Assembly: GCA_017649745.1 (NCBI GenBank)
Contig: JAGCGE010000141.1
Location: 3,042 to 67,041, forward strand
Origin: Clostridiales bacterium
Lineage (GTDB): Bacteria; Bacillota_A; Clostridia; Saccharofermentanales; Saccharofermentanaceae
Direction: 5' to 3'
DNA: 64,000 bases
The notes beneath the pieces are model-generated. The model made no database searches and was not told the DNA's origin. It saw only the letters and a program-made list of their open reading frames with translations. The stretch's first letter is position 1. The number at the start of each line of letters is the position of its first letter. A program made the translations under genes and the position numbers. Positions 1 to 64,000 of the stretch are shown here, in pieces.

Positions 1-1
1 T

Positions 2-3000
2 ACATGGAGCGACATAATTGATGATACGGCTATTAGTCTTAATACAGCAGCAAAAGCTAAAGTTGACATGGTCACAGAAGCAGCTAAAATACTAGGTTCT
101 GCTTGGGATATTGGTTTAAGAGATGCTGCAGGTCATTCATATTGCGAAAATGATTATGTCGAGATTGCAGATGATTCTGCTACATCTATGTACAATGAAG
201 CTGATCGAGTAAAAGGTACTGCCGAGGCCGGTGGTGCTATACTTGGTAATAGTTTTGGTTCTGGTTTGTGGGACAAACTCAAAGGATGGTTGAACAATAT
301 TACCGATGCTATTAAAGAATGGGCTGAAAACATTAAAAAAGGCATCGAAAATGGTTTAAATTTTATTGGCATTGGCGTCGGTGGCGGTGGTGGCGAAGAT
401 GGAATATCGACTTTACTAAGTGATTATAAGAAAGAAATTGGTAAAATTAATAAATATACCAATAATTTCGATCGCTATGTAGCTGACGGTACCTATCAGT
501 ATATTCCGGGCGTTGGATATGTTCATTATAAAAGCGGTAAGGTAATGAAAGACCTAATCGGCGAAAAGAGTGGAATTTATGCCGACGCTCTTGATGGAGA
601 AACATCTGCTACAGATCTTAATACCGGTGCGGTGGGTGACAATTCAAAGGCTAAAGGCAAGAATGCTAAGGCTAACGAAAAGAAAACCAAGGAAATTAAA
701 GAAGAGACAGAAGCTACAGAGGAAGAGACAGAAGCAGTTGAAGATAACAGTGAAGCTATCAGAGAGATGGCTGAACAGATTGAAGTTGTTACTAAGGAAT
801 ACAACAAACTCAATCACTATCAGGGTATCAGTAAAGCCACTGTTGTCAGATTAGCTAATAATTCTAAACGTATTAACAAGCTTTGGAGCGGCGAAATTAC
901 CACTTTAAGAGAGCTTAATAAGCAGTATAAAGAAGTTAAAAAGTCTATTCCTAATATGGTTAAATCGTCTAAGCGAGGTCTTTATGCTTTCGGTGATGGT
1001 ATCAAGAACGTTCAAAAGATTTATAAGAAAACTGGTCTTAAGAAGTCTGTTGATACTATTCGAAAGTATGTAGAGAGAACCGGTAATAGCGTAGCGAAAG
1101 TTACCGCTAATACACTTAAGGTGTTCTATAAAGCTGGAAATAAGGTCGAGAAGATATTCCTGAATCCTGTTAAGAAGATGAGCAAGATTCCTGGAATGCT
1201 TAAGAAAGCACTTAATACTGTTGCTTTCTTCAATAGGGATATGACATCAGTTATCAATAGTTATGAATGGTCTGATGACGTTATCTCTCATGTTCGTATG
1301 ATTGAAGAGAGCTTTGGTAGAGTTAAATTCGGTCAGATGTCTGGTGGTATTCAGAATTATCTGAAGAATGTTCTTGGTAGATTTAAGGAATTAAATCCTG
1401 CTATTAGTCAGATTTCTAAATCACTTGGTGGTACATATAATGTATTCTCTAAGAACTCTAGAGCAGCAGCTGCTACAGCAGATTCACTTATATCTCTTGG
1501 CGCTGTTCTCTATAATGGTTCTGATGCTGCTAATGAGTATGCTACAAAGATAGCTCAGCTCGAATTCCTGTATGAACATGGCGAAGTATCATGGGAAGAA
1601 CTGCAGGAAGCAAAGATTGACTATCTCACAAGAATTAAAGATGCACTCATGGAGTATAAGCAGTCTCTTGATGAGACCTATATGTCTGAAGTTGATTTCT
1701 TCTCAGCGTTCAATAAGAATGCTTTGGATAAGAACGTCAATCTTATGGAGAATCTCTTCTCTAATATCTCTGGATATTATACTTATGGTGCAATGCTTAC
1801 CGAATTGTCCAGACGAGTTCCGGCTCTTCAGGAGAGTACTCAGCTTGTAAAGATGCTCGCTGATGCTGGTGTTGACAGCTTTGGTAAGCTTCAGAAAGTT
1901 CTTGAGATGTCTACTTCTGAACTTAATGCTTATATTTATGGCATTGGTGTTCTTAATAAGACTCAGGAAGAAGCTTCTAATAAGGCATTCGCAGCTGTAG
2001 CCAATGCTACAAGTTATGCAGCTAAGAGGCAACAGGCTCAGGCTAAGGATGTCATGAAGAAGACAACCAAGTATTCTAAGGATGTCCGTAAAGCAATTAT
2101 GTCCGATATGGATGCTGTTGCCCAGGCTACCACAGAGTACAATATTCTTACCAAGAAGCAAGAGAAGGAATACCTCAAGACTCTTACTAAGGAAGAGCAG
2201 AAGTACTATAAGAAGCAGAAGAGCTATTATAAGAAAGCTAAGAAAGATTATGAAGCTCAGCGTAAGGCTCAGACTGAGAAGGAATACGTTAAGCAGCTCT
2301 TAGAAAACATCAAGACCTTTGCTGATTACTCTAAAGCTTTAGCCGAGTATACAGGTGATACAAAGGCTCTTACTTCTTTTACTAATAAGTTCAATGAAGC
2401 GTTTGCTGATTTGTCTAAGAACGCAAAAGAGGTGGGTGTCAACCTTGATGCTGCTGATGATAGCTTACTTATATTTGCTGAAACTCTTGATGCTACCGGT
2501 GAAGATGGGCTTAACTATTTCGAAGAAATGGCTAAGCGAATCCAGAACATGATCGATGGTATCAAAGAGTCTGTTACAAATGTGAATATTCTTACTACAG
2601 CGTTCGAGAAAGCAGCTTCTGTTAAGTTTAAGAATGTTTATGATAATGTTCTGTCAAATCTTATAGGTAGCAATGATATTGTATCACAGCTTTCAACTCT
2701 CGCAACTAAGGGCTATTCTACAGATGTTCTTAAGAAATTAAAAGATATTTATGATTCTGATAGATCTGCGGCTCTTGAAATGATCAAAGCTTTAAATTCT
2801 GCATCTGCTGATGAAGTTAAGCGTACGAATGCTGCAATGGAGAAATACTCTACAACCGCAGCTAATACAGAAGCCAATATGTGGGTTAAACTTCTAAAAG
2901 ATGCTGAGAAAACTAAGGCCGAGCGCGAAAAGAAACAAACTGACGCGTTGAATAAGTATAATCAGGCGGTTAATACTAGAAAGGCTAAAGAGAATGAACT

Positions 3001-4690
3001 TAAAGCTCTTCAGAGTCAGAAGGATACAATTGATGCTGAAAAGCAGCGCTTGAAAGAGCTTAAGAAGAACGTAAAAGATGGTGATAAACTTTCTAAGAAA
3101 ACTGAGAAAGAATACATCGCTCTTCTTAAGAAGTATGGTGGAACTTATAAGGGTAAGAGCTATTTGGTTAGTGCACCTCTTGAAACCTGGTTTGATGAGA
3201 ATGGTGTGCAGAAATCTGGTACCGCTTATGCTAAGCTTAAATCTGATATTGCTAAAGCAGAAAAAGAAGTTAATGCTCTTAGAGATGCCGAAGATAAAGC
3301 GCATCAGGAATATCTGGATGCTACGAAACAACTCGAAGAGTATAATGCTGAACTTAAGAAGTCTATAGATAATGTTACTAAGGATGAAAACGCTAAGAAA
3401 TGGTTTGATAGTGTTATTAAGGGCGAGAAAACTCTCCTTACTGCCATAAAATTTGTTACAAAAGGCACACATGAGTATGTTAAGGCTCTTGGTTATGCAA
3501 CAGAATTGCAGACAAAGTTTGATAAAGAGAGAATTCATTACAATATTGATGGATTATATTCTAACATTAAAGCTCTTGAAGATGCTACAGCACCCATTGG
3601 TACTATCGTAGATGGTCTTGATTCGTTCGGTAAGTCTCTTGTTGAAGCCGCTGATAGAACAGCAGAAGGTATTATTGAAGCTATTGAAGAGTATAAGAAG
3701 AATCTGACAGATACCATCAAACAGTCTTCCGACTTCTTCTCAAAGTTTAGTGGCTTTGCAGATGAAGACAATCCTCTTCAGGCTACTGACTATCTTGAGT
3801 ACGCTGATTCTCAAATAAATGCGTTAGAAACATGGCGTAAGAATCTCGAAAAGCTTGCTGATCTTGGTCTTGATAAAGAACTTATAGAGAAGTTTGCTTC
3901 TCAGGGTCTTGGAAGCTATGAGATCGTGAATGCATTTGCTAAAGCTACAAAGGCTCAGATTGGTGAGTACAATTACCAGTGGGAAAAGTATCAAGAAACG
4001 ATTACAGCTGCAACAGAGTCAGCAATGACATCTATAGCTGCATCTTGGTCTACTGCTGGTCAGGCTCTATCTCAGTCTATGATCGATTACTTCGGTTCAT
4101 CAGGAGCTGATCGTCTTAAGGAAGCTGGTTATGAAGCTTCTGCTATGGTTATTACAGGGGTTAAGGACGGACTTACAGAAGCCATGCCGTCTATCATTTC
4201 TGCTGTGGAGCACACAGATACATCAGGAATGAGTAAGGCTATCGGTAAATCTGTAGGTCAGGGAATTAATACTGGTCTTGTTGAGGCTGTACAAGGATCT
4301 GTAAACGAGACAGTTACTGCTGTCATTGAGAAATTCAAAATGGCAGTGGATTCTGTGCTTGCATACGTGAATGAAGTACTTCCTTCCGAATACACGATTA
4401 CGATCCATGTAGACACTTCTGAAATTGACGCTGCTGTTGCTCGTATGAATCAGGCAATCTATTCCACAAACGTTACTGCAGGACAAACGTCCAATGCAGT
4501 GGCTAGTTCAACAGCTAATCAGGCAGCGACAGAAGTTGTTCCTAGTGAGCCTGTTACTAATACTGTTAATCTCAATTACACACAAAACAACTATTCACCT
4601 AAGGCACTTGATCAGGTGGAGATTTATAGAAATACTCAGAATCAGCTCAATAGCACAAAGAATGCTCTTGAGTTGCAGGGTGCAGGATAA
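2..4690 (+). CDS. Tail tape measure protein, C-terminal part (5' end outside window)
   Basis: The reading frame is open from base 2, with the first internal ATG at 68, so this is the 3' part of a larger gene, at least 1562 residues. It has long alanine-, lysine- and glutamate-rich helical stretches, hydrophobic patches and heptad-like segments, and lies directly upstream of a distal tail protein, as in siphovirus tape measures, which set tail length inside the tail tube. A frame starting at 62117 and running off the window end looks like the N-terminal part of the same gene. The exact join is not visible. Confidence 0.88.
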   Translation, partial: TWSDIIDDTAISLNTAAKAKVDMVTEAAKILGSAWDIGLRDAAGHSYCENDYVEIADDSATSMYNEADRVKGTAEAGGAILGNSFGSGLWDKLKGWLNNITDAIKEWAENIKKGIENGLNFIGIGVGGGGGEDGISTLLSDYKKEIGKINKYTNNFDRYVADGTYQYIPGVGYVHYKSGKVMKDLIGEKSGIYADALDGETSATDLNTGAVGDNSKAKGKNAKANEKKTKEIKEETEATEEETEAVEDNSEAIREMAEQIEVVTKEYNKLNHYQGISKATVVRLANNSKRINKLWSGEITTLRELNKQYKEVKKSIPNMVKSSKRGLYAFGDGIKNVQKIYKKTGLKKSVDTIRKYVERTGNSVAKVTANTLKVFYKAGNKVEKIFLNPVKKMSKIPGMLKKALNTVAFFNRDMTSVINSYEWSDDVISHVRMIEESFGRVKFGQMSGGIQNYLKNVLGRFKELNPAISQISKSLGGTYNVFSKNSRAAAATADSLISLGAVLYNGSDAANEYATKIAQLEFLYEHGEVSWEELQEAKIDYLTRIKDALMEYKQSLDETYMSEVDFFSAFNKNALDKNVNLMENLFSNISGYYTYGAMLTELSRRVPALQESTQLVKMLADAGVDSFGKLQKVLEMSTSELNAYIYGIGVLNKTQEEASNKAFAAVANATSYAAKRQQAQAKDVMKKTTKYSKDVRKAIMSDMDAVAQATTEYNILTKKQEKEYLKTLTKEEQKYYKKQKSYYKKAKKDYEAQRKAQTEKEYVKQLLENIKTFADYSKALAEYTGDTKALTSFTNKFNEAFADLSKNAKEVGVNLDAADDSLLIFAETLDATGEDGLNYFEEMAKRIQNMIDGIKESVTNVNILTTAFEKAASVKFKNVYDNVLSNLIGSNDIVSQLSTLATKGYSTDVLKKLKDIYDSDRSAALEMIKALNSASADEVKRTNAAMEKYSTTAANTEANMWVKLLKDAEKTKAEREKKQTDALNKYNQAVNTRKAKENELKALQSQKDTIDAEKQRLKELKKNVKDGDKLSKKTEKEYIALLKKYGGTYKGKSYLVSAPLETWFDENGVQKSGTAYAKLKSDIAKAEKEVNALRDAEDKAHQEYLDATKQLEEYNAELKKSIDNVTKDENAKKWFDSVIKGEKTLLTAIKFVTKGTHEYVKALGYATELQTKFDKERIHYNIDGLYSNIKALEDATAPIGTIVDGLDSFGKSLVEAADRTAEGIIEAIEEYKKNLTDTIKQSSDFFSKFSGFADEDNPLQATDYLEYADSQINALETWRKNLEKLADLGLDKELIEKFASQGLGSYEIVNAFAKATKAQIGEYNYQWEKYQETITAATESAMTSIAASWSTAGQALSQSMIDYFGSSGADRLKEAGYEASAMVITGVKDGLTEAMPSIISAVEHTDTSGMSKAIGKSVGQGINTGLVEAVQGSVNETVTAVIEKFKMAVDSVLAYVNEVLPSEYTITIHVDTSEIDAAVARMNQAIYSTNVTAGQTSNAVASSTANQAATEVVPSEPVTNTVNLNYTQNNYSPKALDQVEIYRNTQNQLNSTKNALELQGAG

Positions 4691-4702
4691 GGAGAATTTA
4701 CT

Positions 4703-5662
4703 ATGATAAAATCTGTTACCGCGATTAATTACAGAGGTGAGGAATGTAAGATAGTTTTGAGCGAGCCCGACCCTGCACATGGGCTCCTCATTACTAATAT
4801 TACAGGGATTGGTCCTGGCGATGCAATAATTAATACATCGGATTATGCTACTAACGATGGGTCGGAGTTTAATTCGGCCCGTCTTAGTGCCAGGTCAATA
4901 CAAATTACTTTATTGTTATCTGATGATGACGATCAAATGACAATTGAAAAAGCTCGTCATAACGCTTATAAGTACTTTCCGTTAAAGAAACAGATAAGAC
5001 TTGTATTCGATATAGACGAGGGACTTGTTTACATTGATGGCAGGGTTGAAAAGAACGATCCTACAATTTTCTCAAAGAATGAGAGCCTTACGATAGACAT
5101 TAAATGCCCGGATCCATTCTTCTACAAATATCTTCCAGGAACGAAAAATTCTGAAGAAACATATGAACTTATGTCGGTTAATCCAGCTTTAGAGTTTATA
5201 TATGATAGCAATGAAGATCTTGGTGTTCTAGAAACTCCATATGAAGTTGGCAGGTATACTTCTAGTACAGATACATTATTTGCGGTTATTGATTATGACG
5301 GTGATGTAGAGAATGGCTTTGATGGCGTTATCGATATTATTGGAGAATTACAAGGTGATATTGTTATTCAGCGATACAATACGGCTGAATATTTTAAAAT
5401 CGACAAACTCAAATTAGAGGCATTAGTTGGTGATACTATAGGTGCTGGAGATGTAATCTATTTCTCAACGGATGAAAAACATTGTTATTGCAAAATAGTA
5501 AAAGATGGTATCGAAACGATTTGTCTGAATGCTGTCGATTTAGAAGGTTCTACTTGGTTACTTCTCTATCCTGGTGAAAATGTATTCACCTATACAATTA
5601 CAGACGGACTAGATAACACACAGTTAACTATTTCGTATAAATCAAAGTTCCAAGGAGTATAA
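4703..5662 (+). CDS. Distal tail protein (Dit-like, siphovirus tail component)
   Basis: 319 residues, starting 12 nt after the tape measure stop behind AAGGAG. The N-terminal half has the Dit/Sipho_tail layout: early beta strands, a glycine-rich turn followed by a segment on angular or rotated strands, a helical K-A-R-H-N-A-Y region, then R-L-V-F-D and the D-P-F-F-Y-K motif near residue 135 that commonly ends the belt domain. The C-terminal half is a beta-rich extension. The product should form the hub ring at the tail tip, joining tube to baseplate and fibres. Position between tape measure and fibre genes supports this. Confidence 0.75.
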   Translation: MIKSVTAINYRGEECKIVLSEPDPAHGLLITNITGIGPGDAIINTSDYATNDGSEFNSARLSARSIQITLLLSDDDDQMTIEKARHNAYKYFPLKKQIRLVFDIDEGLVYIDGRVEKNDPTIFSKNESLTIDIKCPDPFFYKYLPGTKNSEETYELMSVNPALEFIYDSNEDLGVLETPYEVGRYTSSTDTLFAVIDYDGDVENGFDGVIDIIGELQGDIVIQRYNTAEYFKIDKLKLEALVGDTIGAGDVIYFSTDEKHCYCKIVKDGIETICLNAVDLEGSTWLLLYPGENVFTYTITDGLDNTQLTISYKSKFQGV

Positions 5663-5672
5663 GGAGGACTAT

Positions 5673-6962
5673 ATGAGTTTAACATGTGGATTTTATGACT
5701 CTCAGGAGAATGATAGACTCTATTTCAATGCTGATCTGTCAAATTTTCTTGAGGGATTGATAACAGATGGTATATACGAATTTATTGATCAGCACATGAT
5801 GCTGAGCGCTAATTCACCGGCAGATTTAAACATAAACGTTAGCCCAGGAAGGGCTTGGTTTAACGGAACATGGACAAAGATAGATTCTCCATATACGATT
5901 TCTTTTAGCGGTGAATATGCCCCTGATCCTATTACATCAAGAATTGATGCCATATGTCTTACGGTCAATAAGACAAGACCGGTAAGAGACAATTATATTG
6001 AGATCATTAAGGGTACAGGAGCTACGAGCAATCCCGTAAAGCCAACTGTAGTTGATGAAGCAAACATATTTAGGCATGTTCTTGCCTATGTAACTATTCC
6101 GGCAAGTGCATCATCTATTACACAGGCACAGATCGAAAATCGTGTTGGTATGGGTAGCGCTTTGTTCTCAGCACCAAAGTGGGGTAATGTACCAACAACA
6201 CAGCAGATGGTTGCACAGTGGCAGGCACAGTTTGATGAGTTTATGGATTATATTCATAATACGTTTGACTATGACGCTGCTGGAAATCTTCAGCTTGGTA
6301 TTGAGAATTTGGCTCCTGATAAGTCAGAAGTTGACCCAACTGATATGTATGCTCTGGATTCAAATGTACTTAAGAAAAGAAACGGTAATGCGTGGCTTCC
6401 TACAAAGGTTTCTACTGAAATAATGGAGATGAAGTCGACTTTTCAGGATGGTGTTGATGCAGTTTATGAGGCTGTAACAGCAATAGGTTTAACCCCCGCA
6501 GCGTCAACACCTGAAGCAATTGCGGAGGCTATTCATTCTATTCTTGATGCTGATGCTACAGCAGGAGAGATATTAACTGGTAAGAAAGCATATTCTCAGC
6601 TTCAGATGCTTACTGGTAATATGCCTAACAATGCCGCATGGACTGGTACTGGAACTCCTAGTGGTAATAATCAGGTAAATGTTCCTATTCCTGCAGGTTA
6701 TCACAATGGTTCTGGATATGTAACTTGTAAAGGACAAACCGCTTATAGTGCTGGTTATGCCGCTGGACGAGAGCTAGGGCGAACAGAAACGCAATCAGAT
6801 TTTGTAGCATTATATGGTTTTAAAAGCGGTGATAATACTGTAGTTATAGATCTTAATCATTGGTGGACAGTCACTGGTTATATTTCACCAACTGGTAATA
6901 TTAGTTTTCCAGGAGTTCAACCAAAGATTAAGCATGGTTATTACACCCTTACTGGTGGCTAA
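5673..6962 (+). CDS. Baseplate / tail fibre protein
   Basis: 429 residues with an excellent AAGGAGG site. The N-terminal 200 residues resemble baseplate upper proteins: a beta-rich start, N-V-S-P-G-R-A-W-F motif, R-I-D-A-I-C-L strand, and a Q-Q-M-V-A-Q-W helix. Around residues 290-370 is a common fibre module (A-T-A-G-E-I-L-T-G-K-K-A, then I-P-A-G-Y-H-N-G-S-G). The C-terminus is short and beta-rich and could be a receptor-contacting domain. It follows the Dit gene by 10 nt, so it belongs to the tail-tip operon. Confidence 0.65.
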   Translation: MSLTCGFYDSQENDRLYFNADLSNFLEGLITDGIYEFIDQHMMLSANSPADLNINVSPGRAWFNGTWTKIDSPYTISFSGEYAPDPITSRIDAICLTVNKTRPVRDNYIEIIKGTGATSNPVKPTVVDEANIFRHVLAYVTIPASASSITQAQIENRVGMGSALFSAPKWGNVPTTQQMVAQWQAQFDEFMDYIHNTFDYDAAGNLQLGIENLAPDKSEVDPTDMYALDSNVLKKRNGNAWLPTKVSTEIMEMKSTFQDGVDAVYEAVTAIGLTPAASTPEAIAEAIHSILDADATAGEILTGKKAYSQLQMLTGNMPNNAAWTGTGTPSGNNQVNVPIPAGYHNGSGYVTCKGQTAYSAGYAAGRELGRTETQSDFVALYGFKSGDNTVVIDLNHWWTVTGYISPTGNISFPGVQPKIKHGYYTLTGG

Positions 6963-6980
6963 TTAAAGGAGCTATATCAC

Positions 6981-7127
6981 ATGCCAAGAATAAACGAATA
7001 CCCAGAAACAAGGGAACCAACAAGTAACAGTTATTATATTGTACAGACAACCGACGGTACAAAGAAAATAACGCATGAAAAACTAATAAATGATCTAGTA
7101 AAAGGAGTTCAAAATGGCAGCAATTAA
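6981..7127 (+). CDS. Small fibre-related protein, paralogue of the next gene's N-terminus
   Basis: 48 codons starting at an ATG behind AAAGGAGC and ending inside the next gene (14-nt overlap). The product resembles residues 1-40 of the gene at 7114: both start with a short hydrophilic stretch, then Y-P-E, then a Y-I-V/L-I-D beta strand, T-x-G and K-K-x-T plus a final helix. It could be a stand-alone version of the module that attaches fibre proteins to the baseplate. Function is otherwise unknown. Confidence 0.55.
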   Translation: MPRINEYPETREPTSNSYYIVQTTDGTKKITHEKLINDLVKGVQNGSN

Positions 7128-7602
7128 AGACTATCCGGAAGCGGAATCACTGTCAGATAATGATCTATTATTGATAGACACTGGTGCTACTGGTTATAAG
7201 TCTATTAAGAAAAGTACTCTGATGGATATCATTCGTTCTCAGTTGGTTTTTCCGCTTGCAAAAGTAATTGATTCAGTTCCTTGGTATGCTAGTATACCAG
7301 ATTATACGCTGCAAGTAGAAGCTAATAAAGAGTATATAGTTCTTGCTGATATGTATTATGAACCTGCAGGTGGAGGCGGTATTGTTTTTCCGATAATATG
7401 GACACTAACTGTTAGTGACACATACCATCATATTAAATCATCTTCATCAGGAATACAGTATCAGCCATCGCCTGGAGCTGGACGTAGAATGCAGTGCTTG
7501 CGAATGGTAGCAAAGTCTGCAGGTCCTGTTACAATAACTATGATGGGTAGAAGTAATTTCACAGATCAGTCTTGCCGTTTAACTATCATAGAGTCTTATT
7601 GA
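7114..7602 (+). CDS. Minor tail / fibre protein
   Basis: 162 residues. The N-terminus (D-Y-P-E-A-E-S-L, then L-L-L-I-D-T-G, then K-K-S-T-L) is the short module often seen at the start of phage fibre and adhesin proteins. The rest is beta-rich with aromatic and glycine residues, suggesting a small globular adhesin head. It is translationally coupled to the gene at 6981 and lies between the baseplate and lysis genes. No enzymatic motif is visible. Confidence 0.55.
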   Translation: MAAIKDYPEAESLSDNDLLLIDTGATGYKSIKKSTLMDIIRSQLVFPLAKVIDSVPWYASIPDYTLQVEANKEYIVLADMYYEPAGGGGIVFPIIWTLTVSDTYHHIKSSSSGIQYQPSPGAGRRMQCLRMVAKSAGPVTITMMGRSNFTDQSCRLTIIESY

Positions 7603-7616
7603 TAGGAGGTAACACC

Positions 7617-7961
7617 ATGGAATCTTCAAATTCAAATCCGAAAATTTCCCCGGGTGGAAAAATTGAAAATGGGTTTCAACCAGGCACAATTCCTCCTATA
7701 CGAAAGAAGCGTGTTGATTCTTTTAAGAAGAAAGAGCTTAGTGGTCTCGATAAATATCTGATATTCTCGTTTACATCAATCATCATTTTCACTATAGCAG
7801 TTCTTGTAATATACGTATTTACAAGAGATGAGCCGGCAGTCCTAGTGGGCTGCTTTTTTGGTGCTTTTAGTGGTGAGATATTGATGTGTGCGTTGATAAA
7901 ACGGCTTAAGCTCCATAAGGAAGCAGAACTAAATAAAAAAGATACTGATGTACCGTATTAA
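7617..7961 (+). CDS. Single-pass membrane protein upstream of endolysin
   Basis: 114 residues from ATG 7617, chosen because TAGGAGGT sits 8 nt upstream. The product has a proline-rich N-terminal tail of about 45 residues, a hydrophobic helix at about residues 50-70, a second weaker one around 78-95, and a lysine-rich C-terminus. The position just before the endolysin makes a lysis-accessory role (holin-like or antiholin) possible. The better holin candidate is at 10983. Confidence 0.6.
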   Translation: MESSNSNPKISPGGKIENGFQPGTIPPIRKKRVDSFKKKELSGLDKYLIFSFTSIIIFTIAVLVIYVFTRDEPAVLVGCFFGAFSGEILMCALIKRLKLHKEAELNKKDTDVPY

Positions 7962-7976
7962 TGAGGGGAGGTACAT

Positions 7977-9227
7977 ATGAAAATTATTGTAGGGTCTGCA
8001 AGAATTGATGAAAATGGTAAAATTCAGGGCGGAGCAAAGGGTGACCAGACTGGTAAGGAAGTGGCAACACAAGCATTTTATATCCATTCTAAAGGTTGGT
8101 TTGTTCTCCGTCCTAAATCCGCTGATGTTGCTAAAAACATTGCAAAAGGTATGTTAATAGCCTGTAATAATGAAAAGATTGGTTACAACCAAAATGAACG
8201 ACTGGGTGTAATTAAACTTGGAATCAATACGAACGAGCCAACTAACTGTGACTGTTCAACATTGATAAGAGCATGCATCATTTATGCCTCTGGAAAAGAT
8301 CCTGGAAATTTCACGACGTTTAACGAATGTGATGTCCTTGAAAAATCTGGTCTCTTTGAAAGGCATTTTGCTTACAACAACGATACGGTGTTATACGAGG
8401 GAGATGTGTTAGTTACGAAAACAAAAGGACACACGGTCGCTGTAACAAACGGCAATGTACGTGAAATAGTATCAGATGCTCCTATTATTCCAAAAGTCAA
8501 TAAAAATCAGGCAGAATTTTTATCGCTTATCGTACCACTTGTACAAAAACAAGTATTACTTCATGGCAATAAGCTTTATGCTTCTGTAACGATAGCTCAG
8601 GCAGCTCATGAATCTGGGTGGGGTACATCAAAAAAGATGGTATCTGCTAATGCACTGTTTGGGTTTAAAGTAGGTTCTGGTAAGAAATACGGAAAGGCAT
8701 GGCATGGTGCAGCATTCAAATCAGGAACAACAGAATACTACGACGGAAAAACAGCTACAAAAATTACCGATTATTTCCGCCAATATGACACAATTGAAGA
8801 TTCTATCTGCGATTACATGGACCTCCTCTGTAACAATCCAAGATATGGAGGAGCTATATTTGCAGGAAGTCCACGACAATCCATTGAAGGCATTGTGTCA
8901 GGAGGTTATGCTACAGGCCCTAAGTATGTCGATTCAATAATCAATATTATATCTCAGTACAATCTTCTTAAATACGATAAAGAAGTTTATTCGAATGTCT
9001 GTCCATATGCAGAAACTAACGCAACCCTTAGCAGAGGTATGAAGGGCGAAAAAGTAAAATATCTGCAGTGGATTTTAAGAGAAAAGTATCATCATATTTT
9101 ACAAGTTGATGGACTGTTCGGACCAACCACAGAGTATATTGTCAAATCATTCCAGGCTTCACATGACCTTGAAGTTGACGGCGTGGTTGGACCTAAGACA
9201 TGGAAGGAACTTAAGAATGGATCTTGA
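7977..9227 (+). CDS. Three-domain endolysin: NlpC/CHAP-like, glucosaminidase, PG-binding
   Basis: 416 residues. Residues 1-165 form a papain-like domain with N-C-D-C-S at 90-94 (C93 the likely nucleophile) and G-H at 151-152 (H152), as in NlpC/P60 or CHAP amidases. Residues 185-320 match a mannosyl-glycoprotein endo-beta-N-acetylglucosaminidase fold (A-Q-A-A-H-E-S-G-W-G-T-S, catalytic E212, with F-R-x-Y-D and a Y-A-T-G-P-K-Y end). Residues about 350-416 are a PG_binding_1 repeat (L-R-E-K ... V-D-G-L-F-G-P-T-T and V-D-G-V-V-G-P-K-T-W). The enzyme would cut both peptide and glycan bonds of the host wall at lysis. Confidence 0.88.
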   Translation: MKIIVGSARIDENGKIQGGAKGDQTGKEVATQAFYIHSKGWFVLRPKSADVAKNIAKGMLIACNNEKIGYNQNERLGVIKLGINTNEPTNCDCSTLIRACIIYASGKDPGNFTTFNECDVLEKSGLFERHFAYNNDTVLYEGDVLVTKTKGHTVAVTNGNVREIVSDAPIIPKVNKNQAEFLSLIVPLVQKQVLLHGNKLYASVTIAQAAHESGWGTSKKMVSANALFGFKVGSGKKYGKAWHGAAFKSGTTEYYDGKTATKITDYFRQYDTIEDSICDYMDLLCNNPRYGGAIFAGSPRQSIEGIVSGGYATGPKYVDSIINIISQYNLLKYDKEVYSNVCPYAETNATLSRGMKGEKVKYLQWILREKYHHILQVDGLFGPTTEYIVKSFQASHDLEVDGVVGPKTWKELKNGS

Positions 9228-9336
9228 AGAAGCTATTGAGATTGTAAATGCATATTTCGAAGACAGATACACATCGTTATATTTGAACGATGCATGGCAA
9301 GTGATAGTTGAACATTATCAAAAAGGAGGAGAATAA
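9217..9336 (+). CDS. 39-residue protein overlapping the endolysin end
   Basis: ATG at 9217 lies in the last codons of the endolysin and the stop is directly before the ATG of the fibre gene at 9337. The product is a mostly helical, acidic-then-aromatic peptide (M-D-L-E-E-A-I-E-I-V at the start, H-Y-Q-K-G-G-E at the end). Its last codons overlap the AGGAGG site of the next gene. Small proteins of the XkdX kind occur here in many siphoviruses, but the sequence is too short to assign. Confidence 0.55.
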   Translation: MDLEEAIEIVNAYFEDRYTSLYLNDAWQVIVEHYQKGGE

Positions 9337-10962
9337 ATGAGTCTGTTTGGACCAAAAAGTAAAGAATATGGCGACCTGAATAGGAAGTCGATTAATGAAC
9401 TTAACACTACCGTTGAAGAACAGGAGAAGGAGCTTCAGACACCATTTGCTGGCTCGGCTCCTGGATTAGTTCCTGCAAGTGATGAAACTACTCAGGCTAA
9501 GTATCTTAGAGGTGATGGCCAGTGGGGCACACCCGCAGGTGGTGGAGGCGGTACTGAAGATTATGAGGAGCTTGCAAATAAGCCCGCTATCGACGGAACA
9601 ACCTTAGATAAGAACTCTACAGCAGAAGGGCTTGGTCTGGCTAAGAAAACTGATATTCCTGCGGTTCCTACAAAGACCTCTGATCTTACGAATGATAGCG
9701 GATTCGTCACAGATAGTGATGTTCCTACAAAGACATCAGATCTTACGAACGATTCAGGATTTATTACAGATAGTGATGTTCCTACAAAGACCTCTGATCT
9801 TACAAACGATTCTGGATTTATAACAGATAGTGATGTTCCTTCTAAGACTTCTGAACTTACGAATGATAGCGGATTCATCACTGATTCAGATATTCCCGGT
9901 GACTTCGACGGTTCTAATGCTGGCCTTGTACCAGTTCCGTCAAGTGGCGATGAGGATAAGTTCCTTAAAGCTGATGGATCATGGGATACTCCTGCTAGTG
10001 GTGGGGATTCCGGAATCATTCCTGGTTATATGGACGTTGTTAATATAACCACGATTAACGATTTTATCAGAGCAACAAATAAGCTTCATACCATTGGTGA
10101 AGATATTCCAACGGTTACCGATAGAACTTTTGGTAGTGCTTTTGTAGCGTATGCAGAAAATAGATACCATGTCTTTGATTGTCCTAGACCATCGTTTAAT
10201 CTTGGAACTCAGCGTTATGCAGGTGGATATCTTCAAACTAAGATTAAAACAATTAATGACTTAGATGTTTCGATGGGCACGAAATGTTATGGTGGTAACG
10301 AAACACCTTTATATTCACAAACCGCTTCTTTATCAGAATCAGTATATTCACAAAATGAATGGCGCGACGACCTTTCTAGCAATAGAATGGACGACCCGAA
10401 TAAAGAAATAGAAATCTTTGTAACTGCTGGAAGTGTTATATATACAGGTCATGGCGGATATACAGACTATGTAGATAACATCGTTGAAGTACCCCTTTCA
10501 GGAACATATTTCTACTCCGATGCCGCTAAAACTCAGAAGATCACTCCTGAAACCGGTAAATACTACATGGACATTCCTACAGGTGATGTTTACTACTATG
10601 ATGGGTCTGCGTTTGTACTTAAGAGTCAAAAGTCCGGAACAAATTATTCTACAGCTGAGCAGGTAGTAGGTACTTGGATTGATGGAAAACCGCTTTATCA
10701 GAAGACCGTCAATTTCGGAACATTACCGAATACCGATGTAAAATCAGTTTCGTCTGGGTTATCAGGTGTATCTATAAAAAATATAAAAGGAATCATGACT
10801 AATTCGGACTATAGTATGGCATTGCCATCAGTTAATGCCACTGATAATGCATTTTCTGTAGAATTATATTATGCATATTCAAATAATAATATTGTTATCT
10901 CGACTAAAAAGGATAGGTCATCTTATTCAGCTTATATAACTCTTCAGTATACCAAGTCATAA
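9337..10962 (+). CDS. Tail fibre with tandem 19-residue repeats
   Basis: 541 residues, behind AAAGGAGGAG. Residues 20-70 and 190-230 each carry an A-G-L-V-P ... K-(Y/F)-L-(R/K)-(G/A)-D-G-x-W-(G/D)-T-P module typical of fibre shafts. Between them are four 19-residue repeats (consensus V-P-T-K-T-S-D-L-T-N-D-S-G-F, then I-T-D-S-D). The C-terminal 310 residues are a beta-rich, aromatic head. It sits between endolysin and holin, so the adhesion and lysis genes are interleaved. Confidence 0.75.
   Translation: MSLFGPKSKEYGDLNRKSINELNTTVEEQEKELQTPFAGSAPGLVPASDETTQAKYLRGDGQWGTPAGGGGGTEDYEELANKPAIDGTTLDKNSTAEGLGLAKKTDIPAVPTKTSDLTNDSGFVTDSDVPTKTSDLTNDSGFITDSDVPTKTSDLTNDSGFITDSDVPSKTSELTNDSGFITDSDIPGDFDGSNAGLVPVPSSGDEDKFLKADGSWDTPASGGDSGIIPGYMDVVNITTINDFIRATNKLHTIGEDIPTVTDRTFGSAFVAYAENRYHVFDCPRPSFNLGTQRYAGGYLQTKIKTINDLDVSMGTKCYGGNETPLYSQTASLSESVYSQNEWRDDLSSNRMDDPNKEIEIFVTAGSVIYTGHGGYTDYVDNIVEVPLSGTYFYSDAAKTQKITPETGKYYMDIPTGDVYYYDGSAFVLKSQKSGTNYSTAEQVVGTWIDGKPLYQKTVNFGTLPNTDVKSVSSGLSGVSIKNIKGIMTNSDYSMALPSVNATDNAFSVELYYAYSNNNIVISTKKDRSSYSAYITLQYTKS
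9664..9891 (+). repeat. Four tandem 57-bp repeats in tail fibre gene
   Basis: Units start at 9664, 9721, 9778 and 9835. Each begins GTTCCT and encodes 19 residues. Units differ mainly at third codon positions, so the protein repeat is under selection while the DNA has drifted. This could allow fibre length change by recombination. Confidence 0.95.
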
Positions 10963-10982
10963 GATTAAAAGGAGGAAACGAA

Positions 10983-11315
10983 ATGAACGGACGATTTACA
11001 AAAGATTTTATGATAGCGGCCCTAATCAGAGCACTCAAGACAGCGGCTCAGGTAATGCTGTCTATGATAACCGTAGGAGCTGCCATAACCAGTTTCAATT
11101 GGGTATCTATCCTGTCAATCACAGCAACATCATTTGTATATTCAATTCTGACAAGTATTGTTTTCGGAATACCTGAAGGCGAATATCAGGGTGTTATGAG
11201 ACTTGAAGCAGGAGATGAGACAAACAATTCTGCGGTTATATTATCAATTAATACTCCATATGATAAGTTAATTGAGACTGGCAGAGCAAATATTAAAGTA
11301 GAAAAGGAGAATTAA
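10983..11315 (+). CDS. Holin, r1t-like
   Basis: 110 residues with AAAGGAGG upstream. There is a basic N-terminus, a helix at about residues 10-35, a second hydrophobic helix at about 40-62 with the S-I-L-T-S-I-V-F-G-I-P-E pattern seen in phage r1t-type holins, and a hydrophilic charged C-terminal tail. It would form membrane lesions that release the endolysin encoded at 7977. Confidence 0.75.
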   Translation: MNGRFTKDFMIAALIRALKTAAQVMLSMITVGAAITSFNWVSILSITATSFVYSILTSIVFGIPEGEYQGVMRLEAGDETNNSAVILSINTPYDKLIETGRANIKVEKEN

Positions 11316-11318
11316 ACT

Positions 11319-11897
11319 ATGGGAAACACAATACCTAACAAGGTTGATGGTACACTTAAGTTCGAGACAGAGATTGCTGAGGCTTCCCAGGATAAGGTAG
11401 GTAAACACCCCATTATCGCTAAGGATGTCACAACAACAGATATTCCTTCTTCTGATGTGGTTAAGGATTGGGAAGATAGGAATGATAAGGCTGTTACTGT
11501 AAGAAGAAAGTCTGTATTTGTAGACCCGTATATAGCCTTAGACTTCGATCTTCTTGGTAAGGTTGTAACAGATCTTCAGGAGGATGTTGATGTAGGAACT
11601 GGAGTAATTCTTGGAACTCTTCATTATATTGATGACTATACTGGCTTTTCTGGAGATCCTGAGGAGCAGGTTGGTCACTTCCTTGCATTTAAGGTTGACT
11701 TTGATGAGGACTACGACTCTCTTACAGTTGAGACCATTTCTTCTGGTGAGCAGACTCTTGACTCTGACAAGACAATGGTACTTAGAATCGTAAAGAAGGC
11801 TCCTTTCACAGTAAGAGCTTACAAGAACGACAAGTGCGTTTCTTCAAAGACATATTCTGTAGATCAGCTCGTTCTTGAACCTGCAGAGAATCCTTAA
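11319..11897 (+). CDS. Probable structural protein, unknown function
   Basis: 192 residues starting 3 nt after the holin stop, with AAGGAG at the end of the holin gene. The product is acidic and beta-rich without hydrophobic helices, and contains a (V-D-V-G-T-G-V-I-L-G-T-L) strand pair. Its codons (GCT, CTT, AAG, GAG) resemble those of the capsid and tail tube genes, hinting at high expression. It is the last gene of the late block. A decoration or head fibre role is possible but unproven. Confidence 0.55.
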   Translation: MGNTIPNKVDGTLKFETEIAEASQDKVGKHPIIAKDVTTTDIPSSDVVKDWEDRNDKAVTVRRKSVFVDPYIALDFDLLGKVVTDLQEDVDVGTGVILGTLHYIDDYTGFSGDPEEQVGHFLAFKVDFDEDYDSLTVETISSGEQTLDSDKTMVLRIVKKAPFTVRAYKNDKCVSSKTYSVDQLVLEPAENP

Positions 11898-12035
11898 TGG
11901 CAATAAGCGGGAATTTAAAAAGTTAATTTCTTATACCTCCGAACATAAGAAGAGACAAAACTATCGCAAAACATAATCCCGTTCCCGCTTTTGTGGGGGA
12001 GGGTTTGAGTATACCTCGGCCTTCCCTCTTAATAT

Positions 12036-12098
12036 TTAATGAATGATTTTTGTGAGCGTTTCGTCTAAGGCAGCGAGGCGCTCAGAAAGTTCGTTCAT
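12036..12098 (-). CDS. Possible 20-residue minus-strand peptide
   Basis: On the minus strand an ATG at 12098 follows AAAGGAGTAATAGAA, an optimal ribosome site whose sequence is the same as that before the gene at 23655. It opens a frame of 20 codons ending at 12036. The peptide is amphipathic with leucine spacing (M-N-E-L-S-E-R-L, then A-A-L-D-E-T-L). It is the only minus-strand frame here with a good start signal. It may be a chance match or a remnant. Confidence 0.35.
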   Translation of the reverse strand: MNELSERLAALDETLTKIIH

Positions 12099-12210
12099 TT
12101 CTATTACTCCTTTCTCGAAGGCATTCTTGGGACTGTCAATTTGGGCAGCCCCTTGTTTGCCTTTGAGAATATGCCTTTATAACACGTCCTTATATTTTTT
12201 TCGCAATAAA

Positions 12211-12227
12211 AACACAGTCTTTAATGA
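12211..12227 (+). promoter_or_regulatory. ACAC/-10 element, weak copy (hexamer TTTAAT)
   Basis: ACACAGTC followed by TTTAAT, 40 nt before the GTG at 12266. A further degenerate copy (ACACGTCC, TTATAT) lies at 12182-12198. Confidence 0.4.
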
Positions 12228-12265
12228 AGTAATTATTTTTCATTAAAGAAAGTGAGGTAACTATT

Positions 12266-12565
12266 GTGAAAAGAGTTAAGGCAAGAACAGAAATGATGAG
12301 ACATAAGTTAGACAATCTTTTAAATAAGGCGATTGGCTATGGTATGGGCATGGATAATGTATCTACTATGGATGTAGATGATTATATTGCCTTTAAAGAA
12401 ATGATCGATTCTTATAAAGAGATTATGACTGTTGTAGTCGACTGGTCTGAAGCACTTGACGATCAAACAGTAAAACTGGAGACACTCGAAAGTGAATTAA
12501 AGGTAATACAAGATAGTATTTATGAATTGACCAATAAAGTTGAAGAAGTTATTGAGAAGCAGTAA
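12266..12565 (+). CDS. Helical coiled-coil protein, unknown function
   Basis: 99 residues from GTG 12266, with GTGAGGT upstream. A basic N-terminus is followed by an acidic helical C-terminal half with heptad spacing (L-E-T-L-E-S-E-L, V-E-E-V-I-E-K). There is no membrane segment. It is the first gene of the early block and is followed by an intrinsic terminator at 12573. No recognised family. Confidence 0.65.
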   Translation: MKRVKARTEMMRHKLDNLLNKAIGYGMGMDNVSTMDVDDYIAFKEMIDSYKEIMTVVVDWSEALDDQTVKLETLESELKVIQDSIYELTNKVEEVIEKQ

Positions 12566-12572
12566 GTACTAT

Positions 12573-12607
12573 AGGCCGTATGTGATTTTAGCATGCGGTC
12601 TAATTTT
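12573..12607 (+). terminator. Intrinsic terminator
   Basis: A 10-bp stem (AGGCCGTATG with CATGCGGTCT) is followed by TAATTTTT. The next promoter-like element begins 17 nt later. Confidence 0.75.
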
Positions 12608-12623
12608 TACCTCCGCAAAAATT

Positions 12624-12640
12624 ACACACCTTATAATAGG
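12624..12640 (+). promoter_or_regulatory. ACAC/-10 element (best consensus, TATAAT)
   Basis: ACACACCT TATAAT AGG. No TTGACA-like box lies 16-19 nt upstream. It precedes the 29-codon gene at 12672. Confidence 0.65.
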
Positions 12641-12671
12641 AAACTAAGGTTTATAACGAAAGGAGAAAAAC

Positions 12672-12761
12672 ATGAGTGAAGTATTTTATGAAGTAGGATT
12701 TATTTTAGTATTAGTAATTGGAAAGGTAGTATTAGATTATTTAGAGGGGATTGCTGAATAA
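12672..12761 (+). CDS. 29-residue membrane peptide
   Basis: Follows AAAGGAGAAAAAC. Almost the whole peptide is one hydrophobic helix (F-I-L-V-L-V-I-G near residues 10-17) with acidic ends. The gene has its own promoter element and terminator, which argues that it is a real unit rather than a chance frame. Confidence 0.6.
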   Translation: MSEVFYEVGFILVLVIGKVVLDYLEGIAE

Positions 12762-12779
12762 GCATTCCCTTATATTTTT
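12747..12779 (+). terminator. Intrinsic terminator overlapping the end of the 29-codon gene
   Basis: GGGATTGCT pairs with AGCATTCCC (one mismatch) and is followed by TTATATTTTT. The stop codon lies inside the hairpin. Confidence 0.7.
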
Positions 12780-12823
12780 ACCTCGCTTACTTACTCTCTA
12801 ACGAGAGTGCGTCCGCAATAATT

Positions 12824-12840
12824 ACACACTATATAATAGA
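12824..12840 (+). promoter_or_regulatory. ACAC/-10 element (TATAAT)
   Basis: ACACACTA TATAAT AGA. The surrounding segment, from about TCCGCAA to CTTTGATT, is nearly the same as that at 13230-13270. Confidence 0.65.
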
Positions 12841-12883
12841 ACATTAACTTTGATTTTTCGTTTAATGAAAGCGAGGTAATTTT

Positions 12884-13177
12884 ATGTTAGGAATTATGTT
12901 TAAAGATTTTGGTAAAGAACTAAAAGTTGTATTAGGATACTTTTTAGTATTTGTCGGATTTTTAGCAGTACAGGATAATAATGGTTTCGACCACTATATT
13001 TGGGAAGATTATATCTTCAATAGTAGTTGGTGGTCAGATACTGGTATATATGTACTTGCAATAACGGCACTATACTTTATAGTATCCGGAACTTGGAAGG
13101 TTATTAGAGGATTTATTTATAATACTATATTTGATATGATGAACAAACTTAAGGAAAAGAAGGATTCCAAAGTTTGA
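12884..13177 (+). CDS. Two-helix membrane protein
   Basis: 97 residues, behind GCGAGGTAATTTT. Hydrophobic helices lie at about residues 14-30 and 54-72, separated by an acidic, tryptophan-rich loop (W-W-S-D), with a lysine-rich C-terminal tail. Probably in the host inner membrane with the tail cytoplasmic. No family recognised. Confidence 0.65.
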   Translation: MLGIMFKDFGKELKVVLGYFLVFVGFLAVQDNNGFDHYIWEDYIFNSSWWSDTGIYVLAITALYFIVSGTWKVIRGFIYNTIFDMMNKLKEKKDSKV

Positions 13178-13191
13178 TGTTCTCGTCCTGA

Positions 13192-13222
13192 GCAAGACGT
13201 TAAAAGGCTCTTATATTTTTTA
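13192..13222 (+). terminator. Weak intrinsic terminator
   Basis: GAGC pairs with GCTC across a 13-nt loop, followed by TTATATTTTTT. The stem is short. Confidence 0.45.
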
Positions 13223-13237
13223 CCTCCGCAAAAATTA

Positions 13238-13254
13238 CACACTATATAATAGAA
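13238..13254 (+). promoter_or_regulatory. ACAC/-10 element (TATAAT)
   Basis: ACACACTA TATAAT AGA, within a near-duplicate of the 12811-12855 segment. Precedes the gene at 13291. Confidence 0.65.
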
Positions 13255-13290
13255 CATAAACTTTGATTGTACAAATAGGAGGTACAAATT

Positions 13291-13560
13291 ATGATGGCGA
13301 TGATAATTCTATATGTTTTAACTATTGCAATTTTTTGGAAGTTGTATAGAAAACAGGTAAAAGATGTTATAGGAAGAATTACTGGTCATTTTGAGATGAA
13401 AAGTATTATGAAGAGATTAGAGGGCAAAGTCTATTATGATACTGATGAAGCACAACAAGATATGATGGTGTTTAATAAAATGTTCTGGGGTGTATACGGT
13501 TATACACATCCAAAACTGTATAAGAACAACGTCGATGATTTGTGGATCATCAGATTCTAA
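13291..13560 (+). CDS. Membrane-anchored small protein
   Basis: 89 residues behind AGGAGGTACAAATT. There is an N-terminal helix at about residues 3-20, then a basic segment and a soluble aromatic C-terminal domain. A second ATG directly follows the first. The terminator begins in its stop codon. Function unknown. Confidence 0.65.
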   Translation: MMAMIILYVLTIAIFWKLYRKQVKDVIGRITGHFEMKSIMKRLEGKVYYDTDEAQQDMMVFNKMFWGVYGYTHPKLYKNNVDDLWIIRF

Positions 13561-13588
13561 GAGGGGCTTTGCCCTTCTTTTTTTACAC
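13560..13588 (+). terminator. Intrinsic terminator
   Basis: AGAGGGGC pairs with GCCCTTCT around a TTT loop, followed by a T run that runs straight into the next ACAC element. Confidence 0.85.
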
Positions 13589-13601
13589 CCCTTATAATAG
13601 G
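13585..13601 (+). promoter_or_regulatory. ACAC/-10 element (TATAAT) without a clear gene
   Basis: ACACCCCT TATAAT AGG. The next 70 nt end in another hairpin and T run, so the transcript would be short. Confidence 0.65.
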
Positions 13602-13675
13602 CTAGTTGGTGTAATAAGGAGCATACCCGTGAGGGAGGTGTCGCGTGTAAGACGTGCACAGCCTTTTATTTTTAC
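13602..13675 (+). ncRNA. Possible short RNA between promoter element and terminator
   Basis: Begins after the element at 13585 and ends in a hairpin built from AGGTGTCGCGT and ACGTGCACAGCCT, followed by TTTTATTTTT. A GTG at 13631 behind AAGGAGC could instead open a short frame that reads through to 13699, so a leader peptide is the alternative. Confidence 0.35.
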
Positions 13676-13692
13676 ACGTCTTTTAATGGAGA
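13676..13692 (+). promoter_or_regulatory. ACAC/-10 element (TTTAAT)
   Basis: ACACGTCT TTTAAT GGA, directly after the T run of the preceding hairpin and 18 nt before the gene at 13710. Confidence 0.55.
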
Positions 13693-13709
13693 CGTAGAAA
13701 GGATTTATT

Positions 13710-13958
13710 ATGTGGAACTGGGAAAATAAAGTAACGCACAATGCAAAAGAATATTATTCAAGATATATTGCGAGCTGGATTAACGCTCATGGTGGTAGAT
13801 ATCAAAGAGAATTATTTGAAGGATTCAGACATTGGTTGAGAGACGAATGTGAATTGAACGAAGAAGAAATTCATGAGATCTACGATATGGCTACAAATGG
13901 CAAATTGGAATTTGAAGGAAATGCACAGCGTTTTATAAAGAATTATAAGAAACAGTAA
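13710..13958 (+). CDS. Small soluble protein, unknown function
   Basis: 82 residues behind AGAAAGGATTTATT. Helical and rich in aromatic residues (M-W-N-W-E at the start), with an acidic central segment (E-L-N-E-E-E-I-H-E) and a basic end. No membrane helix. It has its own terminator. Confidence 0.65.
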   Translation: MWNWENKVTHNAKEYYSRYIASWINAHGGRYQRELFEGFRHWLRDECELNEEEIHEIYDMATNGKLEFEGNAQRFIKNYKKQ

Positions 13959-13960
13959 AC

Positions 13961-13989
13961 GGAGATTTAAAACGTCTCCTTTTATTTTT
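13961..13989 (+). terminator. Intrinsic terminator
   Basis: GGAGA pairs with TCTCC, followed by TTTTATTTTT that abuts the next ACAC element. Confidence 0.75.
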
Positions 13990-14006
13990 ACACATCCTAT
14001 AGTAGG
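13990..14006 (+). promoter_or_regulatory. ACAC/-10 element (TATAGT)
   Basis: ACACATCC TATAGT AGG. The AGG is also the start of the ribosome site for the gene at 14019, giving a very short leader. Confidence 0.55.
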
Positions 14007-14018
14007 AGGTGAATTACT

Positions 14019-14363
14019 ATGGATAAGAGCAAATTTAAGGATCTTTTTGATAAAGAGAAGCATCCTGAGATTAAAAACTTTATGAAAAATTATAGTAGTT
14101 TGATGTGTATAGGAGCAGCATTAACAATTGGTGGACTGGCAATGATTGCTAGTAAACGTGATTTTGAGAATGGCGACACAAAAGATGTAGAAAAGACATT
14201 TAGAAAATACGCATCTACAGTAACTAAGCGATACAGTGAACCGGAACCAAAGGTTCGTAAGTATAGAAGTATATTTGTAGATGCTGATGAATGGATGCCA
14301 ATATCTACAACAAGTAAAATTATGGACGCTTATACAGAATCACTATCTAGCGACCAGTATTAA
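14019..14363 (+). CDS. Membrane protein with N-terminal soluble segment
   Basis: 114 residues behind AGGAGGTGAATTACT. A charged N-terminus containing F-D-K-E-K-H-P precedes a single hydrophobic helix at about residues 29-46 ending A-S-K-R-D, then a basic and acidic tail. The F-D-x-E-x-H-P plus helix plus S-(K/R)-(R/K)-D pattern recurs in the gene at 27213, so the two are probably paralogous. Confidence 0.65.
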   Translation: MDKSKFKDLFDKEKHPEIKNFMKNYSSLMCIGAALTIGGLAMIASKRDFENGDTKDVEKTFRKYASTVTKRYSEPEPKVRKYRSIFVDADEWMPISTTSKIMDAYTESLSSDQY

Positions 14364-14368
14364 AAACC

Positions 14369-14405
14369 AAGGGGTATGTGAAATGCATGCTCCTTTCTTT
14401 TTTAC
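14369..14405 (+). terminator. Intrinsic terminator
   Basis: AAGGGGTATG pairs with CATGCTCCTT (10 bp with wobbles), then TTCTTTTTT. Confidence 0.8.
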
Positions 14406-14414
14406 ACAAAAATA

Positions 14415-14431
14415 ACACACGTTATTATGGA
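14415..14431 (+). promoter_or_regulatory. ACAC/-10 element (TATTAT)
   Basis: ACACACGT TATTAT GGA, before the gene at 14478. Confidence 0.5.
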
Positions 14432-14477
14432 ACTTGATGAATAGCATAGAGAATAACGAAACGGAGGATTGAAATCT

Positions 14478-14696
14478 ATGGCTAAGAAAATTATTAGTGT
14501 AATTGTAGTGATTCTTGGAGGAATTGGACTTGGGGTTCTTATTAAGAAGTATGTTGATAAGAAGCGTAAAGAAACCGATGAGACCATTAAGGAGAATCGA
14601 GAAGCAAACGAGATTAGAGAAGCATTAGCTGAGAACGAGGAGATGAACAGACGATTCGGCAAGAAGTATGTTGAAATCAAGGCTTCAGAGGAGTAA
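14478..14696 (+). CDS. Membrane-anchored helical protein
   Basis: 72 residues from ATG 14478, with GGAGG 10 nt upstream (a TTG at 14469 overlaps the ribosome site and is unlikely). Residues 4-24 are a glycine-containing hydrophobic helix, and the rest is a strongly charged helix. Unknown function; probably anchored in the host membrane with the helix in the cytoplasm. Confidence 0.65.
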   Translation: MAKKIISVIVVILGGIGLGVLIKKYVDKKRKETDETIKENREANEIREALAENEEMNRRFGKKYVEIKASEE

Positions 14697-14703
14697 TAAT
14701 ATC

Positions 14704-14736
14704 GGACTTGTGGTAACACAGGTCCTATTATTTTTT
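14704..14736 (+). terminator. Intrinsic terminator
   Basis: GGACTTGTG pairs with CACAGGTCC (9 bp, loop GTAA), followed by TATTATTTTTT. The same TTGTG-GTRA-CACAGG core recurs at 25354. Confidence 0.85.
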
Positions 14737-14753
14737 ACACATCTTATGATGGA
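14737..14753 (+). promoter_or_regulatory. ACAC/-10 element (TATGAT)
   Basis: ACACATCT TATGAT GGA, directly after the T run, before the gene at 14786. Confidence 0.55.
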
Positions 14754-14785
14754 ACTATTAACATGTGCGAAGAAAGGAGAAAAGC

Positions 14786-15187
14786 ATGGAAGAAAAATTT
14801 AACTGGCAAAAAGAACTGGATGACGCAGGACGTGCGGCGTTTCGGGATCTTGATTGCGGTGGGGACGGTTTAAAGAAGTCAGAATCAGCAAAAGTGGTTC
14901 AGACCTTATATACTCTCCATCTTGCAGACGAAAGAAAAGAGCGGGAGCTTAAGATCAAAGAGCATGAAGATGCTAGAGAAACAGCTCAACTCATATTAGA
15001 TGGATGTAAGACGGCAGGGTTTTTTGGTCTAGCAGGTGTTGGTTTAGTAGAGGCTTGTAAAAACTATCATAGTCTCCTCGCATTAGAGGATTCTTGGAAA
15101 GTTGTATCAAACCGAGTCTTCCAGTGGAATACACAGCAGATATTAAAAGCTGCTATGAGTTCTGCCGCGCATTTAATCCACTTCTAA
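14786..15187 (+). CDS. Unknown protein with a central hydrophobic segment
   Basis: 133 residues from ATG 14786 behind AAAGGAGAAAAGC. The N-terminal 75 residues are charged and helical. A hydrophobic glycine-rich helix at about residues 76-92 (F-F-G-L-A-G-V-G-L) may enter the membrane. The C-terminus is amphipathic. A GTG at 14765 gives a longer frame but lacks a ribosome site. Confidence 0.65.
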   Translation: MEEKFNWQKELDDAGRAAFRDLDCGGDGLKKSESAKVVQTLYTLHLADERKERELKIKEHEDARETAQLILDGCKTAGFFGLAGVGLVEACKNYHSLLALEDSWKVVSNRVFQWNTQQILKAAMSSAAHLIHF

Positions 15188-15195
15188 GCACGAAT

Positions 15196-15231
15196 GGGGC
15201 TGTGAATTATATTCATGGCCCTACATTTTTT
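15196..15231 (+). terminator. Intrinsic terminator
   Basis: A 12-bp stem with wobbles (GGGGCTGTGAAT with ATTCATGGCCCT), then ACATTTTTT. Confidence 0.8.
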
Positions 15232-15249
15232 ACACACTTTCTTATAAGG
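15232..15249 (+). promoter_or_regulatory. ACAC/-10 element (TATAAG, one base longer)
   Basis: ACACACTTTCT TATAAG G. The spacing is one base longer than in the other copies. Confidence 0.45.
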
Positions 15250-15261
15250 AGGTGTACTGGT

Positions 15262-15333
15262 ATGACATTAGGTATTATATTTATCATGATTGGTTTAGTA
15301 ATCATCGTGATGGATGCAAAGGGTAAGAATTGA
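15262..15333 (+). CDS. 23-residue membrane peptide
   Basis: ATG 15262 behind AAGGAGGTGTACTGGT. Residues 3-18 are uninterrupted hydrophobics (L-G-I-I-F-I-M-I-G-L-V-I-I-V), then M-D-A-K-G-K-N. It has its own promoter element and terminator. Confidence 0.6.
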   Translation: MTLGIIFIMIGLVIIVMDAKGKN

Positions 15334-15356
15334 CTGGTACCCCTTGCGGAAGTATA

Positions 15357-15386
15357 GGAGACGAATAACAAGTCTCCGTACTTTTT
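15357..15386 (+). terminator. Intrinsic terminator
   Basis: GGAGAC pairs with GTCTCC, followed by GTACTTTTT. Confidence 0.75.
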
Positions 15387-15403
15387 ACACATCCTTTAAT
15401 AGT
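15387..15403 (+). promoter_or_regulatory. ACAC/-10 element (TTTAAT)
   Basis: ACACATCC TTTAAT AGT, before the gene at 15435. Confidence 0.5.
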
Positions 15404-15434
15404 GTAGGCATTTTATGTTAAAGGAGGAGAAATC

Positions 15435-15617
15435 ATGAATACATTATTAAAAGCTTTATTGTGGACAATAGTATTAATCGTAGCGATTATCGGGATTCCG
15501 ATATTGATAGGATTAATAGGTGTTATGTGGCCAGTATTGCTTATAATAGCGTTGATTGTATTTATTCCGCTGGCAATAGGAATTGCTGTCGGCAAAAACG
15601 ATAAGGGAGACCATTAA
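15435..15617 (+). CDS. Two-helix membrane peptide
   Basis: 60 residues behind AAAGGAGGAGAAATC. Two isoleucine- and leucine-rich helices (about 8-28 and 31-52) are joined by a tryptophan-containing turn, with a short charged tail. The size and topology resemble small holins or stress-type membrane peptides, but nothing assigns it. Confidence 0.65.
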   Translation: MNTLLKALLWTIVLIVAIIGIPILIGLIGVMWPVLLIIALIVFIPLAIGIAVGKNDKGDH

Positions 15618-15633
15618 GGTCTCTTTTATTTTT
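15604..15633 (+). terminator. Intrinsic terminator with the stop codon in its loop
   Basis: GGGAGACC pairs with GGTCTCTT around ATTAA, followed by TTATTTTT. Confidence 0.85.
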
Positions 15634-15650
15634 ACACAGCTTATATTAGT
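15634..15650 (+). promoter_or_regulatory. ACAC/-10 element (TATATT)
   Basis: ACACAGCT TATATT AGT, before the gene at 15683. Confidence 0.5.
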
Positions 15651-15682
15651 TGGGGGAATAATTTTAGAAAGGAGAAATTATC

Positions 15683-15868
15683 ATGATTGAAGCAATTGTT
15701 GGGTTTATTTGTAATCATTGGTTGCTACTGGCGTTAACAGGAGGTATATTTACTTCCGCAGGAGCGGCAGGGGCAAGTGCCAATGCGGCAGGTAAGCGAA
15801 CACAGGCGTATCTTGATAAGTTAGAAGAAGAACGCCAACAGAGAAAGAAAGGAGGTAAGGAGTCTTAA
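15683..15868 (+). CDS. Small membrane-anchored protein
   Basis: 61 residues behind AAAGGAGAAATTATC. There is a hydrophobic helix at residues 4-24, a glycine/alanine-rich turn (G-A-A-G-A-S-A-N-A-A-G) and a basic helix. The gene ends K-E-S, the last codons forming the 5' arm of the terminator. Confidence 0.65.
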   Translation: MIEAIVGFICNHWLLLALTGGIFTSAGAAGASANAAGKRTQAYLDKLEEERQQRKKGGKES

Positions 15869-15886
15869 CGGCTCCTTTTATTTTTT
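15857..15886 (+). terminator. Intrinsic terminator built on the stop codon
   Basis: AAGGAG pairs with CTCCTT with TCTTAA in the loop, followed by TTATTTTTT. No ACAC element follows. The next ATG is the first base after the T run. Confidence 0.8.
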
Positions 15887-16144
15887 ATGATTATTTTTAA
15901 GATTATTTTTGAGATTTTTCTTTTATGGATATTAATAGGTGTAGTTTTGTTTCTCAGTATTTATAAAGTATTTAAAGATTTTGCAACAGAGACTATAGAA
16001 AAGGATTACAGATTGCGCTGTGATCCCAAAATAAGAAAAGTCTGGTTTGCAACGATGGTAATAGGTCTTATTATATTTTGGCCTGCTATTGCAAAGGCTG
16101 CAATTATTAGAATGTTATATAAATTAATGGGAGGTAAAAAATGA
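15887..16144 (+). CDS. Two-helix membrane protein
   Basis: 85 residues. Helices lie at about 5-27 and 52-70 with a charged segment between. The ATG lies only 1-2 nt from the terminator T run and has no good ribosome site, so a downstream start or translation by read-through is possible. It overlaps the next gene by ATGA. Confidence 0.55.
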   Translation: MIIFKIIFEIFLLWILIGVVLFLSIYKVFKDFATETIEKDYRLRCDPKIRKVWFATMVIGLIIFWPAIAKAAIIRMLYKLMGGKK

Positions 16145-16287
16145 GTGAAAGAATAAAAAGAGACCGGAAAGAGATCATTAAAGCTATGGAATGGCTTAAA
16201 AAGAATAATATTGATGATCCTGATGGTCATCTTGCAGTAAAGTGTGCAAAAGAAAAAATTGCATTTCTTGAAGGGAGGATAAAGTAA
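16141..16287 (+). CDS. 48-residue charged helical protein
   Basis: ATG 16141 overlaps the preceding stop (ATGA), behind GGGAGGTAAAAA. The basic N-terminus (S-E-R-I-K-R-D-R-K) and two predicted helices suggest a small soluble, perhaps nucleic-acid-binding, protein. The stop overlaps the next ATG (TAATG). From here to 23 kb most genes are coupled end to end. Confidence 0.6.
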   Translation: MSERIKRDRKEIIKAMEWLKKNNIDDPDGHLAVKCAKEKIAFLEGRIK

Positions 16288-16508
16288 TGGTCACAAAAGA
16301 GAGATTTGTAGAGCTCTGTAAGAAGGCAGGGTACGGCGGAGCAAGTATTGTGGACGGAATGGTAACTATTGATATGGTGGATGCATCAAAAGAAGAGGTC
16401 AGAAAGACTTTCTACGCAGTAAAGCTTCTGGCTAACAAGGTTGGTTACAAGCATTCATTCAGAGTATGTAAGTTGAAGGAGGAAACAAATAATGGAACAG
16501 TCGAATAA
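16287..16508 (+). CDS. Small protein, unknown function
   Basis: 73 residues behind GGGAGGATAAAGTA. An alpha/beta pattern with V-T-K-E-R-F-V-E-L-C at the start and a V-G-Y-K-H-S-F-R-V-C strand near the end. No catalytic motif seen. It overlaps the next gene by 17 nt. Confidence 0.65.
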   Translation: MVTKERFVELCKKAGYGGASIVDGMVTIDMVDASKEEVRKTFYAVKLLANKVGYKHSFRVCKLKEETNNGTVE

Positions 16509-16692
16509 GCATTTAGTTGAGTTTGAGAAGTGGTGCGGAAAATGCTCTCATAATAACAAGGCAGATATATATGGCAATAAGCCGGTTTGTCATGCTTGTC
16601 AGGAGAGAAAGGTTAACGAGGATTCTCATATCCCTGTAAATTATGATGGTCCTAGACCGGATCCCGTAAAAGGAAGGAGAGACACGATATGA
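16492..16692 (+). CDS. Zinc-ribbon-like protein
   Basis: 66 residues behind AAGGAGGAAACAAATA. Two Cys pairs (C-G-K-C and C-H-A-C) about 20 residues apart suggest a zinc ribbon. The C-terminus is basic and proline-rich. It could bind nucleic acid or a host protein. Coupled to the next gene by a 4-nt overlap. Confidence 0.65.
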   Translation: MEQSNKHLVEFEKWCGKCSHNNKADIYGNKPVCHACQERKVNEDSHIPVNYDGPRPDPVKGRRDTI

Positions 16693-16889
16693 AAGGTACG
16701 AAGGGGAGAAAAGTAGCTTCACCACCAATTGCCGAATATGGTTTTACGGCAAGTAATATGGACACATTTGTAAAAGGCCATGCACATAGCCTGGAGTATA
16801 TTAAGTGGAGGTGGTTTTATGCTCCTGCTTATCGATATACACCGGCTGTGTGTGGAGCGGTTATTCCTGATTGGAAGGAGGAAAGATGA
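16689..16889 (+). CDS. Small basic protein, unknown function
   Basis: 66 residues, ATG overlapping the previous stop. Basic N-terminus (K-G-T-K-G-R-K), aromatic C-terminal half (W-R-W-F-Y-A-P-A-Y-R-Y). No cysteine pairs or membrane helix. Confidence 0.6.
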   Translation: MKGTKGRKVASPPIAEYGFTASNMDTFVKGHAHSLEYIKWRWFYAPAYRYTPAVCGAVIPDWKEER

Positions 16890-17071
16890 GAGCAACGAAA
16901 TGTGATAGATGCGGTAAATATATTGATGAATCAGAAGAGTCCCTTCCTTATATAAAATATGCTAAGTCTCTTACTAATTCATCATATGTAAGGAAATCTA
17001 TTTGTCAAGAATGTTATTCATCGTTTCAAGATTGGTTTCTTGAACCTAGTCATAAAGAAGAAGGAGCATAA
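16886..17071 (+). CDS. Zinc-ribbon protein
   Basis: 61 residues from ATG 16886, which overlaps the previous stop and has AAGGAGGAAAG upstream. C-D-R-C-G-K-Y near the start and C-Q-E-C-Y about 35 residues later form a CxxC...CxxC zinc-binding pair. Unknown role. Confidence 0.65.
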   Translation: MRATKCDRCGKYIDESEESLPYIKYAKSLTNSSYVRKSICQECYSSFQDWFLEPSHKEEGA

Positions 17072-17073
17072 AA

Positions 17074-17250
17074 ATGACAAATGCTGAAAAATTTAAAGAA
17101 GTATTTGGGTATGAAATCGAAGCACTTGCACCAGATGATCCTTGCAATATGGTAGATCATGATATATGCATCGATAATGAATGTGACACATGTCCATTAT
17201 ATCGCTTTTGGGAAAAGGAGTATAAAAATGATAATACGAGAAATGCTTAA
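17074..17250 (+). CDS. 58-residue cysteine-containing protein
   Basis: ATG 17074 behind AAGGAGCATAAAA. It starts M-T-N-A-E-K-F-K-E-V-F-G and ends with C-x3-C, C-x2-C and F-W-x-K-E-Y, a layout I recognise from many small gut-phage proteins of unknown function. The last four Cys may bind a metal ion. Overlaps the next gene by 23 nt. Confidence 0.6.
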   Translation: MTNAEKFKEVFGYEIEALAPDDPCNMVDHDICIDNECDTCPLYRFWEKEYKNDNTRNA

Positions 17251-17428
17251 TGTTCAGGTACCGATATGTAAAGTGTGTCAGGGTGCTCTTGGTAGGGTCA
17301 TGGTTTATCGTGATGATTACAAAGGGCACTTATATTTTTGCAAGGATTGTGGAACTGAGTACAAAATCGTTGGTCAGGGACAGGCTGAGAATGAACTTTT
17401 GATGGAGTATGAGAGAAATCGATGGTAA
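17228..17428 (+). CDS. Zinc-ribbon protein
   Basis: 66 residues from ATG 17228, with AAAGGAGTATAAA inside the preceding gene. C-K-V-C-Q-G-A-L-G and C-K-D-C-G-T-E-Y are spaced about 24 residues apart, a classic zinc ribbon. It could contact RNA, RNA polymerase or a nuclease. Third Cys-pair protein in 1 kb. Confidence 0.65.
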   Translation: MIIREMLNVQVPICKVCQGALGRVMVYRDDYKGHLYFCKDCGTEYKIVGQGQAENELLMEYERNRW

Positions 17429-17443
17429 TTAAGGAGAATAGAA

Positions 17444-17545
17444 ATGAACGGACAAACAATAATTGATTTTATTAAGAAGCATAAATTTGAAGCGTGCACG
17501 ATATTGATATGGATGATTATTATATTCATTTTAATATTTCTTTAA
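17444..17545 (+). CDS. 33-residue membrane peptide
   Basis: ATG 17444 behind AAGGAGAATAGAA. A soluble start of 17 residues is followed by one hydrophobic helix (I-L-I-W-M-I-I-I-F-I-L-I-F-L) ending at the C-terminus, like a tail-anchored peptide. Confidence 0.6.
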   Translation: MNGQTIIDFIKKHKFEACTILIWMIIIFILIFL

Positions 17546-17573
17546 TGGTTAATTATTTTTAAGGAGGAAGATA

Positions 17574-17882
17574 ATGATTATACATTATACGGACAGTAAT
17601 GAATCTAACTTTGCAATTAATATTCTCAGAAGGAGAGACTTTGAACGTGCAAAGAAGCTTATATTGGAAGGTATTGGCGCTTGGTATGCTGCAGCTAATG
17701 ATATTAATGAAATAGAAGCTACTGAGCATTTTTCAAAAGAAGATATTGCAAATTTTTATTACGACGGGTATGCAGAACCGACTCTTAAATTACTTGAGAT
17801 GCTTAATATACCTCATAGATTGACTGTTATTCTTGATCGTGGCAGAAAGAGCACAATAGTTAATGCTACAATTTGTGAATGA
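17574..17882 (+). CDS. Unknown protein
   Basis: 102 residues behind AAGGAGGAAGATA. Mixed alpha/beta, no membrane helix, no cysteine pairs. A helical centre (F-S-K-E-D-I-A-N-F-Y-Y-D) is followed by a strand pair. No family recognised. Confidence 0.65.
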   Translation: MIIHYTDSNESNFAINILRRRDFERAKKLILEGIGAWYAAANDINEIEATEHFSKEDIANFYYDGYAEPTLKLLEMLNIPHRLTVILDRGRKSTIVNATICE

Positions 17883-17903
17883 TGGAGAAAAAGGAGGAAA
17901 AAC

Positions 17904-18173
17904 ATGAGTAGATTTTTATTATCATTTTATCCAATAGATCCTTGGCGCTCTTTTTTATGCTGTGAGATTAATGACAAGATAGATACGGGTGATGCTAAAA
18001 ATTTACTTGAAGAGTATTATAGAGGTCTTGCAAGACATAACATGAACGAGGGTGACCTGTTAATGTTCAATAACACTACTTGGCAGCTTATTAAGGCTGA
18101 TTCTGTATTTGACGCGATTGATACTTTTAAAGAAAACTTAAATAATTGGAGGATGACTTCAAAGGAGGAATAA
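17904..18173 (+). CDS. Unknown protein
   Basis: 89 residues behind AAAGGAGGAAAAAC. Starts with a strand and a tryptophan-containing turn, then helical; W-Q-L-I-K-A-D near the end. The end runs into the AAAGGAGG site of the next gene. Confidence 0.65.
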   Translation: MSRFLLSFYPIDPWRSFLCCEINDKIDTGDAKNLLEEYYRGLARHNMNEGDLLMFNNTTWQLIKADSVFDAIDTFKENLNNWRMTSKEE

Positions 18174-18281
18174 ATGGTTAATAAAAAAGATGATTTAAAT
18201 TTTGTAAGACAGATTTGGTTTTTAATTGGTTTCTTTATTGGGATCTTTTTTACTTGTATTTTGCTTTATTTGATGAGCTAA
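18174..18281 (+). CDS. 35-residue membrane peptide
   Basis: Starts 3 nt after the previous stop site, behind AAAGGAGGAATAA. A charged N-terminus of 12 residues, then a phenylalanine-rich helix to the C-terminus. Topology matches the peptide at 17444. Confidence 0.6.
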   Translation: MVNKKDDLNFVRQIWFLIGFFIGIFFTCILLYLMS

Positions 18282-18292
18282 AGGAGGAATAA

Positions 18293-18481
18293 ATGATCTA
18301 TATAGCAATTATATTGTATATGCTTATTGGTTTTGTTATTCAGTATAAAGCCCTTAGTAATGAAAATCTGACAAAAGATAAAAACGTGCGATTTATTATC
18401 GGCGAAGTTATTGGAATGATAACTATATTTTTGTTCTGGCCAGGATTTATTATTTATGGCTTTATGAAAGCGAGGCGGTAG
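18293..18481 (+). CDS. Two-helix membrane peptide
   Basis: 62 residues behind AAAGGAGGAATAA. Helices at about residues 2-17 and 36-57 with a charged loop and a K-A-R-R end, so both termini are probably oriented by the positive-inside rule with the tail cytoplasmic. Confidence 0.6.
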   Translation: MIYIAIILYMLIGFVIQYKALSNENLTKDKNVRFIIGEVIGMITIFLFWPGFIIYGFMKARR

Positions 18482-18485
18482 GAGT

Positions 18486-18914
18486 ATGACAAAAGAAGAA
18501 GCAATAGAGGTATTAAGAGATATTGTATCGAAGCCTATGCTGTATAGCAATCATATCATTGATGCTTGTAGAATAGCATTGGTAAGCTTAGAAGCGGAGA
18601 ATGAGAGATTACCAGATGATATTACTCAGAGAATTCGTGGTAATTCTGGTAGATATGATCCTAGTAGAGTTGTAAATGACAAAATTAAGAATACATTTAA
18701 AACTACAAAATTAGAGCCTTTAGATGGTATGGAATTCACTTATGAACTTCAGCGCCGTGTTAGAGAAGATGAGGATAACTTTATATTTGAGACTATAGAG
18801 CCTTTTTGCTCAGATATAGCTCAGCAAAAGATATCCAAACAAGATCTTAATGAGGCAATTCAGCTCTGGATAGCTGTGAAAAGGGTTATGCATAAGGAGG
18901 GAAGTGATGGATGA
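18486..18914 (+). CDS. Unknown helical protein
   Basis: 142 residues behind GGTAGGAGT. A helical N-terminal hairpin (T-K-E-E-A-I-E-V-L-R-D-I) resembles short phage regulator-like segments but has no helix-turn-helix pattern. The remainder is charged. It overlaps the next gene by 8 nt. Confidence 0.65.
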   Translation: MTKEEAIEVLRDIVSKPMLYSNHIIDACRIALVSLEAENERLPDDITQRIRGNSGRYDPSRVVNDKIKNTFKTTKLEPLDGMEFTYELQRRVREDEDNFIFETIEPFCSDIAQQKISKQDLNEAIQLWIAVKRVMHKEGSDG

Positions 18915-19296
18915 TAGAGTTAAAAGATTTAGAAAGCTTATAGATGGCCCGAACGAACTTAAAATTTTACAGAGAGAATTAGAAATACATCTTAGAAGAT
19001 ATGGTGATGGTGAGGTCTTTGGAAATATGCTTATTCTAAAAGATGAAAGTTATATTGAAAGAGAATTTGATAAACTGGAGGAGAAAAAGATGATTAATAT
19101 TAAAGAAAGATGTACAGAATGTGACCGTCTCGATACTTGTAAATATTCTGAGGATTATACTGAGTTTGGTGATAGGATGCATAATCTTGCAAATAAACTT
19201 GATGGGGAGATCATAGCTGAAGGTGTAGCTCAATTTGAGATGAAATGTAAGTATTTTAAACCAATTGTTCGTACACCAAAATTAGGAGGAAAGTGA
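18907..19296 (+). CDS. Unknown protein with a C-terminal Cys cluster
   Basis: 129 residues from ATG 18907, with AAGGAGGGAAGTG upstream. The first half is helical. Residues about 63-75 carry C-T-E-C-D-R-L-D-T-C, and a further Cys follows near 113, suggesting metal binding. Confidence 0.6.
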   Translation: MDDRVKRFRKLIDGPNELKILQRELEIHLRRYGDGEVFGNMLILKDESYIEREFDKLEEKKMINIKERCTECDRLDTCKYSEDYTEFGDRMHNLANKLDGEIIAEGVAQFEMKCKYFKPIVRTPKLGGK

Positions 19297-19304
19297 GGTA
19301 TAAA

Positions 19305-19499
19305 ATGGGAATGACGATTGACACGGCTATAACAGTATTAGGCATGGTAGAAGCACATGGAATATGCATTGAAGCCAAGGATATTGCAGTAGATACCATG
19401 CGCAAGTATCAGAAGATAGAAGATATTTATTATCATCAACGTGGTGAAGCATTAGAAAATTCATTAAGGGCGGTGATAGAAGATGGGAAGATTGATTGA
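19305..19499 (+). CDS. Small helical protein
   Basis: 64 residues from ATG 19305 with GTGAGGTATAAA upstream. A GTG at 19293 is possible but is only 3 nt from its AGGAGG. Helical throughout, and the C-terminal 17 nt overlap the next gene. Confidence 0.55.
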   Translation: MGMTIDTAITVLGMVEAHGICIEAKDIAVDTMRKYQKIEDIYYHQRGEALENSLRAVIEDGKID

Positions 19500-19914
19500 C
19501 GCTGACAGATTTATAGAAAAGGTCAACAAAGATAGGAAACATGAATGTTATCTGCATAGTTGGACAGCAGATGATGTATTAGAAAAATTGAACAGTTGGT
19601 ATGCGCCAACAGTAGAAGCAATCCCCAAAGCCGACTACGAAGCAAGATTAAAGGCTGATATGGTGGCTATTCTTGAAGAGTTAACAAAAGAAATGATCCT
19701 TATAAAAGAATGTGAGTATCAAATATATGGAAACGAACATTGGAACTTTGTGGGAAAATGCCAAGATGTTATTCAAAAGAAAATTGATGAACTGAGAGAG
19801 GGGGTAAAGGAAAAACCAAAAAGCTGTAGCACTTGTCGAAGCTATAAAGGTCATGCAGGACATTGTGAAATATGCCACGAAATGAGTATGTATAAGGAGA
19901 AAAAAGATGAGTAG
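19483..19914 (+). CDS. Unknown phage protein (G-R-L-I-D-A-D type)
   Basis: 143 residues. Begins M-G-R-L-I-D-A-D, with W-Y ... A-P-T-V-E-A-I-P at about residues 38-48, an arrangement common in short uncharacterised Firmicutes phage proteins. A long helix follows and a C-terminal C-S-T-C ... C-E-I-C pair of CxxC motifs suggests a zinc knuckle. Function unknown. Confidence 0.7.
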   Translation: MGRLIDADRFIEKVNKDRKHECYLHSWTADDVLEKLNSWYAPTVEAIPKADYEARLKADMVAILEELTKEMILIKECEYQIYGNEHWNFVGKCQDVIQKKIDELREGVKEKPKSCSTCRSYKGHAGHCEICHEMSMYKEKKDE

Positions 19915-20125
19915 TGACTTCATGGACGGTTATATTCACACAGATCATATCGGTCTACTTATTACTCTTTGCCCTAAACACTATGCTAATAATGATATTT
20001 ATAGTGTTCAGCGTTTGGTTTCATGGCAATATCTTTATCGGATGCCTTTAACGCACAGAAACATGGCTATGCTGAGTTTACTTAATGATTTATATGACGA
20101 GTATGACTTTTTAAACGGTAGGTGA
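19907..20125 (+). CDS. Small protein, unknown function
   Basis: 72 residues behind AAGGAGAAAAAAG, overlapping the previous gene by 8 nt. Helical, histidine-containing (Y-I-H-T-D-H), with an acidic end. No family recognised. Confidence 0.6.
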   Translation: MSSDFMDGYIHTDHIGLLITLCPKHYANNDIYSVQRLVSWQYLYRMPLTHRNMAMLSLLNDLYDEYDFLNGR

Positions 20126-20131
20126 GAAAAA

Positions 20132-20362
20132 ATGAATTTTAACACTATAAAACAAGAATTAAACAAAAAGATAAAGAAAATGTCAGAAGAAGATTTCCAA
20201 AAATTTATTAAAGAATTAAAGCGAATTTATTATAAGGATAAGCCTAAGCCATGGGAAATGCAGTACGAACTTAGCAAAGAAACAGAGAATTGGAATGGTT
20301 GTTATCCTGATCCTAATCTAGGGCATGGGGAGAATTGGGAAAGTGAGGAAAGTGATGACTAA
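20132..20362 (+). CDS. Small charged protein
   Basis: 76 residues behind GGTGAGAAAAA. A lysine-rich N-terminal helix pair is followed by an acidic, tryptophan-containing C-terminus (E-N-W-E-S-E-E-S-D-D). Overlaps the lipoprotein gene by 8 nt. Confidence 0.6.
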   Translation: MNFNTIKQELNKKIKKMSEEDFQKFIKELKRIYYKDKPKPWEMQYELSKETENWNGCYPDPNLGHGENWESEESDD

Positions 20363-20624
20363 AAGATTCATACCAATTATATTTGCAGCAAGTATCTTAT
20401 TATCTGGTTGTCAGGCAGCTACAAGAGAATTGGGTGGTAATATGACACTTACGCTTGATCCTGGTGTAAAGCTTGAAGAGATAACATGGAAAGAGGATTC
20501 TCTTTGGTACTTAACAAGACCTATGAGAGACGGAGAAAAAGCTGAGACTCATGTATTTAAGCAGTCATCAGAATGGGGAGTGTTTGAAGGTACTGTAACA
20601 ATAATAGAAAAGGAGAAGGAATGA
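20355..20624 (+). CDS. Small lipoprotein
   Basis: 89 residues from ATG 20355 behind GTGAGGAAAGTG. Residues 1-20 form a signal peptide (K-R-F then a hydrophobic core) ending in a lipobox L-S-G-C, so Cys would be lipidated after signal peptidase II cleavage. The mature 70 residues are a beta-rich domain (L-T-L-D-P-G-V-K-L, T-V-T-I-I-E). Surface lipoproteins of phages often block superinfection; that role is inferred. Confidence 0.75.
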   Translation: MTKRFIPIIFAASILLSGCQAATRELGGNMTLTLDPGVKLEEITWKEDSLWYLTRPMRDGEKAETHVFKQSSEWGVFEGTVTIIEKEKE

Positions 20625-20740
20625 GCGAAATAGAAATAATGTCTTTAGTATTATGGATGTTACTAATAACGTATGATAATTGGCGTATAAAGAAGAGACT
20701 TGATAAGTTAGAAAAGTACTTAAGCGAGGAGGAAGAATGA
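20621..20740 (+). CDS. 39-residue membrane peptide
   Basis: ATG overlaps the lipoprotein stop region, behind AAAGGAGAAGGA. A hydrophobic helix at residues 6-18 is followed by a basic then acidic amphipathic helix ending S-E-E-E-E. Coupled to the lipoprotein gene. Confidence 0.55.
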   Translation: MSEIEIMSLVLWMLLITYDNWRIKKRLDKLEKYLSEEEE

Positions 20741-20741
20741 T

Positions 20742-20894
20742 ATGTTATGCACAGTAACTGTGGATGTGAATGTTACAGACGAAGCGATAGCATTTTTAAG
20801 TTGTATTAGCCAGCTTTCATATATAGATATAAAATCTATTGTGGTTAAGGAGAAAAGTGTAGAACGAAAGGAGGAAAAAGATGAGAATAATTAA
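20742..20894 (+). CDS. 50-residue protein
   Basis: ATG 20742 behind GAGGAGGAAGAATGAT. Strand (C-T-V-T-V-D-V-N-V), helix, then strand and charged tail. It overlaps the start of the P-loop gene by 14 nt, with the ribosome site of that gene inside it. Confidence 0.5.
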   Translation: MLCTVTVDVNVTDEAIAFLSCISQLSYIDIKSIVVKEKSVERKEEKDENN

Positions 20895-21432
20895 CAAATC
20901 ACGAGGAACCGGTAAGACAACACAGCTCATATACGCATCTGCTATTACCGGGTTCAGAATTATAGTGCATAGCCATGCTATGGCTAAATATGTTAAAGAA
21001 ATGGCAAAAAATATGGGATTTAAGATTTTACCACCAATGTCTGATATTGAATATAGGAATAGAAAAGAATTCAGGGACGATCATACACCTATTCTAATTG
21101 ATGAACTTCAGAATGAGATTCTTGATGAAGCACTTGAATTATATTTTGATGCTCCTGTTGTAGCTGCCACAATGACGGTTCCGATTGATGATGACTGTGT
21201 TCCACCTGCACCAAAGCCGCTTGTATTTGATCATGAAACCGAAAAAGTAAGAATGCAAACAAATAGAGACGTTTTAAATAAGACTTTTGGTCATCTAAAG
21301 TTTAAATTAGATCGTTATCTCTACCATATAGAGGACTCGCTAATTATCCAAACTGAAGATGGTAAAGATATGAAGTTTACTGATTGGCTTGATCATCCCT
21401 ATGTAGAACGGAAGGAGGAAACGAATGGATAA
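20881..21432 (+). CDS. P-loop ATPase-like protein
   Basis: 183 residues behind AAAGGAGGAAAAAG. A Walker A loop lies at the very N-terminus (R-G-T-G-K-T-T, residues 8-14) and a Walker B at about 74-79 (I-L-I-D-E-L-Q). The pattern fits a compact phage NTPase of the helicase or terminase-like superfamily, with few further motifs. Substrate unknown. The C-terminal third is charged. Overlaps the next gene by 8 nt. Confidence 0.7.
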   Translation: MRIINKSRGTGKTTQLIYASAITGFRIIVHSHAMAKYVKEMAKNMGFKILPPMSDIEYRNRKEFRDDHTPILIDELQNEILDEALELYFDAPVVAATMTVPIDDDCVPPAPKPLVFDHETEKVRMQTNRDVLNKTFGHLKFKLDRYLYHIEDSLIIQTEDGKDMKFTDWLDHPYVERKEETNG

Positions 21433-21796
21433 TAAGCTCGATTTCATATGTAGTAGTGATTGTGCCTTTTACAAAGGGGATTGTGGGCATCATTTTCATG
21501 ATTCACAAGATCATATTTTGTGGGATATACCATCTGAATCTATGTATGATGGAGTTATTGGGGATATTCCTAGTTGCTTTGAACCATCAGAAGAGTATAA
21601 GAAAAAGAAAGATGAACTTATTATTAAAGAGTTAGCAAGAGACTATTCTGCTGACATTTTAAAGCGTGCGCTTGAGTATAAGATTAAAAATGATCCACAA
21701 ATCAGTCCTTGTATCCGAAAGAAATGCCTTGATCCGGCTACCTGTGGCGGTTGTGAGGACTATCAAAGATGGAGAGACGAGGTGAATAAACAATGA
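21425..21796 (+). CDS. Cysteine-rich protein, probably metal binding
   Basis: 123 residues. C-S-S-D-C, C-G-H-H-F-H near the start, a helical middle, and C-x4-C, C-x4-C-G-G-C at residues about 99-113. The pattern suggests two zinc sites. The ribosome site AAGGAGGAAACG lies in the previous gene. Confidence 0.6.
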   Translation: MDNKLDFICSSDCAFYKGDCGHHFHDSQDHILWDIPSESMYDGVIGDIPSCFEPSEEYKKKKDELIIKELARDYSADILKRALEYKIKNDPQISPCIRKKCLDPATCGGCEDYQRWRDEVNKQ

Positions 21797-21808
21797 TTAG
21801 GAGGAAAA

Positions 21809-22117
21809 ATGGATAAACTACTACATAACTGTCCCAATTGCGGAGCACCACTTACTTCCGATGGTTACTGTGAGTACTGTAAAACAAAAATACGATATGC
21901 TAACCATGTAGAAATAATGAACGATTTTTTCTGGAGAGAACAAGTAGAGATGCTCATAAAAATTAGGAATGGAGACACAACAACTCTTATTCCATTTGTT
22001 GGTCACCTTACTGAAATGCGCACGGATTGTTATATGGAAGACGCAATTCCAGAAGTATCATTAAGGTTTGACGGACGGTTCGGTAAGATACCGGACATGG
22101 AGGTGAAAAAAGAATGA
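21809..22117 (+). CDS. Zinc-ribbon protein
   Basis: 102 residues behind TAGGAGGAAAA. C-P-N-C-G-A-P-L and C-E-Y-C-K-T within the first 27 residues form a compact zinc ribbon. The C-terminal part is mixed alpha/beta. Confidence 0.65.
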   Translation: MDKLLHNCPNCGAPLTSDGYCEYCKTKIRYANHVEIMNDFFWREQVEMLIKIRNGDTTTLIPFVGHLTEMRTDCYMEDAIPEVSLRFDGRFGKIPDMEVKKE

Positions 22118-22251
22118 GCACAATAGACATCATTACTATTATATTTGCCATTACTTGCTTTGTTAGTGGGTATAGTATTGGCAGGACTAACGGTTTTAAG
22201 GAAGCTATCAAGATGATGGACAATATAGCAAATAATAAAAAGGAGAAATAG
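22114..22251 (+). CDS. 45-residue membrane peptide
   Basis: ATGA overlap with the previous stop, behind GGAGGTGAAAAAAGA. One N-terminal hydrophobic helix (residues 5-24, with G-Y-S-I-G-R) and a basic tail. Confidence 0.6.
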   Translation: MSTIDIITIIFAITCFVSGYSIGRTNGFKEAIKMMDNIANNKKEK

Positions 22252-22252
22252 C

Positions 22253-22603
22253 ATGGGGGTAAAAAGGGGTTCTTATCGAGGCTATAATAAGGAACGTTAT
22301 GCTAACAATTACAAATCAATAGGAGATCACAAGAGAATAGCTATGCAGGAAGATACATATTTATCTAAGAAGTTTGCAGGTAAAGACATGTATACAAAAG
22401 TAAAACACGGAACAGTAGAACATTTTATAGGAGAAGTAGTGAAAGTTCATAGACAGATTCAGTCTAATGAAAAAGAAAAGATCGTGGATGGGTTGGTTGT
22501 AGGAATCTATCCGCATTTTTTATTACTCGATTGCGGTAACTACAAAACCACAATCACCTATGCTGACTACGAGATGGACAAAATGAGAGGTGTATATGGC
22601 TGA
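22253..22603 (+). CDS. Unknown basic protein, possible small beta-barrel
   Basis: 116 residues behind AAAGGAGAAATAGC. The N-terminal 40 residues are very basic with tyrosines. Residues about 60-110 alternate strands (F-I-G-E-V-V-K-V-H, G-L-V-V-G-I-Y-P-H-F-L-L-L-D, Y-K-T-T-I-T-Y) like an SH3 or OB barrel. Could bind nucleic acid. Confidence 0.65.
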   Translation: MGVKRGSYRGYNKERYANNYKSIGDHKRIAMQEDTYLSKKFAGKDMYTKVKHGTVEHFIGEVVKVHRQIQSNEKEKIVDGLVVGIYPHFLLLDCGNYKTTITYADYEMDKMRGVYG

Positions 22604-22736
22604 TATATTTTTTACTGGCTTTGCTATTCTTATACTATTTTCTGCGGCTTTATTCGCTTTTGTTGGAATGATTATTTCTGCAATTGTTGCTGTTGTAATG
22701 ATTGCAAAAATGCTTAAGGAGGTATTTAAGAAATGA
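22596..22736 (+). CDS. 46-residue membrane peptide
   Basis: ATG 22596 overlaps the previous gene by 8 nt with GAGAGGTGTAT upstream. Two closely spaced hydrophobic helices fill the peptide. Overlaps the next ATG by ATGA. Confidence 0.6.
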   Translation: MADIFFTGFAILILFSAALFAFVGMIISAIVAVVMIAKMLKEVFKK

Positions 22737-23032
22737 ATAAATTAGTTCCTGGATCAATAGATCACCGTAAAAAGGTGGCAGAAATGTATCATCTAGATGA
22801 ACAAGAGGTTTTGGATCTTCCGAAGAGAGAATTTAAGAATTTCTGTGCTGGCATCAAACTCGGAGAGCAGGACGGAGCAAAAAAGATGCTTGCGAGTCTT
22901 GTTGATGACCCTAATATGGTTATTGATATTCTTAAAAATATGTCAGAAGAAAATCTGAATAAGGTTCTTGATGAGTTTTGCGAATCTGTGGGAGAAGAGC
23001 ATGAAGAAGAAAAAGAAGATCTTGAGACCTGA
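22733..23032 (+). CDS. Unknown helical acidic protein
   Basis: 99 residues behind AAGGAGGTATTTAAGA. Helical with an acidic C-terminus (E-E-H-E-E-E-K-E-D-L-E). The P-G-S-I-D-H-R-K-K-V-A-E-M-Y start and two further helices suggest a small bundle. No family recognised. Confidence 0.65.
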   Translation: MNKLVPGSIDHRKKVAEMYHLDEQEVLDLPKREFKNFCAGIKLGEQDGAKKMLASLVDDPNMVIDILKNMSEENLNKVLDEFCESVGEEHEEEKEDLET

Positions 23033-23156
23033 TGATTGTCATGGCTGCGTTTATTATAATGCTTATGGTGATTACTGCAATTATAAGGGTATCGTCTGTA
23101 AGTATAAGCCTCTTGAGGAAGAGTACAAAAAGAACACACCTTCTAATAGGAGGTGA
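23001..23156 (+). CDS. Small Cys-rich basic protein
   Basis: 51 residues from ATG 23001, within the end of the preceding gene, with GGGAGAAGAGC upstream. M-K-K-K-K-K start, then C-H-G-C ... C-N-Y ... C, a possible zinc knuckle. Its end overlaps the ACAC/-10 element at 23134. Confidence 0.55.
   Translation: MKKKKKILRPDDCHGCVYYNAYGDYCNYKGIVCKYKPLEEEYKKNTPSNRR
23134..23150 (+). promoter_or_regulatory. ACAC/-10 element (TCTAAT)
   Basis: ACACACCT TCTAAT AGG inside the end of the preceding gene. AGGAGGTG immediately follows as the ribosome site for 23163. Confidence 0.55.
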
Positions 23157-23162
23157 ACAATT

Positions 23163-23399
23163 ATGTTAAATTTTAGCGAACTTGGAAAACTTTCAGATAA
23201 CGATAGGGAGAACGTACATAGACTATATGTACTCCTGGATATTTGTCAGAAGTATAATGACGAATTTACAGATGAGGAACGTACAGTATTAGGTGTATGC
23301 ATTGGTAATCTTATCGCACTATTTGAGAGCGAAATGATGCAAGAGGCGTTAACAGCAATAGTTGTTGACAAATTTATGGAACAAATGAAGGAGTCTTAA
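23163..23399 (+). CDS. Small helical protein
   Basis: 78 residues behind AGGAGGTGAACAATT. Helical, with a hydrophobic middle (C-I-G-N-L-I-A-L-F). It ends M-K-E-S, with those codons part of the terminator stem. Confidence 0.65.
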   Translation: MLNFSELGKLSDNDRENVHRLYVLLDICQKYNDEFTDEERTVLGVCIGNLIALFESEMMQEALTAIVVDKFMEQMKES

Positions 23400-23417
23400 C
23401 AGGGCTCCTTTATTTTT
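23390..23417 (+). terminator. Intrinsic terminator built on the stop codon
   Basis: AAGGAG pairs with CTCCTT around TCTTAACAGGG, then TATTTTT, running into ACAC. Confidence 0.85.
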
Positions 23418-23434
23418 ACACACCTTCTAATAGG
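23418..23434 (+). promoter_or_regulatory. ACAC/-10 element (TCTAAT)
   Basis: ACACACCT TCTAAT AGG. The segment through AGGAGGTG matches the copy at 23134. Confidence 0.6.
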
Positions 23435-23444
23435 AGGTGATATT

Positions 23445-23579
23445 ATGAGTTACATAAAAGAGATTTATGGGAATATTCAAGCGGACATAATCGATATTAT
23501 GAGAGATTATGGAATTGAAGATCCTGACATCGATATGGTTAACGACATAATTGAATGTGTAGTAGAGGAGTCCAAATAA
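23445..23579 (+). CDS. 44-residue acidic helical protein
   Basis: ATG 23445 behind AGGAGGTGATATT. Acidic helix with isoleucine spacing (D-I-I-D-I-M-R-D-Y) and V-N-D-I-I-E-C-V near the end. It has its own promoter element and terminator. Confidence 0.6.
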   Translation: MSYIKEIYGNIQADIIDIMRDYGIEDPDIDMVNDIIECVVEESK

Positions 23580-23598
23580 CAGGGCTCCTTTATTTTTG
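23566..23598 (+). terminator. Intrinsic terminator overlapping stop codon
   Basis: GAGGAG pairs with CTCCTT across CCAAATAACAG, then TATTTTT. No ACAC element follows here. Confidence 0.75.
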
Positions 23599-23654
23599 CT
23601 ATCGAACGTAGTGAGAAAGCGTTGAGCATAGCGAAACTGAAAGGAGTAATAGAA

Positions 23655-24092
23655 ATGAAGGTAGTAGTATCAAGAGATGAAATCAAACAAATGATATCTG
23701 AAAAGTTTGGTTTAACAGATTTCATTCTTGAGATTTCATCAGAGAATGCAGTAAAGGTTAAACCAGAGATTGTTACAACGGTTAATAACCAGAATCAAAT
23801 CATTGATGTTAAGATCGAGAAATCTAACGGCGATGTTCCTGTTGAGGAGCCTAAAAAGAAGAAGTCCGATCATATTCCGACAAACACCGTAGTAGATTAT
23901 GAGAAGTATGCTCTTATGATTGAGGAGTTCTTAAATTCTACAGGTACCACCATGGGTGTGGATTTAGAAGGTCTCACTCCTGCAGGAATGGAGTATAGAA
24001 TTAGAACAGCGGCAAGAATGTATGGACTTAATGGTAGGTTCATACTCACAAAAAGTACGAAATACAACGAGATTTATATTTCTAAGAAGTAA
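23655..24092 (+). CDS. Unknown protein with two domains
   Basis: 145 residues from ATG 23655, behind AAAGGAGTAATAGAA. Residues 1-50 form an alpha/beta unit, followed by a charged proline/lysine linker (V-E-E-P-K-K-K-K-S-D) and a C-terminal helical/strand unit (Y-R-I-R-T-A-A-R-M-Y-G-L) that could bind nucleic acid. No family recognised. Confidence 0.65.
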   Translation: MKVVVSRDEIKQMISEKFGLTDFILEISSENAVKVKPEIVTTVNNQNQIIDVKIEKSNGDVPVEEPKKKKSDHIPTNTVVDYEKYALMIEEFLNSTGTTMGVDLEGLTPAGMEYRIRTAARMYGLNGRFILTKSTKYNEIYISKK

Positions 24093-24104
24093 AGGAGGAA
24101 AGAG

Positions 24105-25001
24105 ATGATAGGACAGATTATTGAATCAATTGTTAAGCATAAGGCAGCAATAGCTCTCGGTGGAGCTATGATTGGTGTTGGTATCACTGCTGTTATGGCT
24201 AGCAGAGATGCTAAAAGTTTAGATGAAGCATTAGAAATTGCTGAATACGATAAGGATCAGGAACTCACGGATACTCAGGTTATTGAAATGTTTAAAGAGC
24301 AAGGCATTTCAGAAGAAGAAATACAGGAGTTTAAAGACTATGATGTTATTCCTGAAGAATTTGAATATCTTACAAAGAAGGAAAAGGCAATTATATTTGC
24401 TAAGAATTACTGGAGAACAGGATTAGTAATGGCTGTAACGTTTGCTCTTATGATTTTTAGTCATGTTAGTATGGCTAAAGAGATAGCAGTAGCTACAGCA
24501 GCATTGGGAGCACTAAGTACGAAATACAAAGATCTGAAATCATATTTGAAGGAGAAGTATCCTGAACAGTATGAAGAGATTATGAGACGTCTAAATCGAG
24601 AAAATGCCCGGAAGAAAATTTCTGAAACGGGTTTTAAAAAGGAAGAATCTTATGATGGACGTAAGAGATACTACTTCCCTCTTTCTGATCAGATAGTGTT
24701 TATGAAACCTGAGGATATGGTCAAGGTCCAGGGATACATGTCACGTACAATCGGTACCGAGATGGAATTATATTTGAATGATATTCTCGACTACATCCAT
24801 ATTGAACTCGGTTATAAGGATGTTCATATCTCAGATGTTGACTATAAGTGGTCATTCCCTGAAGATTCTGTAGGAGATGTAGACTTCCCTCAGATCATGT
24901 TTGAGTATGACGATGTTCTTGATGAAGATAAGTCTTATGTAGTATGTCAGGTTGTTACAACGAGCTATGATCCTGAAGTAATTATTAATAAGAGTGCATA
25001 A
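24105..25001 (+). CDS. Two-helix membrane protein, paralogue 1 (DUF6353-like)
   Basis: 298 residues behind AAAGGAGGAAAGAG. N-terminal helix at about residues 13-30 (A-I-A-L-G-G-A-M-I-G-V-G), a charged region, a second helix at about 105-125, then a soluble domain. The plan matches the genes at 26314 and 29496: helix, charged loop, helix ending in a small-residue run, then a domain with an (N/E)-x-x-L-N-x-(I/V)-x-D-x-(I/L) helix and G-Y/G-F turn. I think this is the DUF6353 phage family, of unknown function. Confidence 0.65.
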   Translation: MIGQIIESIVKHKAAIALGGAMIGVGITAVMASRDAKSLDEALEIAEYDKDQELTDTQVIEMFKEQGISEEEIQEFKDYDVIPEEFEYLTKKEKAIIFAKNYWRTGLVMAVTFALMIFSHVSMAKEIAVATAALGALSTKYKDLKSYLKEKYPEQYEEIMRRLNRENARKKISETGFKKEESYDGRKRYYFPLSDQIVFMKPEDMVKVQGYMSRTIGTEMELYLNDILDYIHIELGYKDVHISDVDYKWSFPEDSVGDVDFPQIMFEYDDVLDEDKSYVVCQVVTTSYDPEVIINKSA

Positions 25002-25004
25002 ATT

Positions 25005-25021
25005 ACACAGCCTATAATAAG
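25005..25021 (+). promoter_or_regulatory. ACAC/-10 element (TATAAT)
   Basis: ACACAGCC TATAAT AAG, beginning 4 nt after the stop of the preceding gene. Confidence 0.6.
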
Positions 25022-25063
25022 AAGGAACATTAACTAATAGTTTTTATTATAGGAGGTAAAACT

Positions 25064-25366
25064 ATGAGTAAAAATTTATGGAAGAAGAGTTTCGTTGAAA
25101 CACATAGATTACAGAATGCGGTATTTCAAGAAAATGTTGGATATTGGTATACAGATGACGACAAAAGACAACATTCTTTTGTAGTACATTTGTTTGATGT
25201 AGAAGACGAGAGTATTGAACAACAGGAAATGATTTATGAAGTTGATGAGACTTATATGGAATGTAGGATAAGTTTACAGACATGGTTAGATGGTAATTGT
25301 ATTAGTGATGTAGATATTAATAGAGATGAAGCTGAGAGGCTTCGAGAAGAGAAAGGCTTGTGGTGA
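25064..25366 (+). CDS. Unknown acidic protein
   Basis: 100 residues behind TAGGAGGTAAAACT. Beta-rich middle (F-V-V-H-L-F-D-V-E-D) and acidic C-terminus. Ends in a terminator whose loop contains the stop codon. Confidence 0.65.
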   Translation: MSKNLWKKSFVETHRLQNAVFQENVGYWYTDDDKRQHSFVVHLFDVEDESIEQQEMIYEVDETYMECRISLQTWLDGNCISDVDINRDEAERLREEKGLW

Positions 25367-25391
25367 CACAGGCCTATTCTTTTTATTTTTA
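25354..25391 (+). terminator. Intrinsic terminator with the stop codon in its loop
   Basis: AGGCTTGTG pairs with CACAGGCCT around GTGA, followed by ATTCTTTTTATTTTT. Confidence 0.85.
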
Positions 25392-25408
25392 TTGAAAGGA
25401 GAAACGAA

Positions 25409-25924
25409 ATGAATAAAACATCAAAGAAAATTATATTAGATGACATAAGGGGATATTTACGTACATGGAATATTGTAGATGATAAGGTTGCTCAGGAGAT
25501 GGCAGATAAGCTTATTAATAAGTATGAGGAGCAGGAACGACCAAAAAAGCAGCCTATTAGAGTATTCCTGAGTCTTCCTATGAGTGGAAGAAGTGATGAA
25601 GAGATTAAGGCTCAGATTAATGTAATGAAGGCTGAGTTTCTATTGAAGAACCCTTTTGGTAATGGTAAAGAAATTATATTTGTGCATAATTTCAGTGAAA
25701 AGGAATGCGTGACTAATACATTTGATCCATTTTTCGGTGAGCGTAAAACACCTGCGTTGTATTATCTTGGACGGGCCATCCATAAAATGACATATTGTGA
25801 TGCTGTATATGTTGGCGATGGTTTTACAAAGGCACGCGGCTGTATGATTGAATACCGGATTGCTATGGATTATCAAATACCGGTTTATCACAATGTTGAA
25901 GATCTTATAAAGGAGGTAAAGTAA
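25409..25924 (+). CDS. Nucleoside 2-deoxyribosyltransferase-like (DUF4406) protein
   Basis: 171 residues behind AAAGGAGAAACGAA. Residues about 50-60 are V-F-L-S-L-P-M-S-G-R-S, the first strand and loop of the family. The C-terminal part has a D-A-V-Y-V-G-D-G strand, then A-R-G-C-M-I-E-Y-x-I-A helix and I-P-V-Y, which match the nucleotide-binding pattern. Members act on or sense nucleosides and nucleotides. Here it may adjust precursor pools or bind a signalling nucleotide. Confidence 0.7.
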   Translation: MNKTSKKIILDDIRGYLRTWNIVDDKVAQEMADKLINKYEEQERPKKQPIRVFLSLPMSGRSDEEIKAQINVMKAEFLLKNPFGNGKEIIFVHNFSEKECVTNTFDPFFGERKTPALYYLGRAIHKMTYCDAVYVGDGFTKARGCMIEYRIAMDYQIPVYHNVEDLIKEVK

Positions 25925-26173
25925 ATGAAAATAGCAATAATAGCAAGGAGTGTTTACTGTCGCAGAATACTGGAATTCCTGAAGTTCTCCGCTGAAGGTA
26001 CATATGAGTTCACTGGAACAAAGTATTACGGACATAATGAGGTGGCTGTATTTATATTCGAATCTACAGAAGAGGCAGAGGTTATCAATACCGAGATATG
26101 GATTAAGGGTAATTTCCTAAATGATGACGTTATTACTCTTAGGTTTGCGAATGATCTACCTATGCTGGAATAA
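25925..26173 (+). CDS. Unknown small protein
   Basis: 82 residues starting directly after the previous stop, with AAAGGAGGTAAAGTA upstream. Alpha/beta; the centre has V-F-I-F-E-S-T-E-E-A-E-V-I-N, an ACT-like strand-helix pattern. No assignment. Confidence 0.6.
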   Translation: MKIAIIARSVYCRRILEFLKFSAEGTYEFTGTKYYGHNEVAVFIFESTEEAEVINTEIWIKGNFLNDDVITLRFANDLPMLE

Positions 26174-26178
26174 AAATT

Positions 26179-26195
26179 ACACACCATATAATAGG
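26179..26195 (+). promoter_or_regulatory. ACAC/-10 element (TATAAT) before tRNA-like RNA
   Basis: ACACACCA TATAAT AGG. What follows is a three-codon ATG-GAA-AAT-TGA frame and a tRNA-like sequence rather than a gene. Confidence 0.65.
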
Positions 26196-26205
26196 AGGCA
26201 ATGGA

Positions 26206-26270
26206 AAATTGACTAAGGTTAGCATCCAATTCCAACGGATGTAGGGTTCGATTCCCTATCAATGGACCAT
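26206..26270 (+). tRNA. tRNA-like element, possibly degenerate tRNA-Gly(UCC)
   Basis: A perfect T-arm (TAGGG TTCGATT CCCTA, 26242-26258) is followed by TCAATGG, A and an encoded CCA ending at 26269. Upstream, CATCC/GGATG form an anticodon-like stem with the loop AATTCCAAC, in which TCC sits after T as in tRNA-Gly(UCC). ATTGA pairs with TCAAT as a short acceptor. There is no D-arm, the variable loop is almost absent and the total is about 64 nt, so a standard tRNA finder may reject it. It is directly downstream of a promoter element. Confidence 0.45.
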
Positions 26271-26313
26271 GTCTCCTAACGTTTCATTAATTATATTTGA
26301 AAGGAGAAAGGAA

Positions 26314-27144
26314 ATGTTTGAAACATTTATGCCAACAATTCTAAATGTGGGTAAAACGGCAGCAGCTTTTGCTACGAAGAACTCAAATGCATTGTTGACA
26401 GGAATAGCATTAACAACTCTAACTGGCACCGCGTTAGCAGTTGCATCAGCTGTTCCAAAAATTATTGAGGAGTTAGATAGAGAAAAATCAGATCTCGAAA
26501 TCGCAAGAAATGACAACGAGAGAAAGAAAATTAAGAGAGCAGCACGATTAAAGGTCGCTAAGATCATTATCGTTCCGGCTCTTTTGTTTTTTATCTGTGG
26601 TAGCTCAATAATCGGCAATGCATATATCAATTCTAAGAAGATAGCCGCTTTGGCAGCAGCTTACGCACTATCAGAGCAAAAGATAGAGGACTTAGAAAAC
26701 GCCACAAAAGAGATAGCGGGACCAAAAAAGTCGTCTCTTATAAAGCAAAAAGCGGATGAATTAGCTGTAGAACGCTGTGAGACTAGTAAAGATGCCGTTG
26801 TAAATACCGGGCATGGCAATGATCTATTCTATAATAGGAAGTTTGACTATTTCTTTAGGTCAAATCAGGACTTTATAAATCTTGGATTTAAGAATGTGCA
26901 AACAACTCTTGATGGTACAAGCCTTATTACAGGTGAAACTCAGCGAATTAACGACCTTCATGAGTATCTAAACCTTCCTAATGATGGAGAATTGGGATGT
27001 TTGTTCGGTTGGCATCCTGGGGATAATGTCGGAGTAACGTTAACAAGTACCGGTAAGAAGATCTGGGATGACGGAACTTCTGAATATTATACCGTAATGG
27101 ACTATACTGCTAAGTATTTAGGCAAAGCAGGTCAATTAGTGTAA
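26314..27144 (+). CDS. Two-helix membrane protein, paralogue 2 (DUF6353-like)
   Basis: 276 residues from ATG 26314, behind AAAGGAGAAAGGAA. Helix at about residues 24-44 (T-G-I-A-L-T-T-L-T-G-T), a basic helix, a second helix at about 88-105, then A-A-L-A-A-A-Y-A-L-S and a soluble domain with N-D-L-H-E-Y-L-N-L and a G-W-H-P-G-D-N turn. The plan matches 24105 and 29496. Confidence 0.65.
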   Translation: MFETFMPTILNVGKTAAAFATKNSNALLTGIALTTLTGTALAVASAVPKIIEELDREKSDLEIARNDNERKKIKRAARLKVAKIIIVPALLFFICGSSIIGNAYINSKKIAALAAAYALSEQKIEDLENATKEIAGPKKSSLIKQKADELAVERCETSKDAVVNTGHGNDLFYNRKFDYFFRSNQDFINLGFKNVQTTLDGTSLITGETQRINDLHEYLNLPNDGELGCLFGWHPGDNVGVTLTSTGKKIWDDGTSEYYTVMDYTAKYLGKAGQLV

Positions 27145-27149
27145 AAATT

Positions 27150-27166
27150 ACACAGCATTAAATGTA
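27150..27166 (+). promoter_or_regulatory. ACAC/-10 element, weak copy (TTAAAT)
   Basis: ACACAGCA TTAAAT GTA, starting 6 nt after the preceding stop and before the gene at 27213. Confidence 0.45.
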
Positions 27167-27212
27167 GGTAATTAATTAGACGTCTATTCATATATAAGAA
27201 AGGAGAATAAAG

Positions 27213-27632
27213 ATGTCAAAGAACAGAAACAATAACAATGGAAACAACAATCAGAACAATGTACCCAATAATGGGGTACCACAGGAGGAAGCAAATGCAG
27301 TGGATCAGAACGGTAATGTTCAGAATCCACCTGCTACAACTGCAGGGTCTGAGAAAAAGAGCTTGAAGGAGAAATGGAACGAGGCATTTGATCCGGAGAC
27401 ACATCCGAAGCGCTATGCTGTAAAGGAAGGCGCTAAGAAAGTAGGTAAAGCACTCGGTTGGATGGCATTAGGTGGTGTTATAGTCACTGGCGGTCTGGCA
27501 GTAGCTGCTGCAAGTCGTAAAGACGATACGGGTGATGATCTGGATGAAATGGATGAGTTAGATGATCTGGATGAGGATCTTGATGACGAAGATGTCATTG
27601 ACTCTACAGCTGAAGAGGTTGAGGCTGAATAA
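27213..27632 (+). CDS. Membrane protein with Asn-rich and Asp-rich ends
   Basis: 139 residues behind AAAGGAGAATAAAG. An asparagine-rich start, then F-D-P-E-T-H-P-K-R and a hydrophobic helix at about residues 85-103, then S-R-K-D and a strongly acidic tail. The F-D-x-E-x-H-P/helix/S-x-K-D core repeats that of the gene at 14019. Confidence 0.65.
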   Translation: MSKNRNNNNGNNNQNNVPNNGVPQEEANAVDQNGNVQNPPATTAGSEKKSLKEKWNEAFDPETHPKRYAVKEGAKKVGKALGWMALGGVIVTGGLAVAAASRKDDTGDDLDEMDELDDLDEDLDDEDVIDSTAEEVEAE

Positions 27633-27649
27633 TTATATTCTGGTAAACA

Positions 27650-27690
27650 GGGAGCTAAGTGTATAAAGCATTTAGCTTCCTCTTTTGTTT
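27650..27690 (+). terminator. Intrinsic terminator
   Basis: A 12-bp stem (GGGAGCTAAGTG with CATTTAGCTTCC), loop TATAAAG, then TCTTTTGTTTT. Confidence 0.85.
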
Positions 27691-27757
27691 TCGCAAGTTC
27701 TAAAAGAACTTAAGGCATCGTCGCAGATGCGAGTGTTTTGAAAGGAGAATTATATTT

Positions 27758-28288
27758 ATGTTTTTAAGATATGTTGGTTTAAGTATTATGAGTATCGGGG
27801 TAAGTTTTGTTGGTGTAAATATTTTAGCAACAGCGATGGTTGATCTTCCTGAGGCAATTAAGGAGGATAAGGCTTCTACAGAGAAGGTGCCGATACACAA
27901 ATCTATTATTAAGGCGGCAAAGAGACGAGTTGAAAAGATCAAGAAAAATCCTAAGGAAATGTTCTTTGGGCCTCTTAAGCAGGCTGTATTAATGATTACT
28001 GGTTTCTGTGTTGGTCATAGTGCTGGTATTGATCAGGGTATACGATATGCAGTTAGAGCTACGTTGAACAAATTTGATACGGCTATCGTAGACCATGTCC
28101 CAGAGCAATATAGAGCTGTTGTAAAAGCCATGCTTGATAAGGGAATCAAGAGAACAAACATCTATCATGAAGTAAAGCACGGTATGTTCAAGGATAAAAC
28201 CTACGATATCGACTACAACTGGGAGAAAGCATACACCGATTTCTACGGAACCCAGGAAGATAAAGAATTGGAGGTGAGTTGTATATGA
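27758..28288 (+). CDS. Two-helix membrane protein
   Basis: 176 residues behind GAAAGGAGAATTATATTT. Helices at about residues 5-25 and 78-97, basic segment between, soluble C-terminus. Two small hairpins (AAGTTCT/AGAACTT and GCATC/GATGC) lie just upstream at 27695-27735. It precedes and overlaps a second small membrane gene. Confidence 0.6.
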   Translation: MFLRYVGLSIMSIGVSFVGVNILATAMVDLPEAIKEDKASTEKVPIHKSIIKAAKRRVEKIKKNPKEMFFGPLKQAVLMITGFCVGHSAGIDQGIRYAVRATLNKFDTAIVDHVPEQYRAVVKAMLDKGIKRTNIYHEVKHGMFKDKTYDIDYNWEKAYTDFYGTQEDKELEVSCI

Positions 28289-28539
28289 TAACAAGATATA
28301 TATCTGCAAAGTTTATTGCTAAGGCTGGTGTTGTATTAGGCACCAGTCTTTTTAATTCAAAAATATTTTCTGCAGTAAGCAGAAAGCCGATTGAAAAGGT
28401 AGTTATGGGCTATGCCGGTGGTATTATCGGTGCTTATATCGGTGTAAGAGTTGTAAATAACATGGATAAGATGTTGACAAAGGCGTTTGAAGTAATTGAT
28501 GAGGAAGAGAAGGATGATGAGGTAAAAGTTAATGGCTAA
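28285..28539 (+). CDS. Small membrane protein
   Basis: 84 residues from ATG 28285, with GGAGGTGAGTTGTAT upstream (a TTG at 28279 is part of the spacer). Two glycine-rich hydrophobic helices (about 12-26 and 40-60) and an acidic tail. Overlaps both neighbours, suggesting translational coupling. Confidence 0.65.
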   Translation: MITRYISAKFIAKAGVVLGTSLFNSKIFSAVSRKPIEKVVMGYAGGIIGAYIGVRVVNNMDKMLTKAFEVIDEEEKDDEVKVNG

Positions 28540-29152
28540 TGTAAGGATGAATTTTACAGGAAATTCTCATAAACAGCGTGAGAAGCGTGTAAAAGAACCC
28601 GTAGTCAGAGGTAAAGTATCTACAGACAAGCCTAAGAGGGGGTTCTGGGAAACTTTCTTGGAAGACGACATTGATGATATTTGGGAATATGTTAAGGAAG
28701 ATGTCTTGAAACCTGCATTTAAGAATCTTATATTTGATACTTTTGCAGGTTCATTGGAACGTGCTTTGTTCGGTAGTTCAAGCCGAAGTAGAAGAGGAGG
28801 TCGAAATGAAATTACTAATTACTCTGGCCGTTATAAATACGGCAATAACAGCAGCCGCAGAGATGATGATTCTCGCAGCGATTCTAGCGGTGATTATAAA
28901 GATATTGTCTATGAGGAAAGAGGCGACGCCGAAGAAGTCCTCAAAATCCTTAGGCAGCAGATTGAAGACTATGGGAAGGCGTCTATTGGGGACCTTTATG
29001 ACGCTTCTGGCATAACTCCTCCGGATAACTATTCAAAGATGGAGAGATATGGTTGGGATGATTTGTCAAGAGCTTCTGTAAGATTGGCTCATGGTCATCA
29101 CGGTGGATATTATCTTGATCTGCCTAGAGAAAAATGTATAACAGATATTTGA
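28532..29152 (+). CDS. Soluble early protein with a W-D-D-L-S-R-A-S-V-R C-terminal motif
   Basis: 206 residues. Basic start, an aromatic helix region (F-W-E-T-F-L-E-D-D), a serine/arginine-rich low-complexity middle at about 78-120, and a C-terminal unit ending G-W-D-D-L-S-R-A-S-V-R then a Y-Y-L-D-L-P strand. I recognise that C-terminal pattern from gut-phage proteins of unknown function. The start lies in the end of the previous gene. Confidence 0.65.
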   Translation: MANVRMNFTGNSHKQREKRVKEPVVRGKVSTDKPKRGFWETFLEDDIDDIWEYVKEDVLKPAFKNLIFDTFAGSLERALFGSSSRSRRGGRNEITNYSGRYKYGNNSSRRDDDSRSDSSGDYKDIVYEERGDAEEVLKILRQQIEDYGKASIGDLYDASGITPPDNYSKMERYGWDDLSRASVRLAHGHHGGYYLDLPREKCITDI

Positions 29153-29163
29153 CGGAGGGTAAA

Positions 29164-29490
29164 ATGAGACTGTTTTTTGATGATGGAATTGATTTTAACA
29201 AAGATCTTGATGATGTTGTAAAGCGTCTTGGTAGATGGGAGAAGCCTATTGTGGTTGTTCCTACAGAAAAAGACGCTCAGAAGGCTACTGAATTATATTC
29301 TGATGGTGAATTTGCAAAAGTGAGGTTCATCTCTTATGATTATTGGCTTTCTAAGAAGTGGATTGCTGATGAAGATTACGATCACATTGACTTCTTCAGA
29401 GTTGATCAGTTCCTGATGAGCAGAAGTTATGGAGTTAAGGCAGGTTGTGCAACAGTGAGACGCACAGTAGCAAAGAAAGAGGAGGAGTAA
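29164..29490 (+). CDS. Unknown soluble protein
   Basis: 108 residues from ATG 29164 behind GGAGGGTAAA. An ATG at 29134 would extend it but overlaps the prior gene without a ribosome site. Alpha/beta (P-I-V-V-V-P-T strand, V-R-F-I-S-Y-D strand). Resembles a small nucleotide-fold fragment but no motif confirms it. Confidence 0.6.
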   Translation: MRLFFDDGIDFNKDLDDVVKRLGRWEKPIVVVPTEKDAQKATELYSDGEFAKVRFISYDYWLSKKWIADEDYDHIDFFRVDQFLMSRSYGVKAGCATVRRTVAKKEEE

Positions 29491-29495
29491 TAAAA

Positions 29496-30473
29496 ATGTT
29501 CGGAAAGATTATAGCAAATGCAATGTTGTCATCAAACGCGGTAGTGAATACTGTTGGTAGTACTTTATATAAGAATGCAGATAAGATTCTTCTTGGGTTC
29601 GGTATCGGAAGTGTATGTGCCGGTACAGTATCTGCTATCATGACAACAACAAAAATTAAGGACGTAATAGAGGATCACGAGAGATGTATGGCACAGGCTC
29701 TTGAGGGTCCTGAGGAAGGCAGAGGTAAGAGAAAGTTTGAAGTCTATAAGGACACAGCTATTGATCTTATTAAGGCTTATGGTCCCTGTGTTCTTCTTAC
29801 AAGTATTGGTATTGCATCTATTATGGGATCACATTATATTCTCAGCAGTAGATATGCTACTTTGAGCGTTGCTTATGCCGCAATGGATCAGTCCTTTAAG
29901 GAGTATAGAAATCGTGTAAAGGATGTTGTAGGTGCTGAGAAAGAGTATGATATCTACAATAATGCTTATGAAGTAGAGGAATGGGATTCTGAGAAGGATG
30001 GCGTTGATAAGAAGGGTAATCCTATAACCAGGAAAGAAAAGTATTATAACGGATCAAAGAGTCCGTACAGTTTCTTGTTCTGTGAGCAGGGTCTTGGAAA
30101 TTATGCTAATCCGAATTTCCAAAAAGACGATCCTCAGGCAAACATCATGTTCCTTGAACAGAGACAGGAATGGCTGAATCGCAAACTCGATCATAAAAAG
30201 ATAGTAACTCTTGCTGAGGTTCTTTATGATTTAGGTTTTGTTGAAGACGGTGATGATATTCCTACATATGCATTCCAGATGGTTTGGGATAAGAATAACC
30301 CGAATGGTGATCAGTATATTGATCTTGGTCATAGGTATTGTATGCCGTTTATGGCTGGAAACCAGGATGAAGTTTGGTTGAACTTCAACTGTGATGGTCT
30401 TTTAAGTAAGATCCGTAAGGAAAAGGATCCCATTCTTAAAACTGAAAAGGGTAGTGTTAATAAAACAGCATAA
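29496..30473 (+). CDS. Two-helix membrane protein, paralogue 3 (DUF6353-like)
   Basis: 325 residues from ATG 29496 behind GGAGGAGTAATAAAA. Helix at about residues 28-50 (L-L-G-F-G-I-G-S-V-C-A-G-T), charged region, second helix at about 90-108 followed by A-T-L-S-V-A-Y-A-A-M, and a soluble domain with F-L-E-Q-R-Q-E-W-L-N, L-A-E-V-L-Y-D-L-G-F and Y-I-D-L-G. These features are the clearest DUF6353-type signs of the three copies. Confidence 0.7.
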   Translation: MFGKIIANAMLSSNAVVNTVGSTLYKNADKILLGFGIGSVCAGTVSAIMTTTKIKDVIEDHERCMAQALEGPEEGRGKRKFEVYKDTAIDLIKAYGPCVLLTSIGIASIMGSHYILSSRYATLSVAYAAMDQSFKEYRNRVKDVVGAEKEYDIYNNAYEVEEWDSEKDGVDKKGNPITRKEKYYNGSKSPYSFLFCEQGLGNYANPNFQKDDPQANIMFLEQRQEWLNRKLDHKKIVTLAEVLYDLGFVEDGDDIPTYAFQMVWDKNNPNGDQYIDLGHRYCMPFMAGNQDEVWLNFNCDGLLSKIRKEKDPILKTEKGSVNKTA

Positions 30474-30479
30474 ATTCTT

Positions 30480-30518
30480 AAGACTCTCCTAGATTATATT
30501 CTGGGAGGGTCTTTTTGT
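30480..30518 (+). terminator. Intrinsic terminator
   Basis: AGACTCTCC pairs with GGGAGGGTCT (about 9 bp), then TTTTTG. Confidence 0.8.
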
Positions 30519-30540
30519 TTGGTCTTAAAGGAGGGGTCTC

Positions 30541-31227
30541 ATGTACTCAAGTAAAAGGAACTTTGTTACAGGAATGGTCGTATTATATTTGCTATTAGCT
30601 CTTTATGAGTTTTGGTGTATAGATGACCTTAACAAGCAACTTAATGATGTGAAACAACAAATGGCAGATGTTGAATCGGAAATAAATAATCTGGCGGAAG
30701 AAATAAATGATTTGGAGGAGGAAGTGGATGCGCTTAATAATCGTTGCGATAATCTCGATAATTATATTTCTTCTCTTGATCAAAGAATTTCTGCTTTAGA
30801 AGCAACAACTGTAACGGAAGATTCAGAAGAACAGATACAAGACGAAATTAAGGAAGGAGAAATTGAAGCTCTCGCACAACTAATAGAGGCAGAAGCGGCT
30901 GATCAAGATTTTATTGGTAAGTGCTTGGTTGCTGATGTAGTTCTTAATAGGCGCGATAGCATTATATTTCCTAATACTGTTGAAGAAGTTATTATGGAAA
31001 AGCATTATCGCAAATGTGATGGTGTTTGGTGCTATCAGTTCTCTACAGTCAAATATGGTTCTTATGAAAAAGCCGGGTGGAATATTTCAGCAGAGAGTTT
31101 TGCTGCTGCGAGACAAGAATACGAGAGTGAGAGACTAGATGATCGCATATTATATTTTACGGCTGGTTCATATAATGATTATTGCATACCTGCGTATGTG
31201 TGGGGTGATCATTATTTTGGGTATTAA
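30541..31227 (+). CDS. Membrane-anchored SleB-like cell wall hydrolase
   Basis: 228 residues behind AAAGGAGGGGTCTC. A transmembrane helix at about 8-25, a coiled coil at about 30-85 with leucine/asparagine heptads, and a C-terminal Hydrolase_2/SleB-type domain from about 112: L-I-E-A-E-A (glutamate-rich start of the active site), A-D-V-V-L-N-R-R, F-x-x-V, Y-Q-F-S and D-x-x-Y-F-T-A-G-S-Y-N. These enzymes are lytic transglycosylases. Here it lies among early genes, far from the endolysin. Confidence 0.75.
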   Translation: MYSSKRNFVTGMVVLYLLLALYEFWCIDDLNKQLNDVKQQMADVESEINNLAEEINDLEEEVDALNNRCDNLDNYISSLDQRISALEATTVTEDSEEQIQDEIKEGEIEALAQLIEAEAADQDFIGKCLVADVVLNRRDSIIFPNTVEEVIMEKHYRKCDGVWCYQFSTVKYGSYEKAGWNISAESFAAARQEYESERLDDRILYFTAGSYNDYCIPAYVWGDHYFGY

Positions 31228-31286
31228 AGCAAAATTATATTTTACAGAACGAATTCAAAAACATGAGAGAAAGAGAGTAGTTGGAA

Positions 31287-31355
31287 ATGATAAGCGCAAT
31301 AATGTGGGCATACATTCATGAACATTATGGTAATGAGGAGGATAAAGACGAATGA
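31287..31355 (+). CDS. Possible 22-residue peptide
   Basis: ATG 31287, stop overlapping the next ATG by ATGA. The sequence is M-I-S-A-I-M-W-A-Y-I then acidic. The ribosome site (GAGAG) is weak, so this may only be a leader that couples translation of the next gene. Confidence 0.35.
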   Translation: MISAIMWAYIHEHYGNEEDKDE

Positions 31356-32020
31356 AAAACTTTATATTTGGCCTTTTAGTTGGTGCAATAGCTGGTGGTG
31401 CTGGTGTTTATATCTTCGATAAGCGAAAGTATACAAGAGAATTTAATGAAAAGTTAGAGGAAGCTGTAAATGAAGAGGTCGCACGTGTTGTTGATTATTA
31501 TCAGGACAAAGAAGAAGAGCTCATGGCAGCAGAAATCAATCACACCAAGACAAAGATTAAGGATAAGCCTACTGTAAAAGAGGTTGAAGAAGCTAAAGCT
31601 AATGAAATTCTTAAGGATTATCGTACAGCTGATGATGGGGATCGTATCTCTCCTGCTGATGCTGTCGGTGTTGATGAAGAGGAACTTGAGGCTCTTATAC
31701 AGGATACTGAGATCAAGGAAAAGATTCAGGCAGAGCTTGAGAAAAGGCATCCTAAGACAAAGATTATTAAGCAGGAACATTTCGGTGAGATAGCTGATTA
31801 TGAGTGCGAGACCTTGAGATTCTATATCCAGGATAAGATGCTTGTACATGAAAATGATGAACTTGTTGAGGATCCTGAATTCTTGTTGGATGATGCTCTT
31901 GATCGTTATGGATGGGCTGATGACGACAAGGATGAGAGCTCTTTGTATGTCAGAAACTACAAACTTCAGCGCGATTATGAGGTTGTTAAGATGTACGATG
32001 AGTGGCATGGAGCTGAGTGA
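31352..32020 (+). CDS. Membrane-anchored acidic protein
   Basis: 222 residues behind GAGGAGGATAAAGACGA. N-terminal hydrophobic helix at residues 3-22 with G-A-I-A-G-G-A-G, then a long charged coiled region, then a soluble unit ending R-D-Y-E-V-V-K-M-Y-D. Acidic overall, no catalytic motif. Confidence 0.65.
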   Translation: MKNFIFGLLVGAIAGGAGVYIFDKRKYTREFNEKLEEAVNEEVARVVDYYQDKEEELMAAEINHTKTKIKDKPTVKEVEEAKANEILKDYRTADDGDRISPADAVGVDEEELEALIQDTEIKEKIQAELEKRHPKTKIIKQEHFGEIADYECETLRFYIQDKMLVHENDELVEDPEFLLDDALDRYGWADDDKDESSLYVRNYKLQRDYEVVKMYDEWHGAE

Positions 32021-32047
32021 CATGGTGTTGAGCGTAGCGAATAATTT

Positions 32048-32064
32048 ACACGTCTTGTAATAGA
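32048..32064 (+). promoter_or_regulatory. ACAC/-10 element (TGTAAT)
   Basis: ACACGTCT TGTAAT AGA, followed within 20 nt by a terminator hairpin. Confidence 0.55.
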
Positions 32065-32120
32065 AGGTATGAATAAGGATAGAGGATGTGCTATTATGGC
32101 ATGTCCTCTTGTTCTTTCTT
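32065..32120 (+). ncRNA. Short RNA or leader peptide between element and terminator
   Basis: After the element comes an 11-bp hairpin (AGAGGATGTGC with GCATGTCCTCT, 32081-32109) and TTGTTCTTTCTT. A 23-codon frame starts at ATG 32070 behind GAAGG and passes through the hairpin, so an attenuator peptide is the alternative. Confidence 0.4.
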
Positions 32121-32337
32121 ATGATTCCAGAATAGCCTGAAATCGCAATATTTGGCGATTCTAGGGCCTTTATTATATTTAGGTAAGAATATACGTTAGA
32201 TATAGTAAAAGGGCCTAAAACGGGCAAATATGGCCATTTGAGGGCATTCTGAGGGCGTTGAACCTCGTAAAACCGCTAATTTAGGCTATTCTGAGGCTTA
32301 TTAGGGGGTAAATCCTAAGGAAAGGAGGTGCTAATTG
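32121..32337. other. Repeat-rich intergenic region
   Basis: No gene. AGAATAGCCT (32129-32138) is exactly inverted as AGGCTATTCT (32283-32292); AATCGC/GCGATT forms a hairpin at 32141-32160; AGGGCCT occurs twice, ATTCTGAGG twice. The density of repeats upstream of the replication block suggests a regulatory or origin-related site. Confidence 0.5.
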
Positions 32338-32886
32338 ATGGCAAAATTGGATTTTGACTTGAAAACTGAATATTTTAGGTATCTTGTAGATGCTGTTATG
32401 GATAATCATCATGCTAGGGTTGATTATATTCCTTTGTTGGAGCTTTTGCATGGTATTCCTTTTGAAGTAGTTATTGATATGGACCAAGGAAGGGTTGAAG
32501 ATGGTGCATATCTTAGGGAAAAATGGCTTGATTCTGAAGGAATTTATGATTATTTATATGAATTTGACGGTGATTTTGTGTCTGTTTTGGAGGTTTTGGA
32601 GGCTCTTGCGGACAGATTATCGTTCCAAATTGGCAATAATGTGACCGGAGATCATGAATTTCAGGAGTGTTTTTGGGAGATTTTAAGGAATTTGGACCTC
32701 GAAAAGTACTCTGCAGACAACTTCAAACCGCTAAATGTTAAGGAAAAAGTGCGAATTTGGATGGCTAGAAAGTTTAGAAAAGACGGTTTTGGGAGCCCTT
32801 TTCCTGTGAAAAACTCACGTTTTGATCAACGAAAACAGCAAATTTGGGAGCAATTACAGGACTATGCGATGGAAAATTATGGGTGA
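32338..32886 (+). CDS. Unknown acidic protein preceding the replication block
   Basis: 182 residues from ATG 32338, with AAAGGAGGTGCTAATTG upstream. Helical, acidic in the first two thirds (Y-D-Y-L-Y-E-F-D-G-D), basic near the C-terminus (F-R-K-D-G-F-G-S-P-F-P-V-K). No motif. Codon choice is slightly more AT-poor in wobble G than its neighbours. Confidence 0.65.
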   Translation: MAKLDFDLKTEYFRYLVDAVMDNHHARVDYIPLLELLHGIPFEVVIDMDQGRVEDGAYLREKWLDSEGIYDYLYEFDGDFVSVLEVLEALADRLSFQIGNNVTGDHEFQECFWEILRNLDLEKYSADNFKPLNVKEKVRIWMARKFRKDGFGSPFPVKNSRFDQRKQQIWEQLQDYAMENYG

Positions 32887-32903
32887 AAAGAGAGGAGAAA
32901 ACT

Positions 32904-33158
32904 ATGCAATTTGAGGTAACTTGTAAAGATGGAACTTACAAATCTTGGAGGGATTTGCAGAAATTTACTAAGGAATTTGGAGCTTATTTAAAGTTCAAAG
33001 GGGTTAGTGGTATGTGGGAATATGAATATAGCGACGTCGATCAGTCACTTATGGTGGCGTTAAATACTAGTAAAGGGACTTATAAACACTGTTCAGACCT
33101 AACAAAAGATCTAGAAAAGTCATTTCCTAAGTATAATTTTGAACCAGTTTTGGACTAA
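32904..33158 (+). CDS. Small unknown protein
   Basis: 84 residues from ATG 32904, behind AGAGGAGAAAACT. Alpha/beta, with two copies of a T-Y-K-(S/H) strand-turn (residues about 10-14 and 58-62), hinting at internal symmetry. It lies directly upstream of the AT-rich repeat tract. Confidence 0.6.
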   Translation: MQFEVTCKDGTYKSWRDLQKFTKEFGAYLKFKGVSGMWEYEYSDVDQSLMVALNTSKGTYKHCSDLTKDLEKSFPKYNFEPVLD

Positions 33159-33159
33159 A

Positions 33160-33384
33160 AAATGCCCAAAAATGGGTAAAAAATGTAAAAAATGTAAAAA
33201 AATGTAAGTTTTTAAAATTTTTTTACATGCCTCAAACCCAGTATTCATGCGGGTTTCCGGGTTTTTATGTAAAAATGTAAGTTTTTTTCTTACTTTCCTA
33301 CGAAAAAAAAATAATTTTTATTTTAAAAAGAATCCGGCAAAAACTTACATTTTTACATTTTTTGCAGAAAGGAGTGAAAAATGG
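33160..33384. other. AT-rich repeat tract, candidate replication origin
   Basis: No likely gene in 225 bases (the long frame from 33247 is an upstream extension of the next gene without a ribosome site). TGTAA or its complement TTACA occurs about eight times, as runs AAAATGTAAAAAATGTAA at about 33178-33206, AAAAATGTAAGTTTTT at about 33271-33287, and the inverted AAAAACTTACATTTTTACAT at about 33339-33358. Long A and T runs flank these. The tract sits immediately before the replisome gene. Confidence 0.5.
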
Positions 33385-36300
33385 ATGTTTGATTTCGTAA
33401 AAATCGAGGTAAAAGAGTGTGGTGTAAAGCATGAAAAGTACGAAGTCTATCCCGAATTCCTTGTAAAAAAGTCAAAAGATCTGATGATCCGTGGTAAAGC
33501 GTTCTATGCAATATGGAATGATGAAGATCAAATATGGTCTACAGATGAGGGGTATGTGCAATCTGTGGTTGACGAAGCAATCAGACAGAAGGTTGAAGAA
33601 CTAAAGAACAGCGAGTCGTCTTATAAACTATCAGTTAAAGGATTGTACATGGGAAAGTTCTCAAGTAACAAATGGTGTGAATGGCAAAAGTACGTCAAAT
33701 CTCTGCCTGATAATTATCATGAGCTTGATACAAATATTATATTTGCTAATAGTAATCCAAAGAAAACGGATTATGCGAGCAAAAGGTTGAGCTATGAGAT
33801 GTGTCCAGGATCGATAGATGCTTATGATGAAATCATGAGTACGTTATATCGAGACGATGAAAGACAGAAATTAGAATGGGCCATAGGCGCTATTATATCT
33901 GGTGACAGTAAGCGGATACAGAAGTTTATTGTTCTTAAGGGTGCTCCAGGTACAGGTAAGTCGACATTTCTAAATATTGTTCAAAAGTTATTTGATGGAT
34001 ATTATGCTTTCTTTGATGCAAAAGCTGTAGGTTCAAGTAATGAATCATTTGCTCTTGAAGCATTTAAGACAAATCCTTTGATTGCTATTCAGCATGACGG
34101 TGATCTTAGTCGTATTGAAGATAACACCAAACTCAATCAAATTATATCCCACGAGTCATTAATAGTTAACGAGAAGTTTAAGTCCACTTATTCGTCATCG
34201 TTTAATAGTTTCTTGTTTATGGGTACGAACACCAATGTACGAATATCCGATGCAAAGTCTGGTATTATACGTCGTTTGATTTCTGTTGAACCATCTGGCA
34301 GGATAATCCCGTTTAGAAGATATCAGTCATTAATGAGTCAAATAGAATTTGAATTAGGAGCAATAGCTCAACATTGTTATGATGTGTATTGTGATCTTGG
34401 TGAAAATTATTATGACAAGTATATTGCCTATGATATGATCGGTGCAACGAATGACTTCTTTAACTTTGTTGAAGAAGAATCCTATCAGTTCGTTGATAAA
34501 AATGGTAATACCACACTTAAGGTGGCTTGGGCGTTTTATAGACAATATGCAAAAGATGCGAACTTCAAGTATGAATGCACAAAGAGACAGTTTAAGAATG
34601 AACTGAAGAATTACTTTGAACGTTATACAGAAAAGCGAGGAAACAAGAGCGGAATATATGAAGGATTCATCAAAGAGAAGTTTATAGGTCATACAGGAGA
34701 TGATCCTGATCCTATTCCTTATCGTCTAAGCTTTAGCAATCAGATGTCAATATTTGATGATTGGGCTAAAGATATGCAGTTACCTGCTCAATATGCAAAA
34801 GAGGATGAGACACCAGAAAAGCGATGGGATGATGTTAAGACAACGATGGAAGATATAGACACACATAAACTTCATTATGTTCGAGTTCCTAAGGATCATA
34901 TTGTGATTGATTTCGATCTCAAAGATGAGAATGGTAATAAATCATTCGAAAAGAATTTAGAGGCAGCAGATAAGTGGCCAGCAACATATGCTGAGTTGAG
35001 TAAATCTGGTGCGGGTATTCATCTGCATTATATTTATGACGGCGACGTTAAACAACTTGCTGATCATTATGCTGATGATATTGAGATTAAAGTGTTTACA
35101 GGAAAGTCAGCATTAAGAAGAAAATTAACAAAGTGTAATAAAGTCCCTATAGCAACAATTAATAGCGGTTTACCGCTAAAAGAAAGGAAAAAGATGGTAC
35201 CAACTAAACAAATTGAGAATGAACAACATCTCAAGAATAGAATAGCTCAGTGCCTAAGGAAAGAACCATTCAAACATACAGCACCATGTGTAAGTCTGAT
35301 AAAAAAGAATTTGGATGAAGCGTATGAATCTGGCATGACTTATGATCTTGGTGAGATGGAAAACGCTGTGTTTGAATTTGCAATGCACTCAACGCATCAG
35401 GCAGATAAATGCATGGACATGGTTGATCAAATGCACTTTAGATCAAAAGATATAGAAGAAAGAATAGAGAATGATGGTACACCAGCAGGCGGTGAAGTTT
35501 CTAAAGAGAAACCCATCGCCTTTTTTGATGTTGAAGTATTTCCTAATGTCTTTATTCTGTGTTGGAAATATCAGGGTGAGAAGGCAAATGTCACAAAGAT
35601 GATCAATCCTGATAAAAAACAGGTTGCTGATTTATTTAAGAATCTTAGATTAATAGGATTTAACAACCGAGATTATGATAATCATATTTGTTGGTACTAT
35701 ATGGAATCTGGTATACCAGAGTTATGTTATAAAGTGTCACATGATATGATCGCTGAGAAAAACAAAGATGTAAAAAAATGGAATGCGTATGGTATGTCGT
35801 ACACAGATGTTTATGATTTTGCATCTAATCCCAACAAAATGAAGCTGAAGAAATGGGAAATTAAACTTGGTATTCATCATTTGGAGAATGAACATCCGTG
35901 GGATGAACCTCTTGATGAGAAGTATTGGGATGAGGTTGCTGAATATTGTGCAAATGATGTCATAGCAACGGAAGCAGTGTTCAATCATATTCAGGGTGAT
36001 TATATGGCTAGATTGATTCTGGCAAAGTTGAGCGGCTTCACACCAAATGATAAGACCAATAAACATTCTCAACAAATTATATTCGGTGATGATCCTAATC
36101 CTCAGGCTGAGTTTGTATACACAGATCTTAGAGAGTTGTTTCCGGGTTATGTATTTGATCAGATGGCAACAAAGAAGAAAGCCAAATCAACTTACAAAGG
36201 TTATGAAGTTGGTGAAGGTGGATTTGTTTGGTCTAAACCGGGTATGTATCGCCATGTTGTAACATTCGATGTTGCAAGTATGCATCCGTCATCATTGATA

Positions 36301-37329
36301 GCCATGAATATGTTTGGAAATAAGTACACCAAACGATTTAAAGAGCTTAAGGATGCTCGTCTTGCAATAAAGCATGAAGATAGAGATGCATTGAAGAAAT
36401 TACTGGATGGCCAGCTTATAGAATTCTATGATGAAGCAGTAAGTGGAACAGCGGGATATACGTTAAAAGATCTTTCAAATGCACTGAAGACAGTTATCAA
36501 TTCTGTCTATGGATTAACGGCAGCATCATTCCCGAACAGATGTAAAGATGATCGTAATGTTGACAACATTGTTGCCAAACGTGGAGCACTCTTCATGGTT
36601 GATCTTCTTGAGAAGGTTACAAAGGAATGGGGAGGCGAAGTCATTCATATTAAGACAGATAGTATCAAGGTTGTAAATCCTAGTCCTGAGTTATCAGAGA
36701 AAATTATATCCTATGGTAAAGAATGGGGTTATGATTTTGAGGTCGAGTCTAAGTATGACAGAATCTGTCTTATCGATAAGGCACAGTATATTGCAAAGAC
36801 GGAAGAAGGAGAATGGGAACCTAAGGGTGATGCATTCCTGAATCCTTATATTTTCAAGACAATGTTCAGTGGTGAAGATGTAACTATAGATGATATGGCT
36901 CAGATAATCAATGCAGAAAAGGGATCATTATATTTAGATTTCAACGAAGATCTTCCTGAAGGTGAGCATAGATATCGTTTTGTAGGTGCTATTTCATCAT
37001 TTATTCCAATTAAGCCAGGATGTGGTGGTGGAGAGCTACAAGTCTTGAGAGATGATAAGTATTCATATCCGGCAGGATGTACTGGATGGCGATGGTTTGA
37101 AACAGAGTACTTCAAGATAGCTTATACAGATGCAGTAGTTGATACGCGTTATTATGAAAAACTCATAGAAGACACAAGAGAAGCAATGAGCGAGTTTGGA
37201 GATGTCGATAGATTTATCAACGATCCAGATTATGACCCAACACTTGAAAAGTTAATAAATGTTCCTGACGGAGTAGATGAAGAACTACCGTTTGAAGAAG
37301 GATCGTTTATGAATAAACCTGTAGCATGA
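33385..37329 (+). CDS. SF3 helicase - primase - family B DNA polymerase fusion
   Basis: 1314 residues from ATG 33385 with GGAGTG 8 nt upstream; an ATG at 33381 gives only three codons. Residues about 130-330 are an SF3/DUF5906-type helicase (Walker A G-A-P-G-T-G-K-S at 186-193, a downstream F-N-S-F-L-F-M-G-T-N sensor). Residues about 490-610 look like an archaeo-eukaryotic primase/PrimPol core (I-D-F-D with D509 and D511, S-G-A-G-I-H with H546, E-I-K at 567-569). From about 710 comes a family B polymerase: exonuclease I D-V-E (D715, E717), exonuclease II F-N-N-R-D-Y-D, exonuclease III Y-x3-D (Y854, D858), motif A F-D-x-x-S-M-H-P-S (D962), motif B K-x3-N-S-x-Y-G (1035-1043) and motif C K-T-D-S (D1092). 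It would unwind, prime and copy DNA. Confidence 0.85.
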   Translation: MFDFVKIEVKECGVKHEKYEVYPEFLVKKSKDLMIRGKAFYAIWNDEDQIWSTDEGYVQSVVDEAIRQKVEELKNSESSYKLSVKGLYMGKFSSNKWCEWQKYVKSLPDNYHELDTNIIFANSNPKKTDYASKRLSYEMCPGSIDAYDEIMSTLYRDDERQKLEWAIGAIISGDSKRIQKFIVLKGAPGTGKSTFLNIVQKLFDGYYAFFDAKAVGSSNESFALEAFKTNPLIAIQHDGDLSRIEDNTKLNQIISHESLIVNEKFKSTYSSSFNSFLFMGTNTNVRISDAKSGIIRRLISVEPSGRIIPFRRYQSLMSQIEFELGAIAQHCYDVYCDLGENYYDKYIAYDMIGATNDFFNFVEEESYQFVDKNGNTTLKVAWAFYRQYAKDANFKYECTKRQFKNELKNYFERYTEKRGNKSGIYEGFIKEKFIGHTGDDPDPIPYRLSFSNQMSIFDDWAKDMQLPAQYAKEDETPEKRWDDVKTTMEDIDTHKLHYVRVPKDHIVIDFDLKDENGNKSFEKNLEAADKWPATYAELSKSGAGIHLHYIYDGDVKQLADHYADDIEIKVFTGKSALRRKLTKCNKVPIATINSGLPLKERKKMVPTKQIENEQHLKNRIAQCLRKEPFKHTAPCVSLIKKNLDEAYESGMTYDLGEMENAVFEFAMHSTHQADKCMDMVDQMHFRSKDIEERIENDGTPAGGEVSKEKPIAFFDVEVFPNVFILCWKYQGEKANVTKMINPDKKQVADLFKNLRLIGFNNRDYDNHICWYYMESGIPELCYKVSHDMIAEKNKDVKKWNAYGMSYTDVYDFASNPNKMKLKKWEIKLGIHHLENEHPWDEPLDEKYWDEVAEYCANDVIATEAVFNHIQGDYMARLILAKLSGFTPNDKTNKHSQQIIFGDDPNPQAEFVYTDLRELFPGYVFDQMATKKKAKSTYKGYEVGEGGFVWSKPGMYRHVVTFDVASMHPSSLIAMNMFGNKYTKRFKELKDARLAIKHEDRDALKKLLDGQLIEFYDEAVSGTAGYTLKDLSNALKTVINSVYGLTAASFPNRCKDDRNVDNIVAKRGALFMVDLLEKVTKEWGGEVIHIKTDSIKVVNPSPELSEKIISYGKEWGYDFEVESKYDRICLIDKAQYIAKTEEGEWEPKGDAFLNPYIFKTMFSGEDVTIDDMAQIINAEKGSLYLDFNEDLPEGEHRYRFVGAISSFIPIKPGCGGGELQVLRDDKYSYPAGCTGWRWFETEYFKIAYTDAVVDTRYYEKLIEDTREAMSEFGDVDRFINDPDYDPTLEKLINVPDGVDEELPFEEGSFMNKPVA

Positions 37330-37343
37330 AAGGAGAATGAAAG

Positions 37344-37826
37344 ATGGCAGGAAAGAGAACAATTATTAATGGAGTACCCGTAAAGTATCACAATTTTGCA
37401 GGAGTAAAGACAGATTACAACAGAGAAGGTGATGTCAACTTCGAAATCATTATTGACGAAGAGACAGCGCTGAACATGATGGAAGATGGCTGGTACATCA
37501 AGATAAACGAGGATGATTTAGGTCGTAAGGAGTATCGTATAAAGATTCGTCTTGGTGAATTTGGAGATCCTCAGGTGTTTATCATTGGTGATGACGGTAA
37601 GGCCATACCGTTCAATAGAGGTCAGTGGAAGAGAATAGATAGAATGACTATCTCTTATGTTGATGTTGAGTTCCACCAGTCAAGAAAGACCTTTATGCAC
37701 GATGGACATGAATATTATTCAGCTTATGCTGATAATCTGTTCGTTAATATTGTTGAGAACAGTTTGTATAAAAAGTATGGTATTGCTCCGGACTATGCTG
37801 ATGATGAAATGGGATTAGATGATTGA
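37344..37826 (+). CDS. Probable single-stranded DNA-binding protein
   Basis: 160 residues behind AAAGGAGAATGAAAG. Beta-rich with several strands typical of an OB barrel (V-N-F-E-I-I-I-D, W-Y-I-K-I-N, Y-R-I-K-I-R), aromatic residues, and an acidic C-terminal tail (D-D-E-M-G-L-D-D), the usual partner-binding tail of SSBs. It lies between polymerase and helicase genes. The fold is inferred, not proven. Confidence 0.6.
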   Translation: MAGKRTIINGVPVKYHNFAGVKTDYNREGDVNFEIIIDEETALNMMEDGWYIKINEDDLGRKEYRIKIRLGEFGDPQVFIIGDDGKAIPFNRGQWKRIDRMTISYVDVEFHQSRKTFMHDGHEYYSAYADNLFVNIVENSLYKKYGIAPDYADDEMGLDD

Positions 37827-38991
37827 ACTATACGATCATCAAAAAGAAGCAGTTGCAAAGTTAAAGAACGGTAACATTCTTGTAGGCGATGTTGGTAGTG
37901 GAAAATCTGCTACTAGCATCGCTTATTATATTCAACATGAGTCAATGAGGGATCTGTATATTATCACTACTGCTAAGAAACGAGATTCAATGGATTGGGA
38001 AGATGAGCTTATTGAATTTAGACTTGGTTTAAATCCTGAGTATAATCAGAACCATGTGAAAATTACAATTGATTCATGGAACAATATATCTAAGTATCAG
38101 CGTGTTATCGGAGCATTCTTTATTTTTGATGAACAGAGAGTTATTGGTAAAGGAGCATGGGTTAAATCATTCTTAAAAATAGCAAGAGCTAACCATTGGA
38201 TATTATTGTCTGCTACGCCTGGCGATACGTATGAAGATTATATTCCTGTATTTGTTGCTAATGGATTTTATAGGAATCGCACAGAGTTCCTACAGCAACA
38301 TGCTGTATACAATCCATATACACCATACAGAAAGATAGAAGACTTCGTTGATAAGAGACGATTGAATTTCTATAGACATCAAATCGTTGTGCGTATGAAA
38401 GATACAAGAAAGACAAAACGTATACCAGTGAAAGTAATAACCGACTATGACAAAACACTCTACAAAACTATCTGGAAAGATAGATGGAATCCATATGACA
38501 ACGAGCCAATAACTACAGCAGCTAATGTGTGCTATCTATTGCGTAGAGTTGTGAACTCTGATCAGTCACGTATAAACAAACTCCATGAACTATTAGAGCG
38601 ACACCCAAAAGTCATTATATTCTACAACTATGATTATGAGTTAGAGATCTTACATAACAATCTTACACTCTGGGATATTCCATACAGCGAATGGAATGGT
38701 CATAGGCATGAGGAAATTATCACAGGTGATTGTTGGGCTTATCTCGTACAATACTCGGCTGGAGCTGAAGCATGGAACTGTATAGAGACTAATGTAATTA
38801 TATTCTACAGTCAGACATACTCATACAAGACTAAAGAGCAAGCATCAGGAAGGATAGACAGAATGAATACACCTTATCATGAATTGTATTATTACAACAT
38901 GGTATCATTCGCACCTATTGATGTTGCTATCTCGCGTTCGTTGCAAATGAAGAAGAACTTTAATGTGCGACTATTTGTTGGCGAAAGATAG
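37819..38991 (+). CDS. SF2 (SNF2/DEAD-like) helicase
   Basis: 390 residues, overlapping the SSB gene by 8 nt. Motif Q/I: Y-D-H-Q near residue 5 and G-D-V-G-S-G-K-S at 23-30. Motif II is D-E-Q-R (104-107) in place of DEAH. Motif III S-A-T-P at 131-134. The C-terminal lobe has I-I-F-Y-N-Y-D and motif VI-like Q-A-S-G-R-I-D-R. It probably remodels forks or recombination intermediates. Confidence 0.8.
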   Translation: MIELYDHQKEAVAKLKNGNILVGDVGSGKSATSIAYYIQHESMRDLYIITTAKKRDSMDWEDELIEFRLGLNPEYNQNHVKITIDSWNNISKYQRVIGAFFIFDEQRVIGKGAWVKSFLKIARANHWILLSATPGDTYEDYIPVFVANGFYRNRTEFLQQHAVYNPYTPYRKIEDFVDKRRLNFYRHQIVVRMKDTRKTKRIPVKVITDYDKTLYKTIWKDRWNPYDNEPITTAANVCYLLRRVVNSDQSRINKLHELLERHPKVIIFYNYDYELEILHNNLTLWDIPYSEWNGHRHEEIITGDCWAYLVQYSAGAEAWNCIETNVIIFYSQTYSYKTKEQASGRIDRMNTPYHELYYYNMVSFAPIDVAISRSLQMKKNFNVRLFVGER

Positions 38992-39005
38992 GGGGTGCAA
39001 AAAAA

Positions 39006-39022
39006 ACACGTCCTATAATAGA
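39006..39022 (+). promoter_or_regulatory. ACAC/-10 element (TATAAT)
   Basis: ACACGTCC TATAAT AGA, followed by a terminator hairpin rather than directly by a gene. Last copy in the window. Confidence 0.6.
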
Positions 39023-39080
39023 AGGAGAGAGGAAAATGAGAGCACACACTGCTTTCAGCACCTCTCCTTTTCTTTTTTTC
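39023..39080 (+). ncRNA. Short structured RNA between element and terminator
   Basis: AAGGAGAG (39022-39029) pairs with CTCTCCTT (39062-39069) and is followed by TTCTTTTTTTC. The enclosed 32 nt hold further small complementarities. An ATG at 39036 opens a 26-codon frame reading into the next gene, so a leader peptide is possible. Confidence 0.4.
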
Positions 39081-39090
39081 TGGAGGTTAT

Positions 39091-39417
39091 ATGAAAGAAT
39101 CAAAGTTTCAACATGATCTTATCAAGAAGATCAAAGATAGATTTCCAGGAAGCATAGTTCTAAAGAATGATGCCAACTATATTCAGGGTATTCCAGATCT
39201 CACGGTCTTGTATAAAGATAACTGGGCCACCCTTGAATGCAAAAATAGTAGCAAGGCCAGTCACCGGCCAAATCAGGACTATTATGTGGAGAAGATGAAT
39301 GAGATGTCTTTCTCTGCATTTATAGATCCATCTTGCGAGGAGGAAGTTCTAAATGGAATGGCACAATCATTCGAAAGACATGACACCAGGAGTTCATGCA
39401 GTACTGAGTCCCAGTGA
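39091..39417 (+). CDS. VRR-NUC nuclease
   Basis: 108 residues behind CTGGAGGTTAT. E-S-K-F-Q-x-x-L at the start, then G-I-P-D-L-T-V-L and A-T-L-E-C-K (the catalytic D and E-x-K) as in VRR-NUC enzymes, which cut branched DNA such as flaps or Holliday junctions. Overlaps the next gene by 65 nt. Confidence 0.8.
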   Translation: MKESKFQHDLIKKIKDRFPGSIVLKNDANYIQGIPDLTVLYKDNWATLECKNSSKASHRPNQDYYVEKMNEMSFSAFIDPSCEEEVLNGMAQSFERHDTRSSCSTESQ

Positions 39418-39925
39418 TTATCATTGGATTAATTACGACGATGAGAAATTAATCGAGCGTAAGAAGACAAAGGAAGCAGCAACACTTGGTACAAAGTTAC
39501 ATGAGTATGCCGCCTCTGCCATAGAGTTAGGCAGAAAACAGCCGAGAACTCATGAAACGGTAAACATGTACATCAATGATGCCTTAGGGTTTAAGCTAAG
39601 ACCCGAGCAGCCAGTTAAAGCTAATGAATATTGCTTTGGTTGGTCAGATGCAATGGATTTTAAAGAAGGTAAAGGGCTTCTTAGAATACATGATCTGAAG
39701 ACAGGCATCAAAGTACCTGCAAAGTTAACGCAATTAGAAATCTATGCAGCTATATGGTGTTTGGAATATGACATACGACCTAAAGATATAGAGATGGAAC
39801 TTAGGATTTATCAGTTCGATGATATTCTCATTGGACATCCTGATCCATCTCTTATTGTTTCTCATATGGAACAGATATTACATGCAGCAGATCTGTATAG
39901 AGATTTAGATTCAAGAGGGGAATAA
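39353..39925 (+). CDS. PD-(D/E)XK exonuclease, RecB/Cas4-like
   Basis: 190 residues, starting within the VRR-NUC gene behind GAGGAGGAAGTTCTAA. L-G-T-K-L-H-E-Y-A (motif I helix), F-G-W-S-D-A-M (motif II D), I-H-D-L-K-T-G (motif III D-x-K) and a Q-L-E-I-Y-A-A helix (motif IV) form the RecB-type nuclease core. Likely processes DNA ends in replication or recombination. Confidence 0.78.
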   Translation: MEWHNHSKDMTPGVHAVLSPSDYHWINYDDEKLIERKKTKEAATLGTKLHEYAASAIELGRKQPRTHETVNMYINDALGFKLRPEQPVKANEYCFGWSDAMDFKEGKGLLRIHDLKTGIKVPAKLTQLEIYAAIWCLEYDIRPKDIEMELRIYQFDDILIGHPDPSLIVSHMEQILHAADLYRDLDSRGE

Positions 39926-39928
39926 TCC

Positions 39929-42838
39929 ATGCGTAACGACGAATTAATGCACTATGGTACTAAACGTCACTCTGGAAGATACCCTTGGGGATCTGGAGAG
40001 AATCCATACCAGAGAGACAATAAAAACTTCTTACGAAGATGGCATGAATTAAAATCAGAGATTGGTGAAGTTGAAGCTGCCAAGGCTCTGGGCATGACCA
40101 TGAGAGAAGCTAGAGCAGCGGCATCTACTGCTAAGAAAGAAAAAATTAAAGAGGATATGCAGGCAGTGTATGATAGAAGATACAAAGCCAAGATGTCCCC
40201 TAAAGCTATAGCAGAAGAGTTAGGACTTTCTGAAACAACAGTAAGAAACTATCTTAAGCCGTCAGCTGCTGAAAAATTAATAGCAAAAAATGCTGTTAAG
40301 GACATGATTAAGAAAGAGGTTGACGAGAAAGGATACGTTGATGTATCTAAAGGCGCAAACTATAATATCGGCATCACTCAGGATAAACTTGAGAAAACAT
40401 GTAAGTCATTGCGTGATGACAATGGATATGCATTACGAAAGTTAAAAATTAAACAGTTAGCAACTGGTCAGTTCACTACAATGATGGTTCTGTGTAAACC
40501 AGGAACAACTGTGAAAGATGCATATGAGCATGTAACTGATATAAAACCTCTTGGCCAGTATACGATTCACGATACTGATGGTACTACAAAGTTAGGAATG
40601 TTACCACCAAAGAATATCAGCATGAATCGAGTAAAGATAAATTATGCTGATACAAGTGATGGTGGGCAGAAAGATGGATTAATAGAACTTCGCAGAGGTG
40701 TTCCCGATCTTAATTTGGGTAATGCTACATATGCGCAAGTTAGAATAGCTGTTGACGATAAGTATTATCTTAAAGGCGTCGCGGCATATGGTGATCCGAA
40801 GGACTTTCCTAAGGGTGTTGACATAATATTCAACACAAGTAAGACATCAGATAAACCGATTGATAAAGTATTGAAGGAACTTAAAACGGATACCGATAAT
40901 GTGTTCGGTGCCACGATCCTTCAGGATAAAGATCTTAAGAATGTAAAGCAGTTTTATTACGACAAGAATGGAGAGAAGTTACAATCAGCATTAAATGTCG
41001 TTAACGAGGAAGGTAAATGGGATGATTGGTCTAAAAACTTAGCATCCCAAATGTTATCAAAACAATCTCCGGAATTAGCAAAGAAACAGTTAAACTTAGC
41101 TGTTGCTAAATCCAGATCAGACTTAGATGATATCATGCATCTAACAAATCCCACGTTACAGAAAAAGTTATTGGAAGAATATGCAAATGGTGCAGATGCA
41201 GATGCTGCTCATCTTAAAGCAGCCGCTCTTCCTAGGCAATCAACAAAGTTAATCTTGCCTATTACATCCTTGAAAGATAACGAAGTATATGCTCCATCTT
41301 ATAGAAATGGTGAGAGTGTTGTACTTATACGTTATCCTCATCAAGGAATCTTTGAGATACCAGAGCTTAAGGTTAATAACCATAACACTGAAGGTCGTAG
41401 AGTTATGGGTACAACACCTACTGATGCCATTGGTATTAATGCAAATGTAGCAGCAAGGTTATCTGGTGCAGACTTTGATGGTGATACTGTTTTAGTTATC
41501 CCTGTTAAGACAGCAGCAGGAGTTAGAACAGTACCAATTAAGACTGCAGAACCACTAGCAGGATTAAAGAACTGGGATGAAACATACAAAAAGATTTACA
41601 AGTTACCAGACGATGCACCCGAGATAGATACCGCTACAAAGAATCAACAGATGGGTATCGTAACTAACTTAATAACTGATATGTCATTGAAAGGAGCATC
41701 CCTTTCTGAGATAGAGCGAGCAACAAAGCACGCCCAGGTTATTATAGATAGTCAGAAGCATCACCTGGACTACAAGAAATCAGCACAAGACCAGAGGTTA
41801 TCAGAGCTACATGAGAAGTGGCAAGGTAAGAAGACTGGTGGTGCATCTACTATAGTATCTAGAGCAGAGGGTGAGTACCATGCCGAAACTGTTAAGGGAT
41901 ACTATAAGATAGATAAGAAGACAGGAGAGAAGATAGAAGTACCTACAGGTGATATGCACCTGAAGATAGTATCTCCTGCAAAGAAGAAGGACATAACGGA
42001 AGAGCAATGGAAGACATTCAATAAGATAGACAAAGAGTATAGGAAAGCTAAAGCAGAGGAGGCGGCCTATATCCGGACCCTTACCCCCGAGGAGAGGGAG
42101 AAGTATGTGCCAAAGGTTAAGTACCCCACATCTAAGGTTAACGGTATAAAAGTTAAAGAGGTACCCACAACTTACAAGACCACAAAGATGGCCTCAGTTA
42201 AAGATGCATATGAGTTAACTTCAAATCCTAAGAAACCTAACCAAATGGAAGCAATTTATGCAGATTATGCTAACTCTATGAAATCACTTGCTAATGAGGC
42301 TAGAAAAAAGATGGCTAATACAGAAGGTGGTAAAAGGAACCCTGCTGCAGCTAAGACCTATGCTAAGGAAGTTGAATCATTGGATGCTAAGTTAGTGAAT
42401 GCCTTAAAGAATGCACCTAAAGAAAGGCAAGCACAAATCCATGCTAATTCTGTAGTATCTGCAGAACTAAATAGTCATCCTGAAATCAAACAAGATAGTG
42501 ACAAACTAAAACGTTTGCGTATGCAAGCGCTTAATAGTTCTCGCGCTTTGTTTGGTGCTGATAAGAAAGCTGTTCAAATCACAATCACAGAAAATGAATG
42601 GAAAGCAATTCAAGCAAATGCTATTTCAGCAACAAAACAAAGAGAAATCTTTGACAATTGTGATTCTGATTATTTGAAAAAGCTTGCGACACCAAAGATT
42701 AATGGTAAGCAATTAACAACAGCAAAAGTAGCAAGAATTAAGAGTATGAAGAACTCAGGTTATACTATGCAAGAGATAGCCGATGACCTTGGAGTATCAA
42801 CTAGTACAGTATCAAGAGCACTTAAGGGTGAACTGTAA
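39929..42838 (+). CDS. YonO-like single-chain RNA polymerase with a virion-type N-terminal tag
   Basis: 969 residues. D-F-D-G-D at 515-519, preceded by a S-G-A segment, is the metal-binding signature of double-psi beta-barrel RNA polymerases of the YonO/crAss-phage class. An ancillary conserved block (around 540-640) follows. Two helix-turn-helix units are visible: at about 89-109 (P-K-A-I-A-E-E-L-G-L) and at the last 30 residues (T-M-Q-E-I-A-D-D-L-G). Residues 5-23 (E-L-M-H-Y-G ... Y-P-W-G-S-G) form a tag shared in its L-x-H part with head-module proteins. The enzyme would transcribe phage genes. Confidence 0.82.
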   Translation: MRNDELMHYGTKRHSGRYPWGSGENPYQRDNKNFLRRWHELKSEIGEVEAAKALGMTMREARAAASTAKKEKIKEDMQAVYDRRYKAKMSPKAIAEELGLSETTVRNYLKPSAAEKLIAKNAVKDMIKKEVDEKGYVDVSKGANYNIGITQDKLEKTCKSLRDDNGYALRKLKIKQLATGQFTTMMVLCKPGTTVKDAYEHVTDIKPLGQYTIHDTDGTTKLGMLPPKNISMNRVKINYADTSDGGQKDGLIELRRGVPDLNLGNATYAQVRIAVDDKYYLKGVAAYGDPKDFPKGVDIIFNTSKTSDKPIDKVLKELKTDTDNVFGATILQDKDLKNVKQFYYDKNGEKLQSALNVVNEEGKWDDWSKNLASQMLSKQSPELAKKQLNLAVAKSRSDLDDIMHLTNPTLQKKLLEEYANGADADAAHLKAAALPRQSTKLILPITSLKDNEVYAPSYRNGESVVLIRYPHQGIFEIPELKVNNHNTEGRRVMGTTPTDAIGINANVAARLSGADFDGDTVLVIPVKTAAGVRTVPIKTAEPLAGLKNWDETYKKIYKLPDDAPEIDTATKNQQMGIVTNLITDMSLKGASLSEIERATKHAQVIIDSQKHHLDYKKSAQDQRLSELHEKWQGKKTGGASTIVSRAEGEYHAETVKGYYKIDKKTGEKIEVPTGDMHLKIVSPAKKKDITEEQWKTFNKIDKEYRKAKAEEAAYIRTLTPEEREKYVPKVKYPTSKVNGIKVKEVPTTYKTTKMASVKDAYELTSNPKKPNQMEAIYADYANSMKSLANEARKKMANTEGGKRNPAAAKTYAKEVESLDAKLVNALKNAPKERQAQIHANSVVSAELNSHPEIKQDSDKLKRLRMQALNSSRALFGADKKAVQITITENEWKAIQANAISATKQREIFDNCDSDYLKKLATPKINGKQLTTAKVARIKSMKNSGYTMQEIADDLGVSTSTVSRALKGEL

Positions 42839-42858
42839 AGGAGTTGAAAGTTAGAATT

Positions 42859-43185
42859 ATGAAAGTTAAAGACAGAAAGTTAGAAGATTACGGAAAACCT
42901 TGCATACTTTCGACAAAAGATAATCCTTTTAATCCCTTTACCGATTACGATGATTGGCGAAATTATGACGTTTCACCACGTTGGATTCCGGAAGTTGGAA
43001 TGAAAGTTGCAACATATTGTCGAGAATATCAAGCGCGTGAAGCGATCACGTCGGATGATTTATCAGATGAGGAAAATAACCGAATAATTAGCGATGCTAT
43101 CGACGATATTATAAGGTTAGATCCTTTTCATATCTACATTAAAGTTATCGAACCAAGTAAAGTTAACTATAGAAATGGTTATTAA
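42859..43185 (+). CDS. Unknown protein downstream of the RNA polymerase
   Basis: 108 residues from ATG 42859 (a TTG at 42844 would add five residues; AAAGGAG ends 15 nt before the ATG and abuts the TTG, so the start is uncertain). Aromatic and acidic with W-R-N-Y-D, then helices. Its start region contains two copies of the GAAAGTTA sequence that is repeated downstream. No family recognised. Confidence 0.55.
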   Translation: MKVKDRKLEDYGKPCILSTKDNPFNPFTDYDDWRNYDVSPRWIPEVGMKVATYCREYQAREAITSDDLSDEENNRIISDAIDDIIRLDPFHIYIKVIEPSKVNYRNGY

Positions 43186-43228
43186 TAAGATAGCTTTATG
43201 TAAAGTTAATATTTAATGGTACCCCTCA

Positions 43229-43385
43229 CTATGAAAGTTAGAGTGGATGCCATTTAATTGCTGCGATCTATGAAAGTTAGAATATTATTGCTTTCGTATT
43301 TAAACTTAATCTATTTATGCGTGCATTTATCACAAATAGCTATGAATCTATGAAAGTTAGACCTACCTAAGCTATGAAAGTTAGA
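43229..43385 (+). repeat. Four direct repeats CTATGAAAGTTAGA
   Basis: The ATGAAAGTTAGA core lies at 43231-43242, 43270-43281, 43350-43361 and 43374-43385, always preceded by CT. Near copies occur at 42844 (TTGAAAGTTAGA) and 42859. Spacings are 39, 80 and 24 nt. Placed just before the packaging genes, it could be a TerS-binding or operator array. Confidence 0.75.
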
Positions 43386-43424
43386 TGCACGCATCATGTG
43401 GGACACGTCCTGTTAAGCTTTACC

Positions 43425-43460
43425 TGGGGGGAGGGGGTATCAAAAAACACCCCCCACCCC
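43425..43460. other. G-tract/C-tract hairpin
   Basis: GGGGGGAGGGGGT and ACCCCCCACCCC are separated by 10 nt and can pair with a one-base internal mismatch. The G tracts on the + strand could also form a quadruplex. Striking in an AT-rich genome, near the presumed packaging site. Confidence 0.65.
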
Positions 43461-43592
43461 AAATCGCGCCGGTCTTTGGTTTTTCCCCAGAGGAAATATT
43501 TAGATATGAATTACAAAACTCCAGGGATTTTTTATGGAGGTATAAGTAGAATTGCGTAGTGGGCTTACGGTGACGGCCTTCTATTCCTTTCA

Positions 43593-43627
43593 CTCGTTTT
43601 ACATCACTTCCTCAGTGTAAAAACGAG
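43593..43627 (+). other. Stem-loop upstream of TerS
   Basis: CTCGTTTTACA and TGTAAAAACGAG pair over 11 bp with one bulge around a 12-nt loop. No T run follows, so it is a leader structure or protein site rather than a terminator. Confidence 0.5.
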
Positions 43628-43690
43628 CTTAGCAAAACTTCTTATATCTCTATAAAAAGTCCTTGGATGTTTAGTGAAAGGAGAACTATC

Positions 43691-44038
43691 ATGGGAAGAC
43701 CTCGTAAAAACTCATCAGAAACGGGTCTAAACTGCGGACCATTAAAACCAGCCTCTACACCAGAGGGAAGAGAGAATCAGTTAATAGCGTTAGCTACTGA
43801 TTTAGCCGAAAAACGTTTGAGAGAGGGTACTGCTTCTTCTGCCGAAGTAGTTCACTACCTTAAACTAGGGTCATCAGAGAATAGGCTCAAGAGAGATATT
43901 CTTAGAGAAGAACGAAAATTGATGATTGCAAAAACGGAAGCATTAGAATCAGCTAAGAAGTCAGAAGAATTATTTGAGAAAGCTCTCAATGCCTTCAAGG
44001 AATATTCTGGTGATGTTAGTTTTGAAGAGGAGGAATAA
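43691..44038 (+). CDS. Small terminase subunit (TerS-like)
   Basis: 115 residues from ATG 43691, behind AAAGGAGAACTATC. M-G-R-P-R-K start, an N-terminal helical region and long helices with an acidic end fit TerS, which binds the packaging site on DNA and feeds TerL. It precedes an HNH gene in TAATG overlap. Unusually, TerL lies 8 kb away at 51853. Confidence 0.6.
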   Translation: MGRPRKNSSETGLNCGPLKPASTPEGRENQLIALATDLAEKRLREGTASSAEVVHYLKLGSSENRLKRDILREERKLMIAKTEALESAKKSEELFEKALNAFKEYSGDVSFEEEE

Positions 44039-44457
44039 TGCAACACAAACTCACTTATACCGAACTCTCGAAGCTAATAACTTACGAAGAGCGGTTCAAG
44101 TATCTCATGCTTAAAGGCAATGTTGGGATAGAAACATTCGGCTATGACAGATATTTGAATCAGATGTTATATACATCTCAAAAGTGGAAATCACTCAGAG
44201 ACAGAATACTCATAAGAGATAATGGTATGGATATGGGATTGGAAGGATATCCGATTTACGGTAGAGCCATCATTCATCATATCAATCCATTAACTGTCGA
44301 TGATGTAATCAATTATTCACCAGATGTATTTAATCCTGAATATTTAGTCTGTGTTTCTCACAGGACACACAATGCCATCCACTATAGCGAAGAGAACTAT
44401 ACCAGAGACATGGTATTAGTTGAAAGAAAACCAAATGATACTATACCGTGGAGATAA
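44038..44457 (+). CDS. HNH endonuclease
   Basis: 139 residues, start overlapping TerS stop, with GAGGAGGAATA upstream. I-I-H-H-I-N-P-L and V-C-V-S-H-R-T-H-N-A-I-H form the beta-beta-alpha-metal site (H-H ... N ... H). HNH enzymes next to TerS are needed for terminase cutting in HK97-like phages. Confidence 0.78.
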   Translation: MQHKLTYTELSKLITYEERFKYLMLKGNVGIETFGYDRYLNQMLYTSQKWKSLRDRILIRDNGMDMGLEGYPIYGRAIIHHINPLTVDDVINYSPDVFNPEYLVCVSHRTHNAIHYSEENYTRDMVLVERKPNDTIPWR

Positions 44458-44476
44458 TTATTAAAAGGAGAAACGA

Positions 44477-44824
44477 ATGAGTCACAACAAAAATTATGGA
44501 TCGTACTATAAAAAAGAAGAGCCTATTGCGCAAAGAAAAGAAGCTCCTACCATTGAAGAAACAGTTGAAGAAGTTCAGAAAGAAGAACCGAAAGTGGAAG
44601 AGATTAAACCTGAGCCTGAAAAGAAGGTAAAGGTATACGCCTCCGTCATTGGCGGCAAGCCTTGTAAGATGCGTTTTAAGCCCGACCAGAGAAAAGGTCA
44701 GGTTATTAATATTATTCCGCATAAAGCCAAAGTGACAGTTCTTGAAGAGAACGGGACTTGGTGGAAGGTTTCTTATAAGGGTATAACTGGTTACATGATG
44801 TCACAGTTCCTTAAGAAGGAGTAA
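44477..44824 (+). CDS. SH3-domain protein
   Basis: 115 residues behind AAAGGAGAAACGA. N-terminal acidic proline/glutamate-rich linker (about 1-50), then a bacterial SH3 domain (I-I-P-H-K-A-K-V-T-V-L, W-W-K-V-S-Y, G-I-T-G-Y-M). Bacterial SH3 domains usually bind cell wall; here it may be a virion adhesin or an accessory to lysis. Confidence 0.7.
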   Translation: MSHNKNYGSYYKKEEPIAQRKEAPTIEETVEEVQKEEPKVEEIKPEPEKKVKVYASVIGGKPCKMRFKPDQRKGQVINIIPHKAKVTVLEENGTWWKVSYKGITGYMMSQFLKKE

Positions 44825-44827
44825 ACC

Positions 44828-45205
44828 ATGTCAGAAATAGAAATCACAGAAAGCATTCTTTATTCAGTCAAGAAACAACTTGGCGGGCTTGACCCAACAG
44901 AAGAATCTCCATTTGATGCAGATATTATCATGCAGATTAACGGTGTATTCGGAATCTTGCAGCAGTTAGGAGTAGGCCCTAAGGAAGGCTTCTCTATTTC
45001 TGACGAGACTGCAACATGGACTGACTTCGTTGGTGACGATAAAGTCCTTAATATGATCAAACCATACATGTATGCAAAAGTAAAGCTAGGATTCGATATA
45101 GCATCCACTCCGTCTTCAGTTATCACAGCACTTGAGAACATCGTACATGAATACGAATTTAGGATGAATGTTCGTGTGGATCCTGGAGATAAGGAGAGCC
45201 TATGA
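44828..45205 (+). CDS. Head-tail connector-like protein
   Basis: 125 residues behind AAGGAGTAAACC. A helical start (I-L-Y-S-V-K-K-Q-L-G), a D-A-D-I-I-M-Q-I-N-G-V-F-G-I-L helix and a Y-A-K-V-K-L-G-F-D segment match the gp6-like connector family of siphoviruses, which sits under the portal. The placement away from portal and capsid is unusual. Confidence 0.65.
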   Translation: MSEIEITESILYSVKKQLGGLDPTEESPFDADIIMQINGVFGILQQLGVGPKEGFSISDETATWTDFVGDDKVLNMIKPYMYAKVKLGFDIASTPSSVITALENIVHEYEFRMNVRVDPGDKESL

Positions 45206-45549
45206 TTGCAAACGTATCACCGTATCTCGATCTCTTACTCAAAATAATAAATATTATTGTCTTGTTCTATGCTTTTTACAAGTTCACTAAAAGACCTGGC
45301 GAAGACATGGCAGCAAGATTCGGCAAAATAGAAGCAAGATTGGATGATCTAGAGAGATCACTCAATACTAACTGGGAACAGACAAGAAAACAGCAGTCTG
45401 TAATGGATGATATACAGTTGTGTCTTCTGTATCTCTTAGATTTTGAGGCGGCATATTGCAGTTCACACTCTAAGGATGATGGCACAAAAATCGATACTAC
45501 AAACCTTGATAAAGCAAGAGACACAATAAGACAAAGGCTTAAACAATGA
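45202..45549 (+). CDS. Membrane-anchored coiled-coil protein
   Basis: 115 residues, ATG overlapping the preceding stop. Hydrophobic helix at about 10-28, then an arginine/glutamate-rich helix (I-E-A-R-L-D-D-L-E-R-S-L). Coupled to the next gene by 4 nt. Possibly a late membrane protein. Confidence 0.6.
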   Translation: MIANVSPYLDLLLKIINIIVLFYAFYKFTKRPGEDMAARFGKIEARLDDLERSLNTNWEQTRKQQSVMDDIQLCLLYLLDFEAAYCSSHSKDDGTKIDTTNLDKARDTIRQRLKQ

Positions 45550-45926
45550 GCTTTATAGAGTTTAACCCAAATCCAAAGGGTAAGGTTTCTGAGGATTGCA
45601 CAGTAAGAGCTATTGCCTGTCTTACTAATTCAACTTGGGATGATGCCTACATCCTAGTTTGTTGTGGCGGTCTGATCGAAAAGACTATGCCTGATCAAAA
45701 GGCCGCTATAACATCGCTTATGCATATGCTCGGATTTGAGAAGCATGAGCTCCCCAATACTTGCCCAAAATGTTATACAATTAGGCAATTTACAAGAGAC
45801 TATCCGATTGGACGCTATATGGTGGCAACTGGTAGTCATGTCGTAGCAGTAATTGATGGAAACTACTACGATGCATTTGATTCAGGGAATGAAGTACCTC
45901 TGAATTATTGGAAGGAGAATTACTAG
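45546..45926 (+). CDS. Papain-like cysteine peptidase
   Basis: 126 residues. D-C-T-V-R-A-I near residue 17 supplies Cys, and G-S-H-V-V-A-V-I-D-G-N-Y-Y-D-A-F-D near 98-112 supplies His and Asp in a late beta-hairpin, the order of papain-like folds (NlpC/C39-like). Substrate is unknown; cleavage of virion or cell-wall peptides is possible. Confidence 0.65.
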   Translation: MSFIEFNPNPKGKVSEDCTVRAIACLTNSTWDDAYILVCCGGLIEKTMPDQKAAITSLMHMLGFEKHELPNTCPKCYTIRQFTRDYPIGRYMVATGSHVVAVIDGNYYDAFDSGNEVPLNYWKENY

Positions 45927-45928
45927 AA

Positions 45929-46243
45929 ATGATGCAACATCAACAGATGGCTCCAGCTCAGCCGCAGTACATGTTCGATTTCGTACAATCTGAGATGCAA
46001 GCCATAAACTATTTGGTATCACCTGGCTATACGGTATACCTCTTGGATAACGCAAATAAAGTTCTTTACGAGAAGACCTATAACAGTATGATGGTTTATG
46101 ATCTTACGCAAAGACAAATTCAAAATGATTCTGCAAATACAAATCTCACAAGAGACGAAGTAGCACAGATGATATCAGACGCTCTACGACAGTATAATCC
46201 TCACATTCCAAAGAAGGAGCGAAATAATGGTCAACCAGGATAA
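45929..46243 (+). CDS. Unknown late protein with a glutamine-rich start
   Basis: 104 residues from ATG 45929 (GGAAGGAG upstream; the TTG 45908 frame overlaps the previous gene). M-M-Q-H-Q-Q-M-A-P-A-Q-P-Q start, a beta region, then a helix with T-R-D-E-V-A-Q-M-I-S-D-A. Small virion proteins with such starts are common in gut siphoviruses. Confidence 0.6.
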   Translation: MMQHQQMAPAQPQYMFDFVQSEMQAINYLVSPGYTVYLLDNANKVLYEKTYNSMMVYDLTQRQIQNDSANTNLTRDEVAQMISDALRQYNPHIPKKERNNGQPG

Positions 46244-46424
46244 TTTCATTAATGAACTTAATAAGTTTGCAACTACTGTACAAGGAGATCCGAGGCAGCA
46301 GGTGCAGAATCTCTTAAACAGTGGGCAGATGAGCCAGCAGACTTATGCAAAGTATCAGCAGGTAGCTCAGGCATTCCAGAATGGAAATATGCTTGAAGCT
46401 ATAGCAATGATGTTTAAACATTAA
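46227..46424 (+). CDS. Small glutamine-rich helical protein
   Basis: 65 residues behind AAGGAGCGAAATA. Helical with F-I-N-E-L-N-K-F-A and a Q-Q-T-Y-A-K-Y-Q-Q helix. Followed by a large tail protein. Likely structural. Confidence 0.6.
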   Translation: MVNQDNFINELNKFATTVQGDPRQQVQNLLNSGQMSQQTYAKYQQVAQAFQNGNMLEAIAMMFKH

Positions 46425-46435
46425 GGAGAAACCAC

Positions 46436-48286
46436 ATGGCTACTGAACTTAGAACAAGCGCAGACTTCTATTTTCTGAACCAGAATTTCGAAGCTGTTCA
46501 TAAACTCACACAGTTCGAGTCGCTTATGTGGGTTGATAAATACGACGAGCCTGGTTCTTTTGAAATCTATGCGCCTCCCCTCCCAGAAATAAAAGAGGCG
46601 GCACAGATAAACAATTACTTCACCACTACCAAATCCGACAGGATGATGATTGTGGAGGAACTTGAAACCACAGTCACTCCTGAAGGAGGTAGGAGATTAG
46701 TCATAAGGGGAAGATCGCTGGAATCTATTCTTGACAGGCGAGTAATATTCCTTAAATGCTATTTCAGAGATGACATCCCGGATCCTGATCCTGAAGAAGG
46801 TCAGTATGGGTCAAATAATCTCGAAGATGCTGTACGACAGATTCTGGATTTTTGTTGTATACATCCCAAAACAAAAGACGATACTACTGGCATAGAATCT
46901 CCAGACACGGATAGAGAAATGCCTTTAGTATTTCAGTACTCGGCAGAGTCAGTACCTCTCAGAGATAATAACAGTAGGATAATTGTTGATGAGAATGACG
47001 AGATAGTATTAACTGACTCATTAGAATCAGAACCGATTGACGAGATACAGCTTAAAGACTGTGAGTTTGAAAAAGGAACAGATGTCCTTACAATTGTAGA
47101 AACAATAGTTAAATCAAGAGGACTCGGATTCAAAATAACTCTTGGTAATAATAACAATTTTGTCTTTAGGCTTATCAAGGGAAAGAAGAGAACATCGGAT
47201 CAGAGTGAACATCCAATGGTCATATTCTCTCCCAGATTCAATAACATTAAGAACACAAAGTTCACTGAAAGCTATTCTGCCAATTACAAGAATTTTGTTT
47301 ATACTGAAGGTGAAACATATAAGTCAAAAAAACCCACAATTGTAAAAACTGGCGAAACTACAGGTCTTCTTCGAAGAGAAGTCTATGTTGAATCCGAAGT
47401 TACGCACGAAACAGAAGCAGATAATGTAACACAGGAAACAATTGAGAAGGTAAAAAAGACTCTTTCAGAAGACGAATACCAAGAAGTACTTGCAAAAGAT
47501 GCTGAAAAATATTTCAGAAAGTATCAACCAAAAACTGAGTGTGAATCAGAAGTAGAGCCGAATCTTACATTCCAGTACGGTCGAGATTTCGATATCGGTG
47601 ACATTCTGGAGGTTCAGGATGGAACTGGTAATAAGGGTAAAGTTCGATGCAAAGAGTTCATCATTTCATTCTCTGATTCTGGTTATGAAGAGTATCCTAC
47701 GTTTGATAACTACGATGAAGAAGATGATGAACCAGCTCAAGCAACCGCTTCTGGTGGTGAGTTTACTGATGGTAATACTGGCGGCGGTATAAATATTCGA
47801 GAGCAATTACTAGAGATGTGTTATCCTGTTGGATGTATATATACGTCAACTCAAAATGTATCTCCGGAATCATTTCTTGGCGGTACATGGATTTCACTTG
47901 ATGATTATGTATTAAGAGCAGCAGATGGTACAACTAATGTTGTAACACCTAATCAAAATTTAAATGATGGTGGTGCAGATGCTGCTGAAATTACTAGTGT
48001 TGCTTCTCATAATCATACTCAGAATTCACATAATCATACTCAAAATGCACATAAACATGGTTTGATGGAACAGTTTGGTGCTCCAGCATCAACTTCTTAT
48101 CCTTGGAATTCAGGTCCATATCAGCAGTTATCAATGACTTCTGGAACCAATAATAGCGCCTCATGTTATAACACAACTGCAACTAATATTGCGACTACAG
48201 CTACCAATATTGCAAATGGTGCTACATTTTCTATAAATACTATACCAAAGTATAAAAATGTGTATATGTGGGAACGTATAGCATAA
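46436..48286 (+). CDS. Tail protein: Gp37-like N-terminus and collar-type C-terminus
   Basis: 616 residues behind AAGGAGAAACC. The N-terminal 350 residues match the siphovirus Gp37-like (tail hub) pattern: A-D-F-Y-F-L-N-Q-N-F, W-V-D-K-Y-D-E-P-G-S-F-E-I-Y, I-R-G-R-S-L-E-S-I-L-D-R-R. The C-terminal 150 residues begin C-Y-P-V-G-C-I-Y-T-S-T and F-L-G-G-T-W, the phage collar/fibre end domain, with a S-H-N-H-T-Q-N-S-H-N-H-T-Q run that looks like the metal-binding histidine segment of trimeric fibre tips. It lies inside the packaging/head region rather than with the other tail genes. Confidence 0.75.
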   Translation: MATELRTSADFYFLNQNFEAVHKLTQFESLMWVDKYDEPGSFEIYAPPLPEIKEAAQINNYFTTTKSDRMMIVEELETTVTPEGGRRLVIRGRSLESILDRRVIFLKCYFRDDIPDPDPEEGQYGSNNLEDAVRQILDFCCIHPKTKDDTTGIESPDTDREMPLVFQYSAESVPLRDNNSRIIVDENDEIVLTDSLESEPIDEIQLKDCEFEKGTDVLTIVETIVKSRGLGFKITLGNNNNFVFRLIKGKKRTSDQSEHPMVIFSPRFNNIKNTKFTESYSANYKNFVYTEGETYKSKKPTIVKTGETTGLLRREVYVESEVTHETEADNVTQETIEKVKKTLSEDEYQEVLAKDAEKYFRKYQPKTECESEVEPNLTFQYGRDFDIGDILEVQDGTGNKGKVRCKEFIISFSDSGYEEYPTFDNYDEEDDEPAQATASGGEFTDGNTGGGINIREQLLEMCYPVGCIYTSTQNVSPESFLGGTWISLDDYVLRAADGTTNVVTPNQNLNDGGADAAEITSVASHNHTQNSHNHTQNAHKHGLMEQFGAPASTSYPWNSGPYQQLSMTSGTNNSASCYNTTATNIATTATNIANGATFSINTIPKYKNVYMWERIA

Positions 48287-48298
48287 TAAGGAGTTTAT

Positions 48299-48838
48299 AT
48301 GTATTACATTAAAGAGAATAATACAAAATACATTCTCACTAATAATGGTGTGGATGTGGCTGATGGTAATTGGCTAAAATTAAAAATCTATGCAGAAGGG
48401 CATACTTTTGGAGAGGTTCAAAAAGTATTTTCTTCTATTACAGAAGATATAGTCATATACACATGCATAGTTCAGCCAGATGGTAGAGAAACGGATGAAA
48501 ATATTTCTACTGTTATACCGTCATTTACTGTATTAAAGGAAATAGCATTCGACGCTATAGAAAATGTATATGCTATTAAGTTAATAAGTCCTAATGATAC
48601 AGATCTCAGATTAATAAAACTTGAAAAGAAAACATCAGAAAAACCAGCTTTAACATCACCTTACACGGATAACAAAGAACCTACTGGTATAGCTTCACGA
48701 TACTATGAAGTTGGTGAACTTATTGCGATCTATGACGATACTGAGACGCCAATAACTGTAATGGTAGTAATACCTATTAGTTACTGTAACGCTATATCGA
48801 TAGGCGTTAACGTAAAACAATACTATGGTTTTGTTTAA
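48299..48838 (+). CDS. Unknown beta-rich protein, probable tail-tip accessory
   Basis: 179 residues behind AAGGAGTTTAT. Strand-rich, no motif. It lies directly after the collar-tipped tail protein, so a baseplate or adhesin chaperone role is plausible. Confidence 0.6.
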   Translation: MYYIKENNTKYILTNNGVDVADGNWLKLKIYAEGHTFGEVQKVFSSITEDIVIYTCIVQPDGRETDENISTVIPSFTVLKEIAFDAIENVYAIKLISPNDTDLRLIKLEKKTSEKPALTSPYTDNKEPTGIASRYYEVGELIAIYDDTETPITVMVVIPISYCNAISIGVNVKQYYGFV

Positions 48839-48850
48839 GGAGAAATCAAA

Positions 48851-49126
48851 ATGAAATATTTGGTCACAGAAATGCAGCATCATAAGACAGGTGCTGTTGT
48901 AATAAAAAATACCGAGAAAACAGAGTATAACGGAACTTCGGGTGCTCTTAGACTTTTTTATGATACCTTATCGCTTGCTTCTGTAAGTACATCTCAGATG
49001 AAATGCCAGGTTTCTATTACGGATGAGAACATGGTTCGTCTGAAATACGATGAAGTTGTAAATCCTAATGTGGTTCCAGATCCTGATGTGGTTCCAGAAG
49101 CACCTGAAGATGAAATAACCGAATAA
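48851..49126 (+). CDS. Small unknown protein with acidic proline-rich tail
   Basis: 91 residues behind AAGGAGAAATCAAA. A beta-rich front and a tail with V-V-P-D-P-D-V-V-P-E-A-P. The start context AATCAAAATG recurs at three other late genes. Confidence 0.6.
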   Translation: MKYLVTEMQHHKTGAVVIKNTEKTEYNGTSGALRLFYDTLSLASVSTSQMKCQVSITDENMVRLKYDEVVNPNVVPDPDVVPEAPEDEITE

Positions 49127-49424
49127 CCCAGTTAAAAGCAAGACATGAAATGTGAATAATCAGTCATCTTGGTCAGACATTAAAGTAACATATTTGTGTC
49201 TTGTTTTTATATAGTTAACAGCCTCAGAGAGTCCCCCCACAAAAAAAGGAAGATTCTCGTTTGCCGATCTTTTTCCAATACCAACACTCTCTGGGGTTTG
49301 TTATATAAAAATGGAAAGAAGGTGATGAAAAAATGAAAAAGAAGCTATAACATATTTTACAACTGAATATTGTTCATACCTCAAATTACTTAAAAATATT
49401 ACTTGATAAAAGGAGGATATACAA
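49127..49424 (+). other. Structured leader before the gene at 49425
   Basis: About 300 bases without a gene. CCTCAGAGAGT (49222-49232) pairs with ACTCTCTGGGG (about 49283-49293), with one wobble, around about 50 nt. A short frame at 49333 (M-K-K-K-L) follows GAAAGAAGGTGATGAA. It could be a leader RNA or the remains of a terminator. Confidence 0.45.
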
Positions 49425-50225
49425 ATGTCATTAATGGATAATGGCTGTTTAAGCGCGGCAGATGTTGCTGCAGTTACTAGAAATTCTGGAGGATTCGGAA
49501 ATTTTGGAGATGGAGGTTTCTTCTGGATAATTATCCTTTTCTTGTTCGCTATATTTGGAAATGGCGGATGGGGTAATGGCTTTGGTGGAAATGGAAATGC
49601 CGCAGTCCCGCTAATCATGCAGGGACAGCAGCAGTCTGAAGTTCAGAGAGTTGTTGATCAGCAGTCTGTTATGGGCGGCATCACTGCTCTTCAGGCACAG
49701 GCCGCTAACGGTTTCTCAGATGCTGAGATTTCTCGTTGCAATATGCAGACCAATTTACTTCAGGCTATTAATAATAACCAGTCTGCAAATGCTGCTTCAT
49801 TTAATGGAGTTAATCAGGGTATTGCTGATCTCAAGTATGTAGCGGCAACAGAAAACTGTGCAGACAGAACTCTCATTCAGTCTTCCACAAGAGACGTGAT
49901 TGAGAACACAAATAATAAGGTTCAGGCTGTAATGGATAAGCTTTGTCAGTTAGAGCTCGATAATATTAAGTCTAATTATGAGGCACAGATCAGAGCTATG
50001 CAGCAGCAGAACAATCAGCTACTTTCCGATAATCAGTCTCTTAGATTCCAGGCTTCTCAGGGCGCACAGTCAGCACAGATTCTTGCTGATAATGCAGCAC
50101 AGACTATGGCACTTGAGCAGTATCTTGCTCCTGTACCGAAGCCGGCTTACATCGTTCAGAATCCTAATTGCTGCTCACAGCAGTATTACACAGGATGTGG
50201 TTGCGGATCTAGGATGATAGGTTAA
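49425..50225 (+). CDS. Probable virion protein: hydrophobic Gly-rich N-terminus, coiled coil, Cys-rich end
   Basis: 266 residues behind AAAGGAGGATATACAA. A hydrophobic, glycine/phenylalanine-rich segment at about 20-60 (F-F-W-I-I-I-L-F-L-F), a long helix with glutamine/asparagine heptads, and a C-terminal C-C-S ... C-G-C-G. The type is common before capsid-associated genes in gut phages. Could be a fibrous or membrane-interacting virion protein. No enzyme motif. Confidence 0.6.
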   Translation: MSLMDNGCLSAADVAAVTRNSGGFGNFGDGGFFWIIILFLFAIFGNGGWGNGFGGNGNAAVPLIMQGQQQSEVQRVVDQQSVMGGITALQAQAANGFSDAEISRCNMQTNLLQAINNNQSANAASFNGVNQGIADLKYVAATENCADRTLIQSSTRDVIENTNNKVQAVMDKLCQLELDNIKSNYEAQIRAMQQQNNQLLSDNQSLRFQASQGAQSAQILADNAAQTMALEQYLAPVPKPAYIVQNPNCCSQQYYTGCGCGSRMIG

Positions 50226-50237
50226 GGAGGTGATAGT

Positions 50238-50720
50238 ATGGCGGAATATACTGCTATCGCCGACCAGACCGTAATTGGCGGTCAACCAGTAGTATTTACA
50301 GAGTCACCAATTCCCTGTACTAGAGGTCTTATTAGACACGAAGATGGTACAGGGCTTTTTACGTTAAGCGGCGCGGTTCCTGCAAGCGAGTATCAAAATA
50401 GATGCTGTTGCCAGGGTGAACCGACTGCTGACTATCTTGTAACATTTCATGCAAACATCGCAGTTCCTGAAGGTGGTACAGTTGGACCTATTCAGCTTGC
50501 CATTGCTATGGATGGAACAACAATCCCGGCATCAACAATGATAGTAACTCCTACAGTTGTAGAAGCATACTTCAATGTCGGAACATCAAAGAATGTTCAG
50601 TGTTTCCCTGGATGTTGCAGAAATCTTTCCATTGTCAACACTTCGGCAGATCAGGCCCCGATCCTTGTATCAAATGCGATACTGGAGATTACGAGACCTG
50701 ATTTAATAATGACTTTATAA
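50238..50720 (+). CDS. Beta-sandwich virion protein, TNF-like fold possible
   Basis: 160 residues behind TAAGGAGGTGATAGT. R-G-L-I-R-H-E-D-G-T-G-L-F-T-L-S-G is a strand pair, then Cys (C-C-C) and a series of strands with I-P-A-S-T-M and I-L-E-I-T. The pattern fits a jelly-roll or TNF-like surface protein. It lies between 49425 and 50734, in one coupled trio. Confidence 0.6.
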   Translation: MAEYTAIADQTVIGGQPVVFTESPIPCTRGLIRHEDGTGLFTLSGAVPASEYQNRCCCQGEPTADYLVTFHANIAVPEGGTVGPIQLAIAMDGTTIPASTMIVTPTVVEAYFNVGTSKNVQCFPGCCRNLSIVNTSADQAPILVSNAILEITRPDLIMTL

Positions 50721-50733
50721 GGAGGTGAAGAGA

Positions 50734-51177
50734 ATGGAATACAAGAAGTATAGAGATAAAATTTGTACAATGTTAGACCAGCTCTTTGAAAAGCCGGATC
50801 TTTCTATTGCAGAAGTTAAGAATGCTACAGAGGCATTTGAGCTTCTCCATAAGATGGACGAGGTTCAGCGCGGTGAGTCTATGAGAGACCAATTTGGAGA
50901 ATCTTACGGACATTACTATCCTGAATATTATGGCACACAGGGCAGGTTTACAGGTGGTCCTCATCCGGATCTTAACTATGGAGATAGTTATGGTCGTCAG
51001 ATGAGAAGTACTGTTACTGGTCGTTACATGGATAACGATCTTGGTAAGTATGGCCACTCGATAAAAGATCGTATGGTAGCTCGTTTGGAAGACATGATGG
51101 ATCAGGCTAAGAATAAATACGAGCAGGACGAAATCAAAGAAGAAATTCGTCGTATCCGTATGAACGAAACAATGTAA
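50734..51177 (+). CDS. Unknown structural-region protein (H-S-I-K-D-R-M type)
   Basis: 147 residues from ATG 50734, with GGAGGTGAAGAGA upstream (the GTG at 50725 overlaps it). Helical start, a glycine/tyrosine-rich middle (Y-P-E-Y-Y-G-T-Q-G-R-F), and a C-terminal G-H-S-I-K-D-R-M-V-A-R-L-E-D-M-M helix. The last motif recurs in many gut-phage proteins next to capsid-associated genes. Confidence 0.65.
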   Translation: MEYKKYRDKICTMLDQLFEKPDLSIAEVKNATEAFELLHKMDEVQRGESMRDQFGESYGHYYPEYYGTQGRFTGGPHPDLNYGDSYGRQMRSTVTGRYMDNDLGKYGHSIKDRMVARLEDMMDQAKNKYEQDEIKEEIRRIRMNETM

Positions 51178-51184
51178 CTCGTTT

Positions 51185-51220
51185 GGAGAGGTAAGGATTA
51201 CCCCTGCCTCTCCTTTTATT
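51185..51220 (+). terminator. Intrinsic terminator
   Basis: GGAGAGG pairs with CCTCTCC, loop 15 nt, then TTTTATT. Confidence 0.8.
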
Positions 51221-51233
51221 AAGGAGAATTGCT

Positions 51234-51839
51234 ATGTGGAAACCATCAGTCACTCCAAGCGATGTTATTCGACATTCGCAAGGTCCTTGGAAAGACGAAC
51301 TCGCTCATCATGGCATCCTGGGTATGAAATGGGGTGTAACCAATGGACCGCCATATCCTTTAAAAGACGAAGATCATTCTGCTCGAGAAAAGAGAATGGC
51401 AAGGAAAATGTCAAGACAGGAGCGAGCAGAAGCTAGAAAAAGAAAAAAGCAGGCAAAGCACGATCTGAAAGCTCAAAGAAAAGCCGAGAAAGCAGAAGCA
51501 ATTAGACAGAAGGTAATAAAAACCGGCGATGCTAAACAGATAGCGAAGTATAAAGGTAAGATAAGTAATGAAGAGTATGATGAGTTATTCAAGCGATTGG
51601 CCAACGAAAAGCATCTTGATGAGCTTACATCATCTCAGATGAGAGAAATAGCTTCAAAAATAAATTCCATAAAGAATGTAGTTAGTGGAATCAAAGCTAC
51701 TTCTGATGCTGCTATAGACCTTTATAATAACGGAGCCGATGTTTACAATGCGTTTCTTGCAAAGGAAGGATCTAGTGCGCGAAGTATAGAACGATCCGGT
51801 AAGAAAAAGAAAAAAAGACAATCCGATGATGACGATTAA
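51234..51839 (+). CDS. Basic head-module protein with N-terminal L-x-H tags
   Basis: 201 residues behind AAGGAGAATTGCT. Two tags in the first 35 residues: V-I-R-H-S-Q-G-P-W-K and E-L-A-H-H-G-I-L-G-M-K-W-G. Then a very basic helical stretch, an acidic/helical middle and a C-terminal lysine run followed by D-D-D-D. The size, charge and position fit an internal virion protein or scaffold. See finding on the tag. Confidence 0.6.
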   Translation: MWKPSVTPSDVIRHSQGPWKDELAHHGILGMKWGVTNGPPYPLKDEDHSAREKRMARKMSRQERAEARKRKKQAKHDLKAQRKAEKAEAIRQKVIKTGDAKQIAKYKGKISNEEYDELFKRLANEKHLDELTSSQMREIASKINSIKNVVSGIKATSDAAIDLYNNGADVYNAFLAKEGSSARSIERSGKKKKKRQSDDDD

Positions 51840-51852
51840 AAAGAGGTAAGCC

Positions 51853-53610
51853 ATGTTATCAAATACTGCAACCCCTATATACTACGGACAATTTAGGGAC
51901 GCAGTATTGCGGGGAGAAATACCAGTTAATCGAGAAATCGAAATGGAAATGAACCGCATTGATGACTTAATTGACGATCCAAACTTCTATTACGATGATC
52001 AGGCAGTTAATGGTTGGATTAAATATTGTGAGAAGGAATTAACACTTACAGATGGTTCTCCATTAAAATTGCTTGATTCATTCAAACTATGGGGTGAACA
52101 AATCTTTGGTTGGTATCGTTTTGTAGAAAGATCGGTCTATGTTCCTGGAAAAAATGGTCACGGTGGAAAATACGTAACAAAGAGAATTAAGAAGCGCTTG
52201 GTAAATAAACAATATCTGATAGTAGCCAGAGGCGCGGCAAAGTCCATGTACATCTCTACATTACAATCGTATTTCTTAAACGTAGATAAAACCACAACTC
52301 ATCAGGTTCATACCGCACCGACAATGAAACAAGCTGAAGAGGTTTTATCCCCTATCCGAACATCAATAGCAAGAGCAAGAGGTCCGCTATTTCAATTCCT
52401 GACAGATGGAACGGTACATAATACTCGTAGTACGGCGAACAAAGCAAAGCTTGCGTCGACAAAGAAGGGTATTGAGAATTTCATCACGGGTTCGCTATTA
52501 GAGATCAGACCAATGAGGATTGATAAGCTTCAGGGTCTTAACAGTAAGATCAATAGCGTTGATGAGTGGCTTTCTGGTGATATTGCTGAAGACGTTGTTG
52601 GAACTCTCGAACAGGGAGCTTCTAAGAATCAGGGTGGTATCGATGACGAAGATTATCTGATACTAGCCGTATCATCTGAGGGAACGGTAAGAAATGGCCC
52701 TGGTGATAGTATTAAGCTTGAGTTGATGGACATATTAAAAGGCGAAAGAATCGATCCTAGTTACTCGATATGGTATTACAGGCTCGACGATGTAAAAGAA
52801 GTAGCCGATCCAGATATGTGGATTAAAGCAAATCCGAATCTTGGATATACAGTTTCTTATGATACTTATCAAGCGGATGTAGAAAAAGCCGAAAAAGTAC
52901 CAGCAGCTAGAAACGATATATTAGCAAAGCGATTCGGAATACCTACAGAGGGTTATACATACTTCTTTACATATGCTGAAACAATTCCTCACAGAAAGCG
53001 AAACTATTGGCGAATGGCATGTTCTCTTGGAGTTGATCTATCTCAAGGTGATGACTTCTGTGCATTCACATTTCTTTTCCCACTTCAAAATGGTAGTTTT
53101 GGTGTTAAATCTAGGGCATATATCACTTCTAGAAATTTGGATACGCGTCCGATCGCAATCAGACAAAAGTATGAGGAGTTTATGCGAGAGGGATCGTTAA
53201 TAATTATGGAAGGAACTGTTCTGGATATGATGGATGTATATGACGATTTAGATAGGCATATATGTCAACAAGAGTACGACGTTAGAGCATTGGGTTACGA
53301 TCCATATAATGCTAAAGAATTTGTCGGAAGATGGGAACAAGAAAACGGTCCTTTTGGATTGGAAAAAGTAATTCAGGGCGCAAAAACTGAGTCAGTACCT
53401 TTAGGCGAACTTAAGCAGTTGGCTGAAGATAGAGTTCTTCTGTTCGATGAAGAAATTATGAAGTTTGCGATGGGTAACTGTATCACATTAGAGGATACGA
53501 ACGGTAACCGTAAACTATGGAAGAAACGATATGAGCATAAGATAGATAACGTCGCTGCTATGATGGATGCTTTTGTTGCTTATAAAGTTAATTCTGATTT
53601 GTTCGAATAG
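51853..53610 (+). CDS. Large terminase subunit (TerL)
   Basis: 585 residues behind AAGAGGTAAGCC. A deviant Walker A R-G-A-A-K-S at 126-131 (K130) after I-V-A, the ATPase; a Walker B-like region with V-D-E-W at about 236-240; and a C-terminal RNase H-like nuclease beginning L-G-V-D-L-S-Q-G at 392-399 (D395), with later acidic D-N-V-A-A-M-M-D. It packages DNA into the prohead through the portal and cuts the concatemer. Confidence 0.9.
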   Translation: MLSNTATPIYYGQFRDAVLRGEIPVNREIEMEMNRIDDLIDDPNFYYDDQAVNGWIKYCEKELTLTDGSPLKLLDSFKLWGEQIFGWYRFVERSVYVPGKNGHGGKYVTKRIKKRLVNKQYLIVARGAAKSMYISTLQSYFLNVDKTTTHQVHTAPTMKQAEEVLSPIRTSIARARGPLFQFLTDGTVHNTRSTANKAKLASTKKGIENFITGSLLEIRPMRIDKLQGLNSKINSVDEWLSGDIAEDVVGTLEQGASKNQGGIDDEDYLILAVSSEGTVRNGPGDSIKLELMDILKGERIDPSYSIWYYRLDDVKEVADPDMWIKANPNLGYTVSYDTYQADVEKAEKVPAARNDILAKRFGIPTEGYTYFFTYAETIPHRKRNYWRMACSLGVDLSQGDDFCAFTFLFPLQNGSFGVKSRAYITSRNLDTRPIAIRQKYEEFMREGSLIIMEGTVLDMMDVYDDLDRHICQQEYDVRALGYDPYNAKEFVGRWEQENGPFGLEKVIQGAKTESVPLGELKQLAEDRVLLFDEEIMKFAMGNCITLEDTNGNRKLWKKRYEHKIDNVAAMMDAFVAYKVNSDLFE

Positions 53611-53620
53611 GAGGAGGTAA

Positions 53621-53920
53621 ATGTGGCAACCTACAGTTAGTTCAGATACTATATGGCATTCCGCTTTAGCTCATTCAGCAAAAGGTACATCTTGGATAAA
53701 GAAAGAGCATAAGTATATCGAGAAAAGAAATGGTAGATATATTTATAAAACAAAAGACGAGATCAAAGAAGCTAGGAAAAAAGAGAAAGCGCGCCGGAAA
53801 GCATTAGCAAAGAAACAACGAAAAGAAGAGAGAAGATTGAGTAGAGAAAGATGGCGTAATATTGATAACATAATTAAAGGATCAATATTATTGAGTATGT
53901 CTAAAGAGAAGGAAAAATAA
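53621..53920 (+). CDS. Tagged basic protein (NGRYIY family)
   Basis: 99 residues behind GAGGAGGTAA. M-W-Q-P-T-V-S-S-D start, then T-I-W-H-S-A, L-A-H-S-A-K-G tags and H-K-Y-I-E-K-R-N-G-R-Y-I-Y. The rest is lysine/arginine-rich helix. Related to the next two genes. Likely packaged DNA-contacting protein. Confidence 0.6.
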   Translation: MWQPTVSSDTIWHSALAHSAKGTSWIKKEHKYIEKRNGRYIYKTKDEIKEARKKEKARRKALAKKQRKEERRLSRERWRNIDNIIKGSILLSMSKEKEK

Positions 53921-53933
53921 AGGAGATAAAATT

Positions 53934-54752
53934 ATGTGGAGACCAACAGTTAGCTCAGATGAATTGATGCATTCTCGTGGACCTTGGAAGAATCATAAGT
54001 ATAAGGCTATTGTAAATGGTCGATATGTTTATGATAACACTATAGGGGCTGCTAAGAAGGCAATCTATAATACCAACCTTTATAAAAACTATAGATTGCA
54101 GAAAGGTATTAAAGCCGGTAGAGCACGCCGTCAGGCAAATCTCGAAGCAGATCCTGCTTATAGGCAGAAGAGGATGCGTGAAGCTGACGATGCCAGAGCA
54201 AGAAAGGTTGTTAAAAACAAGTTCAAATCTGTTTCAAATCTTATTGGTCTGGGTAAGCAGAAGGTTAGTAATTACTTAGAGAAGCTTAAGACTTCTCAGA
54301 GAGTAAATAGCGCTATGAGACGTCGTAATGCTGCAGTTAGATCAATAAAGCGCGGTCAGGCAATCGATAAGGCTGTTAATAGTGTTAAAACAGCATATCG
54401 CGTAAATAGTGCTAAAGCACGTCGCAATGCAGCAGTTGCTGGCATAAAAGGTAAGCAGGCAATTGGTAATGCTGTTAATAGTGTTAAAACAGCATATCGC
54501 GTTAATAGTGCTAAAGCACGTCGCAACGCAGCAGTTGCTGGTATAAAAGGTAAGCAGACAGCCGCAAAGGTTTCCGGTAATATTAGGAAGACTGCTGGCA
54601 ATGCAGCAAGCGCTGCAAAAAAGACTGCTTACAATACCAAGCTTTACAAGGGATATAGGCAGGCTCAGGGTGTTAAGGCCGGACGCAAGCGTTATGCAGC
54701 TAGAAGTGCGAGGGTTAAGAAGAACCGTAAGTGGTCAAAGATCGTAAGATAA
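53934..54752 (+). CDS. Tagged histone-like protein with 33-residue repeats
   Basis: 272 residues behind AAGGAGATAAAATT. M-W-R-P-T-V-S-S-D-E-L-M-H-S tag, then H-K-Y-K ... N-G-R-Y-V-Y, then lysine/arginine/alanine helices with three 33-residue repeats (118-216) built on R-V-N-S-A-x-x-R-R-N-A-A-V. The high alanine and basic content resembles linker-histone tails. It probably condenses DNA in the capsid. Confidence 0.65.
   Translation: MWRPTVSSDELMHSRGPWKNHKYKAIVNGRYVYDNTIGAAKKAIYNTNLYKNYRLQKGIKAGRARRQANLEADPAYRQKRMREADDARARKVVKNKFKSVSNLIGLGKQKVSNYLEKLKTSQRVNSAMRRRNAAVRSIKRGQAIDKAVNSVKTAYRVNSAKARRNAAVAGIKGKQAIGNAVNSVKTAYRVNSAKARRNAAVAGIKGKQTAAKVSGNIRKTAGNAASAAKKTAYNTKLYKGYRQAQGVKAGRKRYAARSARVKKNRKWSKIVR
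54285..54581 (+). repeat. Three 99-bp tandem repeats
   Basis: Units start at 54285, 54384 and 54483. The second and third are nearly the same at DNA level, the first is diverged. Each encodes 33 residues. Confidence 0.9.
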
Positions 54753-54764
54753 GGCGGTGAATCC

Positions 54765-55493
54765 ATGAATGAAGAACTTAGACACTCAGCAAAAGGTACG
54801 ACTTGGAAAAAGAAGGTCCATAAGTATATCGACATTATAAACGGAAGATATGTTTATCCACAGGAAGAAGTAAAAGGATTCGACACAAAAAAGTATACCG
54901 AGCTGTATAAGCAAAGAGTAAGCGAGATTAAGAAGCAGCATGCTATCGAGGAAAGAAATCGAGTAGAAGAAAAGCATAAGAACGACAAAAAGCGACCGTC
55001 TAGTAAATTTACTTCAGAGCGCCTTCAGAAGAGAGCAAATGAAATATTATCTTCAGGAAAAACTGATTCAAAAACATTAGCTAGAGGAAAAGATTTCTTA
55101 AAGAAAGCTAACCAAGCTCGTAATACTTTCTGGAAGAATGCTATGAATTCAGCTAAAGGCGTCGGTCAGTCTCATTCCGATTTTTATAAGAGGGCAGGCG
55201 AAGGTAAGGCAAAAAATAAGACCTATCGCAAAAATCAGCGTCGCGCTAAGCTTGAATCCCTAATCTTTAAGGGGAAGAGAATAGTTAAAAAAGCTCTTAG
55301 TAAACTCGGTGTCGACATGAGTAATCGCGCAATTCAGAGTCGAAAGAAAAAGAAGCGTTCGAAATCAAAGATAACACTTAGACCTAACTCTAGTAGTCGT
55401 ACAACTAAAAAGAGATCGAATACAAAGGTTACTGTAACATCAAATCTTATGCCGGCAGGCACAAAGAAAACAATTAAACCGAAAAAGAGGTAA
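54765..55493 (+). CDS. Tagged basic protein (NGRYVY family)
   Basis: 242 residues behind TAAGGCGGTGAATCC. E-E-L-R-H-S-A-K-G-T tag at residues 3-12, then H-K-Y-I-D-I-I-N-G-R-Y-V-Y, then a strongly basic helical and serine-rich body ending in a K-K-T-I-K-P-K-K-R tail. Same family as 53621 and 53934. Confidence 0.6.
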   Translation: MNEELRHSAKGTTWKKKVHKYIDIINGRYVYPQEEVKGFDTKKYTELYKQRVSEIKKQHAIEERNRVEEKHKNDKKRPSSKFTSERLQKRANEILSSGKTDSKTLARGKDFLKKANQARNTFWKNAMNSAKGVGQSHSDFYKRAGEGKAKNKTYRKNQRRAKLESLIFKGKRIVKKALSKLGVDMSNRAIQSRKKKKRSKSKITLRPNSSSRTTKKRSNTKVTVTSNLMPAGTKKTIKPKKR

Positions 55494-55499
55494 GTTGCT

Positions 55500-56753
55500 G
55501 TGGCAGACATAACTAAACGTTTTCAAAACGCATGGAATGCATTCCTCGGCAGAGATCCAACAAAAAACAGAAACCCTTATCTTTACGGCTCAGGAGTTAG
55601 ACCTGATAGACCGAAGTTCTCTATAAAGAATGAGCGATCAATAGTCAACAGCATATATAACAGAATTGCGTTAGATTGTGCTGCAGTAAACTTTGAGCAT
55701 GTGAGGGTTGATGAAAATGGTCGTTATGTTGAGACCATTGATGATGGATTGAATGAGTGTTTAAGAGTAGACGCCAATATGGATCAGACAGGTAGAGCCT
55801 TCATCCATGATGTAGTCATCTCAATGTTTGACGAGGGCGTAGTGGCTATTGTGCCGACAGACACTAGTGCCGATCCAAAAATTACAAGTTCATATGAAAT
55901 CTATACCCTTAGAACAGGTAAGATAACTGAATGGTTTCCTTATGATGTTCGTGTAGCTCTTTATAACGAGCGTAAGGGTAGACGGGAACAGGTTATAGTT
56001 CCCAAATCTTCTATAGCTATCGTAGAGAATCCGTTCTATACAGTAATGAATGAACCAAACTCTACACTTCAGCGACTTATCCGCACACTTAACAGAATAG
56101 ATCGTCTTAACGAACAAAATTCATCAGGCAAGATGGACCTTATAGTTCAGTTGCCTTACAACCTGCGCACGGAACTCCGTAGACAGCAGGCAGAAGAGCG
56201 TCGTGCGGCGATTACAAATCAGTTAATGGATTCCAAATACGGCATTGCATATATTGATCAGGCGGAGAAGATTGTGCAGTTGAATAGACCAATCGAGAAT
56301 CAAATGTGGAGTCAGGCTACAGACCTAACGGCTATGCTTTACCAGCAGCTTGGTATCTCGGACACAATCCTCAATGGAACTGCAGATGAGCAGACCATGA
56401 AGAACTATTACAACAATACAATCGATCCGGTTGTGACTGCGATTGCTGAGGAAATGATTAGAAAGTTCCTGACGCCAACGGCGAGAACTCAGGGGCAGTC
56501 GATCAAATTCTTTAGGGATCCATTTAAACTTGTTCCTGTTAGTCAGCTTGCTGATATTGCAGATAAGTTCACAAGGAACGAGATAGCTACTTCAAACGAG
56601 CTTCGTGCAGAGATTGGATGGAAACCTGCTGCAGATCCTAGAGCCGATGAGCTTCGAAATAAGAATCTCAATGAATCAGCTCAGGTTTCAGATCAGGTTG
56701 ATGTTTACGGAAATCCGATTAATGACGACTACGATGAAGAACAAAATCTATAA
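55500..56753 (+). CDS. Portal protein
   Basis: 417 residues from GTG 55500 behind AAGAGGTAAGTTGCT. N-S-I-Y-N-R-I-A-L-D-C-A motif, then beta-rich wing, a long helix (R-L-N-E-Q-N-S-S-G-K-M-D) and a C-terminal acidic tail, with N-E-L-R-A-E-I-G-W and P-A-A-D-P near the end, match HK97-type portals. It forms the ring through which DNA passes and lies just before the capsid gene. Confidence 0.82.
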   Translation: MADITKRFQNAWNAFLGRDPTKNRNPYLYGSGVRPDRPKFSIKNERSIVNSIYNRIALDCAAVNFEHVRVDENGRYVETIDDGLNECLRVDANMDQTGRAFIHDVVISMFDEGVVAIVPTDTSADPKITSSYEIYTLRTGKITEWFPYDVRVALYNERKGRREQVIVPKSSIAIVENPFYTVMNEPNSTLQRLIRTLNRIDRLNEQNSSGKMDLIVQLPYNLRTELRRQQAEERRAAITNQLMDSKYGIAYIDQAEKIVQLNRPIENQMWSQATDLTAMLYQQLGISDTILNGTADEQTMKNYYNNTIDPVVTAIAEEMIRKFLTPTARTQGQSIKFFRDPFKLVPVSQLADIADKFTRNEIATSNELRAEIGWKPAADPRADELRNKNLNESAQVSDQVDVYGNPINDDYDEEQNL

Positions 56754-56768
56754 GGAGGAAAAATCAAA

Positions 56769-58853
56769 ATGGCAGTAAGAGTACCGAAAGACTATGATTT
56801 CTGTGGCTATGCTACCAGAAATAATGTCCTGTGTACAGATGGCCGTACGATTCGAAAGAATGCGTTCAAGCATCAGGATGGCAAAACTGTCCCGCTCGTT
56901 TGGAATCATCTCCATAACGACATGAACAATGTTATTGGACATGCAATTCTTGAAAATCGTGACGATGGTGTATATTGCTATGGGTATTTAAATGATACTG
57001 ATCAGGCTGAAGTTGCAAGAAAACAGCTTAGGCATAAAGATATCAGATCCCTTTCTATATATGCTAACCATCTTAAACAGAAGGCCGGTGATGTAATTCA
57101 CGGTATGATTCGCGAAGTTAGCCTGGTGTTAGCTGGTGCTAACGATGGAGCCTACATTGATTGGGTTCTTGAGCATGGCGACGAAGGCGGCGATGATGCA
57201 GCAATTATCTACCCTTTCATTGAGAAAGGATTCCTTTATCATGGCGACGATGATTACGATGATGAAGATGAAGACTTTGACGATGAAGATGAGGATGATG
57301 AAGACTTCGACGATGAAGATGAAGACCTCGACGAAGATGATGACAGTGACGAAAAGACCATAGGCGATGTTCTTGATACATTAGATGAAGAACAGATGGA
57401 GGCTGTAGGAGCTCTTATCGACGCTATAGATGGTAATGAAAATGCAGAGGAGGAATTTATGGAACACTCAGATGGAAATATCGGCGAAGTTCTTGATACA
57501 TTAGATGATGATCAGATGGATGCTGTCTTTGCTCTTATCGGAGCTATGGGCGATGATCAGGATGATGACGACGAGTATGATGACGACGAGTATGATTCTG
57601 ATGAGTATGATGACGATGACTTCGACGATGATGATTACGATGATGACGATGATTATTACGAGGAGGATGATGACATGAAACACAACGTGTTCGATGGTGA
57701 CACATACCGCGGAGATTACCTCAGCCATTCAGATATGGAAGCAATCTTCGACGATGCTAAGAGAAACGGATCTCTTAAGGAGGCTTTCCTGGCTCATTGC
57801 GAGGCAATGCAGCTTGATGCTGATGAGCTTATGCATGACGATGTTGCTCAGAATTATGGTATTGACCATATCGAGGCTCTGTTCCCGGAGTACAAGAACC
57901 TTAACACTCCTCCGGAATGGATCAAGAGAGATGTAACATGGGTACCTAAGGTACTTAATGGCGCTCACCACACACCTTTCAGCCGCATTAAGTCTATGTT
58001 TGCAAATCTTACAGAAGACGAGGCAAGAGCTAAGGGTTATATCAAGGGTCATATGAAGAAGGAGCAGGTATTCTCACTGCTTAAGAGAACCACAGATCCT
58101 TGCACCGTTTACAAAAAGCAGAAGCTTGATCGTGATGATCAGATCGATATCACTGATTTCGACGTTGTTCAGTGGATCAAGTCTGAGATGAGAGGACAGC
58201 TGGATGAGGAACTTGCTCGTGCAATCCTTGTTGGTGATGGACGTCTCACATCTGATGAGGATCACATACCTGAAGATCACATCAGACCTATCTGGAAGGA
58301 TGCTGATCTCTTCGCAATCAAGGTAACAATCACCATGAAGGCTGGAGCTACAGACGATGATAAGGCTAAGGCTCTTATCCGTGCTACAATTAAGGCTCGT
58401 AAGTACTACAAGGGCTCAGGTTCACCTTCAATGTTCACAACAGAGGACGTTCTTTCTGATATGCTTCTTCTTGAGGACGGTATCGGTCATTCTCTGTATG
58501 ATTCTGAGTCAGCTCTTGCAACAAAGTGCCGTGTAAGCTCTATCGTTCCTGTTGAGATCATGGAAGGTCTTACAGATGAGACTCAGGGTGATCTTGCTGC
58601 AATCGTTGTTAACATGAGCGATTACAATGTTGGTGCTGATAAGGGTGGTGCTGTTGCAATGTTCGAGGATTTCGACATTGATTACAACCAGAATAAGTAC
58701 CTGATCGAGACACGTTGCTCAGGTGCTCTTGTTAAGCCTTATTCTGCACTTATCTTCTCCTTCAAGCAGGGTGAGGGTGAGAACACTGTCATTTCCTTCT
58801 CTGGTGATGGAATGGACGAGTTCACAATCAAGGATGAGGAATCTAATGGCTGA
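56769..58853 (+). CDS. Prohead protease - acidic linker - major capsid fusion
   Basis: 694 residues behind AAGGAGGAAAAATCAAA. Residues 1-130 match the HK97 prohead protease (W-N-H with H47, L-S-I-Y-A with S96, R-E-V-S-L-V). Residues about 160-310 are an acidic linker with two copies of a V-L-D-T-L-D-x-x-Q-M-x-A-V helix. From about 380 is the HK97-fold capsid (A-R-A-I-L-V-G-D-G, Y-K-G-S-G-S-P-S-M-F-T-T, F-E-D-F-D-I-D-Y-N). Several hydrophobic-x-His sites (H136, H158, H233, H305, H320, H343, H356) lie in or near the linker and may be self-cleavage sites. One chain provides protease, scaffold and capsid. Confidence 0.88.
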   Translation: MAVRVPKDYDFCGYATRNNVLCTDGRTIRKNAFKHQDGKTVPLVWNHLHNDMNNVIGHAILENRDDGVYCYGYLNDTDQAEVARKQLRHKDIRSLSIYANHLKQKAGDVIHGMIREVSLVLAGANDGAYIDWVLEHGDEGGDDAAIIYPFIEKGFLYHGDDDYDDEDEDFDDEDEDDEDFDDEDEDLDEDDDSDEKTIGDVLDTLDEEQMEAVGALIDAIDGNENAEEEFMEHSDGNIGEVLDTLDDDQMDAVFALIGAMGDDQDDDDEYDDDEYDSDEYDDDDFDDDDYDDDDDYYEEDDDMKHNVFDGDTYRGDYLSHSDMEAIFDDAKRNGSLKEAFLAHCEAMQLDADELMHDDVAQNYGIDHIEALFPEYKNLNTPPEWIKRDVTWVPKVLNGAHHTPFSRIKSMFANLTEDEARAKGYIKGHMKKEQVFSLLKRTTDPCTVYKKQKLDRDDQIDITDFDVVQWIKSEMRGQLDEELARAILVGDGRLTSDEDHIPEDHIRPIWKDADLFAIKVTITMKAGATDDDKAKALIRATIKARKYYKGSGSPSMFTTEDVLSDMLLLEDGIGHSLYDSESALATKCRVSSIVPVEIMEGLTDETQGDLAAIVVNMSDYNVGADKGGAVAMFEDFDIDYNQNKYLIETRCSGALVKPYSALIFSFKQGEGENTVISFSGDGMDEFTIKDEESNG

Positions 58854-58855
58854 TA

Positions 58856-58938
58856 TTAGCAGGTGCTAATTAAGGAGTAAATTGTGGTGCTCATTCAGAG
58901 CTAAGTGACGTTTAGTCGTAACAGCCCGGATTACTCCG
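58856..58938 (+). other. Structured region after capsid gene
   Basis: TTAGCA-GG-TGCTAA forms a hairpin over the stop region. GGAGTAA (58873-58879) pairs with TTACTCC (58932-58938), enclosing a smaller stem. This may partly terminate or protect the capsid mRNA. Confidence 0.5.
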
Positions 58939-58965
58939 CATAAAATCAAAATGGGAGAAAAAATT

Positions 58966-59361
58966 ATGAAATTCTATGGACCCGTAGGTTTTGCAGTAAC
59001 AAAGCCATTAGAAGATGATCCTGATGTGTGGAAGGAAGTTATCACTGAGAAAAAGTTATCAGGTGATGTACTTCAGTATACACGTAGAAAAGACTCTGGA
59101 GAACACATCAATGATGGGCTTCAGATAAATGTACAGATTTCTATTCTTTGCATGGATCCGTGGTTTCATGATCATTTCACTCAGATAAGATACGTTGAGT
59201 ATAAGGGGTCTAAATGGAAAGTTGAATCTATAGATCCTACAAAATATCCCAGCGTAGTAGTTACTCTAGGAGGACTATATCATGGCGACGAACCAGACGA
59301 ACCGGAAGAGCCGGAGACAGGAACTGGGACGGATTCTGAAGAACATTCTGGGGACGAGTAA
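58966..59361 (+). CDS. Head closure-like protein
   Basis: 131 residues from ATG 58966, with GGGAGAAAAAATT upstream (ATG 58951 is in frame but has no ribosome site). Beta-rich with a V-V-V-T-L-G-G-L-Y-H-G-D end, typical of siphovirus head closure/stopper proteins, and an acidic tail. It carries L-Y-H-G-D, like the capsid linker. Confidence 0.6.
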   Translation: MKFYGPVGFAVTKPLEDDPDVWKEVITEKKLSGDVLQYTRRKDSGEHINDGLQINVQISILCMDPWFHDHFTQIRYVEYKGSKWKVESIDPTKYPSVVVTLGGLYHGDEPDEPEEPETGTGTDSEEHSGDE

Positions 59362-59611
59362 TGTATATTATCAGCCTCCAGAGAACATAAAAATGCAGTA
59401 TCCCTGCATTGTTTATGAGCCCGGTGTAGGTGATAGGAAACCGGCAGACAATAAAAAGTATCTCTTTCATCAGGGATACACTATCACATTGATAACTAAA
59501 AATGAAGACCCGCCAGAGGTTGATGAAATTTTAGAACTGCAATATTGCAGTTTAGAAAGGCCATTTAAAGCTGATAACCTCTATCATTGGGTCTTCTTTA
59601 TTTATTTCTAA
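59282..59611 (+). CDS. Tail terminator / completion-like protein
   Basis: 109 residues, starting within the previous gene behind TAGGAGGACTATATC. R-R-Q-E-L-G-R-I-L, then N-V-Y-Y-Q-P-P-E ... Y-P-C-I-V-Y-E-P-G and strands match the family that caps the tail tube at the head end. Overlap 80 nt. Confidence 0.65.
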   Translation: MATNQTNRKSRRQELGRILKNILGTSNVYYQPPENIKMQYPCIVYEPGVGDRKPADNKKYLFHQGYTITLITKNEDPPEVDEILELQYCSLERPFKADNLYHWVFFIYF

Positions 59612-59624
59612 GGAGGAATAAATC

Positions 59625-60590
59625 ATGGCTATACTTGCACAGTGGGACAAAATTGGTGAGCATTTCTACGAGACTGGTGTTGACAGAGGTATGTTGTATC
59701 AGTTCGATAAGGACACAAACAGCTTCAAGGATGGTGTTGTTTGGAATGGCCTTACAGCAGTAAACGAGTCTCCTTCAGGAGCAGAGGCTAACGATCAGTA
59801 TGCAGATAACATTAAGTATCTGTCACTTCGTTCAGCTGAGGAGTTTGGTGCTACAATCGAAGCTTTCACATATCCTGATGAGTTCGGTCAGAATGATGGT
59901 ACCGCAGAGCCCGTTGCTGGTGTAACAATCGCTCAGCAGACAAGAAAGGCTTTCGGCTTCTCATACAGAACTCTTATCGGTAATGATGTTGATGGTACAG
60001 ATCTTGGCTACAAGATTCACCTTGTATACCAGGCAACAGCTAACCCTTCAGAGAAGAGCCGTTCAACAGTTAATGACTCTCCTGAGGCTACAACATTCTC
60101 ATGGGAGATCACAACTATGCCTGTAGAGGTTGGAACAGTTAACGGTATTGCATACAAGAAGACTGCTCATATTACAATCGATTCTACAAAGTTCAAGACA
60201 GAAGAGCAGAAGGCTACTCTCGCTGCTTTTGAGGAGATCATTTATGGTAAGGCTGCTGATGCTACAGCTGGTACAGAGGCAGTTCCTGCAAGACTTCCTC
60301 TTCCTGCAGAAGTATTTGCACTTCTTTCAACTGTTGTTGTAACTCCTGAGGTTGTTCTCTCAAGTCACGAGGTAACTGTTGTTGCTTCTGGTGATCCTGT
60401 AACAATCACTGCTACAACTGTTCCTGCAGACGCTGCAGTTACATGGGCATCCGATGATCCTACAGATGTATCTGTAGTTGATGGTGTTATCTCTGGTCTT
60501 GCAGAGGGAACCGCTACTGTTACTGCTACTATCACAGTTGATGGCGTTCCGTATGCTGACAGCTGCCACGTAACAGTTACTGCCGAGTAA
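59625..60590 (+). CDS. Major tail protein with C-terminal Ig-like (Big_2) domain
   Basis: 321 residues behind AAGGAGGAATAAATC. Residues 1-220 are the tail-tube fold (W-D-K-I-G-E-H-F-Y-E-T-G-V-D, G-F-S-Y-R-T-L, A-H-I-T-I-D-S-T). Residues about 235-321 form a Big_2 domain (T-V-P-A-D-A-A-V-T-W, V-I-S-G-L-A-E-G-T-A-T-V). The Ig-like domain would decorate the tail surface. Confidence 0.85.
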   Translation: MAILAQWDKIGEHFYETGVDRGMLYQFDKDTNSFKDGVVWNGLTAVNESPSGAEANDQYADNIKYLSLRSAEEFGATIEAFTYPDEFGQNDGTAEPVAGVTIAQQTRKAFGFSYRTLIGNDVDGTDLGYKIHLVYQATANPSEKSRSTVNDSPEATTFSWEITTMPVEVGTVNGIAYKKTAHITIDSTKFKTEEQKATLAAFEEIIYGKAADATAGTEAVPARLPLPAEVFALLSTVVVTPEVVLSSHEVTVVASGDPVTITATTVPADAAVTWASDDPTDVSVVDGVISGLAEGTATVTATITVDGVPYADSCHVTVTAE

Positions 60591-60593
60591 TAG

Positions 60594-60673
60594 TTCTCCC
60601 CGGAGAATATTACATACAACTTAATATTGTGGGGCTCCGTAAACTACTCCCAAGGTGCTACCGGGGTCCCACA
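60594..60673 (+). other. Stem-loops after the major tail gene
   Basis: TTCTCC-CC-GGAGAA lies at 60594-60607. A 12-bp stem with two wobbles (TGTGGGGCTCCG 60628-60639 with CGGGGTCCCACA 60662-60673) follows. No T run, so a partial terminator or mRNA stabiliser. Confidence 0.6.
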
Positions 60674-60698
60674 CCCCAAAAGAAAAGGAGAATAGAAT

Positions 60699-61145
60699 AT
60701 GTATACACGAACAATTGAATACGAAGATTACGATGGAAACAAGAGAACAATTGAAGCACATTTTCATCTTAATAAAGCCGAACTGATGGAAATGCAGGCT
60801 AGCTGGGATGGTGGTCTTGACAAGCTCCTTAAGAAGATTGTTGAGGAGAAGGATCAGAAGAGAATGATCGAAATGTTCAAGATGATCATCATTAAGAGCT
60901 ACGGTGAAAAGTCTCTGGATGGAAATAGATTTATGAAGAGCCCGGAAATCACTGAGGCATTTACTCAGACAGAAGCTTATTCTGAGTTCTTTATGCTTCT
61001 TGCTACTGATGATAAGGTAGCTGCCGAATTCGTTAATGGAATCATGCCTAAGAACATGATCGAAGAGGCTAAAAAGGCTCAGCAGGAAGCAGAGAATAAG
61101 CCGCAGATCGCTGCAGTTCCGAATCAGACTCAGGACAATAAATAA
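60699..61145 (+). CDS. Tail assembly chaperone, first
   Basis: 148 residues behind AAAGGAGAATAGAAT. Beta start (R-T-I-E-Y-E-D-Y-D-G-N), then helices (L-N-K-A-E-L-M-E-M) typical of the tape-measure chaperone G. It ends N-Q-T-Q-D-N-K before a separate second frame. Confidence 0.72.
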   Translation: MYTRTIEYEDYDGNKRTIEAHFHLNKAELMEMQASWDGGLDKLLKKIVEEKDQKRMIEMFKMIIIKSYGEKSLDGNRFMKSPEITEAFTQTEAYSEFFMLLATDDKVAAEFVNGIMPKNMIEEAKKAQQEAENKPQIAAVPNQTQDNK

Positions 61146-61178
61146 AATCAAAATGGTAGTAAAAGAGAGGTATGGGGA

Positions 61179-61733
61179 ATGTTACCAATAGTTGTTTCAA
61201 GTGAAGAAAAATTTGACGAAGATACAAATACGTTTATTCCGGCTATGAAGCCGCGTACATTACGATTGGAGCATTCCCTTATCTCTGTTTCTAAGTGGGA
61301 AGCGATATATCATAAGCCGTTCCTATCTACAGATAAGGATTTGAACATGATTAAGACCTATGCTAAGTGCATGTCTCTTGATCCAAATGTTGATGATGTG
61401 GTATTCGAAAATTTATCTGCGGACAACATAAACGATATATCGAAATACATAGAAGATAATTGTACTGCTACATGGTTTTCTGACCATCAGCCTGCACAAA
61501 AAGGTGGAAGAATGAACGGCGAAGTCATTACTGCTGAGATTGTATATTACTGGATGATAAAGATGGAAATTCCAGTAGAATTTCAGAAATGGCATCTGAA
61601 TCGTTTACTTACTCTTATTAGAGTCATATCTATAAAAGATGATCCTAAAGGAGGAAAAATGCCTAAAATGACAAACGCTCAACGCAGTGCCCTGAATAAA
61701 GCAAGACAGGCGAAATACCATACGAGGGGGTAA
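61179..61733 (+). CDS. Tail assembly chaperone, second (Gp15-like)
   Basis: 184 residues; ATG 61179 behind AGAGAGGTATGGGGA. S-L-I-S-V-S-K-W-E and K-P-F-L-S match the Gp15-like second chaperone. It is in frame 3 while the first chaperone is in a different frame (33 nt apart), so expression appears to be separate; no slippery site was found. Confidence 0.68.
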   Translation: MLPIVVSSEEKFDEDTNTFIPAMKPRTLRLEHSLISVSKWEAIYHKPFLSTDKDLNMIKTYAKCMSLDPNVDDVVFENLSADNINDISKYIEDNCTATWFSDHQPAQKGGRMNGEVITAEIVYYWMIKMEIPVEFQKWHLNRLLTLIRVISIKDDPKGGKMPKMTNAQRSALNKARQAKYHTRG

Positions 61734-61736
61734 ATT

Positions 61737-62117
61737 ATGCCCATAAAAATTAAGCAGAAAGGAAATTTCTCTAAAACAGAATTGTTCTTTGAACGGTGCA
61801 AAAATTTGTTTAAGATCGGTGTTTTAGATCAGTATGGTCGCGAAGGAGTGAATGCTCTAGCAATGGCTACCCCTGTAGAATCAGGAAAAACTGCGGCATC
61901 ATGGCGTTATAAAATCAATTATGCTAAAGGTTCAGTAAGTATTGAATGGTATAACGACAATGAGACAAAGGACGGAATACCAATAGCGGTGTTAGTTCAG
62001 TATGGACATGGTACTAGGAACGGTGGTTATGTCAGAGGTACCGATTTTATAAACCCTGCTTTAAAACCAATATTCGACAAGATTTCAGACGCTTTATGGA
62101 AGGAGGTAACTAAATAA
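61737..62117 (+). CDS. HK97 gp10-like head-tail protein
   Basis: 126 residues. T-P-V-E-S-G-K-T-A-A-S-W, then G-H-G-T-R-N-G-G-Y-V-R-G-x-D-F-I-N-P-A matches the HK97 gp10 family. Its stop overlaps the tape measure start (TAATG). These proteins usually sit near the capsid; the place before the tape measure is less common. Confidence 0.68.
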   Translation: MPIKIKQKGNFSKTELFFERCKNLFKIGVLDQYGREGVNALAMATPVESGKTAASWRYKINYAKGSVSIEWYNDNETKDGIPIAVLVQYGHGTRNGGYVRGTDFINPALKPIFDKISDALWKEVTK

Positions 62118-64000
62118 TGCCAAGTTCTATAGACAATAAGATTGTCGAGATGCAATTTGACAATGCAAATTTTGAAAAGAATGTCAAAGAAAGCATCAAA
62201 ACTCTCGAAAAACTAAATAAAGCGCTTGAGCTTGAAGATGCTGCTAAAGGCTTCGAAGAAATGGAGCGAGCAGCAAACAATGTTGACTTTTCAAAACTTG
62301 AGCGCGCTGCCGATGTAATCGAAAAGCGGTTTTCTACTCTTGGCGTAGCAGGAGCCGCTTTGACAAATAGAGTTGTAAACGGTTTAATTGATGGTGTTAT
62401 TGGTCTTGGAAAGTCTGTTGTAAATCTTGCAAAAACTGGCGGTATATCCAGAGCAATGAAACTTGAGCATGCTAATTTCATGCTTAATGGTCTTATTAAA
62501 AATGAGCAAATGGTTGCTGATATTCTTAATGGACCTGTTAGTAAAGCGGTTAAAGGAACTGCATTTGGTCTTGATGCTGCAGCTAATGCCGCTTCTCAGT
62601 TTGTAGCATCAGGTATTACTGATCTGGATAGGCTTGAATCTGCTTTGACTGCAGTTTCAGGTGTTGCAGCAATGACTGGTTCTGAATACGAAGATATTGC
62701 TTCAATATTCACAACTGTTGCAGGTCAGGGACATGTGATGACTAGACAGCTTCGACAAATCGAGGCAAGAGGTCTAAATGCTGCAGCCGCTATTGCTAAG
62801 TTCTGTGAAACAACTGAAGAAGAAGTTAGAGATATGGTTAAGCACGGAGAAGTAGACTTTCAGCTATTCTCTGATGCTATGATGGATGCTTTTGGCGAAC
62901 AAGCTAAGAAAGCTAATGAAACTTTTGATGGTGCTTTAAGAAATGTTAAGGCCGCCCTTTCAAGAATTGGTGCGAAGATAGCATCTCCTGCTTTTGAAGC
63001 AATGCGTCAAGTTTTAGTTGACTTAATTGATTTTGTTGATAAAGCCAACGAAATGCTTAGTGCTTCTTTCATACCAGACATTTTGGCAATTATAGAAGAT
63101 TATAGATTGATGGCTCGTACAATATTATCAGACACGAGAACATACGAGCTTTTGGAAGTAACAATAGATAATCTTAGTAAAACGTTTCAGTTCTTTAATA
63201 AAATCATAAGAACGGTAAGTTCTGCTTTTCATCATATGTTCCCCAAGGGAATATTAGATACTTTATTAGATTTTAGTTATGCCTATGGTGATTTCATAGA
63301 TAAAATTACTCTCTCTACCGATAAAATGAATTCAATTACTTACATTCTTATTGGTGTACTTGATGTTATAGATTTAATGATATTCGCTGTTGCTGCTTTA
63401 TTAGATCTTGTAATACCTGGTTTAGGTACGGTTTACGATTCTACAGATACTTTAGCAACAAAAATTCTTAAATTAGGCGGATTTATTGGCTTTGTTATTG
63501 ATAAATTCCACGATTTTGTTAAAGAGTTTGGTCTTGTTGGTGGTACTATAAGATTTATAGGTTATGCTTTTGGTGATTTAGGAGGTATTGTTACTGGTAT
63601 TGCTATCGCTTTTGACACTGTAGCATATGCTGTTCGAATGGCAGCAGGAATAATAGTTATGGCTATAGGTGGTATAGGTTATAGCATATACTCAATTATT
63701 TCATATATTAGTCAGTTAGAAATAGTTGGGCTGATATTCGATTCAATTTCTAATGCTGTAGCGTCTGCTGGATTTATTATAATGGTTACTGTTCAAAGAA
63801 TAGCAGATACTATACAGGGTCTTTATTACAGTGGAGCTAAAATACCTGAGTTCTTGTTTAATCTCGCAAAAAGTATAAAGCCGCTTAAGATAGAATCTAG
63901 TGGTGTGGCGGATACTATAGAGAAATCAACAAAATCTATGGCTGATTCTGCCGGACAGATGGTTAAAGTCGAAAAAGTGGTCAAGAAGTTCGGTGAAAAT
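62117..64000 (+). CDS. Tail tape measure protein, N-terminal part (runs off window)
   Basis: 628 codons to the window end, with GGAGGTAACTAAATA upstream. Residues about 60-280 show the tape measure domain (T-T-V-A-G-Q-G, R-Q-L-R-Q-I-E-A-R-G-L-N, F-D-G-A-L-R-N-V-K-A-A-L). Hydrophobic helices at about 410-440, 480-560. Likely the same gene as at 2-4690. Confidence 0.88.
   Translation, partial: MPSSIDNKIVEMQFDNANFEKNVKESIKTLEKLNKALELEDAAKGFEEMERAANNVDFSKLERAADVIEKRFSTLGVAGAALTNRVVNGLIDGVIGLGKSVVNLAKTGGISRAMKLEHANFMLNGLIKNEQMVADILNGPVSKAVKGTAFGLDAAANAASQFVASGITDLDRLESALTAVSGVAAMTGSEYEDIASIFTTVAGQGHVMTRQLRQIEARGLNAAAAIAKFCETTEEEVRDMVKHGEVDFQLFSDAMMDAFGEQAKKANETFDGALRNVKAALSRIGAKIASPAFEAMRQVLVDLIDFVDKANEMLSASFIPDILAIIEDYRLMARTILSDTRTYELLEVTIDNLSKTFQFFNKIIRTVSSAFHHMFPKGILDTLLDFSYAYGDFIDKITLSTDKMNSITYILIGVLDVIDLMIFAVAALLDLVIPGLGTVYDSTDTLATKILKLGGFIGFVIDKFHDFVKEFGLVGGTIRFIGYAFGDLGGIVTGIAIAFDTVAYAVRMAAGIIVMAIGGIGYSIYSIISYISQLEIVGLIFDSISNAVASAGFIIMVTVQRIADTIQGLYYSGAKIPEFLFNLAKSIKPLKIESSGVADTIEKSTKSMADSAGQMVKVEKVVKKFGEN

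Follow-up and report, generated by a model that had tools for sequence, protein, structure and literature searches.

The RNA polymerase (RNAP) gene described here lies in a window of 64,000 nucleotides, the whole stretch of DNA that was analysed, and raises the question of whether its product travels inside the virus particle and, if so, which genes it would transcribe once delivered into a new host. The answer that we regard as fairly probable is that the enzyme is loaded into the virion by a short tag, injected, and fires early genes from a promoter with a dedicated motif.

The RNA polymerase and its family

The gene and the functional segments that define its product are the following:

39929..42838, + strand: single-chain two-barrel RNA polymerase, 969 aa, ATG start, PHROG 4291
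40139..40303, + strand: N-terminal helix-turn-helix (HTH), residues ~71-125, sigma-70 region 4-like, PF08281 above cut-off
41471..41485, + strand: catalytic DFDGD, residues 515-519, found in 119 of 120 homologues
42704..42832, + strand: C-terminal HTH, residues 926-968, Pfam HTH families above cut-off

By sequence and structure comparison, this product is a single-chain two-barrel RNAP of the double-psi beta-barrel (DPBB) class. DFDGD was found exactly where the initial annotation had placed it as the mark of such an enzyme, the DxDxD metal-binding motif is present in the DPBB domain, and D515, D517, G518 and D519 are invariant in an alignment of 75 sequences. In the fold search, model residues 226-795 superposed on RNAP and QDE-1 chains, the nearest folds being QDE-1 (the best match), RDR2 and the phage RNAPs gp64 and gp62; for the putative second barrel with its catalytic basic residues, the comparison covered the fold over residues 226-795. 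Searches of the PDB returned nothing at E ≤ 10 with the single sequence and only HTH, repeat-protein or other weak matches with a profile. The Pfam results refer to the 25 families listed out of 58, and TIGR02937 scored 40.5 bits on the N-terminal HTH, under its cut-off of 42.9. Rfam and ARAGORN scans gave no matches.

PHROG 4291 is an "RNA-dependent RNA polymerase" family whose members are named RdRp or "HTH protein" in the records. That reading, which is also the RefSeq name, is compatible with the fold, QDE-1 being the top match, but it was set aside because of the HTH domains in the protein and the conserved DNA motif common to these phages; the enzyme would rather synthesize RNA on a DNA template. 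QDE-1 and RDR2 are eukaryotic RNAPs, cellular enzymes of RNA silencing, and neither is known to carry a phage tag.

This is a large phage family and no gut oddity: its size is given by 7,477 of 7,999 scored database candidates, and a homologue occurs in 250 phage records, 204 of them from Arthrobacter, Gordonia or Streptomyces phages. The restriction to gut siphoviruses was not supported. A siphovirus virion RNAP of another form, fused to the tape measure, is already known from Thermus phage P23-45.

The N-terminal tag and the phage head

The N-terminus of the RNAP reads MRNDELMHYGTKRHSGRYPWGSGENPYQ, with E-L-M-H-Y-G at residues 5-10 and G-R-Y-P-W-G at 16-21, which agrees to within one residue with the segment 5-20 first proposed as a packaging tag. 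The tag and its predicted cleavage step were delimited as follows:

39938..40012, + strand: N-terminal tag, residues 4-28, DELMHYGTKRHSGRYPWGSGENPYQ, defined by conserved columns, a module common to terminase-flanking proteins
39944..39952, + strand: L-x-H step of the tag, with a putative prohead-protease cut after His8, suggested by the phi-x-H motifs packed into capsid/protease linkers

Despite its predicted disorder (pLDDT below 50 over residues 1-29), the tag is among the most conserved parts of the enzyme, H8, Y9, G10, R13, S15-G23 and P26-Q28 being conserved at 90% or more in 75 sequences, against a mean column identity of 47%. The family pattern is LxHYG....SGRYPWGSG. The initial annotation had also pointed to other phage RNA polymerases as a place to look for the tag, and it was found by regular expression in 77 of 80 viral-contig RNAPs, the other three comprising two variants and one protein with the tag further in.

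Resemblance to tags on proteins of the head module had likewise been claimed and was borne out. The proteins concerned, together with the capsid gene, are:

51234..51839, + strand: head-module basic protein just upstream of the terminase, DELAHHGILGMKWG tag (DUF7211), PF23847 at 33.2 bits over residues 20-36
53621..53920, + strand: basic protein, ALAHSAKGTSW... tag variant, from sequence
53934..54752, + strand: basic protein, DELMHSRGPW tag variant, from sequence
54765..55493, + strand: basic protein, EELRHSAKGTTW tag variant, from sequence
56769..58853, + strand: prohead protease (S78)/major capsid (HK97) fusion, PHROG 3270 at 705 bits, PF04586 above and PF05065 below cut-off

In a strict six-frame search of the window, the RNAP and the ORF at 51234 alone matched, a coincidence that exceeds chance. 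The score of this ORF lies above the DUF7211 gathering cut-off of 27, and the same family, which is the GMKWG tag itself and is annotated in Pfam as being of unknown function, also matches tagged proteins of P1046, ReqiPoco6 and Mudcat; four proteins with the RYPWG-type tag gave no match to it. The idea that the latter tag is confined to the RNAP was overturned: in three related contigs it also occurs on four proteins other than the RNAP, each encoded close to the terminase large subunit. Three of these four match PHROG 7021, whose member in phage Mudcat bears GMKWG. Judged from these sequences, the RNAP tag and the LxHYGVKGMKWG head tag (DUF7211) are one and the same module, the two being interchanged on terminase-flanking proteins. 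The RNAP tag is a short N-terminal peptide common to several head-associated proteins, as expected of a capsid-targeting signal, head association being defined here by gene position (terminase/portal flank) and by the labels of phage 1706. Because it shares this tag with head proteins, the RNAP is probably packaged into virions.

Lactococcus phage 1706, reportedly the subject of Garneau et al. 2008, has depositors' labels that bear on virion content. The strict six-frame search of its genome matched orf7 (twice) and orf75, the RNAP, and no other ORF. Both carry the depositors' label "structural protein" in EU081845, and orf75 belongs to the same family as the window RNAP over its full length and has the same tag. 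A structural label was given to 11 of the 76 ORFs, so that two random ORFs would both bear it with a chance of 1.9%; orf62 and orf71 are labelled structural, yet lack the tag. The record of ReqiPoco6 echoes the structural labelling of the 1706 RNAP orthologue. These labels suggest that an RNAP relative is present in the virion and largely support the packaging first proposed from the window. As a separate observation, the variable residue of L-x-H is the same in both tags of phage 1706 (LQH), which is suggestive; covariation of this residue between RNAP and head tags within one phage was inconsistent across 18 phages or contigs and was discounted.

The capsid/protease linker in the window holds phi-x-H motifs, including an exact DELMH pentapeptide at residues 352-356 of the fusion, on which TIGR01543 and TIGR01554 both scored under cut-off. 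In a first set of capsid sequences (127, of which 31 were dropped as the regular expression could not delimit the linker, the remaining 96 yielding 41 non-redundant), histidine had one of LIVMF at -2 in 278 of 296 cases in linkers vs 26 of 177 in capsid domains. The second set, 38 hand-chosen longer ORFs among the matches listed, of which nine were not delimited and one redundant sequence was dropped, gave 176 of 205 vs 21 of 82. Protease-domain histidines also often had such a residue at -2 (145 of 265 and 107 of 180, respectively). This pattern suggests that the prohead protease probably cuts the tag at its L-x-H step; cleavage there cannot be universal, since 10 of 120 homologues lack either the hydrophobic residue at -2 or the histidine.

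An early promoter-like motif

A role of the enzyme in the early region, as initially proposed, is supported by a conserved promoter-like motif, TCGCA-N4-TTACA-N5-TATARTRG, which is new in this analysis and occurs in 3 to 18 copies in each of eight genomes. With a position weight matrix (PWM) trained on other phages, the sites in the window are:

12613..12642, + strand: early promoter-like motif, best in the window, 37.0 bits
12813..12842, + strand: early promoter-like motif, 34.6 bits
13226..13255, + strand: early promoter-like motif, 35.8 bits
15376..15405, + strand: early promoter-like motif, 15.5 bits
24994..25023, + strand: promoter-like motif, 24.9 bits
26168..26197, + strand: promoter-like motif, 18.9 bits
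32037..32066, + strand: promoter-like motif, 24.6 bits
38995..39024, + strand: promoter-like motif, 21.8 bits, upstream of the run of nuclease, exonuclease and RNAP genes

The held-out PWM found 3-18 forward sites per genome vs a Markov expectation of 0-0.3, and a pattern search returned at least 120 stretches vs 6 for a scrambled pattern. Nearly all sites precede early or middle genes, and usually one also lies upstream of the RNAP operon, at ~0.9-1.2 kb from the RNAP in five of the seven genomes scanned besides the window; phage 1706 had no site near its RNAP. The block from terminase to major tail contained no site above threshold in the eight genomes, one of which had a site beyond the major tail gene (G003) and another two reverse-strand sites (G027). 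With a first PWM, contig89 and the examined parts of ReqiPoco6 and Chikenjars gave no site. ORFs of at least 100 aa overlap 36 of 136 motif sites. A sigma-70 scan of the early region was uninformative, with 70 matches vs 77.1 expected.

Phages with the same RNAP have the motif even when their hosts are as different as Firmicutes and Actinobacteria. An RNAP was present in 13 of 13 contigs of at least 40 kb picked by the head tag vs 0 of 19 controls (contigs of that size among those listed, from 120 tag loci and 100 control loci). Selection by the motif, which covered 36 of at least 120 loci (size-selected among 80 listed) and the 6 scrambled-pattern loci, found it in 25 of 30 contigs of at least 40 kb, while it was absent from the other five and from 3 of 6 contigs of 30-40 kb; in each of the 28 examined contigs with both, motif and RNAP shared a strand. 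The phage replicase gave a third entry point: a single-sequence search returned nothing, and an alignment-based search gave 80 loci, 29 of them at least 45 kb long. The RNAP was present in 27 of these 29 contigs, and the motif in 21 of them vs 0 of 16 controls (from the same 19). One of the two contigs without RNAP had a motif match, two cases being too few for power on motif loss in RNAP-less phages. Since tag, RNAP, capsid, replicase and motif are all features of a single phage lineage, co-occurrence alone is no proof that the RNAP reads the motif; the positions of the motif suggest that it may be a dedicated early promoter recognized by this enzyme.

Proposed route of the polymerase and competing readings

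In the proposed scheme, the RNAP would be loaded into the phage head by its short flexible tag, L-x-H-Y-G....S-G-R-Y-P-W-G-S-G, a variant of the L-x-H-Y-G-V-K-G-M-K-W-G tag of other head-module proteins, and the prohead protease, whose own capsid linker is packed with phi-x-H sites, would probably cut at the L-x-H step. At infection, the RNAP would go in together with the DNA and, with its built-in HTH domains, would fire the motif promoter ahead of the early/middle genes and, in most genomes examined, of its own gene run, as the promoter positions suggest. Newly made RNAP would then amplify the programme and go into progeny particles. We lean slightly towards the broader view that such enzymes form a class of virion RNAP that is widespread but had gone unrecognised: free-standing, single-chain and two-barrelled, with a built-in sigma4-like HTH. 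Their portable bipartite head tag (a phi-x-H protease site plus a YG....WG binding motif) would bring in other cargo as well, and they would drive a self-amplifying early circuit from a single compact promoter that phages of Firmicutes and Actinobacteria have both retained. If so, a large siphovirus group, including gut phages and actinophages used in teaching and research, would start infection with its own injected RNAP and express early genes independently of the host enzyme. A function would be assigned to DUF7211, the cleavage specificity of the prohead protease would be predicted, other injected cargo proteins could be sought in phage genomes by a short peptide signal, and an enzyme-promoter pair would be open to direct testing.

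An unlikely but credible alternative is that the RNAP does read the early motif, but that host RNAP transcribes its gene and the enzyme is made only once the phage DNA has entered; its virion presence would be incidental carry-over and the tag would serve another purpose, such as a tether to the replication or packaging site. In Scap1, Mudcat, 1706 and contig89, the RNAP gene does lie at the end of the non-structural part and outside the late genes, the motif includes a TATAAT-like box potentially usable by host RNAP, and the 1706 virion evidence is a database label only; such an origin fits poorly with a tag that is so conserved and that terminase-flanking proteins carry interchangeably, and with the structural label on both tagged 1706 ORFs.

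It is quite unlikely that host RNA polymerase, by itself or helped by a phage factor, is what reads the motif, while the packaged RNAP serves, for instance, transcription-coupled DNA entry or primer synthesis. The fixed 4-5 nt spacings of TCGCA and TTACA, as read from the consensus, provide no sigma-70 -35 box at 16-18 nt, the motif is kept across phages of Lactococcus, Arthrobacter, Streptomyces and Curtobacterium, and the RNAP has its own sigma4-like HTH, even though TATARTRG resembles a -10 box and the co-inheritance of tag, motif and RNAP means that their linkage is not specific.

It is very unlikely that the tag of head proteins is a protease propeptide or a peptide that binds a chaperone, gained by the RNAP for stability or maturation and not for targeting. 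The phi-x-H sites of capsid linkers do suggest proteolysis at L-x-H, but conservation is strongest beyond the predicted cut, in G....SGRYPWGSG, and is still seen in homologues that have lost phi-x-H; a binding role accounts for this better than simple removal. A late-gene polymerase like YonO, which is of the same general class and transcribes SPbeta late genes according to the portions of the literature consulted, is highly improbable and was rejected as first choice given the early/middle motif positions with no above-threshold site in the terminase-to-major-tail block, the non-significant similarity and the tagless YonO.

The assignment to a "YonO type" stands for the general enzyme class only. 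YonO is also a single-chain RNAP with a DxDGD motif, but it lacks the tag, acts on late genes and aligned with the window RNAP at 28% over 89 aa around DxDGD (BLASTP, one comparison, E 0.071); hhalign with a single YonO sequence gave nothing significant. The crAss-like phi14:2 gp66 was not among the 50 matches listed by VIA, which is no evidence of absence. In P23-45, gp64 is a non-virion RNAP and gp96 is the virion RNAP of a siphovirus, tail-borne through its tape-measure fusion, whereas the window RNAP is free-standing with a short head-type tag.

In a literature search that covered several result sets in part, no paper was found to tie the RNAP family to a virion tag or to a promoter motif, nor did literature and record searches find a source linking structural label, tag and promoter for PHROG 4291; the strings GMKWG and RYPWG led to unrelated subjects only, by title, and DUF7211 to none. 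The T4 capsid targeting consensus, LxE, is unrelated to the LxHYG....WG of the RNAP tag. The comparison with known systems drew on portions of PMC5512222, PMC5467207, PMC5513430, PMC11536984, PMC7481178, PMC7824862, PMC8270828, PMC12205980, PMC10770324, PMC10052503 and PMC4155818, and on the whole text of PMC4110766. According to these portions and a reference title, the T4 sequence is likewise short and N-terminal, directs cargo to the prohead and is accompanied by proteolytic processing, and the virion RNAP of the jumbo phage SPN3US is head-borne, as proposed here, but multisubunit.

A tagged polymerase and the head-module proteins

The window encodes a single-chain two-barrel RNA polymerase (RNAP) with an N-terminal tag:
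39929-42838, + strand, RNAP of 969 aa, with the N-terminus MRNDELMHYGTKRHSGRYPWGSGENPYQ and, as the initial annotation had reported, the DFDGD motif at residues 515-519

PHROG 4291 ('RNA-dependent RNA polymerase') matched residues 3-967 of this protein with 1021 bits. A homologue was found in 250 phage records, spanning at least 80% of the query in 249 of them and always below 60% identity, and the hosts were Arthrobacter (95), Gordonia (55), Streptomyces (54), Lactococcus (13) and others; a database search yielded 7,477 homologues from 7,999 candidates scored. Therefore, the enzyme is no rarity of one gut phage, and it is not confined to gut siphoviruses.

Residues 8-10, 13, 15-23 and 26-28 of the RNAP were at least 90% conserved, against a mean column identity of 47%, and residues 1-29 showed pLDDT values below 50 in the structure model, two features that together describe a conserved, flexible linear signal. 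The search for the tag in other phage RNA polymerases, which the initial annotation had proposed, covered the best 120 homologues, of which 108 matched a strict regular expression; ten others carried variants (RYPYG, RFPYG or forms without His), and two start past the tag position. Among the RNAPs in viral-contig loci, 77 of 80 matched the expression, and the remaining three comprised two degenerate tags and one standard tag placed further in. The latter belongs to the RNAP of the related contig L078, which is 1,041 aa long and whose additional N-terminal stretch puts the HYGTPRHSGRYPWG tag inside the chain.

In the relatives, proteins with the form L-x-H-[YHF]-G-V-K-G-M-[KR]-W-G (GMKWG type), which corresponds to Pfam DUF7211, annotated as of unknown function, or with near variants of it, were found mostly around the terminase and portal genes. 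Within the stretches examined, such proteins numbered six in ReqiPoco6, three each in Pippin15 and Chikenjars (one of the latter outside the terminase/portal block), two in Mudcat and one each in P1046 and Scap1. The form found on the RNAP, H[YF]G....SGRYP[WF]GSG, was also present on four small non-RNAP proteins in three viral contigs, all near the terminase large subunit: in G085, one lies directly upstream of this gene and the other between terminase and portal, whereas those of G083 and G067 are located downstream of the gene. Two of these contigs have GMKWG-tagged proteins as neighbours of the four. Three of the four matched PHROG 7021, the GMKWG-bearing family in Mudcat, in one case over residues 106-176, clear of the tag; the fourth matched the RNAP family only, starting at the tag. 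Because of the PHROG 7021 matches and the terminase neighbourhood, the two tag forms are concluded to interchange on head-module proteins, and this swap is the strongest evidence that the RNAP tag belongs to the head. The resemblance to head-module tags pointed out earlier was thereby borne out.

Tags of another style, in which LxHS precedes a HKYI/NGRYxY-like stretch, are common to three basic proteins encoded between the terminase and portal genes (53621-55493 in the window) and recur in the later part of orf7 of Lactococcus phage 1706. This orf7 (2501-3889 of L012, the 1706 genome) is one structural protein with two GMKWG-type tags and more L-x-H-S motifs, which look as if repeated within a single chain.

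In the depositors' record of phage 1706 (EU081845), orf75, the RNAP, and orf7 are both labelled 'structural protein', presumably on the basis of mass spectrometry. RefSeq names orf75 'RNA-dependent RNA polymerase', and in the ReqiPoco6 record the remark on its own RNAP reads 'similar to Lactococcus phage 1706_gp75 structural protein'. When 1706 was searched in six frames, the tag was recovered in orf7 (two copies) and orf75 only. As a structural or major structural label is borne by 11 of the 76 ORFs, the probability that two random ORFs both carry it by chance is 1.9%; orf62 and orf71 have the label without the tag.

A promoter-like motif and its placement

The early region of the window carries repeats of TTACACANNNTATAATA, with ten matches at up to one mismatch, all of which fall within 12622-26193 on the + strand, and 33 on both strands at up to three mismatches, against 15.9 +/- 3.8 (0 of 100 shuffles). 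Phage 1706 presented TTTTACANNNNCTATAGTAG with the same spacing, and Mudcat, Scap1 and Pippin15 the same promoter-like element with TCGC upstream of it. The pattern CGCN5TTACAN5TATARTAG occurred in at least 120 stretches of viral contigs, and a scrambled pattern in six in total; positions that the pattern leaves free were also conserved (85% T before CGC, 77% A after it). Behind 103 of 136 sites, a start codon with a ribosome-binding site lay within reach (median 28 nt), and 36 sites overlapped ORFs of 100 aa or longer.

Of the motif contigs, 25 of the 30 that reach 40 kb carried the RNAP, as did three of the six of 30-40 kb; this sample includes 1706 and is thus not wholly independent of the discovery. 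None of six scrambled-pattern contigs, which were shorter (6-36 kb), had the RNAP. Motif and RNAP shared the strand in all 28 motif contigs bearing both. With a minimum length of 40 kb for both sets, the RNAP was absent from 19 control contigs and present in all 13 contigs chosen by the GMKWG tag, once truncated by the contig end. Among 29 replicase-chosen contigs of at least 45 kb, 27 had the RNAP and 21 the motif (up to one mismatch), which was found in none of 16 control contigs; the reversed pattern had no match in all 45. Strands agreed in 19 of the 20 replicase-chosen contigs bearing both, and in the odd one out, G091, the motif match may be due to chance.

Placement was scanned in the window and seven other genomes with a position weight matrix (PWM) trained without the test genomes, at a cut-off of 14 bits. 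Eight forward and no reverse sites were obtained in the window, and 18/0, 11/0, 17/0, 17/0, 8/0, 12/2 and 3/0 in the others, against 0-0.3 expected per strand. The terminase-to-major-tail block held no site of at least 14 bits in any of the eight genomes, and nearly all sites fell in the non-structural part, the exceptions being a weak site beyond the major tail gene (31433 in G003) and the two reverse sites, in G027. The stretch ~0.9-1.2 kb upstream of the RNAP was covered in all of the eight genomes but G028, and six of them carried a site there (38995 in the window); phage 1706 had none at this distance. An earlier PWM gave no site in contig89, a related viral contig, nor in the scanned parts of ReqiPoco6 and Chikenjars.

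Other elements were observed in the window:
39021-39075, strong hairpin and then a T-run, separating the motif at 38995 from the nuclease-exonuclease-RNAP genes
26193-26275, tRNA-like stretch directly behind a promoter-like motif, with a T-arm-like GGTTCGATTCC, a CCA end and no D-arm
42855-43385, TATGAAAGTTARA as five direct repeats, after the RNAP gene and ahead of the late genes

The hairpin, folded over 39021-39090, had an MFE of -23.3 kcal/mol (z -2.3; 7 of 200 shuffles equally good) and might attenuate expression of the RNAP. Neither ARAGORN nor Rfam returned anything for the tRNA-like stretch, whose fold z was only -1.6.

Proposed supply of the first polymerase and a predicted protease site

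If expression of the early and middle operons, and of the RNAP genes in most of these phages, requires this promoter, the first enzyme would have to come from outside, and the virion would supply this first molecule to the infected cell. Tag cleavage, RNAP injection and promoter recognition are steps that we infer from the sequence patterns observed. The main weakness of the proposal lies in the joint inheritance of tag, RNAP, capsid, replicase and motif, because of which co-occurrence cannot single out the RNAP as reader of the motif.

Virion RNAPs have been described in N4, crAss-like and jumbo phages; a siphovirus example is the P23-45 tape-measure fusion, which transcribes pre-early genes and for which AT-rich promoters were hypothesized by its authors. 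The window-type RNAP differs in being free-standing, in bearing a short tag that head-module proteins also have, in its breadth across Firmicutes and Actinobacteria phages and in the promoter-like motif shared by them. The packaged polymerase earlier proposed as a new kind would belong to a known one; the free-standing tagged variant and its link to a tag family of 'function unknown' appear new in the literature searched.

The capsid gene of the window is a fusion of S78 protease and HK97 capsid protein. In a first set of 41 non-redundant linkers between these parts, one of LIVMF stood two residues before His (phi-x-H) in 278/296 cases in the linker, 26/177 in the capsid part and 145/265 in the protease part; in a second set, of 28 linkers, the values were 176/205, 21/82 and 107/180, respectively. 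The motif [LIVMF]xH[SAG] occurred 161 times in the first set (11.7 in shuffles) and 115 times in the second (9.1), from which we infer that the prohead protease would cut after phi-x-H. DELMH is common to the window's linker and RNAP tag. Among 120 RNAPs, 102 tags contained phi-x-H, ten lacked it, six proteins start at MHYG, with no residue at -2, and two had no tag; the predicted cleavage can therefore not be universal. Within the homologue group P0018-P0035, ten RNAPs have lost either the His of L-x-H or its hydrophobic residue and keep [YE]G....SGR[YF]P[WY]G, and this group constitutes a natural test of the importance of the protease site.
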